From Rhizobium etli CFN 42 (GTDB taxonomy: Bacteria; Pseudomonadota; Alphaproteobacteria; Rhizobiales; Rhizobiaceae), in assembly GCF_000092045.1 (NCBI RefSeq), contig NC_007761.1:2607001-2671000 (forward strand): 64,000 nt of DNA, in the 5' to 3' direction. The position numbers and the translations under genes are program-made. Position 1 is the stretch's first letter. Each line of letters starts with the position of its first letter. The notes beneath the pieces were generated by a model. The model was not told where the DNA came from. It searched no databases and saw only the letters and a list, made by a program, of their open reading frames with translations. This document shows, in pieces, positions 1 to 64,000 of this stretch.

Positions 1-689
1 CCTATTTCGCCGATGCGACATTGACGCCGGTCATTTATGCCGTGGTCGGGATGAGTTCCCTGTCGGTCGCCGTCATCGGGGGGCCGCTGACGATGACTTT
101 TCTGGCGCTCGAAATCACCGGCGATTTCCCGATCACGGCATTGGTTCTCGCCGCCGTCATCACCTCCTCGCTCGTCGTGCGCTCGACTTTCGGCTACTCC
201 TTCGCCACATGGCGCTTCCATCTGCGCGGCGAGAGCATCCGCAGCGCCCACGACGTTGGCTGGATCCGCAATCTGACGGTGAACAAGCTGATGCGCGCCG
301 ACGTGAAAACGGTAAGGGCCGATATCTCGCTGGGCGACTTCAAGCAAGCCTTCCCGATCGGCTCAACCCAACGCGTCATTCTCGTCGAGGAGAACGACAA
401 ATATGCTGGCCTCGTGCTGGTGCCAGAGATCTACGCCAACCCGACCGACGCCCAGGACGAGAGCCAGACACTTGCCGACTTCGTCCGCTATCGCAATGAT
501 TTCCTTCAGCCGCAGATGAACGCCAAGCAGGCGGCGGCTATCTTCGACAAGAGCGAAAGTGAAGCGCTTGCGGTCGTCAACAATCTGATCGAGCGCAAGG
601 TGGTGGGACAGCTCAGCGAAAGCCACACGCTACGCCGCTACAGCGAAGAACTCGACCGGCGCCGCCGCGAGGTGTCGGGCGAGATTTGA
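1..689 (+). CDS. ClC-type chloride channel/antiporter, C-terminal part
   Basis: The gene enters from the left edge: the reading frame is open from base 3 and stops at 687-689, so the start and most of the membrane domain are missing. The visible N-terminal part is hydrophobic and holds an ALEITGD-like stretch typical of the last ClC helices. It is followed by a cytoplasmic region with a CBS-like segment (VILVEENDKYAGLVLV) and a charged tail. ClC proteins move chloride, often in exchange for protons, across the inner membrane; the tail is usually regulatory. A TTG at 21 is in frame but lies inside the conserved membrane region, so it is not the start. Family assignment is fairly sure; substrate is not visible. 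Confidence 0.85.
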   Translation, partial: YFADATLTPVIYAVVGMSSLSVAVIGGPLTMTFLALEITGDFPITALVLAAVITSSLVVRSTFGYSFATWRFHLRGESIRSAHDVGWIRNLTVNKLMRADVKTVRADISLGDFKQAFPIGSTQRVILVEENDKYAGLVLVPEIYANPTDAQDESQTLADFVRYRNDFLQPQMNAKQAAAIFDKSESEALAVVNNLIERKVVGQLSESHTLRRYSEELDRRRREVSGEI

Positions 690-695
690 GCGAGC

Positions 696-1919
696 TTAAG
701 GAGCAGCGCCGGCAAGCCTGAAGACGTCGGCTCTCTTGGAAACTCCGCGCAGCTCGAAAGCGCCGAGATAGTCGCAGGGCACGGCGCAGGTCGCTGCGAA
801 GCTTTCCGACAGCAGCAGGGGCTGCTCAAGCGTTCCGCACAGCTTTTCGAGCCGGGACGCCTCGTTGACGGCCCTGCCGATCACGGTGAAGTCCAGCCGG
901 CCTTGGGCGCCGACATTTCCGTAGAAAACCTCGCCGAGATGCAAGACGACATCAATCCCGATATCGGGGCCGCCATTCAGCGTTCGTTCGCGATTGAGCT
1001 CTTCGTTTGCCTTCAGCAGGTTCTGTGCCGAAGCCAATGCGGCCTTGCAGGCCTTTTGCGGATTCTCGGCGTCCGTCGGAAAGATTGCCAGCACGCTATC
1101 GCCCATGAACTTGAGGATCTCGCCGGAATTTTCCTCGACGTGCCGGTCGATCAGCTCGAAGTGCTCGTTGAGAAAGCCGACGATCTCCCCCGGCTGATGG
1201 GCCTCGGTTAGCGCCGTGAAGTTGCGGAGGTCGGCAAGCAGGATGGCGGCGTCGATGGAGCCGCCCATTCCTCTGCGGGTTTCGCCGGCAAGGATGCGGG
1301 CGCTGGTCCTGGCGCCGGTATAGACGGCGAGGATTTCGGTCGCGGTTTTCGAAACCGCGACACGGTAGGCGGCCAACCCCAGAGCCGGCAACAGCTCCTG
1401 GATGATCGCCAGCTGGTCGTCGGAAAATCCGCCGGGCGCATCGCTGGTGAGCGAAAAACCGAGTCCCCGTAGCGCGACCTCCTTCGGGAATTCGAAAATG
1501 CTGATGACGTGATCCGTGCCGCCGGCAAGCGCGAATTCGTGAAGCTCGGCATACTGGAGCCCCTCGCCTTTCGCCAGGTTCCATCGCCCGGTTTTTTCTC
1601 CGCGGCTCAAAAGATGAAAGATCGGCGTCATCTCGAAGCTGCGTTCCGTCTCACTGCCATGCTCCGCATTCTCGAGAACGATTGCACCGCCCCGCTCGAA
1701 ATTGGCGGCGACGCCGCGATACATGGGATGGAGGGAAGGCATTCTGATGCTCGCACGCCAGATCGGAACGCCGGTCGCAATCAGCCGGTCGCAGAGACCG
1801 GCGGCGAGGTCGCCAATATGCTCACAGGTGATTCCCTGCTCGATAAGCCACTGGATATGATCGTTAATTTTTTTAATCTCCGAATGAGGGCGACAACCTG
1901 AAGGAATCTTTCCGACCAT
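696..1919 (-). CDS. Class III adenylate/guanylate cyclase, soluble
   Basis: A 407-residue protein. Residues about 1-200 form an N-terminal region without a recognised domain, possibly sensory. Residues about 222-400 are a class III cyclase catalytic domain. The two metal-binding aspartates are seen at D230 (LLADLRNFT) and D274 (FMGDSVLAIF), 44 residues apart as in active enzymes. A late motif FTVIGRAVNEASRLE supplies the usual Asn/Arg transition-state region. No membrane segment is evident. It would make cAMP (or cGMP) from ATP (or GTP). It ends 7 bases from the end of the convergent ClC gene. One of several cyclase-like genes in this window. Confidence 0.9.
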   Translation of the reverse strand: MVGKIPSGCRPHSEIKKINDHIQWLIEQGITCEHIGDLAAGLCDRLIATGVPIWRASIRMPSLHPMYRGVAANFERGGAIVLENAEHGSETERSFEMTPIFHLLSRGEKTGRWNLAKGEGLQYAELHEFALAGGTDHVISIFEFPKEVALRGLGFSLTSDAPGGFSDDQLAIIQELLPALGLAAYRVAVSKTATEILAVYTGARTSARILAGETRRGMGGSIDAAILLADLRNFTALTEAHQPGEIVGFLNEHFELIDRHVEENSGEILKFMGDSVLAIFPTDAENPQKACKAALASAQNLLKANEELNRERTLNGGPDIGIDVVLHLGEVFYGNVGAQGRLDFTVIGRAVNEASRLEKLCGTLEQPLLLSESFAATCAVPCDYLGAFELRGVSKRADVFRLAGAAP

Positions 1920-2056
1920 CGAGGCCCGCAGGCTAAATCGCCGGACAGGCGATGAAAGAGCGATATTGCGCGCTTCCCATCCATTAGCCTGCTTCCTGTC
2001 GCGATGCTACTCCCGGTCGAGTGAAAGTGATGTGCAATTCGGCCGCACCGCTGCGA

Positions 2057-3511
2057 CTAACCGAGCAGCCCCGCCAGCCAGTGCGGATCGAGGTGACGTT
2101 CCAATTCCCCGGCGATCTCGTCGAGCGCCTGCTCGACGCTGTCACGGTAGTTCCGCCGCTCGCCAGATAGGCCGAAGCTCTGAAGCAGCCGGGCGCGGTA
2201 GGCGTCGCTGCCGAAAAGCCCGTGCAGATAGGTGCCCATGATCCGCCCGTCGGCCGACAGCGCTCCGTCGGGTGCACCGTCGATGATCGCCGACGGCCGG
2301 ACGCAATCCGGGCCGCGGGTGACGCCGAGATGGATCTGGTAGCCGGCGAGTGATACGTCGTATTCGCTCGAACGGGCTTGGCTGTTGCGCACGGTTTTCT
2401 CAGGCGCCATCTCGGTCTCGACGTCGAGCAGCGCAAGCCCCGCCGCCTCGATCCTCCCGCCTTCGATGCCGAGCGGATCGCGTACCGTGCGACCGAGCAT
2501 CTGGTAGCCGCCGCAAATACCGATCACCCGGCCACCGCGCCGGACATGCGCCGCAAGATCGCGGTCCCAGCCTTGCACACGGAGATCGGCGAGATCCGAA
2601 ATCGTCGATTTCGAGCCGGGAAGTATGACCAGGCTCGCATCGGCAGGCAACCGTTCGCCCCCTCGGACGAAGACCAGCTCGACATCCGCCTCCGCCCTCA
2701 GCGGATCGAGATCGTCGAAATTGGCAATGCGCGGCAGCATCGGCACGGCGATCTTCAGCGCCCCTGTACCGCTCCTCGCCAGCCGTTCGAGCACGACCGA
2801 ATCTTCGGCCGGCAGGCGCGTGGCAGCCTGCAGCCACGGCACGACGCCGAAGCAGGGCCAGCCGGTGAAGCCTTCGATCGCGCGGATCCCGTCGTCGAAG
2901 AGCGAGACGTCGCCGCGGAACTTGTTGATGAGATAACCTGCGATCATCGCTCGATCGCCCTCATCGAGAATCGCCTGCGTGCCGACCAGCGAGGCGATGA
3001 CGCCGCCGCGATTAATATCGCCGACGAGCACGACGGGCACGCCCGCCTTCGTCGCAAAGCCCATATTGGCGATATCGCCGGTCCTAAGATTGATTTCAGC
3101 CGGCGAGCCGGCACCCTCGACGACGACGAGATCGGCGCCCGCACACACATTTTCGAAGCTTTCGAGCACGGCACCGAGCAGTTGCGGCTTCAGCCGCTGA
3201 TAATCCCGCCCCTTCGCCTGCCCGAACACCCTGCCCTGCACGATGATCTGGCTGCCGTTTTCCGATTGCGGCTTGAGCAGCACCGGGTTCATGTGCACCG
3301 AAGAGGGCGTGCGTGCAGCCATCGACTGCAGCCACTGCGCCCGGCCGATCTCACCGCCGTCATCGGCGACCGCCGCGTTGTTCGACATATTCTGCGGCTT
3401 GAACGGCCGCACGGTGAGCCCGGCATTGGCCGCAAGCCGGCAGAGACCCGCCACCAACACCGTCTTGCCGACATCCGAGCCGGTTCCCTGCAGCATGATC
3501 GTTCTTGCCAT
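2057..3511 (-). CDS. cobQ: Cobyric acid synthase
   Basis: Amidates four side chains of adenosylcobyrinic acid a,c-diamide using glutamine and ATP in cobalamin synthesis (cytoplasm). The N-terminal dethiobiotin-synthetase-like ATPase domain starts with MARTIMLQGTGSDVGKT, a P-loop of the GxxSDVGKT type. The C-terminal glutamine amidotransferase domain contains ICGGYQMLG, whose Cys is the nucleophile. Length 484 residues, normal for the family. I chose the ATG at 3511 because the P-loop region begins there; an upstream ATG at 3577 would add 22 residues translated from a palindromic repeat. No other cobalamin genes are nearby, and no B12-box-like sequence was seen upstream, so this looks like a solitary cob gene. 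Confidence 0.95.
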   Translation of the reverse strand: MARTIMLQGTGSDVGKTVLVAGLCRLAANAGLTVRPFKPQNMSNNAAVADDGGEIGRAQWLQSMAARTPSSVHMNPVLLKPQSENGSQIIVQGRVFGQAKGRDYQRLKPQLLGAVLESFENVCAGADLVVVEGAGSPAEINLRTGDIANMGFATKAGVPVVLVGDINRGGVIASLVGTQAILDEGDRAMIAGYLINKFRGDVSLFDDGIRAIEGFTGWPCFGVVPWLQAATRLPAEDSVVLERLARSGTGALKIAVPMLPRIANFDDLDPLRAEADVELVFVRGGERLPADASLVILPGSKSTISDLADLRVQGWDRDLAAHVRRGGRVIGICGGYQMLGRTVRDPLGIEGGRIEAAGLALLDVETEMAPEKTVRNSQARSSEYDVSLAGYQIHLGVTRGPDCVRPSAIIDGAPDGALSADGRIMGTYLHGLFGSDAYRARLLQSFGLSGERRNYRDSVEQALDEIAGELERHLDPHWLAGLLG

Positions 3512-3532
3512 GGGCGGCCGCCTTTCCCTAGG

Positions 3533-3575
3533 GCATCGCGCTTCCGAAAATCTGTTCAGATTTTCGGGCCGATGC
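3533..3575. repeat. Intergenic palindrome of rhizobial repeat type
   Basis: CCGAAAATCTG at about 3544-3554 is followed, after two bases, by its exact reverse complement CAGATTTTCGG. Outer arms GCATCG (3533) and CGATGC (ending 3575) also pair, giving a long hairpin. It lies directly upstream of the cobQ start. This style of palindrome recurs between genes in Rhizobium genomes (general knowledge); it may act at RNA or DNA level. Confidence 0.7.
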
Positions 3576-3643
3576 ACCAGCCGGAGGCCTACAATGGCCG
3601 CCGATCCCGGGTCAAGACTTCGGATATTTTCGCAAAAATGCGA

Positions 3644-3768
3644 AAACCGCGCATGGCCTTGGCTCTGCGCGGTTTGCCGAGAACTCAGGCGTCTTCGCCA
3701 CTACACGGCGAAGCTCGTTTTCTCCGGTACGCACTACCTGAACCGGAGAAGCAGCGGTCGTTGCCGCT
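3644..3768. other. Cluster of four hairpins between cobQ and a binding-protein gene
   Basis: Four inverted repeats follow one another: AAACCGCGC/GCGCGGTTT (3644-3652, 3667-3675); CTTCGCC/GGCGAAG (3693-3699, 3707-3713); TTCTCCGGT/ACCGGAGAA (3720-3728, 3742-3750); AGCGG/CCGCT (3753-3757, 3764-3768). The second and third hairpins both present CACTAC around the loop. No convincing ORF covers the area. It could be a structured leader of either flanking gene or a small RNA. It does not resemble a cobalamin riboswitch. The rest of the gap up to 4161 is A+T-richer and probably holds the promoter of the 4162 gene. Confidence 0.45.
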
Positions 3769-4161
3769 ACGCCCCAACTGATAACGGCACATTCTTACCG
3801 GAGAGTTATTGAAGGCTTACGCAAACGTTAATTTTTGACTTTTTTTGATCTGCTCCGGCGGAATTTCCGTCACCAATGCGCCGGCGTTCGCAGACAGCGT
3901 CCATTTTCGATCTGGGGAAATTTCAGCCGCGAACTATATTCATCGAATTCAATAATTTAGTACCGCAGCCACGAGCAGAAGACGGTTGATTTCTGCGAGC
4001 GAACGCGTAGGCTTCGACAAAATTCGCCATTGCTAAACATGGTCTGCGACAAGTTGCCGGAGCCGGCGGGACGGCGCCCGTGAACGGGAAACGCCTGTTG
4101 TCGGCATCGCCGCCAGGTGAATCGCGGCAGCATGTTGTCTAAGAAGAATTCGGGGAAGACG

Positions 4162-5160
4162 ATGAAGACGCTTTTGATTTCGGCCGTCTTTGCCGCGGCA
4201 TTTTTTAGTGCGACCGCGCCGGCCGAAGCCGCCGAATGCGGCAAAGTTTCGATCGCCGAGATGAAATGGGCCTCGGCCGGCATTGCCGCAAACTTCGACA
4301 AGATCATCCTGGAAAAGGGCTACGGCTGTTCCGTCACCATCGTCGACGGCGACACCCTTCCGACCTTCGCCTCGATGAATGAGAAAAACACCCCCGATAT
4401 CGCATCGGAATACTGGATCAACTCCGTCAGGGCCCTGCTCGATCAGGCCATCAACACCGGCCGGCTGGTGCAGGGCGCCGAGATACTCGCCGATGGCGCG
4501 GTCGAGGGTTGGTTTATCCCCAAATTCATTGCCGACGCCAATCCCGATATTCGCTCGGTCGAAGACGCGCTGAAGCACCCCGAACTCTTTCCTGCCGAGG
4601 ATAATCCCTCCAAAGGCGCGGTTTACAACTGTCCCGCCGACTGGAGTTGCCAGATATCGACCACCAGCCTCTTCAAGGCCCTCGCCGCCGACAAAAAAGG
4701 CTTCGAACTTGTCGAGACCGGTAGTCCACAGCGGCTCGACGCCTCGATCGCCCGGGCTTTCGACAACAAGATTGGCTGGCTCGGTTATTACTGGGCGCCA
4801 ACCGCCATCCTCGGCAAATACGACATGACGCGGCTGAGCTTCGGCGTCAGTCACAACAAGGCCGAATGGGATCGCTGCACTGCGGTGGCCGGCTGTATCA
4901 GGCCTCAGCTCAATTCCTATCCGGTCTCGCGCGCCTTCACGCTGATGACCAGGTCTTTCGCCAGCCGCGCCGGACCTGTCACGACCTATCTCAAGACCCG
5001 CAAATGGGACAATGAGACGATCAACCAGGTGCTCGCCTGGCAGGATGAAAATCGCGAAAGCAACGAGGATGCCGCCATCTATTTCCTGCGCAATTACGAG
5101 AACCTGTGGATGAAATGGGTGCCGGCCGATGTAGCCGAAAAAGTCAAAGCGAGCCTATAA
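4162..5160 (+). CDS. Glycine betaine/choline-type ABC transporter substrate-binding protein
   Basis: A 332-residue periplasmic binding protein of the OpuAC/ProX/ChoX class. It begins with a signal peptide (MKTLLISAVFAAAFFSATA...AEA, cleavage near residue 25). The mature part has the two-lobed OpuAC pattern, for example SIAEMKWASAG, the substrate region SEYWINS, and WLGYYWAPTAIL. Aromatic residues such as those in YYW would form the cage for a quaternary amine. I chose the ATG at 4162 because the signal peptide starts there; an in-frame ATG at 4117 lacks a sensible leader. No permease or ATPase gene is adjacent, so it is a solitary receptor that must use a transporter encoded elsewhere. Ligand is inferred from the family. 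Confidence 0.85.
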   Translation: MKTLLISAVFAAAFFSATAPAEAAECGKVSIAEMKWASAGIAANFDKIILEKGYGCSVTIVDGDTLPTFASMNEKNTPDIASEYWINSVRALLDQAINTGRLVQGAEILADGAVEGWFIPKFIADANPDIRSVEDALKHPELFPAEDNPSKGAVYNCPADWSCQISTTSLFKALAADKKGFELVETGSPQRLDASIARAFDNKIGWLGYYWAPTAILGKYDMTRLSFGVSHNKAEWDRCTAVAGCIRPQLNSYPVSRAFTLMTRSFASRAGPVTTYLKTRKWDNETINQVLAWQDENRESNEDAAIYFLRNYENLWMKWVPADVAEKVKASL

Positions 5161-5192
5161 CGGCAGATGGCACCAACCACCGGACGATTCGA

Positions 5193-5540
5193 ATGACAGG
5201 CAACGTTCCCTTTCCCGACCGCGATACCGTTGCGGAAAAGCTCGCCGCGCTGTCGGAAGCCGATAAATCATATCTGGCTCTGCTCATGGAAAATGCCGCC
5301 CAGGATGACAACCTGCTCGACGGCCTGCGGCGCCATCTCGACCTTGCCGCGAAGTCGCATTTCCTGAACTCGCTGAAGCTTGAAAATCTCGGATTGTGGC
5401 TCGGGACCAAGGCGCCGCATCGCCTGCAGATTCGGCTGATGGAAACCGCTCGCTCAAGCCAGCATCCCGCCTACCAAGCCTTCCGGACCGGTCTTAGCCG
5501 ATCCGGCGGCCTCGAAAAGGCATATCCTCCGGGGCCTTGA
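5193..5540 (+). CDS. Small conserved hypothetical protein
   Basis: A 115-residue soluble protein starting at MTGNVPFPDRDTVAEK, 32 bases after the binding-protein gene and probably cotranscribed with it. It looks largely helical, with the segment EKLAALSEADKSYLALLMEN followed by LLDGLRRHLDLAAKSHFLN. There is no signal peptide or membrane segment. The C-terminal 20 residues are Pro/Gly-rich. I do not recognise the family. The upstream ATG at 5106 lies inside the preceding gene and is less likely. A role tied to the binding protein is only a guess from position. Confidence 0.6.
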   Translation: MTGNVPFPDRDTVAEKLAALSEADKSYLALLMENAAQDDNLLDGLRRHLDLAAKSHFLNSLKLENLGLWLGTKAPHRLQIRLMETARSSQHPAYQAFRTGLSRSGGLEKAYPPGP

Positions 5541-5585
5541 TCCGGCCTCGGATTGCCTTTCAGTCCGGCAAAGCTGCCGGCCCGA

Positions 5586-5741
5586 TTACTTCCTCGCAGC
5601 CCGGTCGACCGAGCGGCCTGCATCCTGGGTGGCGTTGACGGCGTTCGCCGTATCTTTTCCCATACCGCGGATCGTGTTGCCGCAGGAGGAAAGAGCAAGA
5701 AGAACCATGAAGGCTGCGGCAATTTTGGCCGTTGTCGTCAT
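5586..5741 (-). CDS. Entericidin-type small lipoprotein
   Basis: A 51-residue protein, MTTTAKIAAAFMVLLALSSC at its start, with a lipobox LALSSC and lipidated Cys at residue 20. The mature part GNTIRGMGKDTANAVNAT and the ending DAGRSVDRAARK match the entericidin A/B family, whose members are tiny envelope lipoproteins linked to stress and, in enterics, to an antidote/toxin pair. Only one copy is seen here. It is transcribed convergently with the 5193 gene and lies downstream of the LysR gene at 5840 on the same strand, with about 100 bases between them. Family call is strong; function is inferred. Confidence 0.85.
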   Translation of the reverse strand: MTTTAKIAAAFMVLLALSSCGNTIRGMGKDTANAVNATQDAGRSVDRAARK

Positions 5742-5839
5742 TTCGAATATCCTTGTTTGAAATCAACCCCGAACGGCACTCATGCCATCCGCGCCCCTAA
5801 CGCACAAGTGGCGAAAAAGTTCACGGTTGAAAGACATCC

Positions 5840-6739
5840 TCAGGCGGCGACAGCCTTCGCTCTCTCGGCAAAAGCGCCCCGGATGCTGTCGGCCACCGTC
5901 TCGATCGGTCCCGACATCTGCGAGGCGGTCAGCAGCCGGATATCGAAGGAGCCGAGCTCCGGCAGCCCTTCCTGCAGGCCGAGGATCGACATGTCCTCGC
6001 TGACATAGGAGAGCGGCAGCGGCGCGATGGCGAGATCGGAAAGCACGGCGGCGCGCTGCGCCATCGTGTGGCCGCTGAGATAGGCGACGCGATAAGGCCG
6101 CTTGTTGCGCTCAAGCTGGGCTAGTGCCTCCTGCCGCCAGATGCAGCCATCCTCCCAGATCGAAATCGGCAGGGGATCGCGCCGATGCGCCGAGCCGCAC
6201 CTTGCGCCGGCCCAGACCAGCCGCTCGCGGAACACGACTTCGCCACCGGTCGGAAACGGCCGGGTCGCGCAGTTGATCAGCGCCAGGTCGAGCCTCTGCT
6301 CCTCCATGCGCTTCTTCAGCCCGACGCTCATGTCGATCGTCACGTCGACCATGATGCCGGGGTAGCTTTCGGCAAAGCTCTTGAGGATTCTCGGCAACAG
6401 CCGCTCGCCGATATCCTCCGGCGCACCGAGCCTGACGACCCCGGTCAGTTCCGGCATGATGAAGCGCGACACCGCCTCGTTCGACAGGGCCAGAATATTG
6501 CGGGCGTAGGAGAGCAGCATTTCGCCATGGCGCGTCAGCGTCACCGAGCGGGCATCGCGCAAAAACAGCGTCGCGCCGAGTTGTTCCTCGAGCTTCTTGA
6601 TCTGCATGGAAACCGCCGAAGGCGTGCGGAACACCGCTTCGGCGGCGGTGGAAAAATTGCCCGTCTCGGCAATGGCGACGAAGGTGCGCAGCACATCGTT
6701 GTCAAGCAAAGGAATGGGACGGCGAAAGGGAAGGCTCAT
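5840..6739 (-). CDS. LysR-family transcriptional regulator
   Basis: A 299-residue regulator. The N-terminal winged helix-turn-helix is clear at LLDNDVLRTFVAIAETGNFS, then AVSMQIKKLEEQLGATLF. A LysR substrate-binding domain follows to residue about 295. The start at 6739 (MSLPFRRPIPLLDN) is preferred over an in-frame ATG five codons upstream. It is divergent from the DUF1127-like gene at 6854 across an A+T-rich spacer, a common arrangement for LysR proteins and their targets. The N-terminal layout resembles LrhA-type members. The ligand and targets are not visible. Confidence 0.9.
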   Translation of the reverse strand: MSLPFRRPIPLLDNDVLRTFVAIAETGNFSTAAEAVFRTPSAVSMQIKKLEEQLGATLFLRDARSVTLTRHGEMLLSYARNILALSNEAVSRFIMPELTGVVRLGAPEDIGERLLPRILKSFAESYPGIMVDVTIDMSVGLKKRMEEQRLDLALINCATRPFPTGGEVVFRERLVWAGARCGSAHRRDPLPISIWEDGCIWRQEALAQLERNKRPYRVAYLSGHTMAQRAAVLSDLAIAPLPLSYVSEDMSILGLQEGLPELGSFDIRLLTASQMSGPIETVADSIRGAFAERAKAVAA

Positions 6740-6853
6740 CGTCGCATCTTTCAATTTTTCTGATCTTTAACCGCATATCATTTTGTTTGATTGAATGTCA
6801 ATCGCTCCCCATAGTCTGCGTATCGGAACTGGATGCAGCAAAGGAGACTGGAC

Positions 6854-7066
6854 ATGGCGCAATCAAGCAGCTGGAATATCCTACAGGCCGTTTCCGCATT
6901 CAAGTCGAGACGGCGCAGGGATGCGAACCACGAACATGCGCTGCGGGAGTTGAAGCGATTTCCGTCGCACCTGCTGGCTGATTGCCAGCGTGAAATGGAG
7001 TTGCCGCCCCTCAACGCGGCAGCTCGACCGAAGCGGGTTCTGAGGATCGTGGAATCGCGTGCATAA
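6854..7066 (+). CDS. DUF1127-like small basic protein
   Basis: A 70-residue protein with GGAG eight bases before its ATG. The core HEHALRELKRFPSHLLADC resembles the DUF1127 pattern (RELxRLxDxxLxDIG). The flanks are Arg-rich and there is no signal peptide. DUF1127 proteins in alphaproteobacteria are linked to phosphate, carbon and RNA turnover (family knowledge). It is divergent from the LysR gene, which may control it. The match is weaker than for the DUF1127 gene at 28120 because the usual DIG motif is replaced by DCQ. Confidence 0.6.
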   Translation: MAQSSSWNILQAVSAFKSRRRRDANHEHALRELKRFPSHLLADCQREMELPPLNAAARPKRVLRIVESRA

Positions 7067-7167
7067 TGCCGATCTTTGGCTCGGATCAGGGCAATCAGGT
7101 CTTCTGACGGCATTGCCGTTCGAACTCGGCGACACAGGGCCGGGCCGATGGCCTCAAGGCGATCGGC

Positions 7168-7776
7168 TTACATCCCGCCTATTAGCTTGAAGGCTATAAA
7201 CCACATCGTCGCAGCGACGAGCGTCTCGAGCATCCGCCAGTAGGCCGGCCTGGAGAAGATCGGCCGCAGCCACGTCGCGCCGTATCCGAGCACAAAGAAG
7301 AATAGGAAGGAGCCGGTCACGGCGCCTGCAGCAAAGGAAGCCTGCTGTCCTGGATAGCGCGTCGATATCGAGCCGAGCAGCACGACAGTGTCGAGATAGA
7401 CATGCGGATTGAGCCAGGTCAGTGCGAGGCAGGTCGCAAGCGTCCGGGAAAAGCTTGTCGTTTCGGCTTCCGCCGCTGTGAGCACAGCGGACGACCGTAA
7501 GGCAGAATAGAGGCTCTTGACTCCGTACCAGGCCAGAAACGCGGCTCCCCCGTAGCGCATGACCGGATTGAGCCAGGGCAGCAATCCGGCGATCTGCTGG
7601 AGGCTGGTCACGCCGAGCATGATCAGTACGGCGTCGGATAAGGCGCAGGTGAGGCAGACGGCGAAAACATGTTCATTGCGCAGGCCCTGGCGAAGGATGA
7701 AGGCGTTCTGCGCGCCGATCGCGACTATCAGGCTGAGGCCTATCATCAGACCTGTCACGTAAATTGAAAAATTCAT
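7168..7776 (-). CDS. LysE/ArgO-type basic amino acid exporter
   Basis: A 202-residue membrane protein with about six hydrophobic helices. The family hallmark GAQNAFILRQGLRNEH sits near residues 21-36, and LTWLNPHVYLDTVVLLGS near the middle is the second LysE signature. It exports lysine and/or arginine from the cytoplasm. It is divergently transcribed from an ArgP/LysG-type regulator at 7877, the classical arrangement in which the regulator turns on the exporter when lysine or arginine is in excess. Start and length match the family. Confidence 0.92.
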   Translation of the reverse strand: MNFSIYVTGLMIGLSLIVAIGAQNAFILRQGLRNEHVFAVCLTCALSDAVLIMLGVTSLQQIAGLLPWLNPVMRYGGAAFLAWYGVKSLYSALRSSAVLTAAEAETTSFSRTLATCLALTWLNPHVYLDTVVLLGSISTRYPGQQASFAAGAVTGSFLFFFVLGYGATWLRPIFSRPAYWRMLETLVAATMWFIAFKLIGGM

Positions 7777-7876
7777 CGTTTGGGCAACCGCTCTCAGCTT
7801 CGATGGAGTTGCGGTATCGCCTGAAGTTAGCTTAGTCTAATTAATCTATCTTATCCTGATTAAGCGATATTAATCC
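7777..7876. promoter_or_regulatory. Divergent lysE/argP control region
   Basis: A 100-base spacer between start codons, A+T-rich near the argP side. It contains the dyad CTTA-N7-TAAG (7850-7864), compatible with a LysR-type T-N11-A site. By analogy with other ArgP/LysG-LysE pairs the regulator should bind here; the exact operator is inferred. Confidence 0.5.
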
Positions 7877-8770
7877 ATGCTCGACTATCCCGCTCTTCGC
7901 GCCGTTGCAACCGTCGTCCAGACCGGCAGCTTCGAAAGGGCGGCGACCGTGTTGAACGTGACGCCTTCGGCGGTCTCGCAGCGGGTGAAGCAGCTCGAAG
8001 AACGCCTTGGCGTGATCCTGATCGCCAGAGGCACCCCCTGTACGGCGACCGAAAAAGGAGAATGGCTCTGCCGTCACATCGAGAATGTCGGCATGCTGGA
8101 GGCCGAGCTTTTCGGGCAGCTGCCGGCTCTCGTCGATCCCGACGAGCCACGCCAAAGGGTCACGCTTCAGATCGCGACCAACGCCGACAGCCTCGGCACA
8201 TGGTTCGTGGAGGCCATCTCGAATTTCTCCAAAACTTCCTCCTATCTGTTGAATGTCGCCGTCGACGACCAGGATCACACCGCCGAATGGCTGCAGCGAG
8301 GACGGGTGATCGCAGCCGTCACCAGCCTGGAGAAGCCGATCCGGGGATGCCGGCGTTTCGCGCTTGGAACTCTCCGTTACAACGCCACCGCAACACCCGA
8401 TTTCGTCGCCCGCCACTTCCCGGACGGCGTTACGTCGGAAGCGATCCGCAACGCTCCGGCCCTGACCTTCAATCAGAAGGACAAGCTCCAGAGCAGCTGG
8501 GTTAGGCAAACCTTTGGTCAAGATCTGGACTACCCCACACATTGGCTGCCCGCGCCACAAAGCTTCTTCGAGGCCACTCTTTCCGGCATGGGATGGGGAA
8601 TGAACCCGACCCTGCTCACCCGCGATCATCTCGCATCGGGGCGGCTCATCGAACTTGTTGCCGAGACGCCACTGGACGTCCCGCTCTACTGGCAGATAAA
8701 CCGCCTCGCCGCCGACCGCCTGGGGGAGTTGACGCGGGAAGTCGTCGCCGTGGCGATGCGCCGTCTTTAA
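7877..8770 (+). CDS. ArgP/LysG-type LysR regulator
   Basis: A 297-residue LysR protein. The HTH is at MLDYPALRAVATVVQTGSFE and TPSAVSQRVKQLEERLG. The C-terminal effector domain contains GWGMNPTLL and ends VAVAMRRL, typical of ArgP (IciA) and LysG. It senses intracellular lysine/arginine and controls the exporter encoded divergently. Gene order, length and motifs agree, so the assignment is good; whether lysine, arginine or both are sensed cannot be read from the sequence. Confidence 0.9.
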   Translation: MLDYPALRAVATVVQTGSFERAATVLNVTPSAVSQRVKQLEERLGVILIARGTPCTATEKGEWLCRHIENVGMLEAELFGQLPALVDPDEPRQRVTLQIATNADSLGTWFVEAISNFSKTSSYLLNVAVDDQDHTAEWLQRGRVIAAVTSLEKPIRGCRRFALGTLRYNATATPDFVARHFPDGVTSEAIRNAPALTFNQKDKLQSSWVRQTFGQDLDYPTHWLPAPQSFFEATLSGMGWGMNPTLLTRDHLASGRLIELVAETPLDVPLYWQINRLAADRLGELTREVVAVAMRRL

Positions 8771-8834
8771 TGACCGTCAGGCAGCCTTTTCTCCAGAGTC
8801 CGCCGCGGCAGAGGGATTTATTCAGTTGGAGCGA

Positions 8835-9006
8835 TCAGACGTAGGCCGTGCGGCTGCCGAACCCGCTGGTTTCGTCGAAGTTCTTCGTGCCGATCCGCTC
8901 GCTCTCGCCGGAGAATTTGGCGGCGGACTGGGGCCGGTGCCTGAGCCCTGCCGCTCTCAGCCGCTTCGATCTTGGCAATGTTGGCTTCCAGCGTCTCGAT
9001 CTTCAC
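8835..9006 (-). other. Possible small frameshifted ORF after the GreA-like gene
   Basis: A GTG at 9006 overlaps the TAG of the GreA-like gene by one base and opens MKIETLEANIAKIEAAESGR, a plausible short coiled coil. After about residue 25 the frame becomes Arg-rich and unlike protein. A different frame over 8835 to about 8930 gives FSGESERIGTKNFDETSGFG and stops at 8835-8837, which looks more natural. This suggests a small gene with a frameshift, but no homologue is recognised. Confidence 0.25.
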
Positions 9007-9488
9007 TAGGAAATGGCAATAATCTCCAGCTCCTGGCCGCCTGTCTCCACCACATCGCCGACAGCCTTGCCCATCAGCAGCTGCGCCACCGGCGAGACGT
9101 AGGAAATCGATCCCGCCTTGGGATCTGCTTCGTCTTCTCCGACGAGCCGATAGGTCTGCACGCGTCCGTCGTCGCGGGTGAAAGTGACGGTAAGGCCAAA
9201 GGCAACCACGTCGGCTGACGTAGGGTCAGGGATGAGCTGGGCCGTGCGAAGTCTGGCCGATAAGTATCGGAGATCACGTAGGGGGTTGGCAGCCTGGCGC
9301 CGTCGTTCATTTACATCTTCGATGGCGATCGCCGTATCATAGGCCGCACGAGCCTGCTGAAACTGCAGTTCGAGAGCCCTCAATCCAGCTTCCGTGACGA
9401 GGTTGGGATGCGGCGAAATTGGCCGATCCGGTAACAGGGTTTCCGAAGCGGTTTCGAAACTCTCTTCCTTGGTGAAGGCAACAGCCAA
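9006..9488 (-). CDS. GreA/GreB-family transcription elongation factor-like protein
   Basis: A 160-residue protein. Residues about 30-85 form the N-terminal coiled-coil region (LVTEAGLRALELQFQQARAA). Residues about 90-158 form the FKBP-like C-terminal domain ending in SPVAQLLMGKAVGDVVE, the GreA hallmark. Gre factors enter the RNA polymerase secondary channel and promote cleavage of backtracked RNA. Whether the acidic tip of the coiled coil is intact is unclear, so it may be a Gre-like accessory factor rather than the housekeeping GreA. The start appears to be TTG at 9488, preceded by GGAG about 8 bases upstream, an unusual start that would keep expression low. Confidence 0.8.
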   Translation of the reverse strand: MAVAFTKEESFETASETLLPDRPISPHPNLVTEAGLRALELQFQQARAAYDTAIAIEDVNERRRQAANPLRDLRYLSARLRTAQLIPDPTSADVVAFGLTVTFTRDDGRVQTYRLVGEDEADPKAGSISYVSPVAQLLMGKAVGDVVETGGQELEIIAIS

Positions 9489-9729
9489 TCAATGTCTCCG
9501 TTCTAGATGCTATGCACTTTTATGATTGGTGGGGGAATTGCCCCCGCCGGAACCATACACCGATGGCCGACAAACCGCCAATCTTGATCTGTTGCAAACG
9601 TCAACGGCCCTGGCGTTCCGGGAACGTCCTGGCGGACGTTGCGTTTATATCGACCAGACGCACTGTAGCGCAGGAGGAACGAATGCCCGGCCGGCAGCGA
9701 AAGAGCGGCGACACAGTCAGGATCAGACC
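9489..9729. other. Intergenic region upstream of mgtC-like gene
   Basis: About 240 bases with no convincing gene. It holds short dyads around 9618-9650 (GCGTTCC/GGAACG and nearby) and must contain the divergent promoters of the GreA-like and MgtC genes. No known magnesium riboswitch was recognised. Confidence 0.4.
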
Positions 9730-10449
9730 ATGCCTTCATTCCTGACAGACGCGATGCCGCTGACGCCAAGCTGGTGGGAGATCGCCCTGCGGATCATACT
9801 GACGGTGATCGCGGGCGGACTGATTGGCCTCGATCGCGAGCGCGGCGGTCACGCGGCGGGCTTCAGGACCACGATCCTGGTGGCTCTTGCCGCCTGCCTG
9901 GCGATGATCCAGGCAAACCTCCTTCTATCGACCTACGGAAAGACCTTTAGTTATTTCACTCAGATGGACGTGCTGCGCTTTCCCCTGGGCGTGCTGACGG
10001 GCGTCGGCTTCATCGGCGGCGGCGCGATCCTGAGGCGTGGCGACACGATGACCGGCGTCACCACGGCCGCGACCATGTGGTTCATGACCGTCGTCGGTCT
10101 CTGCTTCGGCGGCGGCCAGATGCTGACCGGGACGGCAGCGACCGCGGTCGCCTTCATCGTCTTGTCGCCGATGAAGCAGCTGGATCTGTGGCTGCGTTGC
10201 GAACAGAAAGCAACACTCGTCATTCACAGCTCCGAAGCCGAGTTGCCGGAACCGTCGGAGGTGCTTGGACCGTTCGGTTGCGCTGCCCAATTCGTTTCTT
10301 TTGGGCAGACCAGCGAGGGCCGACCTGGCGTCACGTTCGAACTGCGATGGATGGCCAAGGACCGCGACGCCTCCGCCCGCGCGATTTTCGATGCCCTTTC
10401 ACAGGCCTATGACGTCGCAGGATTTTCGATGCTTTCGACCTCGACATAG
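9730..10449 (+). CDS. MgtC/SapB-family membrane protein
   Basis: A 239-residue inner-membrane protein. The N-terminal four to five helices carry the MgtC signature: LIGLDRERGGHAAGFRTT, then GVLTGVGFIGGGAILRRGD and GVTTAATMWF. A soluble C-terminal domain follows. MgtC proteins are induced by low magnesium or acid and affect membrane energetics and magnesium homeostasis, with a virulence role in pathogens. I chose the ATG at 9730 because the membrane domain begins soon after; the open frame upstream to 9526 has no leader-like character. Confidence 0.9.
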   Translation: MPSFLTDAMPLTPSWWEIALRIILTVIAGGLIGLDRERGGHAAGFRTTILVALAACLAMIQANLLLSTYGKTFSYFTQMDVLRFPLGVLTGVGFIGGGAILRRGDTMTGVTTAATMWFMTVVGLCFGGGQMLTGTAATAVAFIVLSPMKQLDLWLRCEQKATLVIHSSEAELPEPSEVLGPFGCAAQFVSFGQTSEGRPGVTFELRWMAKDRDASARAIFDALSQAYDVAGFSMLSTST

Positions 10450-10470
10450 GTCTCGCCGGCTGTTGAACGA

Positions 10471-10656
10471 CTACTTGGAGACATGCTCGGGTTTGCCCTT
10501 GGTCTTGGTCGATGCAAATTCCTCGAGTTGTTTTTCACTCATGGATTCTTCCATCTGCTTCGAAGCTCCCCTGAGCTCCTTCTTAGGCGTCTCTCCGCGT
10601 TTGGCTGAAAGTGCGGCACCTGCCGCCTTCTGCTGGGCCTTGGATTTGGCTGGCAT
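10471..10656 (-). CDS. DUF3008 small basic protein
   Basis: A 61-residue Lys/Ala/Glu-rich protein beginning MPAKSKAQQKAAGAALSAKR and ending in a KGKPEHV segment, diagnostic of DUF3008. The family is small, highly charged and probably intrinsically disordered, and is often found among stress-response genes. GAGGAGA precedes the ATG. It sits next to the DUF2171 gene on the same strand. Function is unknown. Confidence 0.85.
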   Translation of the reverse strand: MPAKSKAQQKAAGAALSAKRGETPKKELRGASKQMEESMSEKQLEEFASTKTKGKPEHVSK

Positions 10657-10735
10657 ACTCGATCTCCTCTCGTCCGGACGAGGCTGGAGGCCCCGTTGCA
10701 GGAGGGCCGCAGCCTGAGCCGCAGCCTCTCACTCC

Positions 10736-10969
10736 TCAATTGATGGTGGCCCACTGGCTGCGAACATCCCGGGCATTCTTCGACAGGTGAACATGGGCGT
10801 CGACGTGATCGACCCAATCGAGTGGAATCAGATGATGTTTGCCGTCCTCCGAGTCAGTTTTCGTCAGCTTGATGCGGGTCGGACCGTCAAGCTGATCCAC
10901 CGTTCCGACGTGTGTGCCGTCGGCAGCCCGCACTTCCATATGTTCACGGATCTGATCTGCGGAAATCAT
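10736..10969 (-). CDS. DUF2171 protein
   Basis: A 77-residue protein starting MISADQIREHMEVRAADGTH. This is the DUF2171 pattern, a small PRC-barrel-like fold (VGTVDQLDGPTRIKLTK, HHLIPLDWVDHVD). The ATG at 10969 has a GGAGGAAA ribosome site and the family always starts at this methionine; the longer open frame to 11107 is not used. DUF2171 genes are widespread in Rhizobiales and are often stress-induced; the molecular role is unknown. Confidence 0.85.
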   Translation of the reverse strand: MISADQIREHMEVRAADGTHVGTVDQLDGPTRIKLTKTDSEDGKHHLIPLDWVDHVDAHVHLSKNARDVRSQWATIN

Positions 10970-11198
10970 CGTTTCCTCCTTTGCATCATTGGCAGTTACC
11001 AAGCGCCAACGATGGGGAGCGGAGTTGGTTCCAAGCCATCTTGCCACAGACCACATTGTGACTGTCGGTACTAAACAGATGAGGTCGGAAACAACGAAAT
11101 TTGACACGGATATGCGGTTAACGATTCACATTTCAGCTGCCCTCACCCAACACATCTCCGTGAACCCGGGCTTCCAATCCCGGAAGCGTCATGCCAGT

Positions 11199-11588
11199 AT
11201 GTGGTCTATGAATCTCCTGAAGGCCCTCCATCGCCTATTCCTGCTCGTCACGATGCTCGCGGTCATCCTTGGCCCGGCCAGCATCGGGCTGGCAGGCAGC
11301 GCCATGGCCTCTTTTTCGCCGGCGATGACTGGCGACATGAATTCCATGGCCGGAATGAAGATGGCGGAGGAGATGCCGTGCTGTCCGGAAAAGCGGCCCG
11401 TCAAGCCGGACTGTGCAAAGGGCTGCCCGCTGTCACTCGTGTGCACGACGTCGATCTTCGCTCACGTCTCCGGCGGCCACGGCTGGTCATTCGCGGTTTC
11501 ATGGCGGTCCCACCGCTACGATCTGATGCACCCGTCGCAACTGACGTCGGCCTTTGTCGATCCTCCCGCCCGCCCTCCAAAAGCCTGA
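11199..11588 (+). CDS. Small secreted Met/Cys-rich protein of the copper region
   Basis: About 129 residues. It has a signal peptide or N-terminal membrane anchor (LFLLVTMLAVILGPASIGLAG). A Met-rich stretch follows (MTGDMNSMAGMKMAEEM), then a Cys cluster CC-x8-DCAKGC-x5-C, and a Pro-rich tail VDPPARPPKA. Met and Cys clusters suggest periplasmic Cu(I) binding. It is the first gene of the copper region and shares its layout with the proteins at 17384, 19784 and 21328. The start is uncertain: ATG at 11199 or 11208. Function is inferred. Confidence 0.6.
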   Translation: MWSMNLLKALHRLFLLVTMLAVILGPASIGLAGSAMASFSPAMTGDMNSMAGMKMAEEMPCCPEKRPVKPDCAKGCPLSLVCTTSIFAHVSGGHGWSFAVSWRSHRYDLMHPSQLTSAFVDPPARPPKA

Positions 11589-11716
11589 TCTCAATTCATT
11601 CTTGAAACACGCCTGCGGTTCACACCGGACGCGCATATGCGTTCGTTGGAATCCGATGGCCATCAATTTTGCCCGAGGACGCGATCAGGAGATCCGTCCC
11701 GATGAGATCGGAAATC

Positions 11717-12121
11717 ATGAACAAGACTTCCTTTTCAGCAGGAGCGATGCTCCTTGCCGGCGCGCTGATCGTCGGCTCCGCCACCGCGTCCTACGCAGCC
11801 GCGCAGGACTATGAATTTCAACCGATTTCGACCGAGGTCAACCAGGGCCAGGGATCGCTGGTCTCCGTCCGTTTGGTCGACAAGCGGACGGGCAAGCCCG
11901 TTCCCGATGCCGTCATCTTCACCACCCGCATGGACATGGCCCCCGAGGGCATGGAGATGATGACGACTCCCGTCGAGGCGGCGGCTTCGACGGAACCTGG
12001 CGTCTACGCCTTCAAGACGGACTTCACCATGGCCGGCGGCTGGCGCTTCAAGCTCGCCGCCAAGGTCCAGGGCGAGCCGGACACCGTCCAGGGCGAACTC
12101 GTCCTGAAGGCTGCTCCTTGA
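11717..12121 (+). CDS. Secreted FixH/YtkA-like protein of the cus operon
   Basis: A 134-residue protein with a signal peptide (SFSAGAMLLAGALIVGSATA, cleavage near residue 29). A beta-sandwich-like region follows: GSLVSVRLVDKRTGKPVPDA, the Met-rich TRMDMAPEGMEMM, and TMAGGWRFKLAAKVQGE. The pattern resembles YtkA/FixH-type periplasmic domains often placed beside CusB. The methionines suit Cu(I) or Ag(I). It is the first gene of the cusBA operon: its TGA overlaps the TTG of the next gene. It may act as a periplasmic partner of the pump; this is inferred from context. Confidence 0.8.
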   Translation: MNKTSFSAGAMLLAGALIVGSATASYAAAQDYEFQPISTEVNQGQGSLVSVRLVDKRTGKPVPDAVIFTTRMDMAPEGMEMMTTPVEAAASTEPGVYAFKTDFTMAGGWRFKLAAKVQGEPDTVQGELVLKAAP

Positions 12122-13548
12122 GCACTCCATCGCGCGTGGCAGCCACGCTCTCCCTCGCCGTATTGCTCGGCGGGGGAGGCTATTGGGCTGGCACGAACAA
12201 CCTGGTCTCGTCGCTTCCCTTCGATCTGGCCGTAACGGCGCTCGCCACGCCCGCGCCCATGGCCGTCCCAACCGGAGCGATCGTCTACTACCGCCATCCG
12301 GACGGGCTGCCGCAGTTCTCCCCGACCCCGAAGAACACCGACGACAGCCGTCCCTTCGTCGCCGTGCATGCAAGCGAGGACGTGAGCTTCGAGGACGAGG
12401 CGAAAGCCCCCTCATCTACCAAGGCGGCCGATGCCGCGCCGACAGAGCCTGCCAAAGGCCGCATCCTCTACTACCGCAATCCGATGGGCCTGCCCGACAC
12501 CTCGAAGGTGCCGAAAAAGGACTCGATGGGCATGGACTACATTCCCGTCTACGAGGGCGAGCAGTCCGACGCCTCGACCGTCAAGGTCTCACTCGGCAAG
12601 CTGCAGCGCACGGGCGTGAAGACGGCAACCGCCGAGATGGCCAGCGTCGGCCGCGCGGTGCGCGTGCCGGGCACTGTGGCACTCGATGAGCGCCTTGTCA
12701 GCATCATCTCGATGCGGACGGATTCCTTCGTCGACGATGTCGCCAATGTCACGACGGGCGACCAAATCGGCAAGGGCGAGAAGCTCTTCCGCTTCTATTC
12801 CAGGGAAGTCGCGACGGCCGCCTCGGAATACGCTGCAGGCCTGAATGGCTCGCGTGGCAATGATGAAGCCTCGGCACTGCGCCTGAAGAATCTCGGCGTG
12901 CCGCCAGAGGTGATCGAAGGCATCGCGAGGACACGCCAGGTGCCGACGAGCATGACCTACACCGCCCCGCGCGATGGCATCATCCTCGAGCGCACGGCGG
13001 CTGCGGGCATGATGGCCAAGCCCGGCGACGTGCTGTTCCGCATCGCGGACGTTTCCAACATGTGGGTGATCGCTGACGTTCCCGAATACGATCTTGCCTC
13101 CGTCGCTTTTGGCGCGAAGGCGGATATTACGATCCGCAGCCTTCCCGGCAGGACTTTCCGCGGCACCGTCGACCTCGTCTATCCCGAGGTGGAGACGCAG
13201 ACGCGCACGACCAAGGTCCGCATCGAACTTTCCAACCCCGACGGCATGCTGCGCGCCAACATGTATGCCGATGTCGAGATCGAGGCGGGCGCGCCGAATC
13301 CTGTCGTCGCCGTGCCCAACAGCGCCGTCGTCGACACGGGCGACCGTCAGGTCGTCTTCATCGACAGGGGCGACGGAAAATTCGAGCCGAAGGATGTGAC
13401 CCTGGGCGTCCGCGGCGACGACAGCACGGAGATCCGGCAGGGCGTTGCCGCCGGCGACAAGGTCGTCGTCTCCGCCAACTTCCTTCTCGACGCCGAAAGC
13501 AACCTGAACTCGGCCCTCAGTGCCATGACCGAGGAGGCCAAGCCATGA
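12118..13548 (+). CDS. cusB: CusB-type efflux RND adaptor subunit
   Basis: A 476-residue membrane-fusion protein linking the inner-membrane pump to an outer-membrane channel. Two copies of a heavy-metal-binding domain lie at the N terminus: residues about 54-86 (IVYYRHPDGLPQFSPTP, degenerate) and 115-146 (ILYYRNPMGLPDTSKVPKKD then SMGMDYIPVY, intact). A barrel-sandwich/hairpin adaptor body follows. The start is TTG at 12118, overlapping the preceding stop (TTGA), and its own stop overlaps the cusA start (ATGA), so translation is coupled. The substrate is Cu(I)/Ag(I) by family. The doubled metal domain is unusual enough to note. Confidence 0.92.
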   Translation: MSTPSRVAATLSLAVLLGGGGYWAGTNNLVSSLPFDLAVTALATPAPMAVPTGAIVYYRHPDGLPQFSPTPKNTDDSRPFVAVHASEDVSFEDEAKAPSSTKAADAAPTEPAKGRILYYRNPMGLPDTSKVPKKDSMGMDYIPVYEGEQSDASTVKVSLGKLQRTGVKTATAEMASVGRAVRVPGTVALDERLVSIISMRTDSFVDDVANVTTGDQIGKGEKLFRFYSREVATAASEYAAGLNGSRGNDEASALRLKNLGVPPEVIEGIARTRQVPTSMTYTAPRDGIILERTAAAGMMAKPGDVLFRIADVSNMWVIADVPEYDLASVAFGAKADITIRSLPGRTFRGTVDLVYPEVETQTRTTKVRIELSNPDGMLRANMYADVEIEAGAPNPVVAVPNSAVVDTGDRQVVFIDRGDGKFEPKDVTLGVRGDDSTEIRQGVAAGDKVVVSANFLLDAESNLNSALSAMTEEAKP

Positions 13549-16500
13549 TCTCCCGCGTCATTTCCTGGTCCGCTCACAATCTCGTGCTGATCTTCGTCGG
13601 CGCGGCGGTCGCGGTGGCGGGTGGCATCTACGCGCTGCGCTCTCTGCCGCTCGACGCCATTCCCGACCTCTCCGACGTGCAGGTCATCGTCTACACCGAA
13701 TATCCCGGTCAGGCCCCGCAAGTGGTCGAGGACCAGGTTACCTATCCGCTAACCACCTCGATGCTGACAGTGCCGAAGTCGAAGGTCGTGCGCGGCTTCT
13801 CCTTCTTCGGCGTCTCCTTCGTATACGTGATATTCGACGACGGCACCGATCCCTATTGGGCGCGCAGCCGTGTCCTCGAATATCTGAACGCGGCCTCGAG
13901 CCGCCTGCCACAGGGTGTCACGCCGACGCTCGGTCCGGATGCGACTGGAGTGGGCTGGGTCTATCAGTATGCAGTGGTCGCTAAGGAGCTGTCCCTGGCC
14001 GAGCTGCGCTCGCTGCAGGACTGGATAGTGCGCTTTGGGGTTTCGAAGTCCGAAGGAGTGGCCGAGGTCGCGAGCGTCGGCGGCTTCGTCAAGCAATATT
14101 CCATCGTCGTAGATCCGGCCCGCCTCAAGTCCCAAGGTGTATCGCTCAACGATGTCGCCAATGCCGTGCGCGCCAGCAATATCGACGTCGGTGGCCGTAC
14201 CGTCGAACTCTCCGAATTCGAGTTCATGGTGCGCGGCCGCGGCTATCTCAAGGGCATCCCCGACATCGAGAACATCGTACTCAAGAGCCAGAATGGTGTG
14301 CCGCTCAAGCTCGGGGATATGGCGAAGGTCGAGCTCGTGCCGGATGAGCGGCGCGGCGTCACCGAGCTGAACGGCGAAGGGGAGGTCGCAAGCGGCATCG
14401 TGCTCCAGCGCTTCGGTGCCAATGCGCTCACCGTCATCGACAACGCCAAGAAGAGCCTGGAGTCGGTCAAGGGCAGTCTTCCGGCAGGAACCGAGATCGT
14501 GCCCGTCTACGACCGCTCGACCCTGATCGAAGCAGCGATCGAGACGTTGAAGGGCACGCTGGTGGAGGAATCCATCGTCGTCGCCCTGGTGACGATCGCC
14601 TTCCTTCTGCATGTCCGAAGCGCGCTCGTCGCCATCGTCATGCTTCCGGTCGGCATTCTGATTGCCTTCATCGCCATGCGGCTGCTTGGTCTCGGCGCCA
14701 ACATCATGAGCCTCGGCGGCATCGCCATCGCCATTGGCGCGATGATCGATGCCGCGATCGTCATGATCGAGAACGCCCACAAGCATCTCGAGCGGGCGCC
14801 GCCCGACAAGCTTCGGACCGAGATCCTTGTGGAGGCGGCCAGCGAGGTCGGCCCGCCGCTGTTCTTCAGCCTGCTGATCATCACCGTGTCGTTCCTCCCG
14901 ATCTTCACTCTGGAATCGCAGGAAGGCCGCCTGTTCGGGCCGCTCGCCTTCACCAAGACCTTCTCGATGGCAGCCGCAGCACTTCTGTCGGTGATGCTGG
15001 TACCCGCTTTGATGGTCGTCTTCGTCCGCGGGCATATCGTGCCCGAACAGAAGAATCCGGTGAACCGTGTCCTGATCTGGCTCTACCGCCCGGCCATTTC
15101 CGGGGTGCTCAAGGTGAAATCGCTCACGATCCTCGCCGCCGTCGCCATCCTGGCGGCGACCGTCTGGCCGGCGCACCATATCGGCAGCGAGTTCATGCCC
15201 AATCTCGATGAGGGCACGCTGATGTACATGCCGACCACCCTGCCCGGCATATCCGTCACCAAGGCTGCCGAACTGATGCAGACGCAGGACCGGATCATCA
15301 AGTCCTTTCCGGAAGTTGAAAGCGTCTTCGGCAAGGTCGGGCGTGCGCTCACCGCCACCGACCCCGCGCCAACCGAGATGTTCGAGACGATCATCACCCT
15401 GAAGCCGAAATCGCAGTGGCGGCCCAGGGTGACCACCGAAAGCCTGAAACAGGAAATGGATGCTGCCCTGCAGTTTCCGGGCGTCTCGAACGCCTGGACG
15501 ATGCCGATCCGAGCCCGCATCGACATGCTCTCAACCGGGATCAGGACCCCAGTCGGCGTCAAGGTCTATGGCACCGACCTCGGCGAGATGGAGAACATCG
15601 CCCGCCAGATCGAGGGCGTGCTGAAGACGGTCTCCGGAACGTCGAGCGCCTATGCGGAACGGGTGATCGGTGGCTATTATCTGGATATCGTTCCTGATCG
15701 TACCGCGCTTGGCCGATATGGCCTGACGGTCAGCGACATCCAGGACGTTGTCGGCATGGCGCTCGGCTCCGAGGTCGTCACCTCGACCGTCGAGGGACGG
15801 GAACGCTACGGAGTCGCGATCCGCTATCCAAGGGCCTTCCGCAGCGATCCGCAGGCGATCGCCAGGGACGTGCAGGTCTCGCTTCCCGGCGGCGGAACGG
15901 TACCGCTCGGCGAGGTCGCGGACGTGAGGCTGACCCGCGGTGCCACGACGATCCGCACCGAGAACGGCCAGCTTGCCGTCTACACCTTCGTCGACATCGC
16001 CAACCGCGATCTCGGCGGCTATGTTGCGGAAGCCCGGCAGGCGGTGTCCAAGAGCGTGAAGCTGCTGCCCGGCTATTCCGTCGCATGGAGCGGTCAGTTC
16101 GAATATCTCCAACGCGCCGAGGCGCGCCTCGCCATCGTCGTCCCCCTGACGCTGGCGCTGATCTTCCTGCTGCTCTATCTGAACTTCAAGGCGCTGACCG
16201 AGACGATGATCGTCATGCTGTCCCTGCCCTTCGCGCTCGTCGGCGGCATCTGGCTGATGTGGTGGATGGGTTTCAACGCCTCGGTAGCGGTCGCAGTCGG
16301 CTTTATCGCCCTTGCAGGAGTGGCCGCCGAAACCGGGGTGATCATGCTGATCTACCTCGAGCACGCCTTGAAGGAACAGCGCGAAGCCTGCGAAAAAGAA
16401 GACCGGCCCTTCTCGAAGCTGGACCTGAACAGGGCGATTATGGTCGGCGCGGTCGAGCGCGTCCGGCCGAAGATGATGACGGTCGTCGCCATCATGGCCG

Positions 16501-16715
16501 GTCTGGTGCCGATCCTCTGGCGGACGGGCACCGGCTCGGAGATCATGCAGCGCATCGCCGTACCGATGATCGGCGGCATGGTGTCGTCGACTTTGCTGAC
16601 GTTGATCGTCATCCCGGCAGTCTACGCATTGGTCAAGGGATGGGGGCTGCCATCCGCGTCCGCGCAGAAGCAGTCGATCGCGGAGGACGAGCGCAGTCTC
16701 GAGGCGGCAGAATGA
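13545..16715 (+). CDS. cusA: CusA-type heavy-metal efflux RND pump
   Basis: A 1056-residue proton-driven inner-membrane pump for Cu(I)/Ag(I). Motifs include the N-terminal SLPLDAIPDLSDVQVIVYTE, GAMIDAAIVMIENAHKHLE in the transmembrane relay, GSEFMPNLDEGTLMYMPTT, and a late VRPKMMTVVAIMAGLVPILW. Two sets of membrane helices flank large periplasmic loops with Met residues. Length is normal. It works as a trimer with CusB and an outer-membrane factor, here encoded separately at 22053. Long open frames on the opposite strand are compositional shadows. Confidence 0.95.
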   Translation: MISRVISWSAHNLVLIFVGAAVAVAGGIYALRSLPLDAIPDLSDVQVIVYTEYPGQAPQVVEDQVTYPLTTSMLTVPKSKVVRGFSFFGVSFVYVIFDDGTDPYWARSRVLEYLNAASSRLPQGVTPTLGPDATGVGWVYQYAVVAKELSLAELRSLQDWIVRFGVSKSEGVAEVASVGGFVKQYSIVVDPARLKSQGVSLNDVANAVRASNIDVGGRTVELSEFEFMVRGRGYLKGIPDIENIVLKSQNGVPLKLGDMAKVELVPDERRGVTELNGEGEVASGIVLQRFGANALTVIDNAKKSLESVKGSLPAGTEIVPVYDRSTLIEAAIETLKGTLVEESIVVALVTIAFLLHVRSALVAIVMLPVGILIAFIAMRLLGLGANIMSLGGIAIAIGAMIDAAIVMIENAHKHLERAPPDKLRTEILVEAASEVGPPLFFSLLIITVSFLPIFTLESQEGRLFGPLAFTKTFSMAAAALLSVMLVPALMVVFVRGHIVPEQKNPVNRVLIWLYRPAISGVLKVKSLTILAAVAILAATVWPAHHIGSEFMPNLDEGTLMYMPTTLPGISVTKAAELMQTQDRIIKSFPEVESVFGKVGRALTATDPAPTEMFETIITLKPKSQWRPRVTTESLKQEMDAALQFPGVSNAWTMPIRARIDMLSTGIRTPVGVKVYGTDLGEMENIARQIEGVLKTVSGTSSAYAERVIGGYYLDIVPDRTALGRYGLTVSDIQDVVGMALGSEVVTSTVEGRERYGVAIRYPRAFRSDPQAIARDVQVSLPGGGTVPLGEVADVRLTRGATTIRTENGQLAVYTFVDIANRDLGGYVAEARQAVSKSVKLLPGYSVAWSGQFEYLQRAEARLAIVVPLTLALIFLLLYLNFKALTETMIVMLSLPFALVGGIWLMWWMGFNASVAVAVGFIALAGVAAETGVIMLIYLEHALKEQREACEKEDRPFSKLDLNRAIMVGAVERVRPKMMTVVAIMAGLVPILWRTGTGSEIMQRIAVPMIGGMVSSTLLTLIVIPAVYALVKGWGLPSASAQKQSIAEDERSLEAAE

Positions 16716-16793
16716 AAGGAAGTGATGATGGGTGTTTAAGGTTCTCCGCCCCTAGAATCCAAGTGGCGGCGCAGACTATCCCGACAGGATTCG

Positions 16794-17453
16794 TCACTCC
16801 CCTCCATCGAATGGATCGGCCAGCGCAGCCACTGGACGGCTGATCGGGCACTTGATGACCGAGACCTTCGCTGCGAGCTTTTCGCCGCCGTTTTCCTTGA
16901 GTAGCGTACGGAAGGTCGGGTGCATCCCGCCATCCTGGTAGGCGAGCGGTATGAAGCTTTTGCCTTCCAGTTCCTTGTACTTCTGGTCATCGGCGGACGT
17001 CTTCGCGACGACTGCCGGATCGGGCTGATCGATGCGCTGAGGGCATGCTGCGAGCGGATCCGGTGGGTCGCCGTCCTTGAACTCGGCGTCGAAGATGTAC
17101 TTCCTGCTGCAGGCGGCGACCCTCGGCTCGCGGCGTCGAACTTCAAAGATGTCGTAGCCTTCCTTGAGGTTTTTCCAGAAGGCGAAATTCGGGTCGTCGC
17201 GATGGGCGGCCAGGTTCTGTGGCGTCATCCGGAACGGGTAGGCCTGCACCTGGAACGCTTGCTGCCCGCCCCTCAGGGCTTTCTCGACGACGGCGTAGAT
17301 TTCACCAACTCCCTGGTCGGTCAGGGCAAAGCACCCCGAGGACGAGCAGGCGCCATGCACCATGAGAGCCTCGCCGGAATAACCTAGCGCGGCCTCCAGT
17401 CTGTTCGGATAGCCGAGGTTGAAAAAGCGATAGGGGGACGCTGTTCGACAGGG
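16794..17453 (-). pseudogene. 5'-truncated YafK-type L,D-transpeptidase
   Basis: The frame encodes PYRFFNLGYPNRLEAALGYS, then the YkuD active-site motif MVHGACSSSGCFALTD with the catalytic Cys, and a normal YafK C terminus. It is bounded upstream by an in-frame TGA at 17454-17456. The signal peptide and the first half of the catalytic domain are missing. The break point falls inside the end of the 17384 gene, indicating a deletion or recombination junction near 17435. An internal ATG at 17361-17363 could start a 189-residue product that keeps the Cys but not a full fold, so activity is unlikely. The intact enzymes remodel peptidoglycan in the periplasm. Confidence 0.75.
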
Positions 17454-17743
17454 TCAAGAGTGCCGACGAGGGCGATGGGAGCGACGACGATAAACGTGAT
17501 GGTGTCGGGGTGCGAATAATGGGCTTCTGACGCCTGCGCGATGATGCCGTCCTGTTGGCAGTGCGTTCCCGAGATGGATCGACCATCACTGCGATGGTGG
17601 CCTTCGGAGGTCGCAGGAACACTGACGAAGACGGGAGCGGCGTGACCATGATCGGCAGGCCCGGCGATGCAGGACGCGGCAAGCGAACCCAGCAACATCA
17701 TGGTCGCGACGAAGACGTTGATCAGAAGGCGCATAGGCTCCAT
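17384..17743 (-). CDS. Small secreted His-containing protein of the copper region
   Basis: A 119-residue protein with a signal peptide (LINVFVATMMLLGSLAASC). The mature part contains scattered His and Cys (PADHGHAAP, EGHHRSDGR, GTHCQQDG, EAHYSHPD). The tail LDPVEQRPPIA resembles the Pro-rich tails of the proteins at 11199, 19784 and 21328. The last 14 residues or so are probably read-through into L,D-transpeptidase DNA after a rearrangement, so the original stop lay near RPP. Periplasmic metal binding is inferred from ligands and context; no named family is recognised. Confidence 0.6.
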   Translation of the reverse strand: MEPMRLLINVFVATMMLLGSLAASCIAGPADHGHAAPVFVSVPATSEGHHRSDGRSISGTHCQQDGIIAQASEAHYSHPDTITFIVVAPIALVGTLDPVEQRPPIAFSTSAIRTDWRPR

Positions 17744-18323
17744 TCTTGCAGGACTGGCTCCTGTTTCGGCGGCGTCATAATGATGAAGTTCGACTTTTCG
17801 GTCAACGAGAAGGCCCTAGTTTCCAGTGAAGGACGTCCAGGAGTCAGCTACGAAATCGTGTTGACTCGGAGGTTCAGAGCGATTTTCTGCCGAAAAACTG
17901 AAGATTTCTTCGAACAAAGGGAGGCCCTGACGTCCGGAAAGAAGAAGCGCGCCCGTTCCATATCGCTCTTGTTCGACGGCATTGTCTTCGCCCGAAACGA
18001 AGGGTGCGCTCCCGTGTCTTGGAAAAGGCCAATGCTTCGGCTATCGTCGCCGCCTTCCTCGCAGCTATCGTGGCTTCACACGCTCGTAGGTGGTTAGAAG
18101 TGACAACGGCCGGCATCGCGGGCCGAAAGGCGGCGGAGACCCACCCCGAGGAGTTTGCCAATGCCGACGACGAAGCGCCGACTCTCGCGATCAACGCCCG
18201 CTTCGGATTAAACGGACTGAAGGCGGAGCATAACGGGCGCGAGCCGCATGGATCTAACGTCAGGCTTGGCCCAGGCGGAAGCTTGAACAAGGCGGGCAAT
18301 TCCCGGTTCCAAGTGTTTGCCGC
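17744..18323. other. 580-base stretch without a recognised gene
   Basis: Open frames exist on both strands (for instance from an ATG pair at 17780 and from 18004), but none has a recognisable domain, signal peptide or good ribosome site. Their composition shifts along the stretch. It may be debris of a rearrangement next to the L,D-transpeptidase fragment, and it must contain the promoter of the 17384 gene on the minus strand. Confidence 0.35.
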
Positions 18324-18875
18324 TCATTCCATCCTGAATCTGGCGTGGCAGGTCGTGCAGGTCTGGAGCATGAGGTGGAACGCATGTTCCGCCGGCATCG
18401 CCAAGAGTGCCTGCTCGGTGCTGACGTGAGTGCCGAGCGGCCCGCCGCCCATGGCCTCGCCCGGCCTCATCCGCATGCCGGCCGTAATCGGTCCCGGATT
18501 CTTCTCCGCGGCGGCGTCGAGCGCGACGGCGTAGTCGCGCAAGTCGTTGGCAATGCGGTCGAACCGCTCTCGTTCCTCGAGGATGTTCGGCTTGGCCTTC
18601 GACTGCGTGCTGACGGCCTCCGAGGCGAAATGTCCGGAGAGAACGGCGCCGGACTTGTCGCGGATGACATCGGCTGCCAGTCGGAACTCGGCGGCCTTGT
18701 AGCTCGTCGGATCTTTGAACATGCCGGCGATCGTCTTCGCTGCGGCTGCCATGGCCTTCATGTCCGCCTGCCGGACGGCGACGACGTCCTCCGCAGCCGT
18801 CGACGAGATGGCAGTCAGGACTGCTCCCGCGAAGGAGAGCAGTCCGAGTCTTTTCCAATGATTGACCTGCCTCAT
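18324..18875 (-). CDS. Cytochrome c' / c556-type periplasmic cytochrome
   Basis: A 183-residue protein with a signal peptide (LLSFAGAVLTAISSTAAED). The cytochrome c' four-helix bundle has the family N-terminal pattern VRQADMKAMAAAAKTIAGMF. The haem site is near the C terminus, CTTCHARFRME, so the CxxCH motif attaches one haem c. It is the last gene of a minus-strand group with Csp, DUF305 and a Cys-rich protein (20137 down to 18324). In the copper context it could take electrons from, or report on, periplasmic copper redox chemistry, but that is inference; such proteins also bind NO. Confidence 0.88.
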   Translation of the reverse strand: MRQVNHWKRLGLLSFAGAVLTAISSTAAEDVVAVRQADMKAMAAAAKTIAGMFKDPTSYKAAEFRLAADVIRDKSGAVLSGHFASEAVSTQSKAKPNILEERERFDRIANDLRDYAVALDAAAEKNPGPITAGMRMRPGEAMGGGPLGTHVSTEQALLAMPAEHAFHLMLQTCTTCHARFRME

Positions 18876-18967
18876 CGACCCGCCGCCGTCACTAATCGAA
18901 TTCCATTATGCGTGCAACGGATATCAGTTGCCATCTGGGCAGGAAGAGGGCGAATGCCCTCCTCCGG

Positions 18968-19300
18968 TCAGGCCGCCATCTTGCGGCAGCTCTCGGCACA
19001 GCGGCGGCAGGCGTCGACGCAGCTCTGCATGTCGCCGATCCGTTCGCAGTCGTCGGCGCACTGGGCGCAGATTTCGGCGCATTCCCGGCAGACATGCTTG
19101 TGGTGCTCCGAGCCGATCAGCATGAAATGCGCAGAGGTCCGGCAGATCTCCGCGCAGACCATCATCAGCTTGAAGTGCGGGGGCTTCGTGTGCTCCCCGC
19201 CGAGTTCCAGACAATGGCCCATCGCCATTGACAGACATTCGCTATAGCAGGCTAGGCAGTTCTCGATGCAGGCCTTCATTTCAGTCGACATGTGATGCAT
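18968..19300 (-). CDS. Csp-type four-helix copper storage protein
   Basis: A 110-residue cytosolic protein without a signal peptide. About fourteen Cys residues face the core of a four-helix bundle in CxxxC spacing: ACIENCLACYSEC, VCAEICRTSAHF, HVCRECAEICAQCADDC, SCVDACRRCAESC. This is the DUF326/Csp family, which stores many Cu(I) ions per subunit. It lies 11 bases downstream of the DUF305 gene and was probably transcribed with it. The absence of a leader suggests the cytosolic Csp3 type rather than the exported Csp1 type. Confidence 0.92.
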   Translation of the reverse strand: MHHMSTEMKACIENCLACYSECLSMAMGHCLELGGEHTKPPHFKLMMVCAEICRTSAHFMLIGSEHHKHVCRECAEICAQCADDCERIGDMQSCVDACRRCAESCRKMAA

Positions 19301-19311
19301 GGCTCAATCTC

Positions 19312-19746
19312 CTAATTGGCTTCCTTGTCGACCCACTTGGACATCTCCTCGATCTCCTTTTTCTGGGCTTCGATGACCTTCCGGGCCATCTGCTTGGCCT
19401 CGTCGTTGTCGCCGTACTTGAGCTCAGCCTCCGACATGCTGATCGCGCCTATGTGGTGGGCGATCATGCCGCAGACGAAGGAGACGTCGGCGTCCTTCTT
19501 CATCATTCCCTGCATCATGTTCATGCCCATGTTCTTCATGCCTTCCATCGATGCCTTCTGGTAGTCGGTCATTTCTCCCATCTGCATGCCCGCCGCCGAC
19601 ATGTCCGTCTTCGGCATGTCCATGCCATGGGACTTGCATTTCTCCGGATAGGCCATCGTCGACTGAGCAGACGCGCCGGACGGAAGGATTACGAAGGAGG
19701 CAGCGGCGGTCGCCATGGACAGGGCAACGTTGGTGAACGTCTTCAT
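19312..19746 (-). CDS. DUF305 (CopM-like) periplasmic protein
   Basis: A 144-residue protein with a signal peptide ending at GASAQ. A Met/His-rich region follows (KSHGMDMPKTDMSAAGMQMG, then MKNMGMNMMQGMM). The DUF305 ferritin-like signature is FVCGMIAHHIGAISMSEAEL with the AHHxGA motif. DUF305 proteins such as CopM bind Cu(I) in the periplasm. Placement between a Cys-rich secreted protein and the Csp store supports a copper-buffering role. Length and layout are typical. Confidence 0.9.
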   Translation of the reverse strand: MKTFTNVALSMATAAASFVILPSGASAQSTMAYPEKCKSHGMDMPKTDMSAAGMQMGEMTDYQKASMEGMKNMGMNMMQGMMKKDADVSFVCGMIAHHIGAISMSEAELKYGDNDEAKQMARKVIEAQKKEIEEMSKWVDKEAN

Positions 19747-19783
19747 GTTTCGATCTCCGAAATTTGGTTGAGGATGGTCTGTC

Positions 19784-20137
19784 TCAGCCTTGCGGAGATC
19801 GGGGCGGCGGATCGATCGCGCGGATCAGCAGCAGCGACCGATGCACGGATGGCATCCTTTCATGCGGCCCCGGCTCGAAGCGCGGAGCCGCGAGCCCGGC
19901 AGAGTCCGGAAGGATCGGACAGCAGTGCACTGGCGAGCAGCACGCACTCTGCTGCCCGCATGCGGGTTCGGCGGAGCGATGATGCTCCGCGGCGACAGCA
20001 CAGTGCTGGCTCTGAGGGGCGGCCGGCTCCGCGCTCATGCCGAATGGATTCGCCATCACCAGTAGCGCGACTGCGACGATCTGAGCGTAGCGAGATATTC
20101 TCCCAAGTATCATTCGGCTGGTTTTCCCTTCCGTCAT
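19784..20137 (-). CDS. Small secreted Cys-rich protein of the copper region
   Basis: A 117-residue protein with a hydrophobic leader (IVAVALLVMANPFGMSA). The Cys/His cluster runs QHCAVAAEHHRS, ACGQQSACCSPVHCC, giving two vicinal Cys pairs. The tail reads IDPPPRSPQG, similar to the tails at 11199 and 21328. It is first in the minus-strand group with DUF305, Csp and cytochrome c', and faces the cytochrome b561 gene across a short spacer with a perfect palindrome. A periplasmic Cu(I) ligand role is likely but unproven. Confidence 0.6.
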   Translation of the reverse strand: MTEGKTSRMILGRISRYAQIVAVALLVMANPFGMSAEPAAPQSQHCAVAAEHHRSAEPACGQQSACCSPVHCCPILPDSAGLAAPRFEPGPHERMPSVHRSLLLIRAIDPPPRSPQG

Positions 20138-20174
20138 AGAACCGAAGGGCAGCAGAAATGTTCCGAGGACCGGT

Positions 20175-20195
20175 GATCTGGGCGGTGCCCAGATC
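20175..20195. promoter_or_regulatory. Perfect 9-bp dyad between divergent copper units
   Basis: GATCTGGGC, spacer GGT, GCCCAGATC. It sits 38 bases from the start of the Cys-rich gene (minus) and 55 bases from the cytochrome b561 start (plus). This is a good position for a dimeric regulator operator, though a short RNA hairpin is also possible. No regulator gene lies in the copper region. Confidence 0.5.
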
Positions 20196-20249
20196 GAGAA
20201 AACGTTAACCGCCTTCGGCTAGTCTGCGTTTCTCACGTGGGAGGGATCG

Positions 20250-20768
20250 ATGAAAGGCGGCTATTCGCTCGCCCAGATAGGACTTCACTGGCTGGTCGCC
20301 CTCCTGGTGCCGCTGCAGTACCTGACGGGCGGCAGCATCGAGAGAACCCACAACGCCGTGCACATGGGCATGGGGCCGTCGTACTGGGACACCGTTCAGC
20401 ACCACCTTCACAACTACGCTGGAATGGCGATCGGTCTGCTGATGGGCATGCGTCTGGTTTTCCGTCTCGTGCAGCCGCCCCACGGAAGCGCACCCGGCAC
20501 GTGGACCGGGCGGGCCGCAACAGTGCTTCATCATGCGTTCTATGCTGCGATAATCGCGCAGGCCTGCATGGGATTCGTCGCCAGCTACTTCTGGTTCGGA
20601 ATTGCGCCGTATCATGTCGCGGGGTCGAGGATCATCCTGGCGATGGTCGCGCTGCACCTCGCCGCGGCGGCCTGGCACACGCTCATCGCCCGTGACGCGA
20701 CAGTCGATCGGATGGTCTTCCCGCGCGGGAAGCCGTCAGCCCACGAACTGCAAAGTGGCCAGCGTTAA
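20250..20768 (+). CDS. Cytochrome b561-family membrane protein
   Basis: A 172-residue inner-membrane protein with four helices. Haem-ligand histidines are seen in IGLHWLVALLVP, VQHHLHNYAGM, HHAFYAAIIAQA and VALHLAAAAWHTL, as in the bacterial b561 (YceJ/CybB) family. GTGGGAGGG precedes the ATG. It moves electrons between quinol and a periplasmic acceptor. Being placed in a copper region and divergent from a copper-binding group suggests a link to copper redox state, which is inferred. Its 3' end overlaps the convergent yqaA remnant by 33 bases. Confidence 0.88.
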   Translation: MKGGYSLAQIGLHWLVALLVPLQYLTGGSIERTHNAVHMGMGPSYWDTVQHHLHNYAGMAIGLLMGMRLVFRLVQPPHGSAPGTWTGRAATVLHHAFYAAIIAQACMGFVASYFWFGIAPYHVAGSRIILAMVALHLAAAAWHTLIARDATVDRMVFPRGKPSAHELQSGQR

Positions 20769-21178
20769 AACGACATAGCGGCCCGTCTTGGCGACGAACA
20801 CGATGATGGTGAACGGAAGCAGCGGCTCCCGGAGCACTCCGGCGACAACCGTGAGAGCGTCTCCAAAGACCGGCATCCAGGAAAGCAGCAGCGTCCACTT
20901 TCCGTATTTCCTGTACCAGCGGGACGAACGTTCCAGCGCCTCCTCCCGGCCGGAAACCATCGTCGATCCCGAAACCTTTCGAGGCCCCGGCCGAGGAACC
21001 AATTGACGATGCTTCCAAGCGTGTTTCCGACGCGGGCGACGGCGAGCAGAACCAGGACGGAGAATTTGCCTGTGAGAAGAAGGCCGACCAGCACGGGCTC
21101 CGACTGCATCGGCAGTATCGTCGCCGCCCCAAGGGCGGCAGTGAAAAGGCCTGTGTAGGATGCAAGATCGATCATCAT
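20736..21178 (-). pseudogene. Frameshifted YqaA/DedA-like membrane protein
   Basis: The first half (MIDLASYTGLFTAALGAATI, then GNTLGSIVNWFLGRGLERFR, RRWFP) and the second half (REEALERSSRWYRKYGKWTL, MPVFGDALTVVAGVLREPL) together match one YqaA-type protein of about 145 residues. They lie in different frames. The change is near 20945-20955, where one base appears to be lost in a GGCCGG-rich spot. Without that base the protein would be complete. YqaA/SNARE-associated proteins are small inner-membrane proteins of unclear function. The lesion could be real or a sequencing error. Confidence 0.8.
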
Positions 21179-21327
21179 CAAAAATGAACAGCCCGTATTG
21201 ACCTTGCCAGCGTTGGAAGCCCTAGCTGTGCACAACGTGATGTTCGCGCCACATAAAGGACTCGAACATCGACGAGACATAGCTCCCTAATTGAAATCGC
21301 GCTGCTTTGCATGTAGCTCGTTTGGGA

Positions 21328-21735
21328 ATGGACAGAATGTACCGAATCACAGTGAGCAGGCTGCTCTTGATGATGCGGCTGGTGATCATCGTATCACTGG
21401 CGGGGTACTCGCTGTCGAACGCCAACGCCGCGATGCATGGCTCCTTGTTTCCCGAGATCAAAATCGTGTCCACGGACGTGATGCCTTCCCATGAAGGTCA
21501 CGACATGGCGGCGGTTGCCGATCACGATCATTCGCATGGCGGCATGTCTCATAATGGCGATGGCGCGTCGAAGCTCGTCAAGCAGGAATGCTGCAAGGAC
21601 TTCTGCGGCGGCTTTGGCATCATCTGCGAGGGCCCCGACGTCGGCGGACCCGTCGTGACCTCGATCCGGCAGTTCGCCGACGACCGTACGACCCTCGGCG
21701 AACTGCCGGATCTCCACCGTCCCCCGAATATCTGA
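21328..21735 (+). CDS. Small secreted His/Cys-rich protein of the copper region
   Basis: About 135 residues. A hydrophobic leader (LLLMMRLVIIVSLAGYSLS) ends near NANAA. A His cluster follows (SHEGHDMAAVADHDHSHGG), then CC-x3-C-x6-C (ECCKDFCGGFGIIC), and the tail PDLHRPPNI. It resembles the 11199 protein in order of elements. It may start at 21328 or 21337 (both ATG). A dyad GATGTTCG/CGAACATC (21239-21246, 21263-21270) lies upstream. It probably belongs to the copper response; no family name is recognised. Confidence 0.6.
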   Translation: MDRMYRITVSRLLLMMRLVIIVSLAGYSLSNANAAMHGSLFPEIKIVSTDVMPSHEGHDMAAVADHDHSHGGMSHNGDGASKLVKQECCKDFCGGFGIICEGPDVGGPVVTSIRQFADDRTTLGELPDLHRPPNI

Positions 21736-21828
21736 TTAGAGACGCACCCGCTTGACCGGGTCCAGTCGGTCGCCTGCCTGCATCTTGGCGGGCGCCTCCG
21801 TAGGCTATCTCTTTTTCGGAAATTCATA

Positions 21829-22056
21829 ATGAAACCCTCGCTTTTCGTGGTGGGGCTGCCGCTTGTTGTTGGCGGCTGCGCATCCACGCTTCCTCCCGAC
21901 GTGGTGGCATCCTCCGCCGCGATCGAACAGCCTTCCGCCCGCCCGGTGGCATTCCGGTCGCCGATCTCGGGCTACGTCGCCAGGCAGCCCGTCGATCCCA
22001 AGCCGTGGCGCAGACAGAACGATCTGCAGTCTCCCGCGAAAGGAGACGGCTCATGA
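21829..22056 (+). CDS. Small lipoprotein preceding the outer-membrane efflux gene
   Basis: A 75-residue protein with lipobox VVGGCAS (Cys at residue 17). The mature part is short and polar, ending in PVDPKPWRRQNDLQSPAKGD. Its TGA overlaps the ATG of the TolC-like gene (ATGA), so translation is coupled. The PKPWRRQND segment resembles small lipoproteins next to copper efflux outer-membrane factors in other rhizobia (from memory). It may help assemble or anchor the channel. Confidence 0.7.
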   Translation: MKPSLFVVGLPLVVGGCASTLPPDVVASSAAIEQPSARPVAFRSPISGYVARQPVDPKPWRRQNDLQSPAKGDGS

Positions 22057-23519
22057 TCGGCCTTAAGAAATTGACAACGGTGCTGGCATTCCCGCTGGTA
22101 CTGAGCGGCTGCGTCACAGGCACCGAGTACTCCGGCAAAGAGGCGGGCTTTACCACCGTTTCCAACAAGACCGCCATTGCCACGGCGAAGCAGACCGTCT
22201 GGATCCAGAACCAGAGCCAGGCCAGGTCGGCGTCGGCGCAGGTCAAAAGCCTGCTTGTTCAAAAGAAGTCCCTCGATGTGGAGACGGCGGTCCAGATCGC
22301 CCTCCTTAACAACAAGGGCCTGCAGGCGGCCTACGCCGATCTCGGCGACAGCGCGGCGGATGCCTGGCAGTCGACGATGTTCATCAACCCGACCGTCTCC
22401 ATCGGCACGACGGGCATGGGCACCCCGGAACTGGAGGCGTTCAAGACCATCGAGGGGATGATCACCACCAACATCCTGGCGCTCGCGACCAAAAACAGGG
22501 ACATCGCGATCGCCGACACCCGCTTTAGCCAGGCGCAGTTGACTGCGGCGGTGAGAACGCTGCAGGTCGCCGCCGATACGCGGCGTGCCTGGATCGGCGC
22601 GGTGGCGGCCTGGGAGAGCGTCGGGCAGCTCCAGCGTGCCCAGGCGGCGGCGGATGCAGCCTCGGAACTCGCTGAAAAGCTGGGCGAGACAGGCGCGATG
22701 ACCAAGGGCGCCCAGGCCCGCGAGCATGTGTTCGTCGCCGAACTCGCCGGAGAGACGGCGAAGGCCCGCCTGGCTGCGCGGCTCGCCAAGGAGGAGCTGA
22801 CGCGGCTCATGGGTCTATGGGGCTCCGACCTTGATTACCAGGTTCCAAACAGCCTGCCGTCCCTACCGAAATCCGTGGTCAAACGGGACACTATCGAGGC
22901 CGAGGCTCTGAGGAACCGGATCGACCTCCAGGTCGCGAAGCTCGAACTCGAAGCCACCGCCAGGTCCTACGGACTGACGGAAGCGACACGCTATGTCACC
23001 GATCTCGAGATCCTGACCGGCTTTGAAACGGAACGGGAAATCGAGGACGACGAAAAGAAGACAAGGACAACCGCCCAGGTCGAGCTGGAGTTTGTCATCC
23101 CGATCTTCGATACCGGAAAGGCCCGGATGCGCAAGGCCGAGGTGGCGTACATGCGCGCCGCGAACCAGCTTGCGGAGAAGGCGGTCAACGTCCGCTCGGA
23201 GGCGCGCTCCGCCTACGAGGCATATCGCTCGAACTACGACATCGCCCGGCATTACCGCAATAATGTCGTGCCGCTGCGCACCAAGGTCGAGGAGCAATCC
23301 CTGCTGACCTACAACGGCATGATCACCAACACCTTCGAGCTGCTGACCGACACGCGCGACAAGATCAACTCCATCCTGCTCTCCGTCAACGCGAAGCGCG
23401 ACTTCTGGCTCGCCGAAGCCAATCTTGCGCCCGCGATCTATGGCGGCGGAGCGTCGAACGCGTCAGCAGAAACAGAAGTCGCCGCTGCTTTCGAAAGCAG
23501 CGGTAGCGGCGGCCATTGA
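22053..23519 (+). CDS. TolC/CusC-type outer-membrane efflux protein
   Basis: A 488-residue protein with a lipoprotein leader (LKKLTTVLAFPLVLSGC, lipobox LSGC). Two outer-membrane-efflux repeats follow, rich in heptads: LDVETAVQIALLNNKGLQAA in the first and VELEFVIPIFDTGKARM in the second. AGGAG precedes the ATG at 22053. It would be the outer-membrane channel for the CusBA pump encoded at 12118-16715, although it lies in a different operon with the copper oxidase. The ending AFESSGSGGH is low-complexity. Confidence 0.9.
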   Translation: MIGLKKLTTVLAFPLVLSGCVTGTEYSGKEAGFTTVSNKTAIATAKQTVWIQNQSQARSASAQVKSLLVQKKSLDVETAVQIALLNNKGLQAAYADLGDSAADAWQSTMFINPTVSIGTTGMGTPELEAFKTIEGMITTNILALATKNRDIAIADTRFSQAQLTAAVRTLQVAADTRRAWIGAVAAWESVGQLQRAQAAADAASELAEKLGETGAMTKGAQAREHVFVAELAGETAKARLAARLAKEELTRLMGLWGSDLDYQVPNSLPSLPKSVVKRDTIEAEALRNRIDLQVAKLELEATARSYGLTEATRYVTDLEILTGFETEREIEDDEKKTRTTAQVELEFVIPIFDTGKARMRKAEVAYMRAANQLAEKAVNVRSEARSAYEAYRSNYDIARHYRNNVVPLRTKVEEQSLLTYNGMITNTFELLTDTRDKINSILLSVNAKRDFWLAEANLAPAIYGGGASNASAETEVAAAFESSGSGGH

Positions 23520-23533
23520 GAAAGGACCTCACC

Positions 23534-24880
23534 ATGTTCAACAGACGACAACTGTTCGGAGCAAGCGCGGCCCTGCTGGCGGCGGGCGCCTGGACGAAGA
23601 CCTCGGCCATGGCCCTCCCCGACGCGCCGACAATGGACTCGGCAGACATGCAGCCGCCGCTCCACCCGACCTCGGGACCGGACTACCAGCCGGTCGTCAC
23701 CCTTAACGGCTGGACCCTGCCCCACCGGATGAACAATGGCGTCAAGGAGTTCCACCTCGTCGCCGAGCCGGTCGAACGCGAGATGGCCGACGGGATGACA
23801 GCCTATCTCTGGGGATACAATGGGCAGTCTCCAGGTCCGACGATCGAGGCGGTCGAAGGCGACCGGGTGCGCATCTTCGTCACCAACAAGCTGCCGGAAC
23901 ACACGACCATCCACTGGCACGGCATGATCCTGCCATCGGGCATGGATGGTGTCGGCGGACTGACGCAGCCTCATATCCCAGTCGGCAAGACCTATGTCTA
24001 CGAGTTCGACCTCGTGAAGTCCGGCACCTTCATGTATCACCCGCATTCCGACGAGATGGTGCAGATGGCCATGGGCATGATGGGCTTCTTCGTCGTCCAT
24101 CCCAAGGATCCGAAGTTCATGCGGGTCGACCGCGACTTCGTCTTCCTGCTCAACGCCTATGACATCGATCCCGGCTCCTATGTGCCGCGCATCATGGAGA
24201 TGACCGACTTCAACATGTGGTGCTGGAACAGCCGCGTGTTTCCGGACATCAGCCCGCTGGTCGTGTCGAAGAACGACAGGGTGCGCGTGCGCGTCGGCAA
24301 TCTGACGATGACCAACCACCCCGTCCACATGCATGGGTACGACTTCGAGGTGACATGCACGGACGGCGGCTGGGTGCGGCCGGAAGCGCGATGGCCGGAG
24401 GTCAGCATCGACATCCCGGTCGGGGCGATGCGGGCCTACGAGTTCGACGCGAAGTATCCTGGCGATTGGGCGATCCACTGCCACAAGTCGCATCACACTA
24501 TGAACGCGATGGGTCACGACATTCCGACCTTCATTGGAGCTGACAAGTCGAAGGTGGCTGAGAAAATCCGGAAGCTGCAACCGGAATACATGCCCATGGG
24601 CACCAAGGGCATGGCCGACATGGGCGAAATGGAAATGCCCATTCCCGACAACACCGTCCCAATGATGACCGGGTGGGGCAAGTACGGCCCCATCGAAATG
24701 GGCGGCATGTTCTCGGTCGTGAAGGTCCGCGAGGGCATCTCGGCGGACGACTACTCCGATCCGGGCTGGTACGAAAACCCGCCCGGAACGCAGGCCTGGG
24801 AGTGGACCGGCGAACTGCCCGACGCGACCAAGGCCAAAGACGCAAAGACGCAGATCACCCCGCAGCCGGTCAAAGGATGA
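23534..24880 (+). CDS. Multicopper oxidase, copper resistance type
   Basis: A 448-residue periplasmic oxidase. The leader MFNRRQLFGASAALLAAGAW has a twin-arginine motif, so folded export by Tat is likely. Copper ligands appear in the four canonical blocks: HWHGM, HPHSDEM, HPVHMHG and HCHKSHHTMNAMG, giving type 1 and trinuclear sites. Met-rich loops (MVQMAMGMMGFF, MADMGEMEMP) point to Cu(I) oxidation. It oxidises toxic Cu(I) to Cu(II). The ATG at 23534, after AAAGGAC, is preferred to the ATG at 23516, which would bury the Tat motif further in. Confidence 0.93.
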   Translation: MFNRRQLFGASAALLAAGAWTKTSAMALPDAPTMDSADMQPPLHPTSGPDYQPVVTLNGWTLPHRMNNGVKEFHLVAEPVEREMADGMTAYLWGYNGQSPGPTIEAVEGDRVRIFVTNKLPEHTTIHWHGMILPSGMDGVGGLTQPHIPVGKTYVYEFDLVKSGTFMYHPHSDEMVQMAMGMMGFFVVHPKDPKFMRVDRDFVFLLNAYDIDPGSYVPRIMEMTDFNMWCWNSRVFPDISPLVVSKNDRVRVRVGNLTMTNHPVHMHGYDFEVTCTDGGWVRPEARWPEVSIDIPVGAMRAYEFDAKYPGDWAIHCHKSHHTMNAMGHDIPTFIGADKSKVAEKIRKLQPEYMPMGTKGMADMGEMEMPIPDNTVPMMTGWGKYGPIEMGGMFSVVKVREGISADDYSDPGWYENPPGTQAWEWTGELPDATKAKDAKTQITPQPVKG

Positions 24881-24914
24881 CGGCTCGACACCTCCCAACC
24901 GCAAAGGAACTGAA

Positions 24915-25394
24915 ATGAAGAAACTCGTAATCGCAGCCGTGCTCGCGGCGCTAGCAACCCCGGCGCTCGCTTCCGGCAATCACCCCGGCGGCCATGGCGA
25001 GAAGATGGCCATCGGAGAGCCAGGCGACAAGGCGAAGGCCACGCAGACTATCCGCGTCACGATGAAGGAGACCGACGACGGCAAGATGCTGTTCACTCCT
25101 GCCGTCTTCAACGTCCGCAAGGGGCAGACGGTCAAGATCGCCATCAAGAATGCCGGAACGGTCGACCACGAGTTCGTGCTCGATCAGGAAGACAAGATCC
25201 TGGAGCACAAGAAGGTCATGGAGAAGTTCCCGGAAATGGAACACGCCGATCCCAATTCCATCCGCCTCCCGGCCGGTCAATCCGGCGAGATCGTCTGGAA
25301 GTTCACCACCGACGGCGCGTTCAAGTTCGCCTGCCTGATTCCCGGCCACTACGAAGCAGGCATGCACGGCGACGTCACCGTCGCTGGAAAGTAA
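24915..25394 (+). CDS. Periplasmic cupredoxin
   Basis: A 159-residue protein with a signal peptide (KKLVIAAVLAALATPALASG). The type 1 copper fold is seen from about residue 45. FNVRKGQTVKIAIKNAGTVD is followed by HEF with the first His ligand, and the C-terminal loop FACLIPGHYEAGM supplies Cys, His and Met. It resembles plastocyanin-like proteins of the CopI type. It lies 34 bases after the oxidase and probably takes electrons or copper from it. Operon with CusF follows. Confidence 0.9.
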   Translation: MKKLVIAAVLAALATPALASGNHPGGHGEKMAIGEPGDKAKATQTIRVTMKETDDGKMLFTPAVFNVRKGQTVKIAIKNAGTVDHEFVLDQEDKILEHKKVMEKFPEMEHADPNSIRLPAGQSGEIVWKFTTDGAFKFACLIPGHYEAGMHGDVTVAGK

Positions 25395-25416
25395 TCGAAA
25401 CCAAGGAGACAAAGAG

Positions 25417-25701
25417 ATGAAGATCGCTATGAAACTCGGCCTTGCCGTTCTGCTTTCGGCCAGCGCGGCCTTCGGCGCGTTCGCCCAGGAATTCACCAAG
25501 GGTGCGGTCACCAAGGTCGACGCCAAGGCGAAGAAGGTCACCATCAAGCATGAAGACCTGAAGAACCTCGACATGCCCGCGATGACGATGGTCTTCCGTG
25601 TGGACGACTCGGCTCTTCTCGAAAAGCTGAAGGAAGGATCGAACGTCGAGTTCGTTGCCGAACGCGTGAATGGCAAGCTGACTGTCACCCAGGTGAAATA
25701 A
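25417..25701 (+). CDS. CusF-type periplasmic copper chaperone
   Basis: A 94-residue protein with a signal peptide ending at GAFAQ. The small OB fold has the CusF ligand set: VTIKHEDLKNLDMPAMTMVF contains His, two Met and an aromatic position. It binds Cu(I)/Ag(I) and hands it to the Cus pump. AAGGAGA precedes the ATG, 22 bases after the cupredoxin. It ends the operon that begins at 21829. The usual Trp cap of CusF is replaced here by a Phe-containing segment, as in some homologues. Confidence 0.9.
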   Translation: MKIAMKLGLAVLLSASAAFGAFAQEFTKGAVTKVDAKAKKVTIKHEDLKNLDMPAMTMVFRVDDSALLEKLKEGSNVEFVAERVNGKLTVTQVK

Positions 25702-25708
25702 TCCTGGT

Positions 25709-25740
25709 GGGTGGCCGGGCTCCAGGGGTCCGGCCTACCC
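25709..25740 (+). terminator. Strong hairpin after cusF
   Basis: GGGTGGCCGG pairs with CCGGCCTACCC (one bulged base), 8 bases after the CusF stop. It has no following T tract, so it may only stabilise the 3' end or act with Rho. Confidence 0.45.
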
Positions 25741-25774
25741 GCTCCTGACCAATCCGAAGCCTCAAATCAGTTCA

Positions 25775-27123
25775 ATGGATTATATGACACCATTTGGAGA
25801 AGGAGATGCTGCCCGCGAGATTCGTTCTACTTCGCTGCGGTTTGTCGTCCTTCTGATCCTCTTCGCCAATCTGGTCTTCGGCGACGGCCAGTCCAGCTTC
25901 GCAACCCACATGAGCGTAGCCCTGGTGTATCTGGGCATCAGCGTCGCGTCGATCATCACCGCCACATGTTTCCCAGGACGAGATAATCTGAAGGCAGGCT
26001 TTGTCGCGCTCGATGCGGTGCTGGTGGTCGTCGTTCTCTATGAACACATCCTGGCCAGCCCGATCACCGACAACCACAATCTCACGACATCCAGCCTGGT
26101 CGTTGCATTCATTCTTCTCAATCATATAGCACTCAAGCTCGACCACCGTCTGATCGTGCTGTTCTCGAGCACCGTGGTGGCGTGCTGGCTTATGATGCTG
26201 GCGATCATGGCCTACCGACACCATGCAAATGCGGCCGGTTCGCTGCTGGGTAATTTCTTCAGCCAGGACCTGGTTCTGGCCAGCAGCTTCGATTCACGGC
26301 GCTGGCAGTTTATCTGCTCTTGCTGGAGCACGACCGCACGCGCAGGCATGCACTGAAGATCGAGGAGCGGCGCATGAACCTGTCGAGGTTCTTTTCACCG
26401 ACCGTCGTTTCAGATCTGCAGGATGCGAGCGCAGTTCTCGACCTTGAACGTCGAGACGCGGCGATCATGTTCGTCGACATCAGGGACTTCACCAGCTATT
26501 CCGAAATCGCCGATCCCCGCGAGTTTGCGCGTGTCCTGGCGGAGTATCGTCGGATCGTCGCGGGCACCGTATTTGCCTATCGCGGCACGGTCGACAAGTT
26601 TATCGGCGATGGCGTGATGGCGGTGTTCGGGCAACCGAAGCCGCAGCCCGACGACGCCACCCGGGCCTTGGCATGCGCCTTGGAACTGACCACGGCACTC
26701 GACGACTGGCGCCTTTCCAATTCCAAACGCGGCAGTCCGGCATTGGCAACAGGTGTGGGCCTTCACTTCGGCACGGTCATCGGGGGCGTCCTTGAAAGCG
26801 GCTTCCATGACGAGTTCACCGTCATCGGCGACGCAGTGAACGTCGCTCAAAGGCTTGAGGCGCTGGCGAAGTCCCTGGCAGTCCCTCTGGTTGTCTCCGA
26901 CGATCTGTTGCGCAGGATCCCCGGCGAATTGAACGGCAGCCACTGGTATCGACAGCAGGCGGTCAAGCTCGCCGGACGTCGCGAGCCGATCGACATCGCT
27001 TACATTCGCGGGAGCTCCACCCCCAGGGCGCGAACGAATGATGTTTATGAAGCCGGCGGCATACAGAGCGACTTCCAGGTTCTCTTACCAACTATGCCCT
27101 GCGCCCGCCCATCGGAGAGGTAA
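25775..27123 (+). pseudogene. Membrane-anchored class III adenylate cyclase, frameshifted
   Basis: The 5' frame (25775-26356) encodes about five hydrophobic helices (FVVLLILFANLVFGD, HMSVALVYLGISVASIITAT and more). The next frame (through 27123) continues with TALAVYLLLLEHDRTRRHAL, a catalytic domain with VDIRDFTSYSEI and FIGDGVMAVF (both metal Asp), and DEFTVIGDAVNVAQRLE. The break is near 26288-26293 in TTCGATTCACGG; one extra base would join the frames into one protein of about 440 residues. The catalytic half has an ATG at 26320 or 26374 and could be made alone without its anchor. It follows the copper operon by 73 bases. A sequencing error is possible. Confidence 0.8.
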
Positions 27124-27301
27124 TCCTTGCGGTCGACGAAAACCCGGGCGGGCTGACACTTGACCCGCCTTGGATCGATCGAGCTTTTTCGCACTGCCGC
27201 TCAGGAAACCGGAGCGTTGCAGAGCGCTGCCCAGAGATCATGCTTCCAGTCACCGCCGGATGCCATGGAAACATCAACGGGATAGTCAACGGCGCTAATC
27301 C
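27124..27301. other. Short gap after the cyclase
   Basis: About 180 bases between convergent genes. I see no ORF with support and no clear terminator. Confidence 0.3.
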
Positions 27302-27568
27302 TCACCATCGCGGGCGCAGCGCAGCGCACACTTGCTTCATGCCGTCCGCCGTCGCGATAGAGGACGGCCCCCCACGGTCGGCTTCCGAGAGCGTGATGAT
27401 GGCGTCGAAATCGAAAGCGGAATAGCGGGAAGGTCTTCCCTCAGCGATACTGAGGCTCACGGATCCGCCATCGCCGAACGAGGCGGTATGAAACACAGCC
27501 TGGCCGGAAGCGAAAGATATCGACGTCGGCACGATGCACAGGATCAGAGTCAAAAGAATTCGGCGCAT
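27302..27568 (-). CDS. Small secreted hypothetical protein
   Basis: An 88-residue protein with a clear signal peptide (MRRILLTLILCIVPTSISFA). The mature part (SGQAVFHTASFGDGGSVSLS, then FDFDAIITLSEADRGG) looks like a short beta-rich periplasmic domain. GGGAGGCGG precedes the start. It is convergent with the cyclase and stands at the right edge of the copper region. No family is recognised, and no metal-ligand clusters are present. Confidence 0.5.
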   Translation of the reverse strand: MRRILLTLILCIVPTSISFASGQAVFHTASFGDGGSVSLSIAEGRPSRYSAFDFDAIITLSEADRGGPSSIATADGMKQVCAALRPRW

Positions 27569-28119
27569 TTCCGCCTCCCACGGTCAATGCAGCGCAATTA
27601 TCCTAGCACATCCGCGGGCGCACCGCGATCAACGCGATGCCAGGATCGCCTCCCTACATGGGATGAAGAATCCTCGAACAGGCCCCTGCTTTTGTGCTCA
27701 AGACACTGAGGACGAACGCCTTCAACAGTTCGCCTGTGCCTTCAACGTCCGATTTCTCAGTTCAACATGGTTCAGCTAGTGTCTTCGATGATTTCGCTAC
27801 CGTCATGGGTGGGCAGGGATCGATTCCTCGCCCTCGTGATTGAACGTCGCGGTCGCCCTGAAGCTTGCTGTCTCGAATGCCGTTGCAGGTGGGAGTTGGC
27901 GAAGTTCCAATGGCGCGGCCGATAGTGTCAAAGCAATTGGTGCCGACAAAAATCAATCGCCATAAGCCATCCCCGAGCGCCGACATAATTCAATACTATT
28001 GATGTTATCCATAAACTCTATTCGTTTGAATGATGGGTTCCCCAAGCCCATATTTGCAACATGGACATGACGAACCTCCCATCGATGACCATGTCCCTGA
28101 CCAGGAAAGGAACTGGAAA
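27569..28119. other. About 550 bases without a supported gene
   Basis: No ORF here has a recognisable domain. A minus-strand frame at 27762-27986 (MSALGDGLWRLIFVG...) is too uncertain to call. Near 27990-28002 there is a short dyad TCAAT-ACT-ATTGA in A+T-rich DNA, a possible regulator site for the DUF1127 gene at 28120. Confidence 0.35.
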
Positions 28120-28320
28120 ATGACCACGCTCACCTATCGCGGTGGCGGCAAGCCCTTCACCTCCGGCGCAAGCCGCTTTGATCTGGTAAATTATGCCCAC
28201 AGGCTCGTACTTGCCTGGACACGCTGGCGGACCGCCCGCGAAATCGAAGCCATGCCGTTCGACATCCGCAAGGACATTGGCTGGCCGAGCACGGACGACA
28301 GCAAGCACCGGACCATGTAA
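28120..28320 (+). CDS. DUF1127 family protein
   Basis: A 66-residue protein. The N-terminal part MTTLTYRGGGKPFTSGASRF leads to the DUF1127 core WRTAREIEAMPFDIRKDIGW. AGGAAAGGA precedes the ATG. Small DUF1127 proteins are abundant in alphaproteobacteria and have been tied to phosphate and carbon metabolism and RNA turnover. A good terminator follows, so it is a monocistronic transcript. It lies upstream of the GlxA-type regulator, but the terminator separates them. Confidence 0.88.
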   Translation: MTTLTYRGGGKPFTSGASRFDLVNYAHRLVLAWTRWRTAREIEAMPFDIRKDIGWPSTDDSKHRTM

Positions 28321-28347
28321 TGAATGCGACATTTCTCCCGAAATGAG

Positions 28348-28380
28348 GGCGGCGTCTGCCTTACGCAGCGCCGCCTTTTT
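28348..28380 (+). terminator. Rho-independent terminator after the DUF1127 gene
   Basis: GGCGGCG (28348-28354) pairs with CGCCGCC (28369-28375); TGC/GCA pairing inside extends it; TTTTT follows at 28376-28380. A textbook structure 27 bases after the stop codon. Confidence 0.9.
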
Positions 28381-28601
28381 CGCGTCCGCTGTCTCGTTCC
28401 CAGACGTTTTCAGGCCTGAATTTCAGTTGCCTGTAAGTCTCTTTTCCACCCTGCCCGCGGTCCCGCCTCCGGCTCGGCCGGTCAAATCCCGGTCAATGTC
28501 GCATATTTGCTCTTCACGGCCGCATTTTTCCATGCGAGTGTCGCTTTCAGGACATCGGCGCGACGCATTCCGCGCAACGAATATGTCATCGTCCCTCGAG
28601 C

Positions 28602-29633
28602 ATGGATTTCGCTATGAACAGGATGCAGATCAAGAAGCGTTCGCTGGTCTTCTTTATGGTACCGCAATTCACCATGCTGCCCTTCTCGGCGGCGGTGGAC
28701 ACCTTGCGCATCGCCAATCGCATGCTCGGCTACCAGGCCTATACTTGGCGGCTCGCCTCCGTAGATGGAGAAAAGGTCTATTCTTCCCGCGGCATAGGCA
28801 TCGAGGCGAATTCCTCGCTTGCCGAGGAGCGCCGTCATCTCGGCGGTGAAAACCGGCCCGGCATGGTGCTCGTCTGTTCCGGCATCGATATCGAAGAGTT
28901 CAACAACAAGTCGGTCAATGCCTGGCTGCGTGAATGCTACAATCGCGGCGTCGCGGTCGGCAGTCTCTGTACGGGAGCGCATGTGCTTGCGCAGGCCGGT
29001 CTTCTGAACGGCAAGCGCTGCGCCATCCACTGGGAGAACCTGCCCGGCTTTTCTGAAGCCTTCCCGCAGGCGGAGGTCTATGCCGACCTCTACGAGGTCG
29101 ACGGCAATCTCTATACCTGCGCCGGCGGCACTGCCTCGCTCGATATGATGCTGAACCTGATCGGCGAGGATTTCGGCGAAAGCCTAGTCAACCGCATCTG
29201 CGAACAGCACCTGACCGACCGCGTGCGCAACCCGCACGACCGCCAGCGCCTGCCGCTGCGCGCCCGTCTCGGCGTGCAGAACGCCAAGGTCCTGTCCATC
29301 ATCGAGCTGATGGAAGGCAATCTCGCCGAGCCGCTGTCGCTGATCGAGATCGCCGATGGCGCCGGTCTCTCCCGCCGCCAGATCGAACGGCTGTTCCGCC
29401 AGGAGATGGGCCGTTCGCCGGCCCGCTACTATCTGGAAATCCGACTTGACCGCGCACGCCACCTGCTGGTGCAGTCCTCGATGCCCGTCGTCGAGGTCGC
29501 CGTCGCCTGCGGCTTCGTCTCGGCCTCGCATTTCTCCAAGTGTTATCGCGAACTCTACCACCGCTCACCGCAGCAGGAACGCGCCGAGCGCAAGATGACC
29601 ATGGCGACGGCAAGGCAGGCTGTTGCGGCTTGA
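28602..29633 (+). CDS. GlxA-family AraC-type transcriptional regulator
   Basis: A 343-residue regulator. Residues about 15-190 are a DJ-1/PfpI-like amidotransferase-type domain (FFMVPQFTMLPFSAAVDTLR, then VGSLCTGAHVLAQAGLLNGK with a Cys in the nucleophile-elbow position). Residues about 225-325 hold two AraC helix-turn-helix units (LSLIEIADGAGLSRRQIERL, VVEVAVACGFVSASHFSKCY). Such proteins often control choline, carnitine or betaine breakdown, but no catabolic gene is adjacent. The start could be 28602, 28614 or 28623; all are ATG. Confidence 0.9.
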   Translation: MDFAMNRMQIKKRSLVFFMVPQFTMLPFSAAVDTLRIANRMLGYQAYTWRLASVDGEKVYSSRGIGIEANSSLAEERRHLGGENRPGMVLVCSGIDIEEFNNKSVNAWLRECYNRGVAVGSLCTGAHVLAQAGLLNGKRCAIHWENLPGFSEAFPQAEVYADLYEVDGNLYTCAGGTASLDMMLNLIGEDFGESLVNRICEQHLTDRVRNPHDRQRLPLRARLGVQNAKVLSIIELMEGNLAEPLSLIEIADGAGLSRRQIERLFRQEMGRSPARYYLEIRLDRARHLLVQSSMPVVEVAVACGFVSASHFSKCYRELYHRSPQQERAERKMTMATARQAVAA

Positions 29634-29670
29634 GGCGGCCGCAACACAAGGATCTGACCGTTCCTTCGTC

Positions 29671-29742
29671 ATGCTCGGGATTATCCCGAGCATCTAACTA
29701 CAGGTTGATGCGGCATCAGATCCTCGGCACAAGGCCGAGGAT
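29671..29742. repeat. Two intergenic hairpin repeats
   Basis: ATGCTCGGGAT/ATCCCGAGCAT (29671-29681, 29683-29693) and ATCCTCGG/CCGAGGAT (29720-29727, 29735-29742). The second matches the palindrome at 57125-57147, so it belongs to a dispersed family. The pair lies between convergent genes and may stabilise 3' ends. Confidence 0.65.
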
Positions 29743-29766
29743 GACGACCAGTGGTGACAGGCCACC

Positions 29767-31098
29767 CTACTGCGCCGCCTCCTCCGTCATCTTGGCGTCG
29801 GAATAGACCTGATTGCGGCCCCTGTGTTTGGCCATGTAGAGGAATTGGTCGGCGGCGTTCAAATAATTCTCGAAGGTCTCGTAGCCGCCGATCTCGGCAA
29901 TGCCGATCGAAATCGTGACGCCGAGGTCCTCGTCGTCGGCGGTGACCTTCAACCGCGATATATCCGAGCGGATCTCATCGCAAAGCTTGGTCGCAGCAGC
30001 CGAGTCCATCTGCGGGAAGAGGATGGCGAATTCTTCGCCGCCAAGTCGCGAGAGAAGATTGTCGCTGCCTTCGAAGATCGTAAACAGCCGGTTCGCGACC
30101 GCCTTCAGCACCTTGTCGCCGATCTCGTGGCCATAGGTATCGTTCAGGCGCTTGAAATGATCGATATCGAGGATGGCGACTGAACTCGGCACTTTCAGCC
30201 GCAGGCATTCGTTCACCAGCTTCGGGCCGTTGTCGTAGAAGTAACGGCGGTTATAGAGGCCGGTCAGGTAGTCGCATGCCGCCGCTGCCCTCAACTGCCG
30301 CATCTGCGCCAGCGTCTCGGCATTGTTGGCAATACGGCATTGCAGCTCCTCGGCGACAAATGGCCGGTAGAGGAAGTCGCTGGCGCCCGCCTTCAGGAAA
30401 CTGGCTGACAGCATGCGGTCGTTGGACGAAGAGACGCCGATGACGCGCAGCCTGTCGGAACCAAAGCGATGGCGGATGCGCCGCGTCAGCTCGTAGCCGC
30501 TCATGTCGGGCATGTGATGATCGGTGACGACGAGTTCGATGTCGCTGTAGGCTTCGAGAGCGGCCAACGCCTCGAGCCCCGAGCTTGCCTCGACGACGAG
30601 ATATTGCTGCGCCTTCAAGAGATCGACGAGCACCTGGCGTGCCGAGACGACATCGTCGACGACGAGGACCCGCGTCTTGCGGTTGGAGATCGCCCGGCGG
30701 ACGGTGGCAACCAGATTGTCGAGCGCGAATTCATTATCCTTCAGCACGTAATCGATGACATTGCGCTCCATGATCCTGTTGCGCGTATTGAGATCGAACG
30801 TGGCGGTAAAGACGATTGCTGGAATATCGTGCTCGATCGTGCAGTCGAGCGCCTCGCCATAGGGCGAATCCGGCAGGTTGAGATCGACGACGGCCATGGT
30901 GTAGCCGTGACCGTCTTCGGCAAGCTCCCTGCGAAGCGCCTTCAGCGACGAGCAGGATTTGACGGCAAGCCCAAGTTCCGTCTGGAACCGGTGACAGAGC
31001 ACGGCGGAAAACATCCGGGAATCTTCAACCAGAAGTATTTTGAGCCCGCCGGAGCGCAGCCCGATTCCATCCCGCTGAAAATCCGCTTGAAAAGCCAC
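29767..31098 (-). CDS. Diguanylate cyclase response regulator (REC-REC-GGDEF)
   Basis: A 443-residue PleD-like protein. The first receiver has phosphoacceptor D72 (AVVDLNLPD) and the second D193 (VVTDHHMPD). The GGDEF domain has an intact active site LGGEEFAILF (GGEEF about 353-357) and YDLTG-type entry motif CDYLTGLYNRRYFYDNG. It makes cyclic di-GMP from two GTP. The product-inhibition RxxD site expected before GGEEF is not present (EGSDN instead), so feedback control may be weak. The start is GTG at 31098 behind a strong GGGGGGAA site; the longer frame to 31194 is Pro/Ala-rich and unlikely. Confidence 0.92.
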   Translation of the reverse strand: MAFQADFQRDGIGLRSGGLKILLVEDSRMFSAVLCHRFQTELGLAVKSCSSLKALRRELAEDGHGYTMAVVDLNLPDSPYGEALDCTIEHDIPAIVFTATFDLNTRNRIMERNVIDYVLKDNEFALDNLVATVRRAISNRKTRVLVVDDVVSARQVLVDLLKAQQYLVVEASSGLEALAALEAYSDIELVVTDHHMPDMSGYELTRRIRHRFGSDRLRVIGVSSSNDRMLSASFLKAGASDFLYRPFVAEELQCRIANNAETLAQMRQLRAAAACDYLTGLYNRRYFYDNGPKLVNECLRLKVPSSVAILDIDHFKRLNDTYGHEIGDKVLKAVANRLFTIFEGSDNLLSRLGGEEFAILFPQMDSAAATKLCDEIRSDISRLKVTADDEDLGVTISIGIAEIGGYETFENYLNAADQFLYMAKHRGRNQVYSDAKMTEEAAQ

Positions 31099-31284
31099 AG
31101 CCGCTATTCCCCCCTGCGCCTCACGGGCTCGACTCGGCCCTCCCCCCGGCGGGGCGGACGATAACCGAGCGGCCTGTGCGCGTGAAGGGGACAAATGATG
31201 GTGTTACTTGTAATTGCAAAAATTCGATGCCGGTCCCCGACCGGCATCCCCGCCTCACTGGCAATACTCAAGCTGGGTGAGCCG

Positions 31285-32115
31285 TCAGGCAACCGCCCGC
31301 TCCTTGCGCATCGACTGGATTTGCAAAAGCGTATCGAGATTCTGATTGACGCGGCAGTAGAACTCCTCGTCGATGAAGGGGCGCAACATGAAATCATTGC
31401 CGCCGGCTTTGAGGAACCGCGCCGAAAGCAGCCGGTTCGAGGAGGAGGAAACGCCGATGATGCGCAGTTCATGTGAGCCTATATTGGCGCGAATGCGCCG
31501 GGTCAGCTCGAAGCCGTCTATATCGGGCATATTGTAATCGGTGATCATCAGGCCGATGTCGCGGTTGGCCTTCAGGATTTCCAATGCCTTGGCGCCGTTT
31601 TCGGCGGTGCTGACGCGGAAATTATAGCGTTTCAGTCGGCTCGAAAGCAGGGCGCGCGCCGTCGCACTGTCGTCGACGATCAGCACGTGATGGCGGTGAT
31701 TGGTCAAGAACCGGCAGATCGATTCGGCCAGGAGGTCGACGGCGAAGACGTTGTCCTTCAGGATATAATCGACGATATCCTTGGCCATCAGCTTGTCGCG
31801 CATGCTTTCATGGAAGGTGCCGGTAAAGACGATGGTGGGAATGGAGAGATCGACCAGATATTCCAACGCCTCACCGTTTTCGGCGCCGGGCAGATTGATA
31901 TTCGAGATCGCCAGCGTGATCGGATCGGAAGATTTGTCGTAGGCAAACTGCAAATCCTCGAAGTTGCGGCAGATCTCGACATTAATGTCGAACAATTCCT
32001 TGAGGCGTTTGCTGATCATCGAGGTGAAGACGTTTGAATCTTCCGCGACGATAATACGCGCGCCGGCAAACATCTCTCCGGAATATTGCATCCCCGAAAT
32101 ACCCAAAAACGCCAT
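31285..32115 (-). CDS. Dual-receiver response regulator without output domain
   Basis: A 276-residue protein made of two receiver domains. It is collinear with the first 276 residues of the adjacent diguanylate cyclase, motif by motif (VAEDSNVFTSMI; FTGTF; DYILKDNVFAVD; SSSSNRLLSARFLKAGGNDF). The first receiver has Asn72 (ISNINLPG) where the neighbour has Asp, so it probably cannot be phosphorylated. The second keeps D193 (MITDYNMPD). It looks like a paralogue that lost GGDEF and now may act through protein contacts. Start at 32115 after AAAGG; an ATG at 32151 is also in frame. Confidence 0.9.
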   Translation of the reverse strand: MAFLGISGMQYSGEMFAGARIIVAEDSNVFTSMISKRLKELFDINVEICRNFEDLQFAYDKSSDPITLAISNINLPGAENGEALEYLVDLSIPTIVFTGTFHESMRDKLMAKDIVDYILKDNVFAVDLLAESICRFLTNHRHHVLIVDDSATARALLSSRLKRYNFRVSTAENGAKALEILKANRDIGLMITDYNMPDIDGFELTRRIRANIGSHELRIIGVSSSSNRLLSARFLKAGGNDFMLRPFIDEEFYCRVNQNLDTLLQIQSMRKERAVA

Positions 32116-32159
32116 GGTAAACCTTTGATGTAAATTCTGTCCCCGGCTCAAACTGATAC

Positions 32160-32459
32160 ATCAATTGATTTGAATAATTATTAATCAGCACCTGCCGTTA
32201 CGATATGAAGAAGCGGTGCAATGGTGGCCCTGCGATTTCCTTGCAAATATGATTAAGAGTCTGTTCGAGAAAGCGGATAGCGGGCCGGCCTTCGTGTCAT
32301 GAGCTTGATCATTGCAGCCTGGATGAACGTAGCGCATGCTGCTTCTACATGTTGACGCGTGGTAGCGGGTGTCCAGATCATTTCTCCCCGTTTGTCGCAC
32401 TGGAGGAATTTCCAGACATTCATGTTATGCGTCGTTGGCGAATACGGCATGAGATCGCG
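32160..32459. other. Spacer upstream of the dual-receiver gene
   Basis: About 300 bases. It holds the A+T-rich promoter area for the minus-strand regulator. A minus-strand frame (32253-32450) ends with FIQAAMIKLMTRRPAR, which resembles a transposase C-terminal tail; too short and uncertain to call an element. Confidence 0.3.
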
Positions 32460-32687
32460 ATGCAGGAAACCAGATCAATAGCCTATGCTGGTTTCAGAAC
32501 CCCGAGCCTTCTTAGCGTGCTGACGGTCTTGGCAGCGGGACTGCTCTCCGGTTGCGCCAGAATGCCCCCGGTATTTTCAGATGATGGCGCGACAATTTCA
32601 TTCAAGGTTGAAAAGTTTAGGTACCGGGTTCCTGGTCAAACCGAAGTGTCTTGCGATCTTGATGATCAGCGAAAATTGGCAGTTTGA
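32460..32687 (+). CDS. Possible small lipoprotein
   Basis: A 75-residue frame starting MQETRSIAYAGFRTPSLLSV with lipobox AAGLLSGC and a short polar mature part (ARMPPVFSDDGATISFKVEK). The ribosome site is weak and several upstream ATG codons are in frame. The leader and lipobox are convincing, the rest is not recognised. About 250 bases downstream to the 32938 gene hold no clear feature. Confidence 0.4.
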   Translation: MQETRSIAYAGFRTPSLLSVLTVLAAGLLSGCARMPPVFSDDGATISFKVEKFRYRVPGQTEVSCDLDDQRKLAV

Positions 32688-32937
32688 AACAATGGCCTAA
32701 CCTCCGAGTTGGCGGTGGCTGGGCTTCCCTTCCGTGGCGTCGTCTTAGTTGAATTCGATGGGCGGCGATTTAGGCCCGCCGAGCGCCCCTAAGTTGCGTG
32801 GCCCGAACTGGTTGCCCCTTTGGAGCCTCGCCTCGAAGCTCGCAGTTTTCGAACAGGCTCTAAGAATTCATCCGGCTGGCCGACCTCCTGCGAAGCAGTT
32901 ATAAAGAGCCAGCGATCCGAAACGCCGACAGGTTTCC

Positions 32938-33921
32938 ATGACCCGATCCGATCCCGTGATCGAATGGCTTCTCGATTCCGACCCGGCCATCCGCTGGCAG
33001 GTGATGCGCGACCTCATCGACGCGCCGGAGCCGGAATGGATAGCCGAGCGGGTCAAGGTGGAGACGGAAGGCTGGGGCGCGAGGCTGCTTGCCTGCCAAG
33101 ACGAGGACGGCCAATGGGCGGGCGGCGCCTTTCTTCCCGCCGGCTTCGACCCGCGCGAGTGGCGCGAGCGCGGCCAGCCGTGGACGGCGACCAATTTTTC
33201 GCTATCGCAATTGCGCGAATTCGGTCTCGATGCCGCCTGCGAGCAGGCCAGGCGCACCGTCAAATTGATCGGCGCCAATGCCCATTGGGAGGAAGGCGGT
33301 CAGCCCTATTGGCAAGGCGAAGTCGAGGAATGCATCAATGGCCGCACGGTCGCTGACGGCGCCTATTTCGGTATCGACGTCTCCTCCATTGTCGAGAGAT
33401 TGACCGGCGAGCGCCTCGATGATGGCGGCTGGAATTGCGAACGCTGCAGCGGCTCGATTCGGTCGTCCTTTGCCAGCACCATCAACGTGCTGGAGGGCCT
33501 GCTGGAGTTCGAGCGAGCGACCGGTGGTACGCCGCAATCACGGGAGGCACGCGGAACAGGCGAGGAATTCCTGCTCAATCGCGACCTCTTCCGCCGTCTC
33601 GGCACCGGCGAGCCAGCCGACGAACGCTTCCTGCATTTCCTGCACCCGAACCGCTGGCGCTACGACATCCTCCGCTCCCTCGATTATTTCCGGTCAAGCG
33701 CCCTCCTGACCGGCTCCGCCCCCGATCCGCGCCTCGGCGAGGCGATCGCCCATCTTCGCATCCGCCGCCTTCAGGATAGCAGATGGCCGCTCGACTGGAC
33801 GCTGCCTGGGCGCGTCTGGTTCGAGATCGACGAGGGAGAAGGTCAGCCCTCGCGCTGGATCACGCTTCGGGCGATGCGGGTGCTCCGATGGTGGGATGCC
33901 CATCACTCAGTCCATGCGTGA
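32938..33921 (+). CDS. Conserved hypothetical protein, squalene-cyclase-like repeats
   Basis: A 327-residue soluble protein. It begins MTRSDPVIEWLLDSDPAIRW and contains helix pairs with Trp/Gly motifs (DEDGQWAGGAF, LDDGGWNCERC, LQDSRWPLDWTLPG) like the repeats of the terpenoid cyclase/prenyltransferase toroid. The catalytic DxDD of squalene cyclases is not evident, so it may not be a cyclase. No signal peptide is present. Next to it are a DUF6428 gene and the arsenic operon, but a functional tie is not visible. Confidence 0.7.
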   Translation: MTRSDPVIEWLLDSDPAIRWQVMRDLIDAPEPEWIAERVKVETEGWGARLLACQDEDGQWAGGAFLPAGFDPREWRERGQPWTATNFSLSQLREFGLDAACEQARRTVKLIGANAHWEEGGQPYWQGEVEECINGRTVADGAYFGIDVSSIVERLTGERLDDGGWNCERCSGSIRSSFASTINVLEGLLEFERATGGTPQSREARGTGEEFLLNRDLFRRLGTGEPADERFLHFLHPNRWRYDILRSLDYFRSSALLTGSAPDPRLGEAIAHLRIRRLQDSRWPLDWTLPGRVWFEIDEGEGQPSRWITLRAMRVLRWWDAHHSVHA

Positions 33922-34007
33922 CACCAAGCCCCGCAAGCGCAAGGCGTGCGCCTCGACCGCGCGCAGCAATTCGGGGCGGCCCACCATTGCCCGATCCCTA
34001 CGGGTCT

Positions 34008-34535
34008 CTACGCACAGCAGCCGCTCCTCGCCGCCGACGGACCGCAGCAAGCCGCAGCCTTTCTGCTCTCCTCGGCGATCCAGCGGTCGCGCGGCTTGCA
34101 GCTTGCCGGCCGCGGCGAAAGTTCGACATGCACAGCCTCGCCGCGTAGAACCGGCATTGCGGCGCAATAGAGCTGTAGCGGCCGCACGCCGTCGCTGACT
34201 TCGAAGGTAAGCTTGACCGAACCGTCGAGCTGCACATGCTCCGACACCTTACGGACTATCGCACGGAATTTTCCAGCCGGCATGTGCGTGCGTTCGCCGC
34301 CCTCCTCGATGTCCCAAAGCTGGATGAAGATCTCAGTCCAGGCCTCGGGATTGGCACCGCAATCAAGTGCCGAGAATTGGCCCGCCTTGACCTCGGTGAT
34401 ATGATAGCCCGGATTCACCGGCCTGCCATCGTAATGGAAAATCAGCGACGCGTCCTTGTCGCCGGAGAGCGCATCAAGCAGCTGACCGAGGCTGATCTCC
34501 TCTGCCTGAATTTTATTGTTGTCGATGGCGTTCAT
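34008..34535 (-). CDS. DUF6428 protein with Cys-rich tail, divergent from arsR
   Basis: A 175-residue protein. Residues about 1-140 are the DUF6428 domain (EEISLGQLLDALSGDKDASL, then IFHYDGRPVNPGYHITEVKA, RTHMPAGKFRAIV). The tail has vicinal Cys pairs at 163-164 (AACCGP) and 173-174 (SGCC), good ligands for As(III). It is divergent from arsR over 42 bases containing a shared dyad, so it is probably part of the arsenic regulon. The ATG at 34535 starts the conserved domain; the long frame upstream is the antisense of arsR. A role in arsenite binding or delivery is inferred. Confidence 0.8.
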   Translation of the reverse strand: MNAIDNNKIQAEEISLGQLLDALSGDKDASLIFHYDGRPVNPGYHITEVKAGQFSALDCGANPEAWTEIFIQLWDIEEGGERTHMPAGKFRAIVRKVSEHVQLDGSVKLTFEVSDGVRPLQLYCAAMPVLRGEAVHVELSPRPASCKPRDRWIAEESRKAAACCGPSAARSGCCA

Positions 34536-34550
34536 CTGCGCTAATCCTCG

Positions 34551-34576
34551 TTTCAACGATTCAAGGACTATTGAAA
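34551..34576. promoter_or_regulatory. Putative ArsR operator
   Basis: TTTCAA-N14-TTGAAA within the 42-base space between the divergent DUF6428 and arsR starts. An inner ATTCAA half-site at 34559 is also present. ArsR-family dimers bind such TTCAA/TTGAA dyads. One site would repress both directions. Confidence 0.6.
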
Positions 34577-34577
34577 T

Positions 34578-34934
34578 ATGGATCAACGTCAAGCCCTGAC
34601 CGCGTTCGGCGCGCTTTCGCAGGAAACGCGCCTCCACATCATTCGCATGCTTGTCGTCTCGGGTCCTGACGGAATGGCGGCAGGCTTGATCGCGGAAAAG
34701 GCGGAGGTTTCCCCGTCCAACGTCTCCTTCCACCTGAAGGAGCTGGAACGAGCGGGGCTGATCACGCAGCAGCGAGAATCCCGCTCGATCATCTACACCG
34801 CCCACTACGAAACGCTCGGCGGCCTGATCCGCTTCCTGATGGAGGATTGCTGCGGCGGTAATGCCGAGATCTGCGCGCCCGCCGCCGCCGTTGCCGCATG
34901 CTGTGCACCTGCAATCAAGGAGGAACTGCAATGA
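34578..34934 (+). CDS. arsR: ArsR-family metalloregulator
   Basis: A 118-residue winged-helix repressor. The HTH is at EKAEVSPSNVSFHLKELERA, followed by the wing (AGLITQQRESRSIIYTAHYE). The usual ELCVC motif in the recognition helix is absent; instead the C terminus has C91 C92, C99, C108 and C109 (EDCCGG, EICAP, AACCAP). So arsenite is probably sensed at a C-terminal site, as in other non-classical ArsR proteins. Its stop overlaps the arsC start (ATGA). It represses the operon and, from position, the divergent DUF6428 gene. Confidence 0.93.
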   Translation: MDQRQALTAFGALSQETRLHIIRMLVVSGPDGMAAGLIAEKAEVSPSNVSFHLKELERAGLITQQRESRSIIYTAHYETLGGLIRFLMEDCCGGNAEICAPAAAVAACCAPAIKEELQ

Positions 34935-35461
34935 TCTCAGACCGCGTTTACAATGTTCTCTTTCTCTGCACCGCCAATTCTTCGCGCTCGATCCTGGCGG
35001 AATCGATCCTCGGGACCGAGGGCAAGGGCCGGTTCAAGGCCTATTCCGCCGGCAGTCAGCCGAGGGGCGAAGTCAATCCATTGGCGCTGAAGGAGTTGCA
35101 GACGCTGGGTTATCCCGCAACCGGCTTCCGCTCGAAGAGCTGGGACGAATTCGCCAAGCCCCAAGCGCCCGCAATGGATTTCATCTTCACCGTCTGTGAT
35201 GCCGCCCACGGCTCAGCCTGCCCGGTTTGGATCGGCCACCCGATGACCGCCCACTGGGGCGTCGAGGATCCGGCCGCCGTCGAGGGCAGCGAGGTCGAGA
35301 AAGGCCGTGCGTTCGCACAGGCCGCCCGATTTCTGAAAAACAGGATTATGGCCTTCCTAAGCCTGCCTTTGTTCTCGATCGACAAGCTGGCCCTGGAGCA
35401 GCACCTGCGCCAGATCGGCGCGATGGAAGGCACGACCGCAAAACCGGCAGGTGCCGGCTGA
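34931..35461 (+). CDS. arsC: Arsenate reductase, low-molecular-weight phosphatase type
   Basis: A 176-residue protein. The P-loop CTANSSR (CX5R) follows the first strand NVLFLCTANSSRSILAESIL. Downstream Cys residues in FTVCDAAHGSACPVW resemble the redox relay Cys pair of thioredoxin-coupled ArsC. It reduces As(V) to As(III) in the cytoplasm. It is coupled to arsR by ATGA and to the aquaporin by a one-base stop/start overlap. The second reductase in this operon uses a different fold. Confidence 0.92.
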   Translation: MISDRVYNVLFLCTANSSRSILAESILGTEGKGRFKAYSAGSQPRGEVNPLALKELQTLGYPATGFRSKSWDEFAKPQAPAMDFIFTVCDAAHGSACPVWIGHPMTAHWGVEDPAAVEGSEVEKGRAFAQAARFLKNRIMAFLSLPLFSIDKLALEQHLRQIGAMEGTTAKPAGAG

Positions 35462-36159
35462 TGGCTTCCTACGATCTATCGCGCAGACTGGTCGCAGAGA
35501 CCCTCGGCACCGCCATGCTGGTCGCAACCGTGGTCGGTTCGGGCATCATGGCGGCATCGCTCACCGGGGATGTCGGGCTTGCCCTGCTCGGCAATACACT
35601 CGCGACCGGCGCGATCTTGGTCGTGCTGATCACCGTGCTGGGGCCGATTTCCGGCGCCCATTTCAACCCGGCCGTCTCGTTGATCTTCGCAATGTCGGGT
35701 TCACTGCCCAAACGCGATCTCGGTTTCTACATGCTGGCGCAGTTTGGCGGTGGCATAGCCGGAACGATCTGCGCCCATCTGATGTTCAACCTGCCGCTCC
35801 TGGACCTGTCGAGCAAGACCCGCACCGGCGGCGCGCAATGGTTTTCCGAGGGTATCGCGACCTTCGGCCTCGTCGCGGTCATCCTCGCCGGCATCCGCTT
35901 CGAACAGAAGGCCGTCCCTTGGCTGGTCGGGCTCTATATCACCGCCGCCTATTGGTTCACCGCATCGACCTCGTTCGCCAATCCGGCCGTGGCTTTCGCC
36001 CGCTCCCTGACTGACACTTTCTCCGGTATTCGTCCGGTCGACCTTCCGGGTTTCTGGCTTGCTGAAATATCAGGTGCGGTCGCAGCCCTCCTCCTGTTCA
36101 ACTGGCTGCTGCAGCCAGCCGAGACATCGTCAACCCTATCCTCCGAGGCAAGATTATGA
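35461..36159 (+). CDS. aqpS: Aquaglyceroporin for arsenite (AqpS-like)
   Basis: A 232-residue MIP-family channel with six helices. Both NPA boxes are intact: GAHFNPAVSL and SFANPAVAFARS. In Sinorhizobium meliloti an aquaglyceroporin of the ars operon lets As(III) flow out down its gradient, replacing an ArsB/Acr3 pump. No such pump is encoded here, so the same strategy is likely. Its stop overlaps the next gene's ATG. The ATG at 35461 fits; the open frame upstream is shadow. Confidence 0.92.
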   Translation: MASYDLSRRLVAETLGTAMLVATVVGSGIMAASLTGDVGLALLGNTLATGAILVVLITVLGPISGAHFNPAVSLIFAMSGSLPKRDLGFYMLAQFGGGIAGTICAHLMFNLPLLDLSSKTRTGGAQWFSEGIATFGLVAVILAGIRFEQKAVPWLVGLYITAAYWFTASTSFANPAVAFARSLTDTFSGIRPVDLPGFWLAEISGAVAALLLFNWLLQPAETSSTLSSEARL

Positions 36160-36578
36160 ACGTCACTATCTATCACAATCCCGCTTGCGGCACCTCGCGC
36201 AACACGCTGGCGATGATCCGCAATGCCGGCATCGAGCCTGCCATCATCGACTACGTCAGCACGCCGCCGTCGCGTGCAGAGCTGGTCAAGATGATCGCCG
36301 ATGCCGGCCTGACCGTGCGCCAAGCACTGCGCGAGAAGGACACGCCCTACGCCGAACTCGGCCTCGACAATCCCGACCTGACCGACGACCAGTTGCTCGA
36401 CGCCATGCTCGCCCACCCGATCCTGATCAACCGGCCCTTCGTCATCACCCCGCTCGGCACGCGCCTGTCGCGCCCCTCCGAGCTGGTCCTGGAAATCCTG
36501 CCGGAGACGCACAAGGGCGCCTTCACCAAGGAGGACGGCGAGAAGGTGCTCGATGCTGAAGGCAAGCGCATTGTCTGA
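36156..36578 (+). CDS. arsC: Arsenate reductase, glutaredoxin type
   Basis: A 140-residue ArsC of the enteric plasmid (R773) type. The start [20 protein letters not shown] carries catalytic Cys11. [25 protein letters not shown] and the conserved Arg residues follow. It reduces As(V) with glutathione and glutaredoxin. Having this next to a phosphatase-fold ArsC gives the operon two independent electron sources. It overlaps both neighbours. Confidence 0.94.
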
Positions 36579-37278
36579 CCTTCCAGCCACTTCGCCGGCC
36601 CATCTTCGCCAACCGGATCCGGCGGCCCTGCGGCCGCCCTTCTCCACGCATAAGCCGCGCATCCTCATCCTTTACGGTTCGCTCAGGGCCGTATCCTACA
36701 GCCGTCTCCTCGCGCATGAGGCATCACGGCTGCTCGAGCATTTCGGCTGCGAGGTGCGGATCTTTGATCCCGAAGGCCTTCCCCTTCCGGACGGCGCTCC
36801 GGCCGCCCATCCTAAGGTGCAGGAATTGCGCGAGCTGTCAGCGTGGTCGGAAGGCCAGGTCTGGGTCAGCCCAGAGCGGCACGGCGCAATGAGCGGGATA
36901 ATGAAAGCGCAGATCGACTGGATACCGCTATCAGTGGGTTCGGTCCGGCCGACGCAGGGCAAGACGCTCGCCGTCATGCAGGTATCGGGCGGGTCACAGT
37001 CGTTCAATGCCGTGAACCAGATGCGCATCCTCGGCCGATGGATGCGGATGATCACCATTCCCAACCAGTCGTCGGTGGCAAAGGCTTTCCAGGAGTTCGA
37101 CAGCGACGGACGCATGAAGGCGTCATCCTTTTACGACCGCGTCGTGGACGTTTGCGAGGAGCTGGTGAAATTCACATGGCTGACACGCGACGCCTCGGCC
37201 TATCTTACCGACCGCTACAGCGAACGCAGGGAAGAGGCCGATAAGCTCGAACGACGCGTGGACCTCAAATCCATATGA
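36553..37278 (+). CDS. arsH: ArsH NADPH-dependent flavin reductase
   Basis: A 241-residue flavodoxin-like enzyme. [20 protein letters not shown] carries the FMN phosphate loop. [40 protein letters not shown] and [18 protein letters not shown] are ArsH hallmarks. ArsH oxidises trivalent organoarsenicals and can reduce quinones or metals. It overlaps arsC by 26 bases, so a slightly later start is possible. Its stop overlaps the start of a broken MFS gene. Confidence 0.94.
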
Positions 37279-37628
37279 CGTCCGCCGCTTCCGAGCGGCC
37301 GCCGGTTGCCGCCATCCTCGCGCTCAGTCTGACGCAGATTATCGGCTACGGCACCCTCTACTACAGCTTCAGCATCTTCACGCCCGACATGGCGCGCGGG
37401 CTCGATTAGTCGGCGCAATGGATCTTCGGCGCGCTGTCGGCGGCGCTGCTGATCGGCGGCCTGGCGGCACCCGCCATGGGCACGTGGATCGATCGTATCG
37501 GCGTGTCCTGGTCGCTGTCGATTACCGCCGCGCTCGGCGCCGCGGCCGTGGCGGCATTCCTCGCCATCCGGCCGCTGATGCGGACGTCGGCGCCGGCGCA
37601 AACGGCGCTGGCGCGCGGAGAGCCGTAG
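37275..37628 (+). pseudogene. Broken MFS transporter at the end of the ars operon
   Basis: The ATG overlaps the arsH stop (ATGA). The first 44 codons give an MFS N terminus (SLTQIIGYGTLYYSFSIFTP), then TAG at 37407-37409 where homologues have Trp (GLD-stop-SAQWIFGAL; TGG to TAG). The frame continues for 72 codons (LLIGGLAAPAMGTWIDRIGV), then reaches a C-terminal-like end at 37626-37628. So there is both a nonsense change and loss of most of the roughly 400 codons of an MFS gene. The intact form was probably an efflux gene of the operon. Confidence 0.85.
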
Positions 37629-37646
37629 CTCCGTGGGGCCGCAGCC

Positions 37647-37913
37647 TTACTTGACGACGGCCGATCCCTTGATGATGTCGATCGTCTCGCCGCCATCGAG
37701 GCCAATACGGTCGCCGTCGGGCGTCGTCATGAAGCAGCCGGAGGGGCAGAGGTTTTCCGAAGCCCCGGCATCGACGACGACCTCGACGCGCTGGCCGCCC
37801 TCGGTGATGATGAGCACCACGGCGGCAGGGTCGGTGTTGGTGATGGAAGCGGCATTGACCGCCGGCGCGGCAAGCAGCGGGACAAGCAGAACGGCGGCAA
37901 ATCTTGCCATCAT
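37647..37913 (-). CDS. Small secreted hypothetical protein
   Basis: An 88-residue protein with a signal peptide (ARFAAVLLVPLLAAPAVNAA). The mature part SITNTDPAAVVLIITEGGQR leads to GASENLCPSGCFMTTPDGD with a Cys pair CPSGC. This looks like a short disulphide-stabilised beta fold. It is convergent with the broken MFS gene. I recall similar small proteins in rhizobia but no named family. Confidence 0.65.
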   Translation of the reverse strand: MMARFAAVLLVPLLAAPAVNAASITNTDPAAVVLIITEGGQRVEVVVDAGASENLCPSGCFMTTPDGDRIGLDGGETIDIIKGSAVVK

Positions 37914-38025
37914 GTGCGGCGGCGCTGACGCGCCCTCCCCTCGAAAGATCGGTGCTGCCCTCGGCAGCGATCCCGATGGAAGGGATCATGCACATAGACC
38001 TGTGAATGATGGCTGAATAAGCTGT

Positions 38026-40572
38026 TCAGCTCTCCGCTGCCCGCCCGCGCAGCTGGCGCACCGGCCGCTCCTCTTCCTCCACCGGTCTATCCTTGGAGTT
38101 CTCATGGGCGTCCGCATGCTGCTTAACCGCACTGGCAAGGACGGGGGCAGCCTCCCGATGGATGGTAAGGTCGCTCTGTGGCAGCGGGATTTCTATGCCT
38201 TCCGCCTTGAAGCGCTTGAGGATCTCGATCCTGAGATTGTTGCGCACCGTCAGGCCGTCGCCCATGTCGGCGAGGAAGAAGCGAAGCTCGAAATCGAGCG
38301 AATAGGGGCCGAAGCGCAGGAATTCGACATGCGGCTCGGGATTGCGCATGACGAGCGGTATCTTCGCCGTCAACTCCAAGAGAATATCCATTACCTGTTG
38401 CGGATCAGCGTCGTAGCTGACGGAAACCGGGATTTCTGAGCGACCGATCTTGTTGCGGTGCGTCCAGTTGCCGACGAGGCCGTTGATCAGTTCCGAATTC
38501 GGCACGATGATCGCCTGCTTGCGGAAAGTCTCGATCTCGGTCGCGCGCACCGAGATACGCTTGACGATACCTTCGGCCGTGCCGGAGACGACATGGTCGC
38601 CGACCTTGAACGGCCGTTCGACCAGAAGGATCAGGCCCGACACGAAGTTGGAGACGATGTTCTGCAGGCCGAAACCGATACCGACCGAAAGCGCTGAGGC
38701 GACAAGCGCGAAGCTCGACAGATCGATGCCGGCGGCGGAAACGCCGATGATCGCGGCAATGCCGACGCCGAGATAGCCGATGCCCGTTTTGACCGAATTT
38801 CGCACGCCGAGATCGACATGGCTTCGAGCCATGACATTGCCGTCGAGCCAGCGCTGCAGCCAGCGCGTCAGCAGATAGACGCCGGCAAAGAGCAGGATGC
38901 CGGTGCAGATTCCGAGCAGCGAGATACTGATGCCGCCGAGCTTGACCTCGGTAAACAGCCGGAAGGCGATAAGCTGCAGATCCTGGACATGGAAGCCCCA
39001 GAGCAGCAGGATCAGCGGAATGCCGACGAGCAGCGCCACCGCATACATGGCAAGGCCGACGAGCAGGCCGACCTGGTCTATCGCCACCGGCCCGAGATTG
39101 AAGCGTCGCGCCAGGAAGCGGGCGAAGAAGGTGTCACCGAAGCTTTCCTGCCGCGAGATCGCCTTGCCGGAGAGCAGACCGACATACATGGTGGCGACGA
39201 CCGCGCCGGTGATGATGAGCTGCGTGGCGACGAAGCGGGCAAGTCCGACGTAGCCGGCAAGTGCCGTAACGATCAAAGCGGCACCGACGACGCGCAGGAT
39301 GATCGCCATGCCGCGCGGCCAATGTCTGCCAGGCGCGTCGGGATCGCCGCTTCTCGCCAGCATCGGCTTGCTGAAGGAGACGGCGATCAGGATGATGCCA
39401 ATGATCAGCGCAGCGATCAGGCTGCGAACGACGGTCAGCACCAGCGGCGATCCCATCGCCTCACTGACCGTGCCGAAGAGATAGTCGAGTCCGTTGACGA
39501 CAGCCATCGCCGAGAGACAGTAGCCGATCGAGCGAGCGCCAAGATTGGAGAGCTTCACCAGCCGCCAGTGCGGTTCGCTTGGCGCGAAAATCGCGTTGAC
39601 GAAGCGGCCGACGAAATAGACGAGACCGATGGTGCCGAACAGCGCGCCGATTACAGGAGCGATATCCGGCCGCAACACATTGAAACTGTTAAGGAAGAAA
39701 AAGGAGGTAACAAGCAGCACCGCCAGCGCCAGCGTTCGGATCAGCGTCGACCAGAAGGCGATCGACAGCCTGCCGATATAAGACGGATTCTCGACCGCCT
39801 CATCGCGGCGCAAATACGAGCCGAACAGCCGGTAGCTGCCGGAAAGCAGGATGAGTGCTGAGGCAAGCGACAGGAAGATCGCGGCGAACAGCGGGAACCG
39901 CTTGAACTTCCAGACGAAGGAGGCCCAGCTCGCCAAAGCCTGTGAGAATTCGCTGATCTCGTGCACGAAGGCGCTCGCGGCATCGTCAAGCACCGAGATG
40001 GAGATTTCCGTGCGCCTGAAAAGCGTATCGGCAAAAAGCTGCCGCCGCATCGCGATGATCTCGTTCATGAGCTTCGTCACCGCGATCGACAGGTTTTCGG
40101 CGTCACCGGTCACCGCGTTGATCTGCGCGCGCTCGGCGGCAAGCGCGTTACGTTCGTCGGTGACGATCTGCGCCTCGGGCGGTTGCCCATCCTTCGGCGG
40201 CTCACCGATCTCGGTCAGGCGGTTCTTGATCTGGTCGAAACGCGGCCTCAGGTTGACCGATATGGTGATGACGGCGCGGCTGAGCTCGTCGGCCTTCGTC
40301 GCAAGCCCGACTAGCGCATCGTCATTGTCGGCGTTCTCCTTGACGCTGTCCTGAAGCGAGCCAAGCTGGACCTTCGCCTTCTCGATCTCCTTTGCCGCCA
40401 GGGCCGAAGGCGTATCGACAAGCGGCGCCTCTGCTCGCGCCTGCGGCTGCGGTTCCTGCGCGAAGGCTGCTGCGCTCTCGAAACGCGCACCGGCGAGCGC
40501 CAGCGTCACAAGAAAAATGGTGCGAAGCAGGATGTATCTCAGCCGCAAAAAGGCCTCCGGAAAGGTTGTCAT
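38026..40572 (-). CDS. Large MscS-type mechanosensitive channel with DUF3772 domain
   Basis: An 848-residue inner-membrane protein. A signal peptide (LRTIFLVTLALAGARFESAA) is followed by a periplasmic coiled-coil/DUF3772 region (residues about 40-220), roughly ten membrane helices, and the MscS pore and beta domain (VGIGFGLQNIVSNFVSGLIL, GDHVVSGTAEGIVKRISVRA). A cytoplasmic C terminus ends in a charged tail. It releases solutes during hypo-osmotic shock, like MscK/YbdG relatives. ATG at 40572 (MTTFPEAFLRL) is preferred; 40596 is also possible. Confidence 0.9.
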   Translation of the reverse strand: MTTFPEAFLRLRYILLRTIFLVTLALAGARFESAAAFAQEPQPQARAEAPLVDTPSALAAKEIEKAKVQLGSLQDSVKENADNDDALVGLATKADELSRAVITISVNLRPRFDQIKNRLTEIGEPPKDGQPPEAQIVTDERNALAAERAQINAVTGDAENLSIAVTKLMNEIIAMRRQLFADTLFRRTEISISVLDDAASAFVHEISEFSQALASWASFVWKFKRFPLFAAIFLSLASALILLSGSYRLFGSYLRRDEAVENPSYIGRLSIAFWSTLIRTLALAVLLVTSFFFLNSFNVLRPDIAPVIGALFGTIGLVYFVGRFVNAIFAPSEPHWRLVKLSNLGARSIGYCLSAMAVVNGLDYLFGTVSEAMGSPLVLTVVRSLIAALIIGIILIAVSFSKPMLARSGDPDAPGRHWPRGMAIILRVVGAALIVTALAGYVGLARFVATQLIITGAVVATMYVGLLSGKAISRQESFGDTFFARFLARRFNLGPVAIDQVGLLVGLAMYAVALLVGIPLILLLWGFHVQDLQLIAFRLFTEVKLGGISISLLGICTGILLFAGVYLLTRWLQRWLDGNVMARSHVDLGVRNSVKTGIGYLGVGIAAIIGVSAAGIDLSSFALVASALSVGIGFGLQNIVSNFVSGLILLVERPFKVGDHVVSGTAEGIVKRISVRATEIETFRKQAIIVPNSELINGLVGNWTHRNKIGRSEIPVSVSYDADPQQVMDILLELTAKIPLVMRNPEPHVEFLRFGPYSLDFELRFFLADMGDGLTVRNNLRIEILKRFKAEGIEIPLPQSDLTIHREAAPVLASAVKQHADAHENSKDRPVEEEERPVRQLRGRAAES

Positions 40573-40682
40573 CGAAATTGAATGCTCGCTTTTCATCGCA
40601 AAGAAAGGCGACAGAAAGGCGGGAGATGCCTAAAGCGCCCTGCACGAAACTTGTCCATGCCGCGCACGTTCCTCCAAACAGC

Positions 40683-41234
40683 TCAGAACCCCGCGGCGGG
40701 CTTGGAGAGATAGTCGAGTTCTGCTGCCGTCGATTCGCGCCCGAGCATGGCATTGCGGTGAGGAAAGCGCCCGTAGGCGGCGATTACCTCACGGTGTCGG
40801 ATCGCATAATCGAGATATTCCTCGTCACCAAGCGCGGTGAACAAGGCTACCGAACGGTCCTGCTCGTCGAGGTTCTCGGCGTGTTCGAACGGCAGGTAGA
40901 AGAAGGTTCGGCAAGCATGTTCCACCGCCTGGTCGGCGCCGGCCGCAAGCGCAAGCTTGGCTTCGCGAAGCGCCAGCCCGTCGGTAGCAACGGCAAGCCC
41001 CGTGCCGCGATAGATGTTGCGGGGAAACTGATCGAGCACGATGACGGCCGCCAGCCGGCTCACCGGATCGGCTCGCCATTCATCGCCGACGCCTGCGGCA
41101 AGCGCCAGATGCGTATCGCGGAAAACACCACGGATCTCGACATCGAGCTCCGGCGGCGGGCGAAACCAAAGGTCGCGGCCACATCGAACGAACCAGAAAT
41201 CGTAGACTTCGCGAGGTGTGCGGATCGTTGCCAT
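40683..41234 (-). CDS. DUF924 protein
   Basis: A 183-residue soluble helical protein. DUF924 motifs: PREVYDFWFV, DPVSRLAAVIVLDQFPRNIY, RGTGLAVATDGLALREAK, and the late YAIRHREVIAAYGRFPHRNA. The fold is TPR-like and the function is unknown. The ATG at 41234 has a GGGAGGAAGG site directly upstream. Neighbours do not suggest a role. Confidence 0.9.
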   Translation of the reverse strand: MATIRTPREVYDFWFVRCGRDLWFRPPPELDVEIRGVFRDTHLALAAGVGDEWRADPVSRLAAVIVLDQFPRNIYRGTGLAVATDGLALREAKLALAAGADQAVEHACRTFFYLPFEHAENLDEQDRSVALFTALGDEEYLDYAIRHREVIAAYGRFPHRNAMLGRESTAAELDYLSKPAAGF

Positions 41235-41273
41235 GCCTTCCTCCCGTAGCGTTAGGTTTGATGTTATGTCGGT

Positions 41274-41430
41274 AAGCTGTTGTACAAGCTGTTGTGCAAT
41301 AGGACGAGGGTGCCGTGTGGCCGCCTCGTCCGCACTAAGGTCACTTTCCCCCGCTGGGGAGAAGAGGGTATCGAGACGTTGCAGCGAATCTCTTCTCCCC
41401 AACGGTGAGAAGGCGGCGGCAGCCGGATGA
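41274..41430. repeat. Intergenic direct and inverted repeats
   Basis: Two tandem 12-mers, AAGCTGTTGTAC and AAGCTGTTGTGC (41274-41297). Then CCCCGCTGGGGAGAAGAGGG (about 41350) faces CTCTTCTCCCC (about 41391), a loose inverted pair. The second type resembles dispersed rhizobial intergenic repeats. No gene was found here. Confidence 0.4.
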
Positions 41431-41473
41431 GTGGGCCACTCGGCACACCCTCCCTAATTTCCTCGACCTGTAC

Positions 41474-42539
41474 CTACTTCTCCTCATGCAACGAAAACAC
41501 CAGCGTCGCCCTCGTCCCATCATGCCCGGGATCGTAAGCGAAATCCGATTTCAAGCTCGCGGCCATCGCCGTCAAAATCCGTGTGCCAAGCCCCGTCCCC
41601 CTGGCCGGACTCTCTGGATCGAATCCCGCGCCGTCATCCTCGACGATGACGCGCAATTCCCCGTCCGTCTGGTCGACAAAAACGCGGATTTCGCCCGACA
41701 CCGCTTCCGCATAAGCATATTTGAACGCATTGGTGACGAGTTCACTGACGATCAGCCCGAGCGTGATCACCTTGTCGGTCGCTAGATTGACCGGTTTTGC
41801 GCTCAGCACGATGCGGTGCGGCCGCTTGTCGTCGCGCATCGAAGCTTCGAGCTCGGTCAGCAGACTGTTCAGATATTCATCGACCTGCACCGAGCCGACC
41901 TGCCGATTGGTGTAGAGTCGGCGATGCACGCTGGCGATCGCGTTAATGCGCATCTGCGTCTCGTGCAGCGCGTCAATCGCCACTTGGTCCCTGGTCATGG
42001 AAGATTGCATGCGGATCAGCGCGCCGACGAGGCCGAGGCTGTTGGCGATACGGTGATTGACTTCGGCAAGCAGCAACTCGGCATGGTCGCGCTGCTGGCG
42101 GATCACCTCTTGCGCCTGTGCCGTTTCGCGGCGGAAGCGCGCCCGCTCCAGCGCCTGTTCGAGGGCGGCCGCGAGCAGGTCAAAATAATCGGCTGAAATC
42201 CCCTTCAGCATGTAGTCATCGGCACCCGCCTTCAGCGCCGCGACCGCGATGCTGGTGTCGTCCGACCCCGTTGCATAGATGACCGGCGGATGATCCGGCA
42301 CGGACGTGATGCAGGGCAGAATGTCAAGTCCGGTCTCGCCGCTCAGGAGATGATCGAGCACGACGGCGTCGATGCCCCCCCTCGGCGATCCGCGCAAGGC
42401 CGGCAGCACCATTCTGCGCCCACTCGACCGAAAAGCCGCGCCGCGCAAGGTTCTTCTGCATCAGGAGGGCGAGTCCCTCGTCGTCATCGATATAGAGGAT
42501 GTGGATCAGGGCATCCGCATCGCCGCTAGAATTGCTCAT
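41474..42539 (-). pseudogene. REC/HisKA_2 histidine kinase interrupted at a G7 tract
   Basis: The gene starts at 42539 (MSNSSGDADALIHILYIDDD, good GGGAGA site) and opens a receiver domain. At the seven-C run 42375-42381 (seven G on the coding strand) the frame shifts; with six G the receiver would continue GIDAVVLDHLLSGETGLD. The rest is intact: HisKA_2 phosphoacceptor LLLAEVNHRIANSLGLV and ATPase boxes VSELVTNAFKYAY and VEDDGAGFDP. This joins to a kinase of about 354 residues. Homopolymer slippage, phase variation or sequencing error could each explain it. The 41474-42448 frame alone lacks the receiver's acidic pocket. Confidence 0.8.
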
Positions 42540-42668
42540 TCCATCTCCCGGCATTCTCTCTAAGCGACGATCGCCCGCAAGCGTCCGAGTCGTCGGCATG
42601 GCAATGTCGTATTGCATTGACCGCCTGAGGTAAACATCGCTCGTCCCTCGCTCTTGTCGCAGGCCGCG

Positions 42669-44114
42669 TTAGCGCTCCTGGAATTTCCGGTGGCCGGAAA
42701 CTTCGGCGCCCGCCTCCTTCGGCAATTGCAGGAAGCGCAGCGACGAGACGATGCCGATCGCGCCGACCACGACGAAGGCCCAGCGGAAATCGGCAAGGAC
42801 GGGACTGGCCGCGCCTCTGAGAGCCGAGGAAATGTTGAGCACGGCCGCTGCCATCGCAACGCCGAGCAACATCGATACCTGCTGCAGCATGCTTGACAGC
42901 GTCGAGGCCGAGCTTCGCTGCGCCGGGCCGATATCCGCAAAGGCAAGCGTGTTCAGCGCCGTAAATTCCATCGACCGCGACAGACCCGCGAGAAAAAGCA
43001 GCGCATGGATGAAGAACGGCGGCGTCTCAGGCGTCAGGAAACCGCAGGCAACGATCGAAAGCGCTGCAATCAGCCCGTTGAGCCCGAGAACGGTGCGGAA
43101 GCCGAAGAAGCGTAAGAGCGGCGTCGTCACCGCCTTCATGCTGAAATTGCCGAGAAAATAGACGAGCAGATAGGTCCCGGCGGCAATCGAGCTCAGTCCG
43201 AAGCCGAGCTGGAACAAGAGTGGCAGAAGGAAAGGCGTCGCATTGATGGCCGTTCGGCAAGCCGTGCCCGCCGAAAGCGTCGACATCGAAAAGGTCTGGA
43301 CGCGGAAAGCCGAAAGATCGAGCAGCGGATTGTCGACGGCAAGGAAATGGCGCGTCGCCACGACCGATAGTACAATGCCGGCCGCAAGCATTGAGATGAC
43401 CGGCCAAAGCCCGCCTTCCCATTTGACCGAAAGCTCCAAGGCCGCGAGCAGCAGGGTCAATCCGGCCGCACTCAGGATGAAGCCGAGAATATCCAGCCGG
43501 CCAGGATCGGCCTCGCGCTGCTCGGGCACGAAGCGCTGCACCAACCCCATGCCGATGATGCCGATCGGAATGTTGATCAGGAAGTTCCAATGCCAGCTGG
43601 CATAGGTGGTGATGAAGCCGCCGAGCACAGGGCCGACCACGGGCGCCGTCAGCGCCGGCCAAGTGATGAGCGCGATTGCCTGGACAAGTTCGGACTTGCG
43701 GGCGTTCTTCAGCACGATGATGCGCCCGACCGGTGTCATCAACGCGCTGCCCGCCCCCTGCAGCGCACGCCACAGCACGAATTCCGTGAGGCTGCCGGAG
43801 AGCCCGCAGAACAACGAGGCGCCGGTGAAGACGCCGATCGACGCCAGGAAAACGCGGCGCGCGCCGAAACGATCGCCGAGCCAGCCCGACAGCGGAATGA
43901 AAGCCGCCATCGTCAGCATGTAGACCGTGATGCCGATGCTCATCGACACCGGCTGCACGCCGAAGCTTGCCGCCATCTGCGGCAGCGAGGTGGCGACGAT
44001 GGTGCCGTCGAGGATCTGCATGAAGAAGGAAACGGCAACGACCAGAGCCACGATCTTTGCCTGACGGCCCCCCGCCGCCTCTTGCCCCTGCTCGCTCGTC
44101 TCTGCCGTGGTCAT
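42669..44114 (-). CDS. DHA2-type multidrug MFS efflux transporter
   Basis: A 481-residue inner-membrane protein with about 14 hydrophobic helices. Motif A is GWLGDRFGARRVFLASIGVF, and DHA2 motif C appears as WPALTAPVVGPVLGGFITTY. The early SFFMQILDGTIVATSLPQMA is typical for proton-driven drug exporters (EmrB/MdtD-like). The ATG at 44114 (MTTAETSEQGQEAA) is the natural start; longer frames upstream have no membrane character. A leader of about 180-250 bases with hairpins and a terminator-like structure precedes it. Confidence 0.9.
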   Translation of the reverse strand: MTTAETSEQGQEAAGGRQAKIVALVVAVSFFMQILDGTIVATSLPQMAASFGVQPVSMSIGITVYMLTMAAFIPLSGWLGDRFGARRVFLASIGVFTGASLFCGLSGSLTEFVLWRALQGAGSALMTPVGRIIVLKNARKSELVQAIALITWPALTAPVVGPVLGGFITTYASWHWNFLINIPIGIIGMGLVQRFVPEQREADPGRLDILGFILSAAGLTLLLAALELSVKWEGGLWPVISMLAAGIVLSVVATRHFLAVDNPLLDLSAFRVQTFSMSTLSAGTACRTAINATPFLLPLLFQLGFGLSSIAAGTYLLVYFLGNFSMKAVTTPLLRFFGFRTVLGLNGLIAALSIVACGFLTPETPPFFIHALLFLAGLSRSMEFTALNTLAFADIGPAQRSSASTLSSMLQQVSMLLGVAMAAAVLNISSALRGAASPVLADFRWAFVVVGAIGIVSSLRFLQLPKEAGAEVSGHRKFQER

Positions 44115-44295
44115 GGATCCGCCAATGAAAATTCCGGATGACGCGGCAGGGAAGCGGGAAGGAAGCCGATCGGAGATCTGCCGCGAGGGAGCGTGAAGTG
44201 AACCACACACTGGCTGAATACGCCCGTTGCAACAGGCAGGAAAGGCTAAATCTAGCACTGGGCGAGAATATTCCTGACCGCCCTGGCCAGCCAAG

Positions 44296-44375
44296 AAAAA
44301 AGCCCCGCCGAAGCGAGGCCCAAGTTTGATCCGCTCCCGGGAAAACAGGAGCGACGTAGAGGTCCATAACCCTCT
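44296..44375 (-). promoter_or_regulatory. Three-hairpin leader or small RNA ending in a terminator
   Basis: On the minus strand, in order: AGAGG/CCTCT (44371-44375 with 44358-44362), CGCTCC/GGAGCG (44348-44353 with 44332-44337), then GCCTCGC-TTCG-GCGGGGC (44319-44302) and six T (44301-44296). The last stem has a U-G wobble that only pairs on the minus strand, so it was kept as minus-strand RNA. It lies 182 bases upstream of the DHA2 pump. It may be an attenuator for that pump or an independent small RNA. Short upstream ORFs overlap it, which would suit ribosome-mediated attenuation. Confidence 0.6.
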
Positions 44376-44593
44376 GTCCATCCGCCAGCGAGGTCAGATT
44401 TCTTCCTAGCGGTACGCTTACGATGGAAATTTTGCGATTCGCCAAGAATAGCCGAGAGGAGGCTTCCGGCTACTGGATGCTCGGCATGGCAGATACCACG
44501 GAAAATTCGGCTGATCCGTCCGACGCCGAAGACTGGTCGCCGCCCGCAACATTTCTACGGGCGACCGCCGGAGCTGAGGATCACCCATCACCA

Positions 44594-44615
44594 TTGCGAT
44601 TTAATCGGATGCGAG
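44594..44615. promoter_or_regulatory. Putative OhrR operator before ohrR
   Basis: TTGCGATTTAATCGGATGCG, 41 bases before the ohrR start. It shares ATTTAATCGGATGCGA with the site at 47243 upstream of ohr, so one regulator should bind both. Confidence 0.75.
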
Positions 44616-44655
44616 ATATATGTAGTCGTGCTAGCAACCGAGACAGGATAAGCCT

Positions 44656-45150
44656 ATGCCCACGTCCAAAGCCGCAAAACAGTCTGCATCCGCCTCTCCT
44701 CGAAGTGGCGGTGACGGGCGCAAGCTTTCGACCTTCCTGTGCTTCGCGGTCTATTCGGCCAATCTCGCTTTCGGCCGCGCCTACAAGCCGATTCTGGACG
44801 CGCTCGGCCTGACCTACACCCAGTATATCGCCATGGTGGCCCTCTCTGAGGAGGACGATCAGACGGTCAGCACGCTGGGAGAAAAACTGTTCCTCGAATC
44901 CAACACGCTGACGCCCATTCTCAAGAAGCTGGAGTCGGCCGGCTTTATCACCCGCCACCGCGATCCAGCCGACGAACGGCAGGTGCGTGTCAGCCTGACG
45001 CCAGCGGGACGCGAAATTCTCGAAACCGATCCCAGCTCCGCCCTGATCGACGCCGTCGGCCTCGGCGACGACTTCCCTGTCGTGCAGAAATCGGTGACGC
45101 GGCTGCGCGACAATCTGCTACGGGCACAGGCGGAGCCGCAAAAGTCATGA
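44656..45150 (+). CDS. ohrR: OhrR organic-peroxide sensing MarR repressor
   Basis: A 164-residue MarR-family regulator. The reactive Cys29 is in LSTFLCFAVYSANLAFGRAY, the OhrR signature with the nearby Tyr residues. The winged helix is at VSTLGEKLFLESNTLTPILK and DPADERQVRVSLTPAGREIL. Oxidation of the Cys by organic peroxide releases DNA. Operators similar to each other occur before this gene and before ohr (46757), so it controls itself and ohr. The extended N-terminal 20 residues are Ser/Lys-rich. Confidence 0.93.
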   Translation: MPTSKAAKQSASASPRSGGDGRKLSTFLCFAVYSANLAFGRAYKPILDALGLTYTQYIAMVALSEEDDQTVSTLGEKLFLESNTLTPILKKLESAGFITRHRDPADERQVRVSLTPAGREILETDPSSALIDAVGLGDDFPVVQKSVTRLRDNLLRAQAEPQKS

Positions 45151-45159
45151 TCGCAGCAC

Positions 45160-45594
45160 ATGTCGGCACCTGGTGACATGCCCGAGATCGCAATCGGCGC
45201 ATTGATCAAAAATGGCAGCGTTCTTCTCGCCAGGCGAAGTTCGGAGCGCAGCACGCACCCGGATCAGTGGAGCCTGCCGGGCGGTCACCTAGAACACGGC
45301 GAAGATGCCGAGACGGCACTGCGCCGGGAATTGCTGGAAGAAATCGGCGTGACGCCGCAGCACTGGCTGTTGGCCGGAGAGTTCGTTTCGGAAAGCCCGC
45401 CCGGGGCATTCGCCACCTTCCATGTCTATCGCGTCGACCGATGGCAGGACTCTCCGCGACTTATCGGTGATGAGCACACGGCGCTCAGATGGTTTACCGC
45501 CGCGGAGATAGAACGCGAAACCGAACTGGCGCCGCCTCAGCTTGCTGAAATGCTCTTAAACCTGCTCAGACCCAAAACGAACCAAAAGGCATGA
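45160..45594 (+). CDS. NUDIX hydrolase
   Basis: A 144-residue protein. The NUDIX box is complete: GGHLEHGEDAETALRRELLE followed by EIG. The N-terminal strand AIGALIKNGSVLLARRSSER is typical. NUDIX enzymes hydrolyse nucleoside diphosphate derivatives such as oxidised nucleotides; this one lies 9 bases after ohrR, so cleaning oxidised nucleotides under peroxide stress is a reasonable inference. The start may be 45160 or 45178. Confidence 0.9.
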   Translation: MSAPGDMPEIAIGALIKNGSVLLARRSSERSTHPDQWSLPGGHLEHGEDAETALRRELLEEIGVTPQHWLLAGEFVSESPPGAFATFHVYRVDRWQDSPRLIGDEHTALRWFTAAEIERETELAPPQLAEMLLNLLRPKTNQKA

Positions 45595-45617
45595 TGACGC
45601 AGGAGAAGTGGCGCCCC

Positions 45618-46655
45618 CTACAGCGCGCGCTGCCGGACCTCTTCAAGCGCGCCTTCCTCCATCATCTCGGCCGCCTTGGCATAACCGCCGCCCATTCCGT
45701 CGAGGAAATGCAGGTGTGAATCCGGCCGGCCCGACGGCACGAGGCAGGTCATCAGCGCGTGCGACTGGCGGTGCAGCCCGAAATCGATCTCGCCGCGCGC
45801 CCGCGCTGCAACGAGCATGGCTTCGACGCTGTCGATCTGCTCCGGCGCGCAGTCCAGCGTGAGGCGCAGGCCGTCATCGAACTTGCGGAAATCCGAACTG
45901 GAGGCAACCTTCGACCAGCGTTTCGCGCTGACCTGCTTCTCTCTTGCCATAGCCGTCCTTCCGGAAAGCGGATGGGACCGGCGCGGCCCGGCATCGAATA
46001 CCGCGAGCACGCGTCTTGCCAGCGCCGCAAAGACCTCCGGGCGCGTGTGGTCGCGCGGCTCGACCAACAACGACAGGATCTCGCCTCGCTGGCTCGGAAA
46101 TGGCGCCCAGTCGCAGCTCAAGCCCGTCAGGTCAGGCCGCATCGCATAACGGCCGGGTTTCACCAGAAAGCGGCCATTCTTGATCTGCTGCTCCGCCCAT
46201 TTGAGCCCGCCTCCGGCAAACATCGCATAGGTCGCGCTCTCGGAAGCGGCGTAGCGCGCGATCCTGACGTCGCGCCCGGTGGCACGGATTTCGCCGACGG
46301 TGACGAGCCCGACACGCAGGTCGAGATGAAGCTCGGCTTTGGCGAAGCCCGCGACGTCACGCAAGGCCGAGGTCGCCGCCATAATGCCGTTCGCCGGCAA
46401 GGCGAAGGCTGCTCCGTCTCCACGAAACACGAAGGGAAAATCGAACGAACCCCAGGCATTGCCGAGGGCGGCGATAATCGATGCGCCGGCATAATTGACG
46501 TCTTCATAGCGTCCCGATCGGATCGCCGCGGTCGAGCTGACGACATCGGTGATGCCGATCAGCCAATCGTCAGGCAACGGCTCGTAGACATCGGGATCGA
46601 GGACAAGCGAAAACTCGTCATAGGCCCGGCGCGGCTCCGCGTGGCTGTTGCTCAT
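45618..46655 (-). CDS. DUF3095 protein, class III cyclase-like
   Basis: A 345-residue soluble protein. The N-terminal half reads LIGITDVVSSTAAIRSGRYE, and then FPFVFRGDGAAFALP. The Asp of ITDVV (D37) and of RGDG (D80) are 43 residues apart, matching the two metal Asp of class III cyclases (44 in the soluble cyclases here). This suggests a divergent cyclase fold. The C-terminal half (LRLTLDCAPEQIDSVEAMLV, then a His-containing end) is separate. Located between the OhrR/NUDIX genes and ohr. DUF3095 is the sure call; cyclase kinship is inferred. Confidence 0.8.
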   Translation of the reverse strand: MSNSHAEPRRAYDEFSLVLDPDVYEPLPDDWLIGITDVVSSTAAIRSGRYEDVNYAGASIIAALGNAWGSFDFPFVFRGDGAAFALPANGIMAATSALRDVAGFAKAELHLDLRVGLVTVGEIRATGRDVRIARYAASESATYAMFAGGGLKWAEQQIKNGRFLVKPGRYAMRPDLTGLSCDWAPFPSQRGEILSLLVEPRDHTRPEVFAALARRVLAVFDAGPRRSHPLSGRTAMAREKQVSAKRWSKVASSSDFRKFDDGLRLTLDCAPEQIDSVEAMLVAARARGEIDFGLHRQSHALMTCLVPSGRPDSHLHFLDGMGGGYAKAAEMMEEGALEEVRQRAL

Positions 46656-46756
46656 GGCATGTTCTCCGGATCGGCAGGTTTGGCTGCTGGCTCAGAAGCG
46701 GGTCTGCCGCCGATCGGCAGACCCCAGCTTGAAGGTGACGGCGCGAGGCCGGCCCT

Positions 46757-47152
46757 TCAGACAAGCTTGGTTTCGACGTCGATATTGCCGTGGACAGCCT
46801 TGGAATAAGGGCAGATGCCGTGGGCGGCCTCGATCAGCTCCTGTGCGATCTCGCGGTCGATGTCGGCAAGGCTGACATTGAGTCGTGCACGCAGGAAGTA
46901 GGAGCCGTTATCGCCGTTGAGCGTAATTTCGGCATCGACTTCGGGACCGGCCGGCAAGGTGATCTTCCGCTGCGCGGCGGCGAGCTCGATGGCACCGATA
47001 TAACAAGCCGACCACGCGGCCCCGAACAGGTTTTCGGCCGCCGGATGCGGCTGCGGCAGCTTGATGTCGAGCGTACCGTCGCTGCTGCGTGCGTAGCCGT
47101 TGCGGCCGCCGGCGATGTGGGTCTTGCCGGCGAAAAGAAGCTTCTCTGTCAT
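46757..47152 (-). CDS. ohr: Organic hydroperoxide resistance protein Ohr
   Basis: A 131-residue OsmC-fold peroxidase. Catalytic Cys50 and Cys114 are in AAWSACYIGAIELAAA and HGICPYSKAVHGNIDVE. It reduces organic hydroperoxides with lipoylated protein as reductant. Two OhrR-type operators lie in the 110 bases upstream. Length and motifs are standard. Confidence 0.95.
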   Translation of the reverse strand: MTEKLLFAGKTHIAGGRNGYARSSDGTLDIKLPQPHPAAENLFGAAWSACYIGAIELAAAQRKITLPAGPEVDAEITLNGDNGSYFLRARLNVSLADIDREIAQELIEAAHGICPYSKAVHGNIDVETKLV

Positions 47153-47185
47153 TGTCGTATCCTTTCCGTTGATAGTTTTACGCGG

Positions 47186-47202
47186 ATCCGATCAAATCGG
47201 AT
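47186..47202. promoter_or_regulatory. OhrR operator 1 before ohr
   Basis: Perfect dyad ATCCGAT-CAA-ATCGGAT, followed by GCG as in the other sites. It lies 34 bases upstream of the ohr ATG. Confidence 0.8.
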
Positions 47203-47242
47203 GCGCTTTAATATCCCGGTCCAAGTTCGATGTCAATACCAT

Positions 47243-47257
47243 TCCGATTTAATCGGA
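47243..47257. promoter_or_regulatory. OhrR operator 2 before ohr
   Basis: TCCGAT-TTA-ATCGGA followed by TGCGATTT, the same sequence as before ohrR. With operator 1 it is spaced about 56 bases, near five helical turns, allowing two dimers on one face. Confidence 0.75.
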
Positions 47258-47398
47258 TGCGATTTATCCTGCCGGAAGATTTGAGCCAGCCGCGCAGGCA
47301 GGCTGGACCGGTTGCGCATTCACGTCTTGTCCGGGAAGGAGGCCGCCTATAGGCTTGTCTCAAGGCTCGGGGCTTCACGAGGAAGACGGAGAGTTGAG

Positions 47399-48000
47399 AT
47401 GTCCTCCATAACCGAAGGCAATGCGAGACAATATGGCGACAGCCGCAAGCTCGCCGCCCGCGCTAGGCTCCATACCGAATATACCATCGCCGAAACAGGC
47501 TGGTTTCCGTGGGTTGCCGCGCAGCTGCCTTTGAAACCGGCAGATCGCGTCCTCGACATCGGCCGCGGGCCGGATGGTTCTGGGCTGCAACGGCGGATCT
47601 GCTGCCGGAGAATCTGCACCTGACGCTCGCCGACCTTTCGTCAGGCATAATCAATGAGGCAGTGGCGCGCTGCCGCGCACTGCCCTTCGGCTCCGTTCGA
47701 GGCTGCCGAGCCGATGCCGCCGCCCTTCCCTTCGAAGACGGCGCCTTCGATCTTGTGATCGCCATGCATATGCTCTATCACCTGCCCGACCCCGCCACAG
47801 GCATCGCGGCGATGGCGAGGGTACTGAAACCGGGTAACGGCATCGGCAATATGCGCGAGATCTATCGCCTGACGGCCGTCTTTGGCAGCGCGCCGACCGA
47901 TCCGGCCGCCGATGTCAGCAAGCAGACCGGGCTGTTCCTCAGCAGGAAGACGGCCCGATCGGATCGCCGCCTTTCAGGAACGCGGCCAGCCGGGACAAAG
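47399..48000 (+). pseudogene. Decayed SAM-dependent methyltransferase
   Basis: The 5' frame encodes SSITEGNARQYGDSRKLAAR and motif I as VLDIGRGP (GCG changed to GRG). A frameshift near 47571 (one G lost) is followed in another frame by WFWAATADLLPENLHLTLAD, ALPFEDGAFDLVIAMHMLYH and MARVLKPG. The usual strand after KPG is missing (it jumps to NGIGNMREIY), and the last part is out of frame. At least three lesions make this a dead gene. It overlaps the next gene's 3' end. Related enzymes act on small molecules. Confidence 0.8.
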
Positions 48001-48005
48001 CGGCC

Positions 48006-48353
48006 TCAGACCTTCTCCTTCTTCCTGACCTTTTCCTTCGGCTCGGCCGGCGCATCGGGCGTCGGCGCCAGAAGCTTGCGCAGTGATGCGATCTTGTCCT
48101 TCACCAGCGGCCGGAAGCGCGTCGCACGATAGGGCATGTCGGCCGCACCGTAGCCTTCCGGCCCGTCATCGTTGCCGCGATGGATTTCCTCGAGCTTCAC
48201 CCCGATGAACGTGCCGTCGACATAATGGGTATATTCGCCCACCCAACGGATCGTATAGATCTCGCCCTTGCGGATCAGCTGGTCGATGCTGACATGCTTG
48301 AAGGTGTCGTTGATGCAGACCACCTTCTGGCCGACATGAAATTCATAGCTCAT
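48006..48353 (-). CDS. Conserved hypothetical protein
   Basis: A 115-residue protein. It begins MSYEFHVGQKVVCINDTFKH and has an SH3-like/KOW-like strand pattern (GEIYTIRWVGEYTHYVDGTF, then IGVKLEEIHRGND). The C terminus is Lys/Glu-rich and probably disordered. Similar short proteins occur in many Rhizobiales and phages, but no function is known to me. It overlaps the decayed methyltransferase on the opposite strand. Confidence 0.75.
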   Translation of the reverse strand: MSYEFHVGQKVVCINDTFKHVSIDQLIRKGEIYTIRWVGEYTHYVDGTFIGVKLEEIHRGNDDGPEGYGAADMPYRATRFRPLVKDKIASLRKLLAPTPDAPAEPKEKVRKKEKV

Positions 48354-48479
48354 GGATCAAACTCTCAAACGGCAATCCGCCTCGCCGATCTATAGCGCGC
48401 CCGGCGACGGGGATGAACCTTTTTCTGCCGGCGGACGTCATGCGGCGTTACTTCGCCTCTGCCCCACAATGCGACAAGC

Positions 48480-49802
48480 TCAGTCGCAATAAACCTTGCC
48501 GCTCTTGCGTGAACGCAAATCAAAGTGAAAGTGGTTCCAGTGTTCAGGGTTGCTGCCTGGCCCGAGCACCGTGTTGAAATAGCGGCAGCTATCGGTGCGC
48601 ACCGCCTTCAAGAGCCGGCCCTCGCGATAGGAGAACAGGCCCTTCTTGCGCACGTCGATCGCGTGGCCGTTCTTCAGCACGAACTTGCCGACGTCGATAG
48701 CATTGCCGCGGGCATGTTCCGACATCGGATTATATCTCTGCCGGCTGTTGTTCATGCGCCGGCAGGAATAGCCGCCGAGCGGCTGGATCGTCTTGATGCC
48801 GCTCCAGTAGCGAAAGCGGGCCGACGGCGCCAACTCGTTCTTCACCCACTTGGCGAAGGCGAGCGTCACCTGGCAATTCAGCGTCACCGCCGGCTGCACG
48901 CCGATATTGCCGGAAAGGCCCTTCAGCGAGACCGGATAAGGGACCTGGCAGGCCGGCCCTTGCGAGATCGGCGGCTTCTCGTCGAAGAGCACGCCCATGC
49001 GCTTCAGCTCGCGCCGGCAGGCGAGCTCGGAAGCCGGCATGACGCTCGGGTCGACCGGCGCTGCGGGCTGGCTCATCATCGGGCTGTTTGGCCGGAGCAT
49101 CGCGACTTCTTCGCTCTCGTCCTCCTCGGGAACGCGGGCCGGCTCCAAGACAGGGCGGCCGTCATTCCAAGCGGGAGCTCGGCTCATCTCGGCCTGCGCT
49201 GCCGGTTGCGGCATTGCCCGTGGCGCCGACTGGCGCATTGGCTGATTGATCTGAGCCGGATTATCGGTGCCGATGCCGTCAACGACCGGTTCGCTGGCGT
49301 TGCCCTCGGCGATCTGCTGCTGCTGTTCCTGCGCCAGCCCGACGACCGGTTCGGCCCCGAGCTCTTCATCCATGTTGACGCCGGATGGGACGGCGAGGTT
49401 CTGCATGCCGCCCCAGTTGTTCGGCTGGCCAGCCGCCATCGCCTCGTCACTGTCGATCATCGGCAGCTTGCGGCCGTGGTTTGTCGGCGCCGACAGCGTC
49501 TGCGGCGCTTGCGCCGTGTGATGGGTGCCGGCAAGGTCCGGCGTATCGAGGTAATCGACCGAGCCCTGGCTACTGCCGACGAGTCCACTGGAAACGGGAT
49601 AGGAGGCCTGAGTTTCCGCGGGCGCAAGGCGCTCCGCCCGCGCCATGCGCGCGGCACCGCGAGAGGGTGAAATGGAACTGACCCGGGTGCCGTTGTCGAC
49701 ATTGGCCGGCGGCACCAGCCCATCGCTGATCGAACAGGTCGTCAGCGCCCCCGAGAGCAGCACGGGCAGGAAGGCTCGCCAAGGAAAGGAAACAAACGCC
49801 AT
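48480..49802 (-). CDS. Extensin-family secreted protein
   Basis: A 440-residue protein. A leader with a possible lipobox-like region (RAFLPVLLSGALTTCSISDG) is followed by about 230 low-complexity residues rich in Pro, Gln and Ala. The conserved extensin-like C-terminal domain (about 255-440) has VQPAVTLNCQVTLAFAKWVK, SEHARGNAIDVGKFVLKNG and PEHWNHFHFDLRSRKSGKVY. His and Asp in SEHARGNAID and HFHFD resemble the zinc site of D,D-carboxypeptidases (VanY-like), so cell-wall hydrolysis is possible. Start at 49802; 49856 would add 18 residues. Confidence 0.88.
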   Translation of the reverse strand: MAFVSFPWRAFLPVLLSGALTTCSISDGLVPPANVDNGTRVSSISPSRGAARMARAERLAPAETQASYPVSSGLVGSSQGSVDYLDTPDLAGTHHTAQAPQTLSAPTNHGRKLPMIDSDEAMAAGQPNNWGGMQNLAVPSGVNMDEELGAEPVVGLAQEQQQQIAEGNASEPVVDGIGTDNPAQINQPMRQSAPRAMPQPAAQAEMSRAPAWNDGRPVLEPARVPEEDESEEVAMLRPNSPMMSQPAAPVDPSVMPASELACRRELKRMGVLFDEKPPISQGPACQVPYPVSLKGLSGNIGVQPAVTLNCQVTLAFAKWVKNELAPSARFRYWSGIKTIQPLGGYSCRRMNNSRQRYNPMSEHARGNAIDVGKFVLKNGHAIDVRKKGLFSYREGRLLKAVRTDSCRYFNTVLGPGSNPEHWNHFHFDLRSRKSGKVYCD

Positions 49803-49916
49803 ACTCTTATCGCTTCCATAGGCCGGCCGCAGAGTGACCGAAAAAACTCGGTCCAATTTTAATTAAAAACGGTGAATGAAAACTTACCGGCACAATCTGA
49901 AGGCGACAGAAATAGA

Positions 49917-49938
49917 AAAGGCCGGTCGCCCGGCCTTT
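49917..49938 (-). terminator. Rho-independent terminator after the chemoreceptor gene
   Basis: AAAGGCCGG-GCGA-CCGGCCTTT on the minus strand, then TTTCTATTTC. A perfect 9-bp stem 16 bases after the stop codon at 49954. Confidence 0.85.
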
Positions 49939-49953
49939 GATCTTTGCTGTTCT

Positions 49954-51774
49954 TCACGCTGCCCGTGTGTAGCGGGTCTCGGCCTGCCGCCCCGCCTCCC
50001 GCAGGCGGAAATTCGAAAGCAGCGACTTTAACTGGGTGCTTTCGTCGGCGAGCGTGCGGCTGGCCGCCGTCGTCTCCTCGACCATCGCAGCGTTCTGCTG
50101 CGTCATCTGGTCCATGTGATTGACGGAGCTGTTGATCTCGTTGAGCCCCGTCGACTGTTCGCGCGCCGCCGTCGCGATCGAGGCGACGTGGTCGTTCACC
50201 TGGTTGACCAGCGCCTCGATCTCCAGCAGCGCGTCACCTGTCGAGCGCACCAGCGCAACCCCGCCCTCGACTTCCGCAGCCGATCGGCTGATCAGTTCCT
50301 TGATCTCCTTGGCCGCATTGGCGGAACGCTGGGCAAGTTCGCGCACTTCCTGCGCGACGACGGCAAAGCCGCGGCCCGCCTCGCCGGCCCGCGCAGCCTC
50401 GACGCCGGCGTTCAGCGCCAGAAGATTCGTCTGGAAGGCGATCTCGTCGATAACAGAGATGATCTGGTTGATGCGGCTAGAGGATTCCTCGATCCGGCCC
50501 ATCGCGGTCACGGCGTTGCGGACGATGTCGCCGGAGCGGCCGGCGCTCGCCTTGGTTTCGGCCACCATCTCACGCGCCTCGTTCGCCCGCTCGGATGCGG
50601 TCTTGACCGTGGCGGTGATCTCGTCGAGGGCCGCGGCCGTCTCTTCAAGTGCGGCCGCCTGCTGTTCCGTCCGTTTCGACAGATTACCGGTCGCCTCGCT
50701 GATGTCGGAGGCGCTGTCGTTGACGACCCGGCTCGATTCGGCGATCGCGTGGATGACGCCATTCAGCGCATCGACGGCGGCGTTGAAGTCGCTGCGCAGC
50801 TTCGCGTAGTCCTCGCCGATATCGCCGATCGAAACCGTCAGATCGCCGCTTGCAAGCTTCTCCAAGCCGATACCGAGCGCCTGCATGGCGCGGCTCTGCC
50901 GCTCGGAGGCCGAGCGCAGGCTCGCCTCGTTGCCGCGGCGCTCGTTCTCGATCTGGCGCTGCCGTTCGTCTTCGCGCCCGCGCAATGCGCTACGCTCGTC
51001 GACAGAGTCGCGCAGAACCAGCAGCGCCTTGGCCATCTGGCCGATCTCGTCGCGACGGTCAGCGCCAGCGATCTCGACCGATACTTCCTCGGCGGCAATC
51101 GCATTCATCGCCGTCTTCAGTCGGGCAATCGGCGCCGTCACACTGCGGACGATGGCATAGGCGATCGCGATGGTGGCGGCCGAGCCAAGCAGGCAAAGCG
51201 CTGCAGCCCAGATCGCATTTTGGCGATAGAGCGCCGCCAGGTCATCGGCATAGACGCCGGTTCCGACGATCCAGCCCCAGGGCTCGAAACCGGCGACATA
51301 GGAATATTTCAGCACCGGCTCATCAGCGCCCGGCTTCGGCCAGTAATAATCAACGAAGCCCTTACCGTCCTTCTTCACCTTGTTGACGAACTCGACGAAC
51401 AGGAACTTGCCGGTCGGGTCCTTCATCTGGGAGATATCGGTGCCGTTCAGTTGTGGCTTGATCGGGTGCATCACCATGGCGGGGCGCATGTCGTTGATCC
51501 AGAAATAGCCATCGGCGCCGTAGCGCATGGCGCCGATCACGTCCTTGGCGGCCGCCTGCGCCTGCTCGCGGGTCATCGTACCCGCCTGTTCCATCTTGTA
51601 ATATTTGTCGAAAATGCCGAGCGCCGTCGCCTCCATCTTCTCCAGCCCCGCCTTCCGCTCCGCTTCCAGCTCAGAATAGGAATAGTTCAGAAAGAAGACC
51701 ATTGCCGCCGAGAGAACGGCAAGCGTGAAGCCGATGAGGCAGTAAAGACGGGTGGAAATCTTGACGTTACGCAT
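49954..51774 (-). CDS. Methyl-accepting chemotaxis protein with Cache domain
   Basis: A 606-residue receptor. TM1 is at about 10-32 ([20 protein letters not shown]). A periplasmic single Cache domain follows ([49 protein letters not shown]), then TM2 about 190-210 and two HAMP units. The signalling hairpin tip is [20 protein letters not shown], which contacts CheA/CheW. It lacks a C-terminal CheR-tethering pentapeptide. Cache domains of this kind often sense organic acids. The gene is monocistronic with its own terminator. Confidence 0.95.
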
Positions 51775-52046
51775 GAGGGTTCCCGGCGATTCTTGGATAT
51801 GAGACCGCTTTCATTGTGAACCACCGGAATTACTGGAGCGTAAAGTTTTATTAGAACATAGTTAAATAATGTAGGGTGAAGTGTCGGCTGTTAAATTCAA
51901 CCCACTGAAATCGAATGAGATTTCAGCTCGATTAAGGCCGCGATATTTGCACCGCCGCCTTCGCTGGGACCGAAAAGGATTGGTCCACACAACGAGTTCG
52001 CCTAACGTGGCTGCAGATCGCAACACCCAGCCTGAAGGAACCTTCC
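51775..52046. other. Promoter region between divergent genes
   Basis: About 270 bases, A+T-rich around 51840-51880 (TTTTATTAGAACATAGTTAAAT). Probably contains the chemoreceptor promoter. No ORF supported. Confidence 0.4.
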
Positions 52047-52433
52047 ATGACCGATGCCGCCAAGCCGAGAGGCGAACTGACGCTGCGCACGCTCGCCATG
52101 CCTGGCGATGCCAATCCGGCCGGCGATATTTTCGGCGGCTGGGTCATGGCGCAGATGGACCTTGCCTCCGGCATCCGCGCCGCCGAGCGCGCCAAGGGCC
52201 GCGTCGTCACGGCCGCCGTCAAGGAGATGGCCTTCGAACTGCCGGTCAAGATCGGCGACACGCTTTCGGTCTATACCGATATCGACCGCGTCGGGCGCAC
52301 ATCGATTACGCTGATCGTCGAAGCGTGGGCGCACCGCTCGCGTTATGCCAAGATGGAAAAGGTCACCGCCGCCACCTTCATCATGGTGGCGCTCGACGAA
52401 GAGGGCAAGCCCAAGCGAGTCCCCGAGGAGTGA
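52047..52433 (+). CDS. YciA-type acyl-CoA thioesterase
   Basis: A 128-residue hot-dog protein. The motif GDANPAGDIFGGWVMAQMDL carries the catalytic Asp. RVVTAAVKEMAFELPVKIGD and the C-terminal VTAATFIMVALDEEGKPK follow. It cleaves acyl-CoA to free acid and CoA in the cytoplasm and acts as a hexamer. It is followed after 18 bases by a membrane protein gene. Confidence 0.9.
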   Translation: MTDAAKPRGELTLRTLAMPGDANPAGDIFGGWVMAQMDLASGIRAAERAKGRVVTAAVKEMAFELPVKIGDTLSVYTDIDRVGRTSITLIVEAWAHRSRYAKMEKVTAATFIMVALDEEGKPKRVPEE

Positions 52434-52451
52434 CAGGCCGGAATCAACACC

Positions 52452-53036
52452 ATGGAAGTCAGCTCGCCGGAAGTCTTCCTTCATATCAAGGTGGTGATGG
52501 GAATGGTCATCAGCCTTTCGCTTGCGAGGCTTCTGACCGGCGTTGCCGGTATCGTCCAGCATCCGGCCAAGGCGAAGGTCTATCCCATCCATCTCGGCTG
52601 GGCGCTGTCCTTGTTCCTCTTCATTATCCATATCTGGTGGTGGGAATATCGCCTGCAAGCCGTTCCCCTCATCGGCTTCGGCATCTATCTTTTCCTCGTC
52701 TGCTTCTGCAGCCTGTTCTTCCTGCTCTGCGCCCTGCTCTTCCCGGCGAGCCTCGATGAATATGGCGGCTACGAGGAATATTTCATTTCACGGCGCAAAT
52801 GGTTCTTCGGCATCCTCGGCCTGATCTACGCCGTCGATATCCTCGATACGGCGATCAAAGGTCCGGAGCGCATCCTCTCGCTCGGCTGGGAATATCCCGC
52901 CCGTAATATCGTCTACATCCTGCTCTGCGCCCTGGCTGCCTGGACCGCGAACCGCCGCTTCCACACCATCTTCGTCATCGCCAATCTGCTCTACCAGGTG
53001 AGCTTCATCTTCAGACTTTATGATGTGTTGGGGTGA
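52452..53036 (+). CDS. Conserved integral membrane protein
   Basis: A 194-residue protein with about five hydrophobic helices: HIKVVMGMVISLSLARLLTG, LGWALSLFLFIIHIWWWEYR, LFLVCFCSLFFLLCALLF, WFFGILGLIYAVDIL, NIVYILLCALAAWTAN. I do not recognise a named family. It follows the thioesterase gene closely, perhaps as an operon. No transport motif is evident. Confidence 0.75.
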   Translation: MEVSSPEVFLHIKVVMGMVISLSLARLLTGVAGIVQHPAKAKVYPIHLGWALSLFLFIIHIWWWEYRLQAVPLIGFGIYLFLVCFCSLFFLLCALLFPASLDEYGGYEEYFISRRKWFFGILGLIYAVDILDTAIKGPERILSLGWEYPARNIVYILLCALAAWTANRRFHTIFVIANLLYQVSFIFRLYDVLG

Positions 53037-53060
53037 GGAGCGATCGGGCGCAGCCCGAGC

Positions 53061-53171
53061 AATCGATCCAGTGAATCGATTGCAGCGGCGAACGCCTGAG
53101 CCTAAAGCGAAGGGCCGGGCCGCGACACTGCACAACCTCTCCTCCCTCATTCCTGTGACAAGCACAGGAAT
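53061..53171. repeat. Intergenic palindromic repeat cluster
   Basis: AATCGAT-N7-ATCGATT (53061-53081) and ATTCCTGTG-ACAAG-CACAGGAAT (53149-53171) in a gene-free 285-base gap. The second, with flanking CTCCCTC, is of a kind widely dispersed in rhizobial genomes (from memory). Confidence 0.6.
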
Positions 53172-53321
53172 TGTTTCTCAAATCTATGCTTTACTGGAGG
53201 TAGCAGAGGTTGGAGCCCTGCTACAGATGGATGGAGCAAGCCGCTACCCGACGCTTCGCTTCCGCTCGCTACATTGAACATCCTGAACGCAAATGAAAGG
53301 CGGAGCAGAAATGCGAGAGCG

Positions 53322-54494
53322 TCACACGTTCAAAAACTGCGACCCCCTATCAAACCCCAGCCCGGGAAATATCTTCCGCGTCAGATCATCCACGCCCACA
53401 TCGAACTGCCGGTAAAGCATCGCCGCCGCCACCTCGCGCACGTCAGCCGTCGGCATCAGGTCGCGGTCGTCGAGCAGCTGGCCATCGCCGATCCCCGGCC
53501 AGCGGCCGAGGATGCGGCCGCCGTTGATGGCGCCGCCGGCAAGGACAGCGCAGCCGCCCGTGCCGTGGTCGGTGCCGGCGGAGCCATTCTGGCGGACCGT
53601 ACGGCCGAATTCGGTCATGGCGAGCACCACCGTCTTTGCCCAGATCTCCGAGCCCAGCGTCGCCTTCAGCGTGTTGATCGCCTGCGCGAGATCCCCTGCC
53701 GGCCGTTTGAACTGGCCGGCCTGACCGATATGGGTGTCCCACCCGGTGATTGAGAAGCTGGCGATGCGGTAATCGCCCTTCAGCATGTTGGCCGCAAGCG
53801 CCGCGACGTCGCCGATCTTCTCGCCGTGATCGCCGTCCGCCTCGACCATCATCGCAGCGCTGTCGGCTCGCGTTGCCTCGGCAAGTGCTGCCGCAAAGGG
53901 CGGATCGCCAGCATAGAGTCGCGCCAGGAACTGCATCTCGTCACGCGCCGGCGCCAGATTGGAATCCGACGCCCAGACGTCGACATTGTTCGGCCCGGAG
54001 AGGATCAGCTCCGTCGACGTGTTAACGTCGATCGCCTTGCGCGCATCCGAGCGGGGAATGACAGCGAGCGCCCGGTTCAGCCAGCCGGTCTTTTCCTCGG
54101 CGACATGTTCGCCGCCGGATTCCAGCATGTCCTGCCCGTCGAAATGGCTGCGCTGGTCGCGATAGGGCGTCGATACAGCATGGACGAAGGCGAGCTCTCG
54201 GCTCTTCCAGAGCGGCATCAGGTCGGCGGCGGCGGGATTGAGGCCGAAATGCCCGTCGAGATCGAGAAGTCCGCTGTCCGGCGTCAATGCCAGGGTCGGC
54301 CTGAGCGCGGCAAAACCGGCGTCGCCGAAAGGCTGCACCAGGTCGAGCCCGTCCATCGCGCCGCGCAGCACAATGGTGACGAAACGATTATCGCCCGGCA
54401 TCGCTGCGAAGGTGACCGGCGTGAAGACGGGGGCGGCGGCAAGACAGCAGGCCGATGTCAGAAAGCCGCGGCGGGAAAGCGAAATCCGGTTCAT
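53322..54494 (-). CDS. DUF1501 secreted protein
   Basis: A 390-residue protein. It has a Tat-like leader (SLSRRGFLTSACCLAAAP). DUF1501 is a sulfatase/phosphatase-fold family; motifs here are VTIVLRGAMDGLDLVQPFGD, VHAVSTPYRDQRSHFDGQDM, TEFGRTVRQNGSAGTDHGTG. The Asp, His and Thr clusters could form a metal site. It is 10 bases after the DUF1800 gene, and the two are known to co-occur across bacteria. Function unknown; export by Tat suggests it folds with a cofactor. Confidence 0.92.
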   Translation of the reverse strand: MNRISLSRRGFLTSACCLAAAPVFTPVTFAAMPGDNRFVTIVLRGAMDGLDLVQPFGDAGFAALRPTLALTPDSGLLDLDGHFGLNPAAADLMPLWKSRELAFVHAVSTPYRDQRSHFDGQDMLESGGEHVAEEKTGWLNRALAVIPRSDARKAIDVNTSTELILSGPNNVDVWASDSNLAPARDEMQFLARLYAGDPPFAAALAEATRADSAAMMVEADGDHGEKIGDVAALAANMLKGDYRIASFSITGWDTHIGQAGQFKRPAGDLAQAINTLKATLGSEIWAKTVVLAMTEFGRTVRQNGSAGTDHGTGGCAVLAGGAINGGRILGRWPGIGDGQLLDDRDLMPTADVREVAAAMLYRQFDVGVDDLTRKIFPGLGFDRGSQFLNV

Positions 54495-54504
54495 TGGGAG
54501 CCTC

Positions 54505-56016
54505 CTATCGGCGGTTGAATTCCGGCGATGCCAGCACCAGCGTCAAACCGCTGATCTTGTTCGGCGCCTGCGACACCACGCGGATCGTTTCATCGCGCGC
54601 GGCATCGGCAAGCGTCGATCTCAGGAACGCGCGCGGATCCTCGTCGCGGCCGAACTGCGCCGCGGCCCGCCTTGCCCAGGCGAGGCGCTCGGCGAGCTGG
54701 CTGCCGGTGATCCAGGCGGAAAAGCCTTCCTCGAAACCGGCAGGGCTCGGCGGCAGCCAGGTCGGCTGGCCCATGCGCTTCAGCGCCCCCTGCCCCAATG
54801 CCCGCGCCGCCCGAAAGGCCTTGAGCCGCTTGTCCCTCGCCTCTCCGGCGGGATCCGTCGTCACTGGCGCTCCGGCCATGCCAGGCGTGTTGGCTGCCAT
54901 ATCGCCCTCATCCGTTCCCTGCTGATTGGCTGCCAGGAAGCTGCCGACGACACCGTTGACCGGCCCCGCATTCAGCGCCCTCAGACCGGCAACAACAAAA
55001 TCGAACGGCTGACGCGCCTTGGCGCCCTCGTTTTGCCAGGCGGCCGGATGGTCGAGCATGGCGGTGTAGACGGCGGTGAGATCGCCATCGGTCTTCTTCC
55101 ACGCGGCCGCCATATCGGAGACCATTCCCTCGTCTGGTTGGTCGGAGACGAAATGCACCGCGAGCTTGCGGCTGATATGGGCGGCCGTCTTCGGATGGAC
55201 CGAGAGGTCATCGAGCATGTCGAGATAATCCTCGCGCGAGCGCCGGCGCCCGCCATAACTGACGCCGAGCACCTGATGCTCGCCGGGCTCCGAAATGTTC
55301 GGCCGAAAGGCGATATCCATCTCCTTGCGGTCGATGGTGAGCCCCGTCAGCACCATGGCCGCGGCGGTAACATCCGCCTGGGTATAGCCGCTGCCGGCCC
55401 CGAGCGTGTGCAGTTCCAGGAGCTCGCGTCCGAGATTTTCGTTCAGCCCCTTGTTGCGCTTGACGCCGCCGGCCGAATCCGGCCCGAGCGAATCCGCCTG
55501 GTCGAGGTAGATCAGCATGGCGGGATGAGCGGTGGCGCTACGCAGGAGATCGCCGAACCTGCCCGTAATGAATGGCCGGATTGCCTCGGCCTCGTAGAGC
55601 GGCACGATAAGGCGCATCGGCAGGCTCTTGTTGGCGCTGGTTGAGAAATGACCGGTCCAGAAGGTCGAAAGCCGCTCGTAAAAGCCGTAGGGCGACAGCA
55701 CCGCCTGCATCAGCCGCAGGTTCGCATCGTGCTGAAACTGCTGCTGCGCCTGGCGCTGCACAGCCTTGCGCATCTCGCGCCGCGTCGGATCGTCGGTGAC
55801 CGTCTTGGCATCTTCCCGGATCTGCTTCAGCTGGTCCTGCAGGCTGAGGATCGCCCGGTGACGCATGTCGGGGCCACCGAGCGGAAAGTCCGGCGTCGCC
55901 GCCGCCCCTTTGGACAACTGCCCGATCAGTTCATCCTTGCTTTGCGGCGCCACCTCGCCCGGCCGGAAACCATAACCGAACCGGATCGCCGCCATCGTCG
56001 GGAAAGAGAGGCTCAT
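54505..56016 (-). CDS. DUF1800 protein
   Basis: A 503-residue protein starting MSLSFPTMAAIRFGYGFRPG. DUF1800 motifs include FYERLSTFWTGHFSTSANKS, LNENLGRELLELHTLGAGSG, YTQADVTAAAMVLTGLTID and ISRKLAVHFVSDQPDEGMVS. No signal peptide is seen at this start. It forms an operon with the DUF1501 gene downstream. The pair is conserved in many phyla but its task is unknown; a role in extracellular or envelope matrix has been suggested only by context. Confidence 0.92.
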   Translation of the reverse strand: MSLSFPTMAAIRFGYGFRPGEVAPQSKDELIGQLSKGAAATPDFPLGGPDMRHRAILSLQDQLKQIREDAKTVTDDPTRREMRKAVQRQAQQQFQHDANLRLMQAVLSPYGFYERLSTFWTGHFSTSANKSLPMRLIVPLYEAEAIRPFITGRFGDLLRSATAHPAMLIYLDQADSLGPDSAGGVKRNKGLNENLGRELLELHTLGAGSGYTQADVTAAAMVLTGLTIDRKEMDIAFRPNISEPGEHQVLGVSYGGRRRSREDYLDMLDDLSVHPKTAAHISRKLAVHFVSDQPDEGMVSDMAAAWKKTDGDLTAVYTAMLDHPAAWQNEGAKARQPFDFVVAGLRALNAGPVNGVVGSFLAANQQGTDEGDMAANTPGMAGAPVTTDPAGEARDKRLKAFRAARALGQGALKRMGQPTWLPPSPAGFEEGFSAWITGSQLAERLAWARRAAAQFGRDEDPRAFLRSTLADAARDETIRVVSQAPNKISGLTLVLASPEFNRR

Positions 56017-56224
56017 GCCCGATCACCTCCTGATCACTTGATGGTGACAGGCTGACAGCCGATTGCGACGGGAATCTGTAGGAAATGCGGCGATATCACG
56101 ACATGGACGATTTGTAATCTACTGAAAAGGTTCAGGTTTCATGCGCTGAAAATGAGAATGCTCGATTTGTTGCGGTAGGCGGTTTCAGTTTCAACCCGCC
56201 GACGGCTCCGGCATTTCATTCGTC

Positions 56225-57025
56225 TCAAGCCACCCTGCCCCGGCACGCCCATGCGACCGAAGCAAACGATCGCGGCCCATCCGGCTCGCCGGCCTCATAG
56301 GCGGCCCGAATGGCGGCGTCGACGGCCTTTTTCTTGTCCGGCTCGAGTCCCGCAACATACCTGCCGAGCGGCCCTTCGCCGGCTGCGATCGGTTGCCAAT
56401 AGTCGTCGAAGGAAAGATAGTCCATCCGCACCAGGAGCGAGGTTTCCTCAACATCGGAAAGGCCCTGCGCGATGAAGGTCTGTTTCATTTCCCCCGGCCG
56501 CATCATCGGCTGGAAACAATATCGGCGACGCAGCGGCAGCGCGTCCCCGTCGAGCATGACGGCCGTATCCCACAGCATCCGCATGTTCGACATACCGCCG
56601 TAATGGTCCCAGACGGCGGCAGCGACCACGCCGCCGGGGCGGACGACGCGGGCCATCTCGGCCACCGCCTTGCCGGCCTCCGGCACGAAATGCAGCATCA
56701 GCAGCGACATCGCCCTGTCGAAACGGTCGTCCTCGAAAGGCATCGCGCAAGCATCCGCCTGTTGGATCGATATGCGTGGATCGGTATTGGCTCGTTTCGC
56801 CGCCTCGACGAAGACAGGAGAATAATCGATGGCGGCGATCTCCCGCAGGCCGGACGTTTGCGCTAGCGTAAAAGCCAGGCTGCCGGTCCCGCAGCCGACG
56901 TCGAGCACGCGATCGCCATCCGCCAGCCCGGCAAAATCGATGAGCATCGGCGCCAGCTTCCGGCTCCATCGGCCCATCAGCCGCTCGTAACCATCCGCAC
57001 TTTCGACATGAAAACTCGACGGCAT
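56225..57025 (-). CDS. SAM-dependent methyltransferase
   Basis: A 266-residue class I methyltransferase. Motif I is VLDVGCGTGSLAFTLAQTSG. Motif II/III regions are IQQADACAMPFEDDRFDRAM and EMARVVRPGGVVAAAVWDHY. The ATG at 57025 has GGGGGAGGAGG directly upstream. The start of the protein, SSFHVESADGYERLMGRWSR, resembles the UbiE/Methyltransf_11 group. Substrate unknown. Confidence 0.9.
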   Translation of the reverse strand: MPSSFHVESADGYERLMGRWSRKLAPMLIDFAGLADGDRVLDVGCGTGSLAFTLAQTSGLREIAAIDYSPVFVEAAKRANTDPRISIQQADACAMPFEDDRFDRAMSLLMLHFVPEAGKAVAEMARVVRPGGVVAAAVWDHYGGMSNMRMLWDTAVMLDGDALPLRRRYCFQPMMRPGEMKQTFIAQGLSDVEETSLLVRMDYLSFDDYWQPIAAGEGPLGRYVAGLEPDKKKAVDAAIRAAYEAGEPDGPRSFASVAWACRGRVA

Positions 57026-57124
57026 TGAAGCCTCCTCCCCCAAGGACGATGGCTGATTATGAACGCGCCGCCGACGGCCGCAAGCGGATAATCGCTGGCG
57101 GTCCGCCGGATCTGCTTCTCCCTC

Positions 57125-57147
57125 ATCCTCGGCCCTGCGCCGAGGAT
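57125..57147. repeat. ATCCTCGG/CCGAGGAT intergenic palindrome
   Basis: ATCCTCGG-N7-CCGAGGAT, 29 bases after the NmrA gene (minus strand) and upstream of the methyltransferase gene. Same arms and spacing as 29720-29742. Confidence 0.65.
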
Positions 57148-57176
57148 CTGCCACCCGTCAACCGCCGCGGAGCGCG

Positions 57177-58058
57177 TCAGCCGCCAGCTTTATCCAGAAC
57201 GCTCCAATCAAACCCGCGTGCCCAATCGGCATAACGGTGCCAGCCGATCTTGGGAAAATCGCGGCGAAGCGAGGCGATGTCGGCGTCGTAGCCGGTGCGG
57301 TCGAACCATTCGTACATCCGCGCCGCATCCTCGCTCTGCTGCCGCATTGCGGCAATCGGCAATTCCTGATAGCCGATCGGACGCCGGAGCACTTCCGACA
57401 GGATCCTCACCTGATCCTCGCCGGACAATTCGTCACCGGCGATGTCGAAACGCCTGCCGAACACCTGTTCACGCCGTTCGGCCAAGGCCGCGACGAAGGC
57501 GCCGATATCGGCAAGGCAGATCTGCTGCAGCACGCGCCCGGGCGGCAGGGCCGCGGCGTAGACGCCCTGGCGCAGCCCGTCGAGAGCCCACGGCGCCACA
57601 GTGTTTTCCATGAAGGCGACGGGCGCGCTGATCGTGTAGGGAACGCCGAGCCCGGCAATATGCTGCTCGACCCGAAACTTGCTGTCGAAATGCGGAATGC
57701 CAGTCTTTCTATCGGCGTCGGCGACGGAGGAATAAATCAGGTGTCCGATACCGGCAGCCTTCGCTGCATTTGCGGCAGTGATGCCCTGGCGGGTTTCCGC
57801 ATCCGTCCCAGCCTCGTAGCTGTTGCCCATCAGGAACATCGTATCGACGCCGCTCGCAGCCTGCGTCACCGACGCGGCATCGTCGAGATCACCGGCGACG
57901 ACTTCGACTCCCGCCGCGGCCAGGCGCCTGGCACTGTCGCTCTCCGGTCTGCGGCAGATCGCCCTGACGCGGTGGCCCCGCGCCACCAATGCGCGTGCGA
58001 CCGCGCCCCCCTGCTGTCCGGTCGCGCCCGTTACCAGCACGCGTCTTTCCTTGCTCAT
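57177..58058 (-). CDS. NmrA-family NAD(P)-binding protein
   Basis: A 293-residue atypical short-chain dehydrogenase. Cofactor loop VLVTGATGQQGGAVARALVA, then VVAGDLDDAASVTQAASGVD and LIYSSVADADRKTGIPHFDS. The catalytic Tyr-Lys of true SDRs is not obvious, as in NmrA/HSCARG redox sensors or quinone reductases. AGGAGCAGAG precedes the ATG. It is divergent from a LysR gene that may control it, with 100 bases between. Confidence 0.9.
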   Translation of the reverse strand: MSKERRVLVTGATGQQGGAVARALVARGHRVRAICRRPESDSARRLAAAGVEVVAGDLDDAASVTQAASGVDTMFLMGNSYEAGTDAETRQGITAANAAKAAGIGHLIYSSVADADRKTGIPHFDSKFRVEQHIAGLGVPYTISAPVAFMENTVAPWALDGLRQGVYAAALPPGRVLQQICLADIGAFVAALAERREQVFGRRFDIAGDELSGEDQVRILSEVLRRPIGYQELPIAAMRQQSEDAARMYEWFDRTGYDADIASLRRDFPKIGWHRYADWARGFDWSVLDKAGG

Positions 58059-58158
58059 ATCTCTGCTCCTTGTGGTTGGCGATGACCCAGAGGTAAGGCT
58101 TGCCGCGTTGAACCATAATAGCCTAAGATTGAGAAACATCGTGCGACTGGTGAATACA

Positions 58159-59082
58159 ATGCTCGATCTCAACGACATCGTCATCTTCGCCCGCGTCGTC
58201 GAGGCCGGCAGCTTCACCGTCGCCGCCCGCCTGCTTGCCATGCCAAAGACGACGGTCAGCCGCCGTATCGCCGCGCTCGAGCGCGAGTTCGGCGTGCGGC
58301 TCCTGCAGCGGACCACCCGCAGCCTCAGGCTGACGGATGCGGGACGCCTCTATTACGAGGAGAGCAGTGAGGCGCTTCGCACCCTCGAGCAGGCGAACCT
58401 TCGGCTGGCCGAGGCGCGGGCCGAGCCCGCCGGCACGATCCGCATCTCCGCACCCGTCGGCTTCGGCGGCCATTTCCTCGCCGCTGCGATCTTCGACTTC
58501 CTCGCGGCCTACCCGAAGACCAAGGTCGAACTGCGCCTGACCGACGACAGGCTCAATCTTATCGAGAACGGCATAGACCTCGCCTTCCGCACTGGCATCC
58601 TGGAGGATTCGACGCTGATCGCCCGCAAGCTCGGCTCGACCTACAGGATTCTCTGCGCCAGCCCGGGCTATCTCGCCCGCTGCGGCACGCCCGGTCGGCC
58701 GGCGGACCTCACCGCCCACGACTGCGTCATCGCCGGTCCGTCGGCAGCCAATGCGCCCTGGGTGCTGGAGGGCGCGGACATCAGGGAAACAGTCACCGTA
58801 TCGGGACGGTTCGCCGCCAACGAGATGCAGGCGGTCATGGCCGCTGCAATTGCCGGCTACGGCATCGCGCAACTGCCGCACGGCGTTGCCGAGGCCTGCA
58901 TCGCGGACGGCCGACTGCGTCGCGTCCTTGATGGTTACACGACGCCGGCCGGCGGCCTGCATGTCGTCTACCCCAGCAGTCAGCACCTGTCGCCTCTGGT
59001 CAAGGCCTTCATCGACCTGGCCGCCACGCGGCTGAACGCGCGGGATGGCGCGAACGATAACCTCGCGGTCATATTGCGATAG
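58159..59082 (+). CDS. LysR-family transcriptional regulator
   Basis: A 307-residue regulator. HTH at MLDLNDIVIFARVVEAGSFT and MPKTTVSRRIAALEREFGVR. The effector domain follows (PAGTIRISAPVGFGGHFLAA). Sequence style matches the DsdC/CrgA-like subgroup that controls redox and aromatic-response genes. It is divergent from the NmrA-family gene, its probable target. ATG at 58159. Confidence 0.92.
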   Translation: MLDLNDIVIFARVVEAGSFTVAARLLAMPKTTVSRRIAALEREFGVRLLQRTTRSLRLTDAGRLYYEESSEALRTLEQANLRLAEARAEPAGTIRISAPVGFGGHFLAAAIFDFLAAYPKTKVELRLTDDRLNLIENGIDLAFRTGILEDSTLIARKLGSTYRILCASPGYLARCGTPGRPADLTAHDCVIAGPSAANAPWVLEGADIRETVTVSGRFAANEMQAVMAAAIAGYGIAQLPHGVAEACIADGRLRRVLDGYTTPAGGLHVVYPSSQHLSPLVKAFIDLAATRLNARDGANDNLAVILR

Positions 59083-59098
59083 GTCCGTATGCCTCCCG

Positions 59099-59353
59099 TC
59101 ATTGCCAGAGAAAATCCGGTCCGGTGCTCTGCGCCGTCAGCTTGAGCGTGCCGTCCGGCTGAACGACATAGGTCTCGAAGACGCGGTAGCCGAACTTGCC
59201 GAGAAAGGTGTTCTTGACAACCGTTCCCGCGCGATAGGGCGAATGGATGACCCTTCCGCCATAGGTGAGACTACCGGGAAGCGCCTGCGGTTCGCCGGCC
59301 ACACCGGCACAGGCTGTCAGCGCCGATAGAACGGCAATGAGTGCGTGCTTCAT
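59099..59353 (-). CDS. Small lipoprotein
   Basis: An 84-residue protein. Leader MKHALIAVLSALTACAG has lipobox LTAC (Cys at 15). The mature part has YGGRVIHSPYRAGTVVKNTF and a short beta pattern to FETYVVQPDGTLKLTAQ. I do not know the family. It lies between a LysR gene and a response regulator, convergent with the former. Confidence 0.65.
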   Translation of the reverse strand: MKHALIAVLSALTACAGVAGEPQALPGSLTYGGRVIHSPYRAGTVVKNTFLGKFGYRVFETYVVQPDGTLKLTAQSTGPDFLWQ

Positions 59354-59411
59354 CAGACCTCGAGGTTGGCATTGTCGGCCAGACGCCTCGATCTCTTCGA
59401 CACTCGGGCGG

Positions 59412-59789
59412 TCAGAGGACGGCATTGCTGCCATCGAAATCCCTGCGCAAAGCCTGTGCCCGCGACAGCGCGCCGGCGATCCGATCGTCGGTGAAAGGTT
59501 TGGGGATGATGTCGAGTGCACCTTCGATGCCATTTCCGACATTCTCCGGACTGCCGGTGACGAAGATGACGTCGACGCCGTAGCGGTCGATCAGCCGGCG
59601 GGCGAGTTGAGCGCCGCTGAAGCCGTCGGAGAGGCTAAGATCGACGAGTGCGACATCGCTTTTTTGAGCATAGGCGAGAGCCTGCTCAATGGTCGAAACC
59701 GGTCCGAGGGTCTGGTGTCCGGCATCCTGCGCGATGCGTTCGAGTTCCAGGGCGATTAAACCCTCGTCTTCAACGATCATGACTTTCAT
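59412..59789 (-). CDS. Single-domain response regulator
   Basis: A 125-residue receiver domain. Acidic pocket VEDEG, phosphoacceptor Asp50 in VALVDLSLSDGF, and Lys in IIPKPFTDD. This sequence style (LVDLSL...G then DVIFVTGSPE) matches FAT-GUY type receivers common in Rhizobiales and paired with HWE/HisKA_2 kinases. No output domain, so it acts by protein contact, for instance in a phosphorelay. No kinase is adjacent. Confidence 0.9.
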   Translation of the reverse strand: MKVMIVEDEGLIALELERIAQDAGHQTLGPVSTIEQALAYAQKSDVALVDLSLSDGFSGAQLARRLIDRYGVDVIFVTGSPENVGNGIEGALDIIPKPFTDDRIAGALSRAQALRRDFDGSNAVL

Positions 59790-59927
59790 GGATCATCCTC
59801 CTCCATGGCAGGCTCGCCGGTGGACACATCCCCGGTCACCGTCCTAACGCAACTCCCGCTCCAAAGTTTCCGCAGCAAAGGATGGGCGTGCGGAAAATGG
59901 TAAGCAATTCCGTAAGGCCATCGCGAG

Positions 59928-60488
59928 CTAGCGCTCGATGCTGCCATTGCGCCGAATCTTCCGCTGCAGGAGCAGGATGCCGTAGAGCAACGCTTCGGCC
60001 GTCGGCGGGCAGCCGGGAACATAGATGTCGACCGGCACCACCCGGTCGCAGCCGCGCACGACGGAATAGGAATAATGGTAATAGCCTCCGCCATTGGCGC
60101 AGGAGCCCATGGAGATGACGTAGCGCGGTTCCGGCATCTGGTCATAAACCTTGCGCAGCGCAGGCGCCATCTTGTTGCACAGCGTACCCGCCACGATCAT
60201 TAGGTCCGACTGCCTTGGGCTTGCGCGCGGGGCGACGCCGAAGCGCTCGATATCGTAGCGCGGCATGGACATCTGCATCATCTCGATGGCGCAGCAGGCA
60301 AGACCGAACGTCATCCACATCAGCGAGCCGGTGCGCGCCCAGGTGATGAGTTCGTCGGTGCTGGTAACGAGAAAGCCTTTGTCGGCAAGCTCGGCATTGA
60401 TCGTTCCCATTGTCGGGTCGCCCTGCCGCTGTTGACCAGGGAACTGGAAATTGCGCGGGGCCGAGTGCGGTTGCGTGAAGGACGGCAT
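59928..60488 (-). CDS. nuoB: Orphan NADH-quinone oxidoreductase subunit B
   Basis: A 186-residue NuoB with the four N2 cluster Cys: C65 and C66 ([10 protein letters not shown]), C130 (MGSCANGGG) and C160 ([14 protein letters not shown]). It would carry the last Fe-S cluster before quinone in complex I. No other nuo gene is near, so it is a second copy. It may replace the operon copy or join another complex. AGGAG precedes the ATG at 60488. Confidence 0.93.
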
Positions 60489-60634
60489 CGTCTTCTCCTG
60501 TGAGCCGACCTCAAACACAGCGCGCACGACAAAGTTCCACCCGTACCCGTCCCGGCACGATAGCGGACACGCGTTTTTTGATTTCTGTTCTCAGATGCGG
60601 CGCTCAACGCCAAAGGGATCGCCCCACCCCATCA
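60489..60634. other. Spacer upstream of nuoB
   Basis: About 145 bases, with a TTTTTTGATTT run near 60574. No gene seen; likely contains the nuoB promoter. Confidence 0.3.
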
Positions 60635-60994
60635 TTAGTCCTTATCGAGGAACCAGCGGATGGCGGCATCATTCCGGCATCGGGAAAGCGGCAATTGCCG
60701 CACGGAATGAATGCGGCTGATCCCTTCCTCGCCGTCCATCTCGACGTCCATGCAGGCGCAGGCATAGCCGTGCGTGGCATTGGTGTAGACATATTCGCCG
60801 GTCGTAAGGTCGGGGATCTTGTCCATTCCTTCGGCCTTGTAGCCGCTGCCATTCTCCATGATGATCCAGCCGCCGCCGGCATCGTTGAGCGTCCAATTCG
60901 CCGTTGAGGGATTGTCCAGCCAGCCGCAGCGCCGTTCGGCATGCGCCGCCGCAGGCGCGAGAAGCATCATCAAAACAAGCGCATGCAATCTCAT
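60635..60994 (-). CDS. DUF4087 secreted protein
   Basis: A 119-residue protein with a signal peptide (MRLHALVLMMLLAPAAAHA). The mature DUF4087 domain begins ERRCGWLDNPSTANWTLND and has further Cys (GYACACMDVEMDGEEG). It is probably a disulphide-stabilised periplasmic protein. Function unknown. Start at 60994 is preferred over 61021 because the signal peptide begins there. Confidence 0.82.
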   Translation of the reverse strand: MRLHALVLMMLLAPAAAHAERRCGWLDNPSTANWTLNDAGGGWIIMENGSGYKAEGMDKIPDLTTGEYVYTNATHGYACACMDVEMDGEEGISRIHSVRQLPLSRCRNDAAIRWFLDKD

Positions 60995-61122
60995 CTTCGA
61001 CCCCTCCGCCTTGCCGGCCACTATGCTTGGTCAGTGGCCGGCAAGGCAACTGGGGTAATTCAGACCGCGCGACCTCTCTCCATCATCGCGCCAACTCTCC
61101 AGCCCTGCCCACTCGGCGGGGC

Positions 61123-61911
61123 TCAGGATTTCCCCTTGGCGCTTTCCTCCCGGAACGCCGCCTCGCCGGCGTCGGAGACCTCGACCCATTTCTTGTCGGG
61201 CTCGGCGTCGGCAGCGTAACTGTCGTGCCAGTTCCACCATTTGTAGGTCGGGGTCTGCGGATAACCCGCAGGCGAATCCTCCCAGACTTCCTGGCGTCCG
61301 AGCGGCGTGATGTCGAGATAATTCCAGGTGCCGCCCATTTGCTCGTCACCACGGTTGTTGACGAAATAGGTGCGGAAGATGCGCTCACCGTCGCGGTAGA
61401 AGACGTTGGTGCCGTGCCACTCATCGACGCCGAAATCCTTGTCGAAGTCGTCGGTAATCGTCACCCACGGCATCGTCCAGCCCATCCGTTCCTTCAGCCG
61501 TGCTATGTTGGCTTGCGGCGCGCGCGAGGCGAAGACCAGCGTCGTGTCGCGGGCGTTGAGATGGGCGACATGGGCGACCTGATCGGCGACCATCGAGCAG
61601 CCGCGGCAGGCATGCTCGGGCCAGCCAAAGACGCCGGGCTCGTAAAAGGCGCGGTAGACGATGAGCTGGTGCCGGCCTTCGAACAGGTCGAGCAGGCTCA
61701 TCCTGCCCTGCGGCGCTTCGAAAGCATATTGCTTTTCGACGGCCATCCACGGCATGCGCCGCCGCTCGGCGGCAAGCGCGTCGCGGGCACGGGTATGCGC
61801 CTTTTCCTTCACGAGAAGCTGCCTGTGAGCCGCCTCCCAGGCCTCCTGCGGCACCACGGGCGGCCTCTGCATGGTCTGTCCGCCCTTTCCATTCCCGGCT
61901 GTTGCAGTCAT
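61123..61911 (-). CDS. DUF899 thioredoxin-like protein
   Basis: A 262-residue protein. DUF899 motifs: LLDLFEGRHQLIVYRAFYEP, GWPEHACRGCSMVADQVAHV with Cys-x2-Cys, and late YFVNNRGDEQMGGTWNYLDI. The fold is thioredoxin-like and CRGC sits where the redox pair would be. Many rhizobial genomes carry several copies. Function unknown; redox or chaperone activity is inferred. GAGGAGA precedes ATG 61911. Confidence 0.9.
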   Translation of the reverse strand: MTATAGNGKGGQTMQRPPVVPQEAWEAAHRQLLVKEKAHTRARDALAAERRRMPWMAVEKQYAFEAPQGRMSLLDLFEGRHQLIVYRAFYEPGVFGWPEHACRGCSMVADQVAHVAHLNARDTTLVFASRAPQANIARLKERMGWTMPWVTITDDFDKDFGVDEWHGTNVFYRDGERIFRTYFVNNRGDEQMGGTWNYLDITPLGRQEVWEDSPAGYPQTPTYKWWNWHDSYAADAEPDKKWVEVSDAGEAAFREESAKGKS

Positions 61912-62040
61912 CGCTTCAATCTCCTCTTTGGGGCGAGTTCCCGCGCCTCCTGTCCGAAAGCCGGTGCATCGCGATTGGTCGGAGATAGTTTCGCATCGGG
62001 CATCGAACAGTGGGAGTAACAAGTGTGTCTGTCATCCCGC

Positions 62041-62092
62041 GGCCAACGCAGTTGGTCCGCAGGCCAACGCAGTTGGTCCGTAGACCAACGCA
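62041..62092. repeat. Tandem 21-base repeats with internal dyads
   Basis: Two and a half copies of a 21-mer: GGCCAACGCAGTTGGTCCGC plus A (62041-62061), the same with TA for CA at the end (62062-62082), then GACCAACGCA (62083-62092). Each full unit contains CCAAC-GCA-GTTGG. They lie between the DUF899 gene and the divergent cyclase. Confidence 0.8.
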
Positions 62093-62193
62093 CCGGCTCC
62101 GCCCGCGGCCGACGAAACCTCCTCAACCAAGACAACAGTTGCCAAAAGCCACATGTTGACGGAAGCTTCACCACGGCCATTGGATCGCGTGAC

Positions 62194-62964
62194 ATGACGA
62201 CAGAATCCACCTTCACGGAGCAGACAAGGCACGGCAGCGCCAGGATCTGCCGCGGCTGCTGGGATCAAATGCATATGCCGATCCCGATCGGCGGCCCGCT
62301 CGCGCTTCCCTTCCGCGCCTTCGGCATCACCCGCAGCAAGATGAATCCGGATATCTGCACGATCTGCGAACGCTCGTTCCAATATGTGAAGAAGCAGCGC
62401 CAGATCACCGTCGATGCCACCATCCTGTTCGCCGATATCAGGGGCTTTACCGATCTTTCCGAGCGTATCGAGGCGGTGCGCTTGAGCGAAATCGTCAGCC
62501 TGTTCCAGGATCGCTGCGCCCAGGCGATCTGGGCGCACGACGGCATCGTCAACAAGCAGATGGGGGACGGCCTGATGGCGATCTTCAATTTCCCGATCAT
62601 CCGCAAGGATCACGCCGGCGCGGCGATCAGGGCCGCCCAGGAGATCCAGGGCAACTGCGCTGCGGCGCTGAGCGGGCTGGCGCTCGACGCCCTGTCCGGC
62701 CGCACCTTGGGCGTCGGAGTCGGCATCCATTCCGGCGAGGTCCAGATCGGCGAATTCTCGAGCTTCCGCAGCGATTTCACCGCCATCGGCGGCGTCGTTA
62801 ACCAGGCCGCAAGGCTCGAATCCCAGGCCGCAGCCGGCGAGATCCTGATCTCGGCGGAAACGGCCGCGAAGGCTACCGACCTCGTGGCGGGCGCAGAAGC
62901 GCGGATGCTGGCTCTGAAGGGCATCGAGCAGCCGGTGCAGGCGCGCGTTCTGGTCAAGCGCTAA
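62194..62964 (+). CDS. Class III adenylate/guanylate cyclase with CxxC pairs
   Basis: A 256-residue soluble cyclase. The short N-terminal region has C19xxC22 (ICRGCWD) and C55xxC58 (ICTICERS), suggesting a zinc or redox module. The catalytic domain has D81 (LFADIRGFTDL) and D125 (QMGDGLMAIF), and the late motif FTAIGGVVNQAARLE. It would make cAMP or cGMP. ATG at 62194; the open frame upstream runs through repeats and is unlikely to be translated. It is divergent from the DUF899 gene. Confidence 0.9.
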   Translation: MTTESTFTEQTRHGSARICRGCWDQMHMPIPIGGPLALPFRAFGITRSKMNPDICTICERSFQYVKKQRQITVDATILFADIRGFTDLSERIEAVRLSEIVSLFQDRCAQAIWAHDGIVNKQMGDGLMAIFNFPIIRKDHAGAAIRAAQEIQGNCAAALSGLALDALSGRTLGVGVGIHSGEVQIGEFSSFRSDFTAIGGVVNQAARLESQAAAGEILISAETAAKATDLVAGAEARMLALKGIEQPVQARVLVKR

Positions 62965-62966
62965 GC

Positions 62967-62986
62967 GACGGCGATTGCCGTCTTCT
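62967..62986 (+). terminator. Weak terminator after the cyclase gene
   Basis: GACGGC-GATT-GCCGTC followed by TTCTC, 3 bases after the stop. The T tract is poor. Confidence 0.45.
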
Positions 62987-63058
62987 CAATTCGAAAACTG
63001 ATCAGTGGCTAGGCGAACCGACTCACCCGCTGACGTGAAAGGCGGCGCCCATTCGCTT

Positions 63059-63727
63059 TCAATCACCTGCGCGATCCTCTGCCGTCGGCGTTACCGGATC
63101 GGGCCTTGTTTCGAAGATAGTCCTGCAGAGCACAAATACGCCGCAAATGCTGGCACTCAGCCCGAATGCCCCCAAAAGAACACCGAAATAAATCTCTATG
63201 GGAAGATCATGAAGCCCGAAGAGGTCCTCCTGGCCCAGGCACTTTGCCCTGCTGTATGCCCCGTAAAGTTCACCACAATAGCCCGATGTGACAGGCCAAA
63301 GGTAGAACAGCACATCTAGAATAACAGGGAATGCTAGACCTGCTAATACCCCCCTGATAATTTCTCGCTTGCCTGCTGTTACCGCAGCGGTTTTTCGAAC
63401 TTGCTTCTGAACGGACCACGACAGCCAGCCGAAGAAAATCAGTGCCCCCGCACAAACGATCTGAGCCACCAACAACACTTTAACGTGGTCTACTGCTGGC
63501 CGCCAGAGATGGACGGTGAAGGCAGCGATAAACGCAAGCAGACCTAACGCGGAAACAAGTGCTTCAGCTTTCAATCCATCGCGCCGGAACGAGTATCGAA
63601 AGATACCGTAAGTAGCAGCCGCGGTTGCAGCCAAAGGCATCGGCCCCAGGGCCCAAGGCAGGGAAAGATCAATCAACATATCGCTCAAATAGTGCCTCGG
63701 AAAAGTAAGAGCGTTAAATACGTTCAC
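63059..63727 (-). CDS. Integral membrane hypothetical protein
   Basis: A 222-residue protein with about six hydrophobic helices (LSLPWALGPMPLAATAAATY, EALVSALGLLAFIAAFTVHL, VLLVAQIVCAGALIFFGWLS, GVLAGLAFPVILDVLFYLWP, EIYFGVLLGAFGLSASICGV). The codon use looks slightly less G+C-rich than its neighbours. No family recognised. It is convergent with the cyclase gene. Start might be 63727 or an internal ATG at 63679. Confidence 0.65.
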   Translation of the reverse strand: MNVFNALTFPRHYLSDMLIDLSLPWALGPMPLAATAAATYGIFRYSFRRDGLKAEALVSALGLLAFIAAFTVHLWRPAVDHVKVLLVAQIVCAGALIFFGWLSWSVQKQVRKTAAVTAGKREIIRGVLAGLAFPVILDVLFYLWPVTSGYCGELYGAYSRAKCLGQEDLFGLHDLPIEIYFGVLLGAFGLSASICGVFVLCRTIFETRPDPVTPTAEDRAGD

Positions 63728-63829
63728 GCAAAAGTTTAGAAACAGGCGCTGCTGTTTATCACGTTTTGCGTGAAATTGCCCCTTGAAGAAATCTTCCTAC
63801 TTCGGAAATTTAACGTGGGCGCAGCAGCC

Positions 63830-64000
63830 TCAATCCCCATCATCATTGATCGCCACGCCAGCCTCCAACGCCGCAAGAATAAAAGCCTGCCGCACCGTTT
63901 CCGCCGGCATGCGGCCGGCAAGCCAGGCGCGGCAGAAATCGATCGCCCTCTGCTGATGGACGCCGCCATTGACGGGCCAGTCGGAGACGAGTGCGTAAAG
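63830..64000 (-). CDS. DUF982 protein, partial
   Basis: Only the last 56 residues are in the window; the gene continues past the right edge. They read LVSDWPVNGGVHQQRAIDFC then RAWLAGRMPAETVRQAFILA, the DUF982 pattern (W-P...H/Q-A...C...L.G..P.E.ar.AFi.A). DUF982 proteins are small (about 80-100 residues) and very common in Rhizobium, function unknown. Stop at 63830-63832. Confidence 0.8.
   Translation of the reverse strand, partial: LYALVSDWPVNGGVHQQRAIDFCRAWLAGRMPAETVRQAFILAALEAGVAINDDGD

Follow-up and report, generated by a model that had tools for sequence, protein, structure and literature searches.

CutF-like leader peptides are already known as a kind, and the four small ORFs described here are probably further members. 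In CutF of R. capsulatus (cutFOG) the tail reads PEPEGPPPRL and the architecture acts in cis (PMC9973294, PMC8456105). A chaperone-type reading of CutF was put forward in 2021 (PMC8456105), an idea dropped in the 2023 paper because cutF works in cis only and must be translated (PMC9973294). In the LepB test described in that paper the CutF tail without its copper motif gave no stall, and how copper binding on the outer side reaches the ribosome on the inner side was left open by its authors (PMC9973294). Absence of action in trans is reported there for CopL as well (PMC9973294). The stretch of DNA analysed here (the window) comprises 64,000 nucleotides of the Rhizobium etli CFN 42 genome, and its four ORFs are named A to D.

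Four small ORFs in a copper gene island

When all six frames of the window were scanned by rule, A, B, C and D were the only four ORFs to pass every criterion (61–150 aa, a hydrophobic leader, a PP among the last 18 residues, then at least four Cys/His within 25 residues). Six of the 368 short ORFs scanned combined PP with a leader, called by a hydropathy rule, and four of these also carried the Cys/His cluster; 20 shuffled windows averaged 0.45 and never exceeded 2. Since the 18-residue and four-Cys/His limits were chosen with A–D known, the scan is a controlled description and no blind test. The same four ORFs, with leader, metal-ligand cluster and Pro-rich tail, had been pointed out in a first-pass annotation and lie where it had placed them (Table 1). 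The start codon of A is probably at 11208, going by homologues. The dN/dS values between close relatives (0.26–0.57) support translated, selected proteins. In the whole genome the pattern R-P-P-x-x-TGA occurred 209 times vs 49 for the reversed control; four of the 100 sites looked at form the end of a leader-like ORF, A and D alone being credible by eye. An Rfam scan of positions 8000–26000 gave no match, and sigma-70 and terminator scans stayed at chance level.

Profile matches place copper genes next to A, C and D, which bears out the copper link proposed in the first-pass annotation, and each of the three heads a predicted operon with such genes: A stands ahead of ytkA-cusB-cusA, C of copM/DUF305-DUF326, and D of the lipoprotein-like ORF with the efflux protein, multicopper oxidase and cupredoxin genes. 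The gap to the next gene on the same strand is 128 nt for A, 37 nt for C, 93 nt for D and, in relatives, 36–37 nt for B (the CutF-like rule allows up to 1000 nt); all four ORFs are likewise below the 150 aa of the CutF-like size rule. The gene after A is YtkA in seven of the eight relatives tested and DUF411 in the remaining one, and DUF305 directly follows C in 7/7. Rhizobium johnstonii 3841 has the C-DUF305 pair on pRL11. At 16 of the 18 D loci the next ORF resembles the lipoprotein-like one, and the outer-membrane efflux protein (OEP) was found behind D in nine of the ten tested (out of 17 relatives), with a cupredoxin in the tenth.

Upstream of D lies a sequence that we take to be a CueR/MerR operator-promoter-like site, with similar sequences in 6/18 D loci. 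The strict CueR palindrome pattern gave no match in the window, and a looser pattern gave seven, of which one lies in the island, where 2.4 would be expected in the window by chance. The D operon may stand under an added CueR-type promoter, as a second, cytoplasmic copper check. The AlphaFold2 model of D contains a single leader helix (residues 3–27) followed by an unstructured remainder (mean pLDDT 54.6), a prediction that would fit a short-lived sensor more readily than a folded storage protein.

Table 1. Positions of the predicted features in the window, in order of coordinate
Feature	Position	Strand	Remarks
A, leader peptide ORF, 129 aa	11199..11588	+	Met-rich stretch, CCP-x8-C-x3-C-x5-C, tail VDPPARPPKA-TGA
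A predicted helix	11585..11711	+	CTGATCTCA at stop codon (11585-11593) with TGAGATCGG (11703-11711), directly upstream of ytkA start 11717; shuffle p 0.050
ytkA-like gene, first 3' of A	11717..12121	+	Pfam YtkA 9e-22
cusB-like adaptor	12118..13548	+	
cusA-like heavy-metal RND pump	13545..16715	+	TIGR00914, 1208 bits
ldtF/dpaA-like (YafK-type L,D-transpeptidase family) remnant	16794..17363	-	N-terminal part missing; match limited to positions 132-224 of the 242 in the NF040599 profile
B, leader peptide ORF with replaced end, 119 aa	17384..17743	-	Native tail LDPVEQRPPIA, followed by the junction of the deletion close to 17423-17425
Cytochrome c'-like gene	18324..18875	-	
DUF326 / Csp-like four-helix copper protein, behind C	18968..19300	-	
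DUF305 / CopM-like metallochaperone, first after C	19312..19746	-	
C 9-bp perfect pairing, predicted	19751..19801	-	CGATCTCCG (R-S-P tail codons, 19801-19793) with CGGAGATCG (DUF305 gene Shine-Dalgarno region, 19759-19751); shuffle p 0.003
C, leader peptide ORF, 117 aa	19784..20137	-	Ligands of CC-x3-HCC type; tail IDPPPRSPQG-TGA
Presumed CueR/MerR-type operator-promoter-like site, upstream of D	21198..21219	+	
D, leader peptide ORF, 135 aa	21328..21735	+	His-rich stretch, CC-x3-C, tail LHRPPNI-TGA
D predicted helix	21731..21820	+	TCTGA..AGAGA (stop codon and next bases) with TCTCT..TCGGA (Shine-Dalgarno region of next gene, 21816-21820)
Lipoprotein-like ORF, 75 aa, first after D	21829..22056	+	
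Outer-membrane efflux protein (CusC/TolC type)	22053..23519	+	
Multicopper oxidase	23516..24880	+	
CopI-like cupredoxin	24915..25394	+	

Relationships of the four proteins

The four ORFs had been regarded as one family that diversified. Profile-profile comparison, in which the B profile consisted of two rows only, gave 75% for the pair of A and D over just 28 columns of the Cys region, no other pair exceeding 15%; a single homologous family was rejected, as significant similarity was lacking over most of the length. A likeness of the tails to DUF2946-type proteins had also been pointed out. In a PF11162 (DUF2946) profile search A, B, C and D were all without a match. Weak matches were seen in six of the 16 D-family rows (best E 0.011), the unrelated LAX family matching three rows just as weakly (0.0077), and in three of eight further D homologues (best E 0.0054, 17.9 bits vs a cut-off of 23.7). 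DUF2946 was a fair lead, and membership in DUF2946/CruR was rejected: the PF11162 scores shown are under the gathering score, and the conserved RAPP and CXXC are absent from the A, C and D family alignments. Some A, C and D homologues bear the label 'DUF2946 domain-containing' in the source databases. A DUF2946 scan of ten homologues of A and C, some of them with that label, gave one match only (E 2.6).

Membership in the CopL family (NF033807) was rejected as well, D scoring 14.5 bits vs a cut-off of 40 and A, B and C giving no match. The same holds for the RAPP class, since the window's four tails and the commonest family tails carry xRPPxx or PPPR, not R-A/G-P-P or R-x-P-P/G.

Tail geometry among homologues

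Distances were measured in the 120 listed of 322 D homologues, the 120 listed of 648 A homologues and all 59 of C, with 12 A and 13 C proteins lacking the core or tail expression set aside from the spacing counts. PP stands two residues before the stop in 120/120 D and 107/108 A of the measured homologues. The first-pass annotation was right about a conserved tail. The ligand-to-tail spacing of the measured homologues is tight as well: 38–39 in 120/120 D, 42–44 in 108/108 A and, for C, 36 in 45/46. How far the ligands lie from the N-terminus varies (s.d. 5.7, 11.2 and 16.7, partly through start-codon annotation). PP is missing from the last 15 residues in 2/120 A and 4/59 C of the listed homologues.

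A and D both end in xRPPxx-stop; C has PPPRS rather than RPP, that is, a PPPR motif, and the native end of B is RPPIAS[V/D]-stop, as seen in its relatives. The Pro motif of C sits 9 nt farther from the stop, yet the distance to the anti-Shine-Dalgarno is alike in 4/8 C loci. In 14/16 D, 4/8 C and 3/8 A loci, the C and D of the window included, this element and the putative P-site codon are about 9–16 nt apart. Class-wide searches of 289 genomes (the window's own among them, with at most 14–16 candidates scored per genome) brought up little beyond the family: D in at least three genomes, C in at least two and A in at least nine. Among 72,556 plasmid records, 128 carry a D homologue.

Predicted pairing with the following Shine-Dalgarno site

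Pairs between a leader's own tail or stop region and the next Shine-Dalgarno site had a mean of -14.5 kcal/mol vs -10.0 when reassigned, and none of 5000 reassignments was equally strong (25 loci, without the close relatives L002, L007, L008, L009, L014, L020, L025 and L032). By family, reassignments as strong as the own pairs numbered 0/5000 for D, 43/5000 for A and 464/5000 for C; own pairs therefore beat reassigned ones strongly in D and moderately in A, the difference in C being not significant. The RNA set was drawn up without L037 (a fragment with stops), L024 (an A homologue with an early frame end), L010 and L015 (no lipoprotein start) and L023. Shuffling at single loci gave p ≤ 0.05 in 21 of 33 (D 12/16, A 4/8, C 4/8, B 1/1) and ordinary values in the other 12, among them the window's own D, whose copy by itself reached p 0.080; in relatives the D helix encloses an inner hairpin. 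When the 5' flank was widened, another pairing was preferred in 5/8 A loci, including the A of the window, which weakens the A helix.

The D alignment (without L016–L018) had 92.1% of cells paired in its structure vs 27–51% when slid, and its covariation score was matched by 0/500 shuffles, the structure being drawn from the same sequences. Two of the five measures were ordinary: both-side pair changes, equalled in 93/500 shuffles, and the count of further pair types, equalled in 229/500. In a ribosome-mask simulation the freeing of the Shine-Dalgarno site went from 0.05 to 0.39 in D, from 0.13 to 0.20 in A, from 0.26 to 0.32 in C and from 0.26 to 0.20 in B. The mask thus frees the site clearly in D only.

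The broken locus B

About 490 bases are absent at B-ldtF in the window, and both B and ldtF are damaged. The 13 residues that follow RPPIA in the window's B result from this deletion, which fused B out of frame into ldtF. For the same reason the prolines are 16–17 residues from the end, off the CutF-like Pro-position rule to which 6/6 intact records examined conform. An ldtF-like ORF follows B in all six of these records (two of them profile-checked), and B belongs natively ahead of an L,D-transpeptidase-family gene (ldtF/dpaA-like). The intact ldtF-like gene of relatives encodes 358 aa and scores 210.7 bits to NF040599, under the cut-off of 365. B was found in two of 151 family genomes (the window's own counted), in two loci of the species collection and in 7 of 72,556 plasmid records, of which four were fetched. 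A general leader upstream of ldtF was sought in the 30 best ldtF loci and was credible at the CF122 locus only, a match at L183 looking spurious; the B-ldtF pairing is accordingly rare.

Proposed working and alternative explanations

A, C and D, and B before its breakage, are likely to be CutF-like, cis-acting, copper-sensing leader peptides. The computed basis is the gene order, the conservation of tail and spacing, and a helix with matching sides, for which the signal is strong in D and moderate in A but lacks significance for C as a family. By analogy we infer copper binding, ribosome pausing and the direction of control for A–D. In this scenario the ribosome would make the leader peptide while the Sec system exports it. 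Copper met by the Cys/His/Met cluster in the periplasm would hold back export, leaving the ribosome to linger on the Pro motif near the stop, where it would cover or open the mRNA helix whose tail and stop-codon bases block the next Shine-Dalgarno site. Without copper the peptide would be finished, exported and degraded, and the helix would re-form. Since the paused ribosome would alter the helix, the copper-defence genes would be translated only upon envelope copper.

The first-pass annotation suggested that the four proteins were perhaps periplasmic copper buffers or chaperones with a conserved docking tail; on this reading the Pro-rich tail would dock on the pump or oxidase. The ligand-rich mature parts and the adjacent copper genes fit this, and so did the first published idea for CutF (PMC8456105). 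Docking predicts neither the position at the operon head, straight ahead of one gene, nor the fixed distances of the tail to stop and ligands, nor the pairing with the next Shine-Dalgarno site, which favours the cis model; D is moreover predicted to be unstructured, and CutF supplied in trans fails (PMC9973294). A storage or delivery role with a docking tail is therefore unlikely.

Helices that mask a Shine-Dalgarno site are a common means of translational coupling, and if the four were just small secreted proteins sharing a transcript with copper genes, they might show such a helix with no copper sensing involved, which would agree with the weak signal in C and the few loci in B. The Cys/His cluster, which is conserved and keeps a constant distance to the conserved Pro motif, speaks against plain coupling, a slightly less probable explanation than docking. 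Leaders of the CruR type, in which the ribosome stalls at the tail under copper shortage and copper lifts the stall so that Rho ends transcription and expression falls, have a related architecture and an arrest demonstrated in vitro (PMC12992588). The A, C and D families are without conserved RAPP or CXXC, and copper repression of defence genes would make little sense, so that this is the least probable account of the three, and a very improbable one.

For the leader peptides as proposed above, a wider reading is conceivable, if rather doubtful: four separately assembled sensors would have converged on one geometry, ldtF would come under a metal-sensing leader via B, and the island would have held four periplasmic metal sensors, each tuned independently of the others, with a CueR-type cytoplasmic gate in front of one. 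The shared geometry would place the anti-Shine-Dalgarno about 10–15 nt downstream of the P-site codon in the Pro motif irrespective of stop distance, as the leading edge of the paused ribosome is proposed to sit there. If true, B would link metal stress in the envelope with peptidoglycan or lipoprotein attachment and broaden the leader class from metal genes to cell-wall enzymes. New here are four such leaders in 10.5 kb, the cell-wall-enzyme partner in B-ldtF and the spacing between Pro motif and anti-Shine-Dalgarno, which appears to be constant in most D loci and in half of those of C. Four 'hypothetical proteins' beside Rhizobium copper genes become predicted cis-acting switches, with caution against cloning them as copper chaperones, and the D homologue set is tractable for asking how copper binding outside reaches the ribosome inside.

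Comparison with known systems

RAPP-class arrest peptides (SecM, ApdA, ApdP and the RQH family; PMC10987492, PMC12992588) share the upstream ORF, export signal and C-terminal Arg/Pro tail. They have R-x-PP, whereas here Arg stands directly before (xRPP) or after PP (PPPR), and Sec/YidC genes lie behind them instead of copper genes. The CopL family of Xanthomonas and Stenotrophomonas consists, similarly, of small copper regulatory proteins upstream of copper genes. The CruR/DUF2946 uORF of B. pertussis, as described in PMC9426467, is a leader ORF of a copper operon with metal ligands, a Pro motif few residues from the stop and fixed ligand-to-tail spacing; it differs in its conserved RAPP and CXXC, 45 residues apart (34–44 here, with neither motif), and its expected copper effect is opposite to that proposed for A–D.

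The closest likeness is to CutF-like leaders, a comparison made by rules and description: their published rule-based definition is matched by A–D, by B solely through its relatives. Both are short, with a leader, a Cys/His cluster and PP within the last 15 residues, and lie upstream of copper genes on the same strand. A helix hiding the next Shine-Dalgarno site, described for CutF, is predicted here with support for D and, less firmly, A. The ligand motifs are CC-x3-C, CC-x3-HCC, CCP...C...C and HC here vs CXXXC in CutF, and the L,D-transpeptidase-family partner of B is unnamed in the main text of PMC9973294. The neighbours OEP, ACR_tran and HlyD_D23 also appear in that paper (PMC9973294), and the PPPR tail of C resembles the GPPPRL of CutF (PMC8456105).

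Four small open reading frames with Pro-rich ends

The four small frames of the copper island that the first-pass annotation had listed (A–D) are all there as stated, A, C and D intact and B broken. They are the sole frames in the entire window to pass a rule scan (short, hydrophobic leader, Pro-Pro near the end, Cys/His cluster), the limits of which were chosen with A–D already known, and shuffled windows gave a mean of 0.45 and a maximum of 2 passing frames. Since about two CutF-like genes per genome, usually in separate neighbourhoods, are reported in the available text of PMC8456105, four within 10.5 kb is a dense arrangement.

Coordinates of the features in the window
Feature	Position	Strand	Remark
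A	11199-11588	+	small secreted-type protein
Deletion of ~490 bases	16764-17425	-	relative to CF122; cuts short both leader B and the ldtF-like gene that follows it
B	17384-17743	-	small secreted-type protein
C	19784-20137	-	small secreted-type protein
YqaA-family (DedA-like) gene	20735-21280	-	divergent from D; by eye apparently frameshifted, halves in two overlapping frames
Presumed CueR/MerR-type site	21198-21219		upstream of D; pattern match
D	21328-21735	+	small secreted-type protein

A Pro pair stands exactly two residues ahead of the stop in 120/120 of the D homologues listed and in 107 of the 108 measured for A. Its distance from the Cys cluster is 38–39 in D (120/120 listed), 42–44 in A (108/108 measured) and 36 in C (45/46 measured). 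This fixed spacing is in part inheritance, the sequences being related; the stretch N-terminal of the cluster, variable in length in the homologues of all three, serves as internal control, with uncertain start codons. Among the homologues listed, two of 120 for A and four of 59 for C lack PP in their last 15 residues, which counts against the pattern. Values of dN/dS between 0.26 and 0.57 (five pairs, rough method) support selection acting on the protein. An AlphaFold2 model of D placed a single leader helix and left the remainder without structure (mean pLDDT 54.6); with so few sequences (16) this picture is weak evidence.

That A–D form a single family, as had been proposed, was not supported by profile comparison, in which the B profile of two rows was a weak test. 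A, C and D fit the published rule set for CutF-like proteins, and B fits through its relatives; in the available text of PMC9973294 this class is defined by architecture, and its authors split their first list into 29 clusters. The defining motifs of DUF2946/CruR and of the RAPP arrest peptides were absent from A–D, and the defining test for CopL was negative.

Gene neighbourhoods

In the window A is followed by a YtkA-like gene, cusB and cusA; C by a CopM-like/DUF305 gene, a DUF326/Csp-like copper protein and a cytochrome c'-like gene; and D by a small lipoprotein-like frame, an OEP-type outer-membrane channel, a multicopper oxidase and a CopI-like cupredoxin. CusCBA-like parts would then be divided between the A and D runs, each headed by such a peptide. 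Among the relatives tested, the gene after A is YtkA in 7/8 and DUF411 in 1/8, that after C is DUF305 in 7/7, and behind D stands OEP in nine of ten and cupredoxin in one. The A homologue placed before DUF411 (locus L023) suggests that the leaders are re-usable with other metal genes. A, C and D are clustered elsewhere too (~6.6 kb in genome G003; 5.1 kb in G120, with A truncated) and dispersed in other genomes, A lying >20 kb off in G103 and C on a separate contig in G128. The truncated A homologue of G120 (L024), possibly a decayed leader, stops before the Pro tail, yet is 43% identical over residues 3–94. In R. johnstonii 3841 cueR and a metal P-type ATPase lie near C, DUF305 and a four-helix copper protein.

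A site similar to that upstream of D occurs at 6/18 D loci, as a near-perfect palindrome in two of them; that pattern gave no match in the 260 bases upstream of the A, B and C loci. At the place divergent from D, related plasmids have a gene annotated as a YqaA family protein. Segments like parts of 11000–25400 occur in 269 of 72,556 plasmid records, from many rhizobia and others, none of the 269 covering 80% of this stretch in one place; the island in the window sits on a 4.38-Mb contig.

Predicted pairing with the next Shine-Dalgarno site

In D, a predicted helix between the stop codon and the following gene's Shine-Dalgarno region closes the intergenic region (RNAalifold, 13 loci). In another alignment of these 13 loci 92.1% of the cells were paired, against 27–51% when slid; the structure derives from the very sequences tested, and most stop-codon columns are invariant and uninformative. 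Its covariation score was matched by 0/500 shuffles and the cells changed on both sides by 2/500, while pairs changed on both sides (93/500) and further pair types (229/500) were at an ordinary level. A helix of like type and other sequence is found in A (14 bp in homologous locus L027, for example), and in the window C the tail codons right after PPP pair, CGATCTCCG with CGGAGATCG.

Against shuffles, pairing reached p of 0.05 or less at 21 of 33 loci, including window C (0.003) and A (0.050); window D (0.080) misses. Own duplexes were stronger than reassigned ones, the observed sum over 25 loci being reached by 0/5000 reassignments (by family D 0, A 43 and C 464 of 5000). With the P-site set at the first residue of the final PP, the Shine-Dalgarno-pairing bases lie, as a post hoc observation, at about +9 to +16 in 14/16 D, 4/8 C and 3/8 A loci (window A excepted), and, likewise post hoc, at +5 to +10 in four of five B loci and +11 to +14 in the fifth. 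When a paused ribosome was simulated in a simple way, the Shine-Dalgarno site was clearly freed only in D.

B and its ldtF-like partner

Compared with the Rhizobium sp. CF122 locus (L039/L054, the reference), ~490 bases are absent at B, and past RPPIA B is therefore read, out of frame, into the coding sequence that follows. B ends in RPPIAS[V/D]-stop in CF122, R. sullae, strains T136 and T1473 and two R. phaseoli plasmids, and there a 358-aa frame follows after 36–37 nt, of which only the C-terminal part is left in the window. This frame is of the LdtF/DpaA/YafK type; the CF122 copy scores 210.7 bits to NF040599, under the model's cut-off of 365, and YkuD matches are weak (CF122 and R. sullae copies). 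B may sense a metal other than copper, because its cluster has many His and a single Cys, because CutF-like proteins with His-only motifs are reported beside HupE/UreJ genes, which are connected with nickel and cobalt (PMC9973294), and because the R. sullae pair (L055, 260-2534) by eye adjoins thiamine-synthesis-looking genes, apart from copper genes.

Comparison with CutF

As described in the sections available, R. capsulatus CutF requires translation and export and acts only in cis (PMC9973294), depends on its own Cys motif and Pro-rich end PEPEGPPPRL (PMC9973294, PMC8456105), and works via a stem-loop masking the cutO Shine-Dalgarno site (PMC9973294). Because A, C and D share these features (leader, cluster, Pro end and, most firmly in D, predicted pairing with the next Shine-Dalgarno site), they would be copper-induced switches, each for the gene behind it; copper sensing, pausing and the direction of control are taken over from CutF and would operate alike here. 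DUF305, YtkA and transpeptidase do not occur in the main text, as available, of the 2023 CutF paper (PMC9973294), nor were DUF305 and transpeptidase found in the accessible part of PMC12992588; among the titles found on copper leaders, none dealt with leaders of this sort in a Rhizobium island. Leaders of the D type have probably been seen in bulk before, since PMC8456105 counts 31 instances in Rhizobiales of a CutF-like gene close to a copper oxidase. The kind is already known, and what is added here is the present members, the geometry and the pairing with ldtF.
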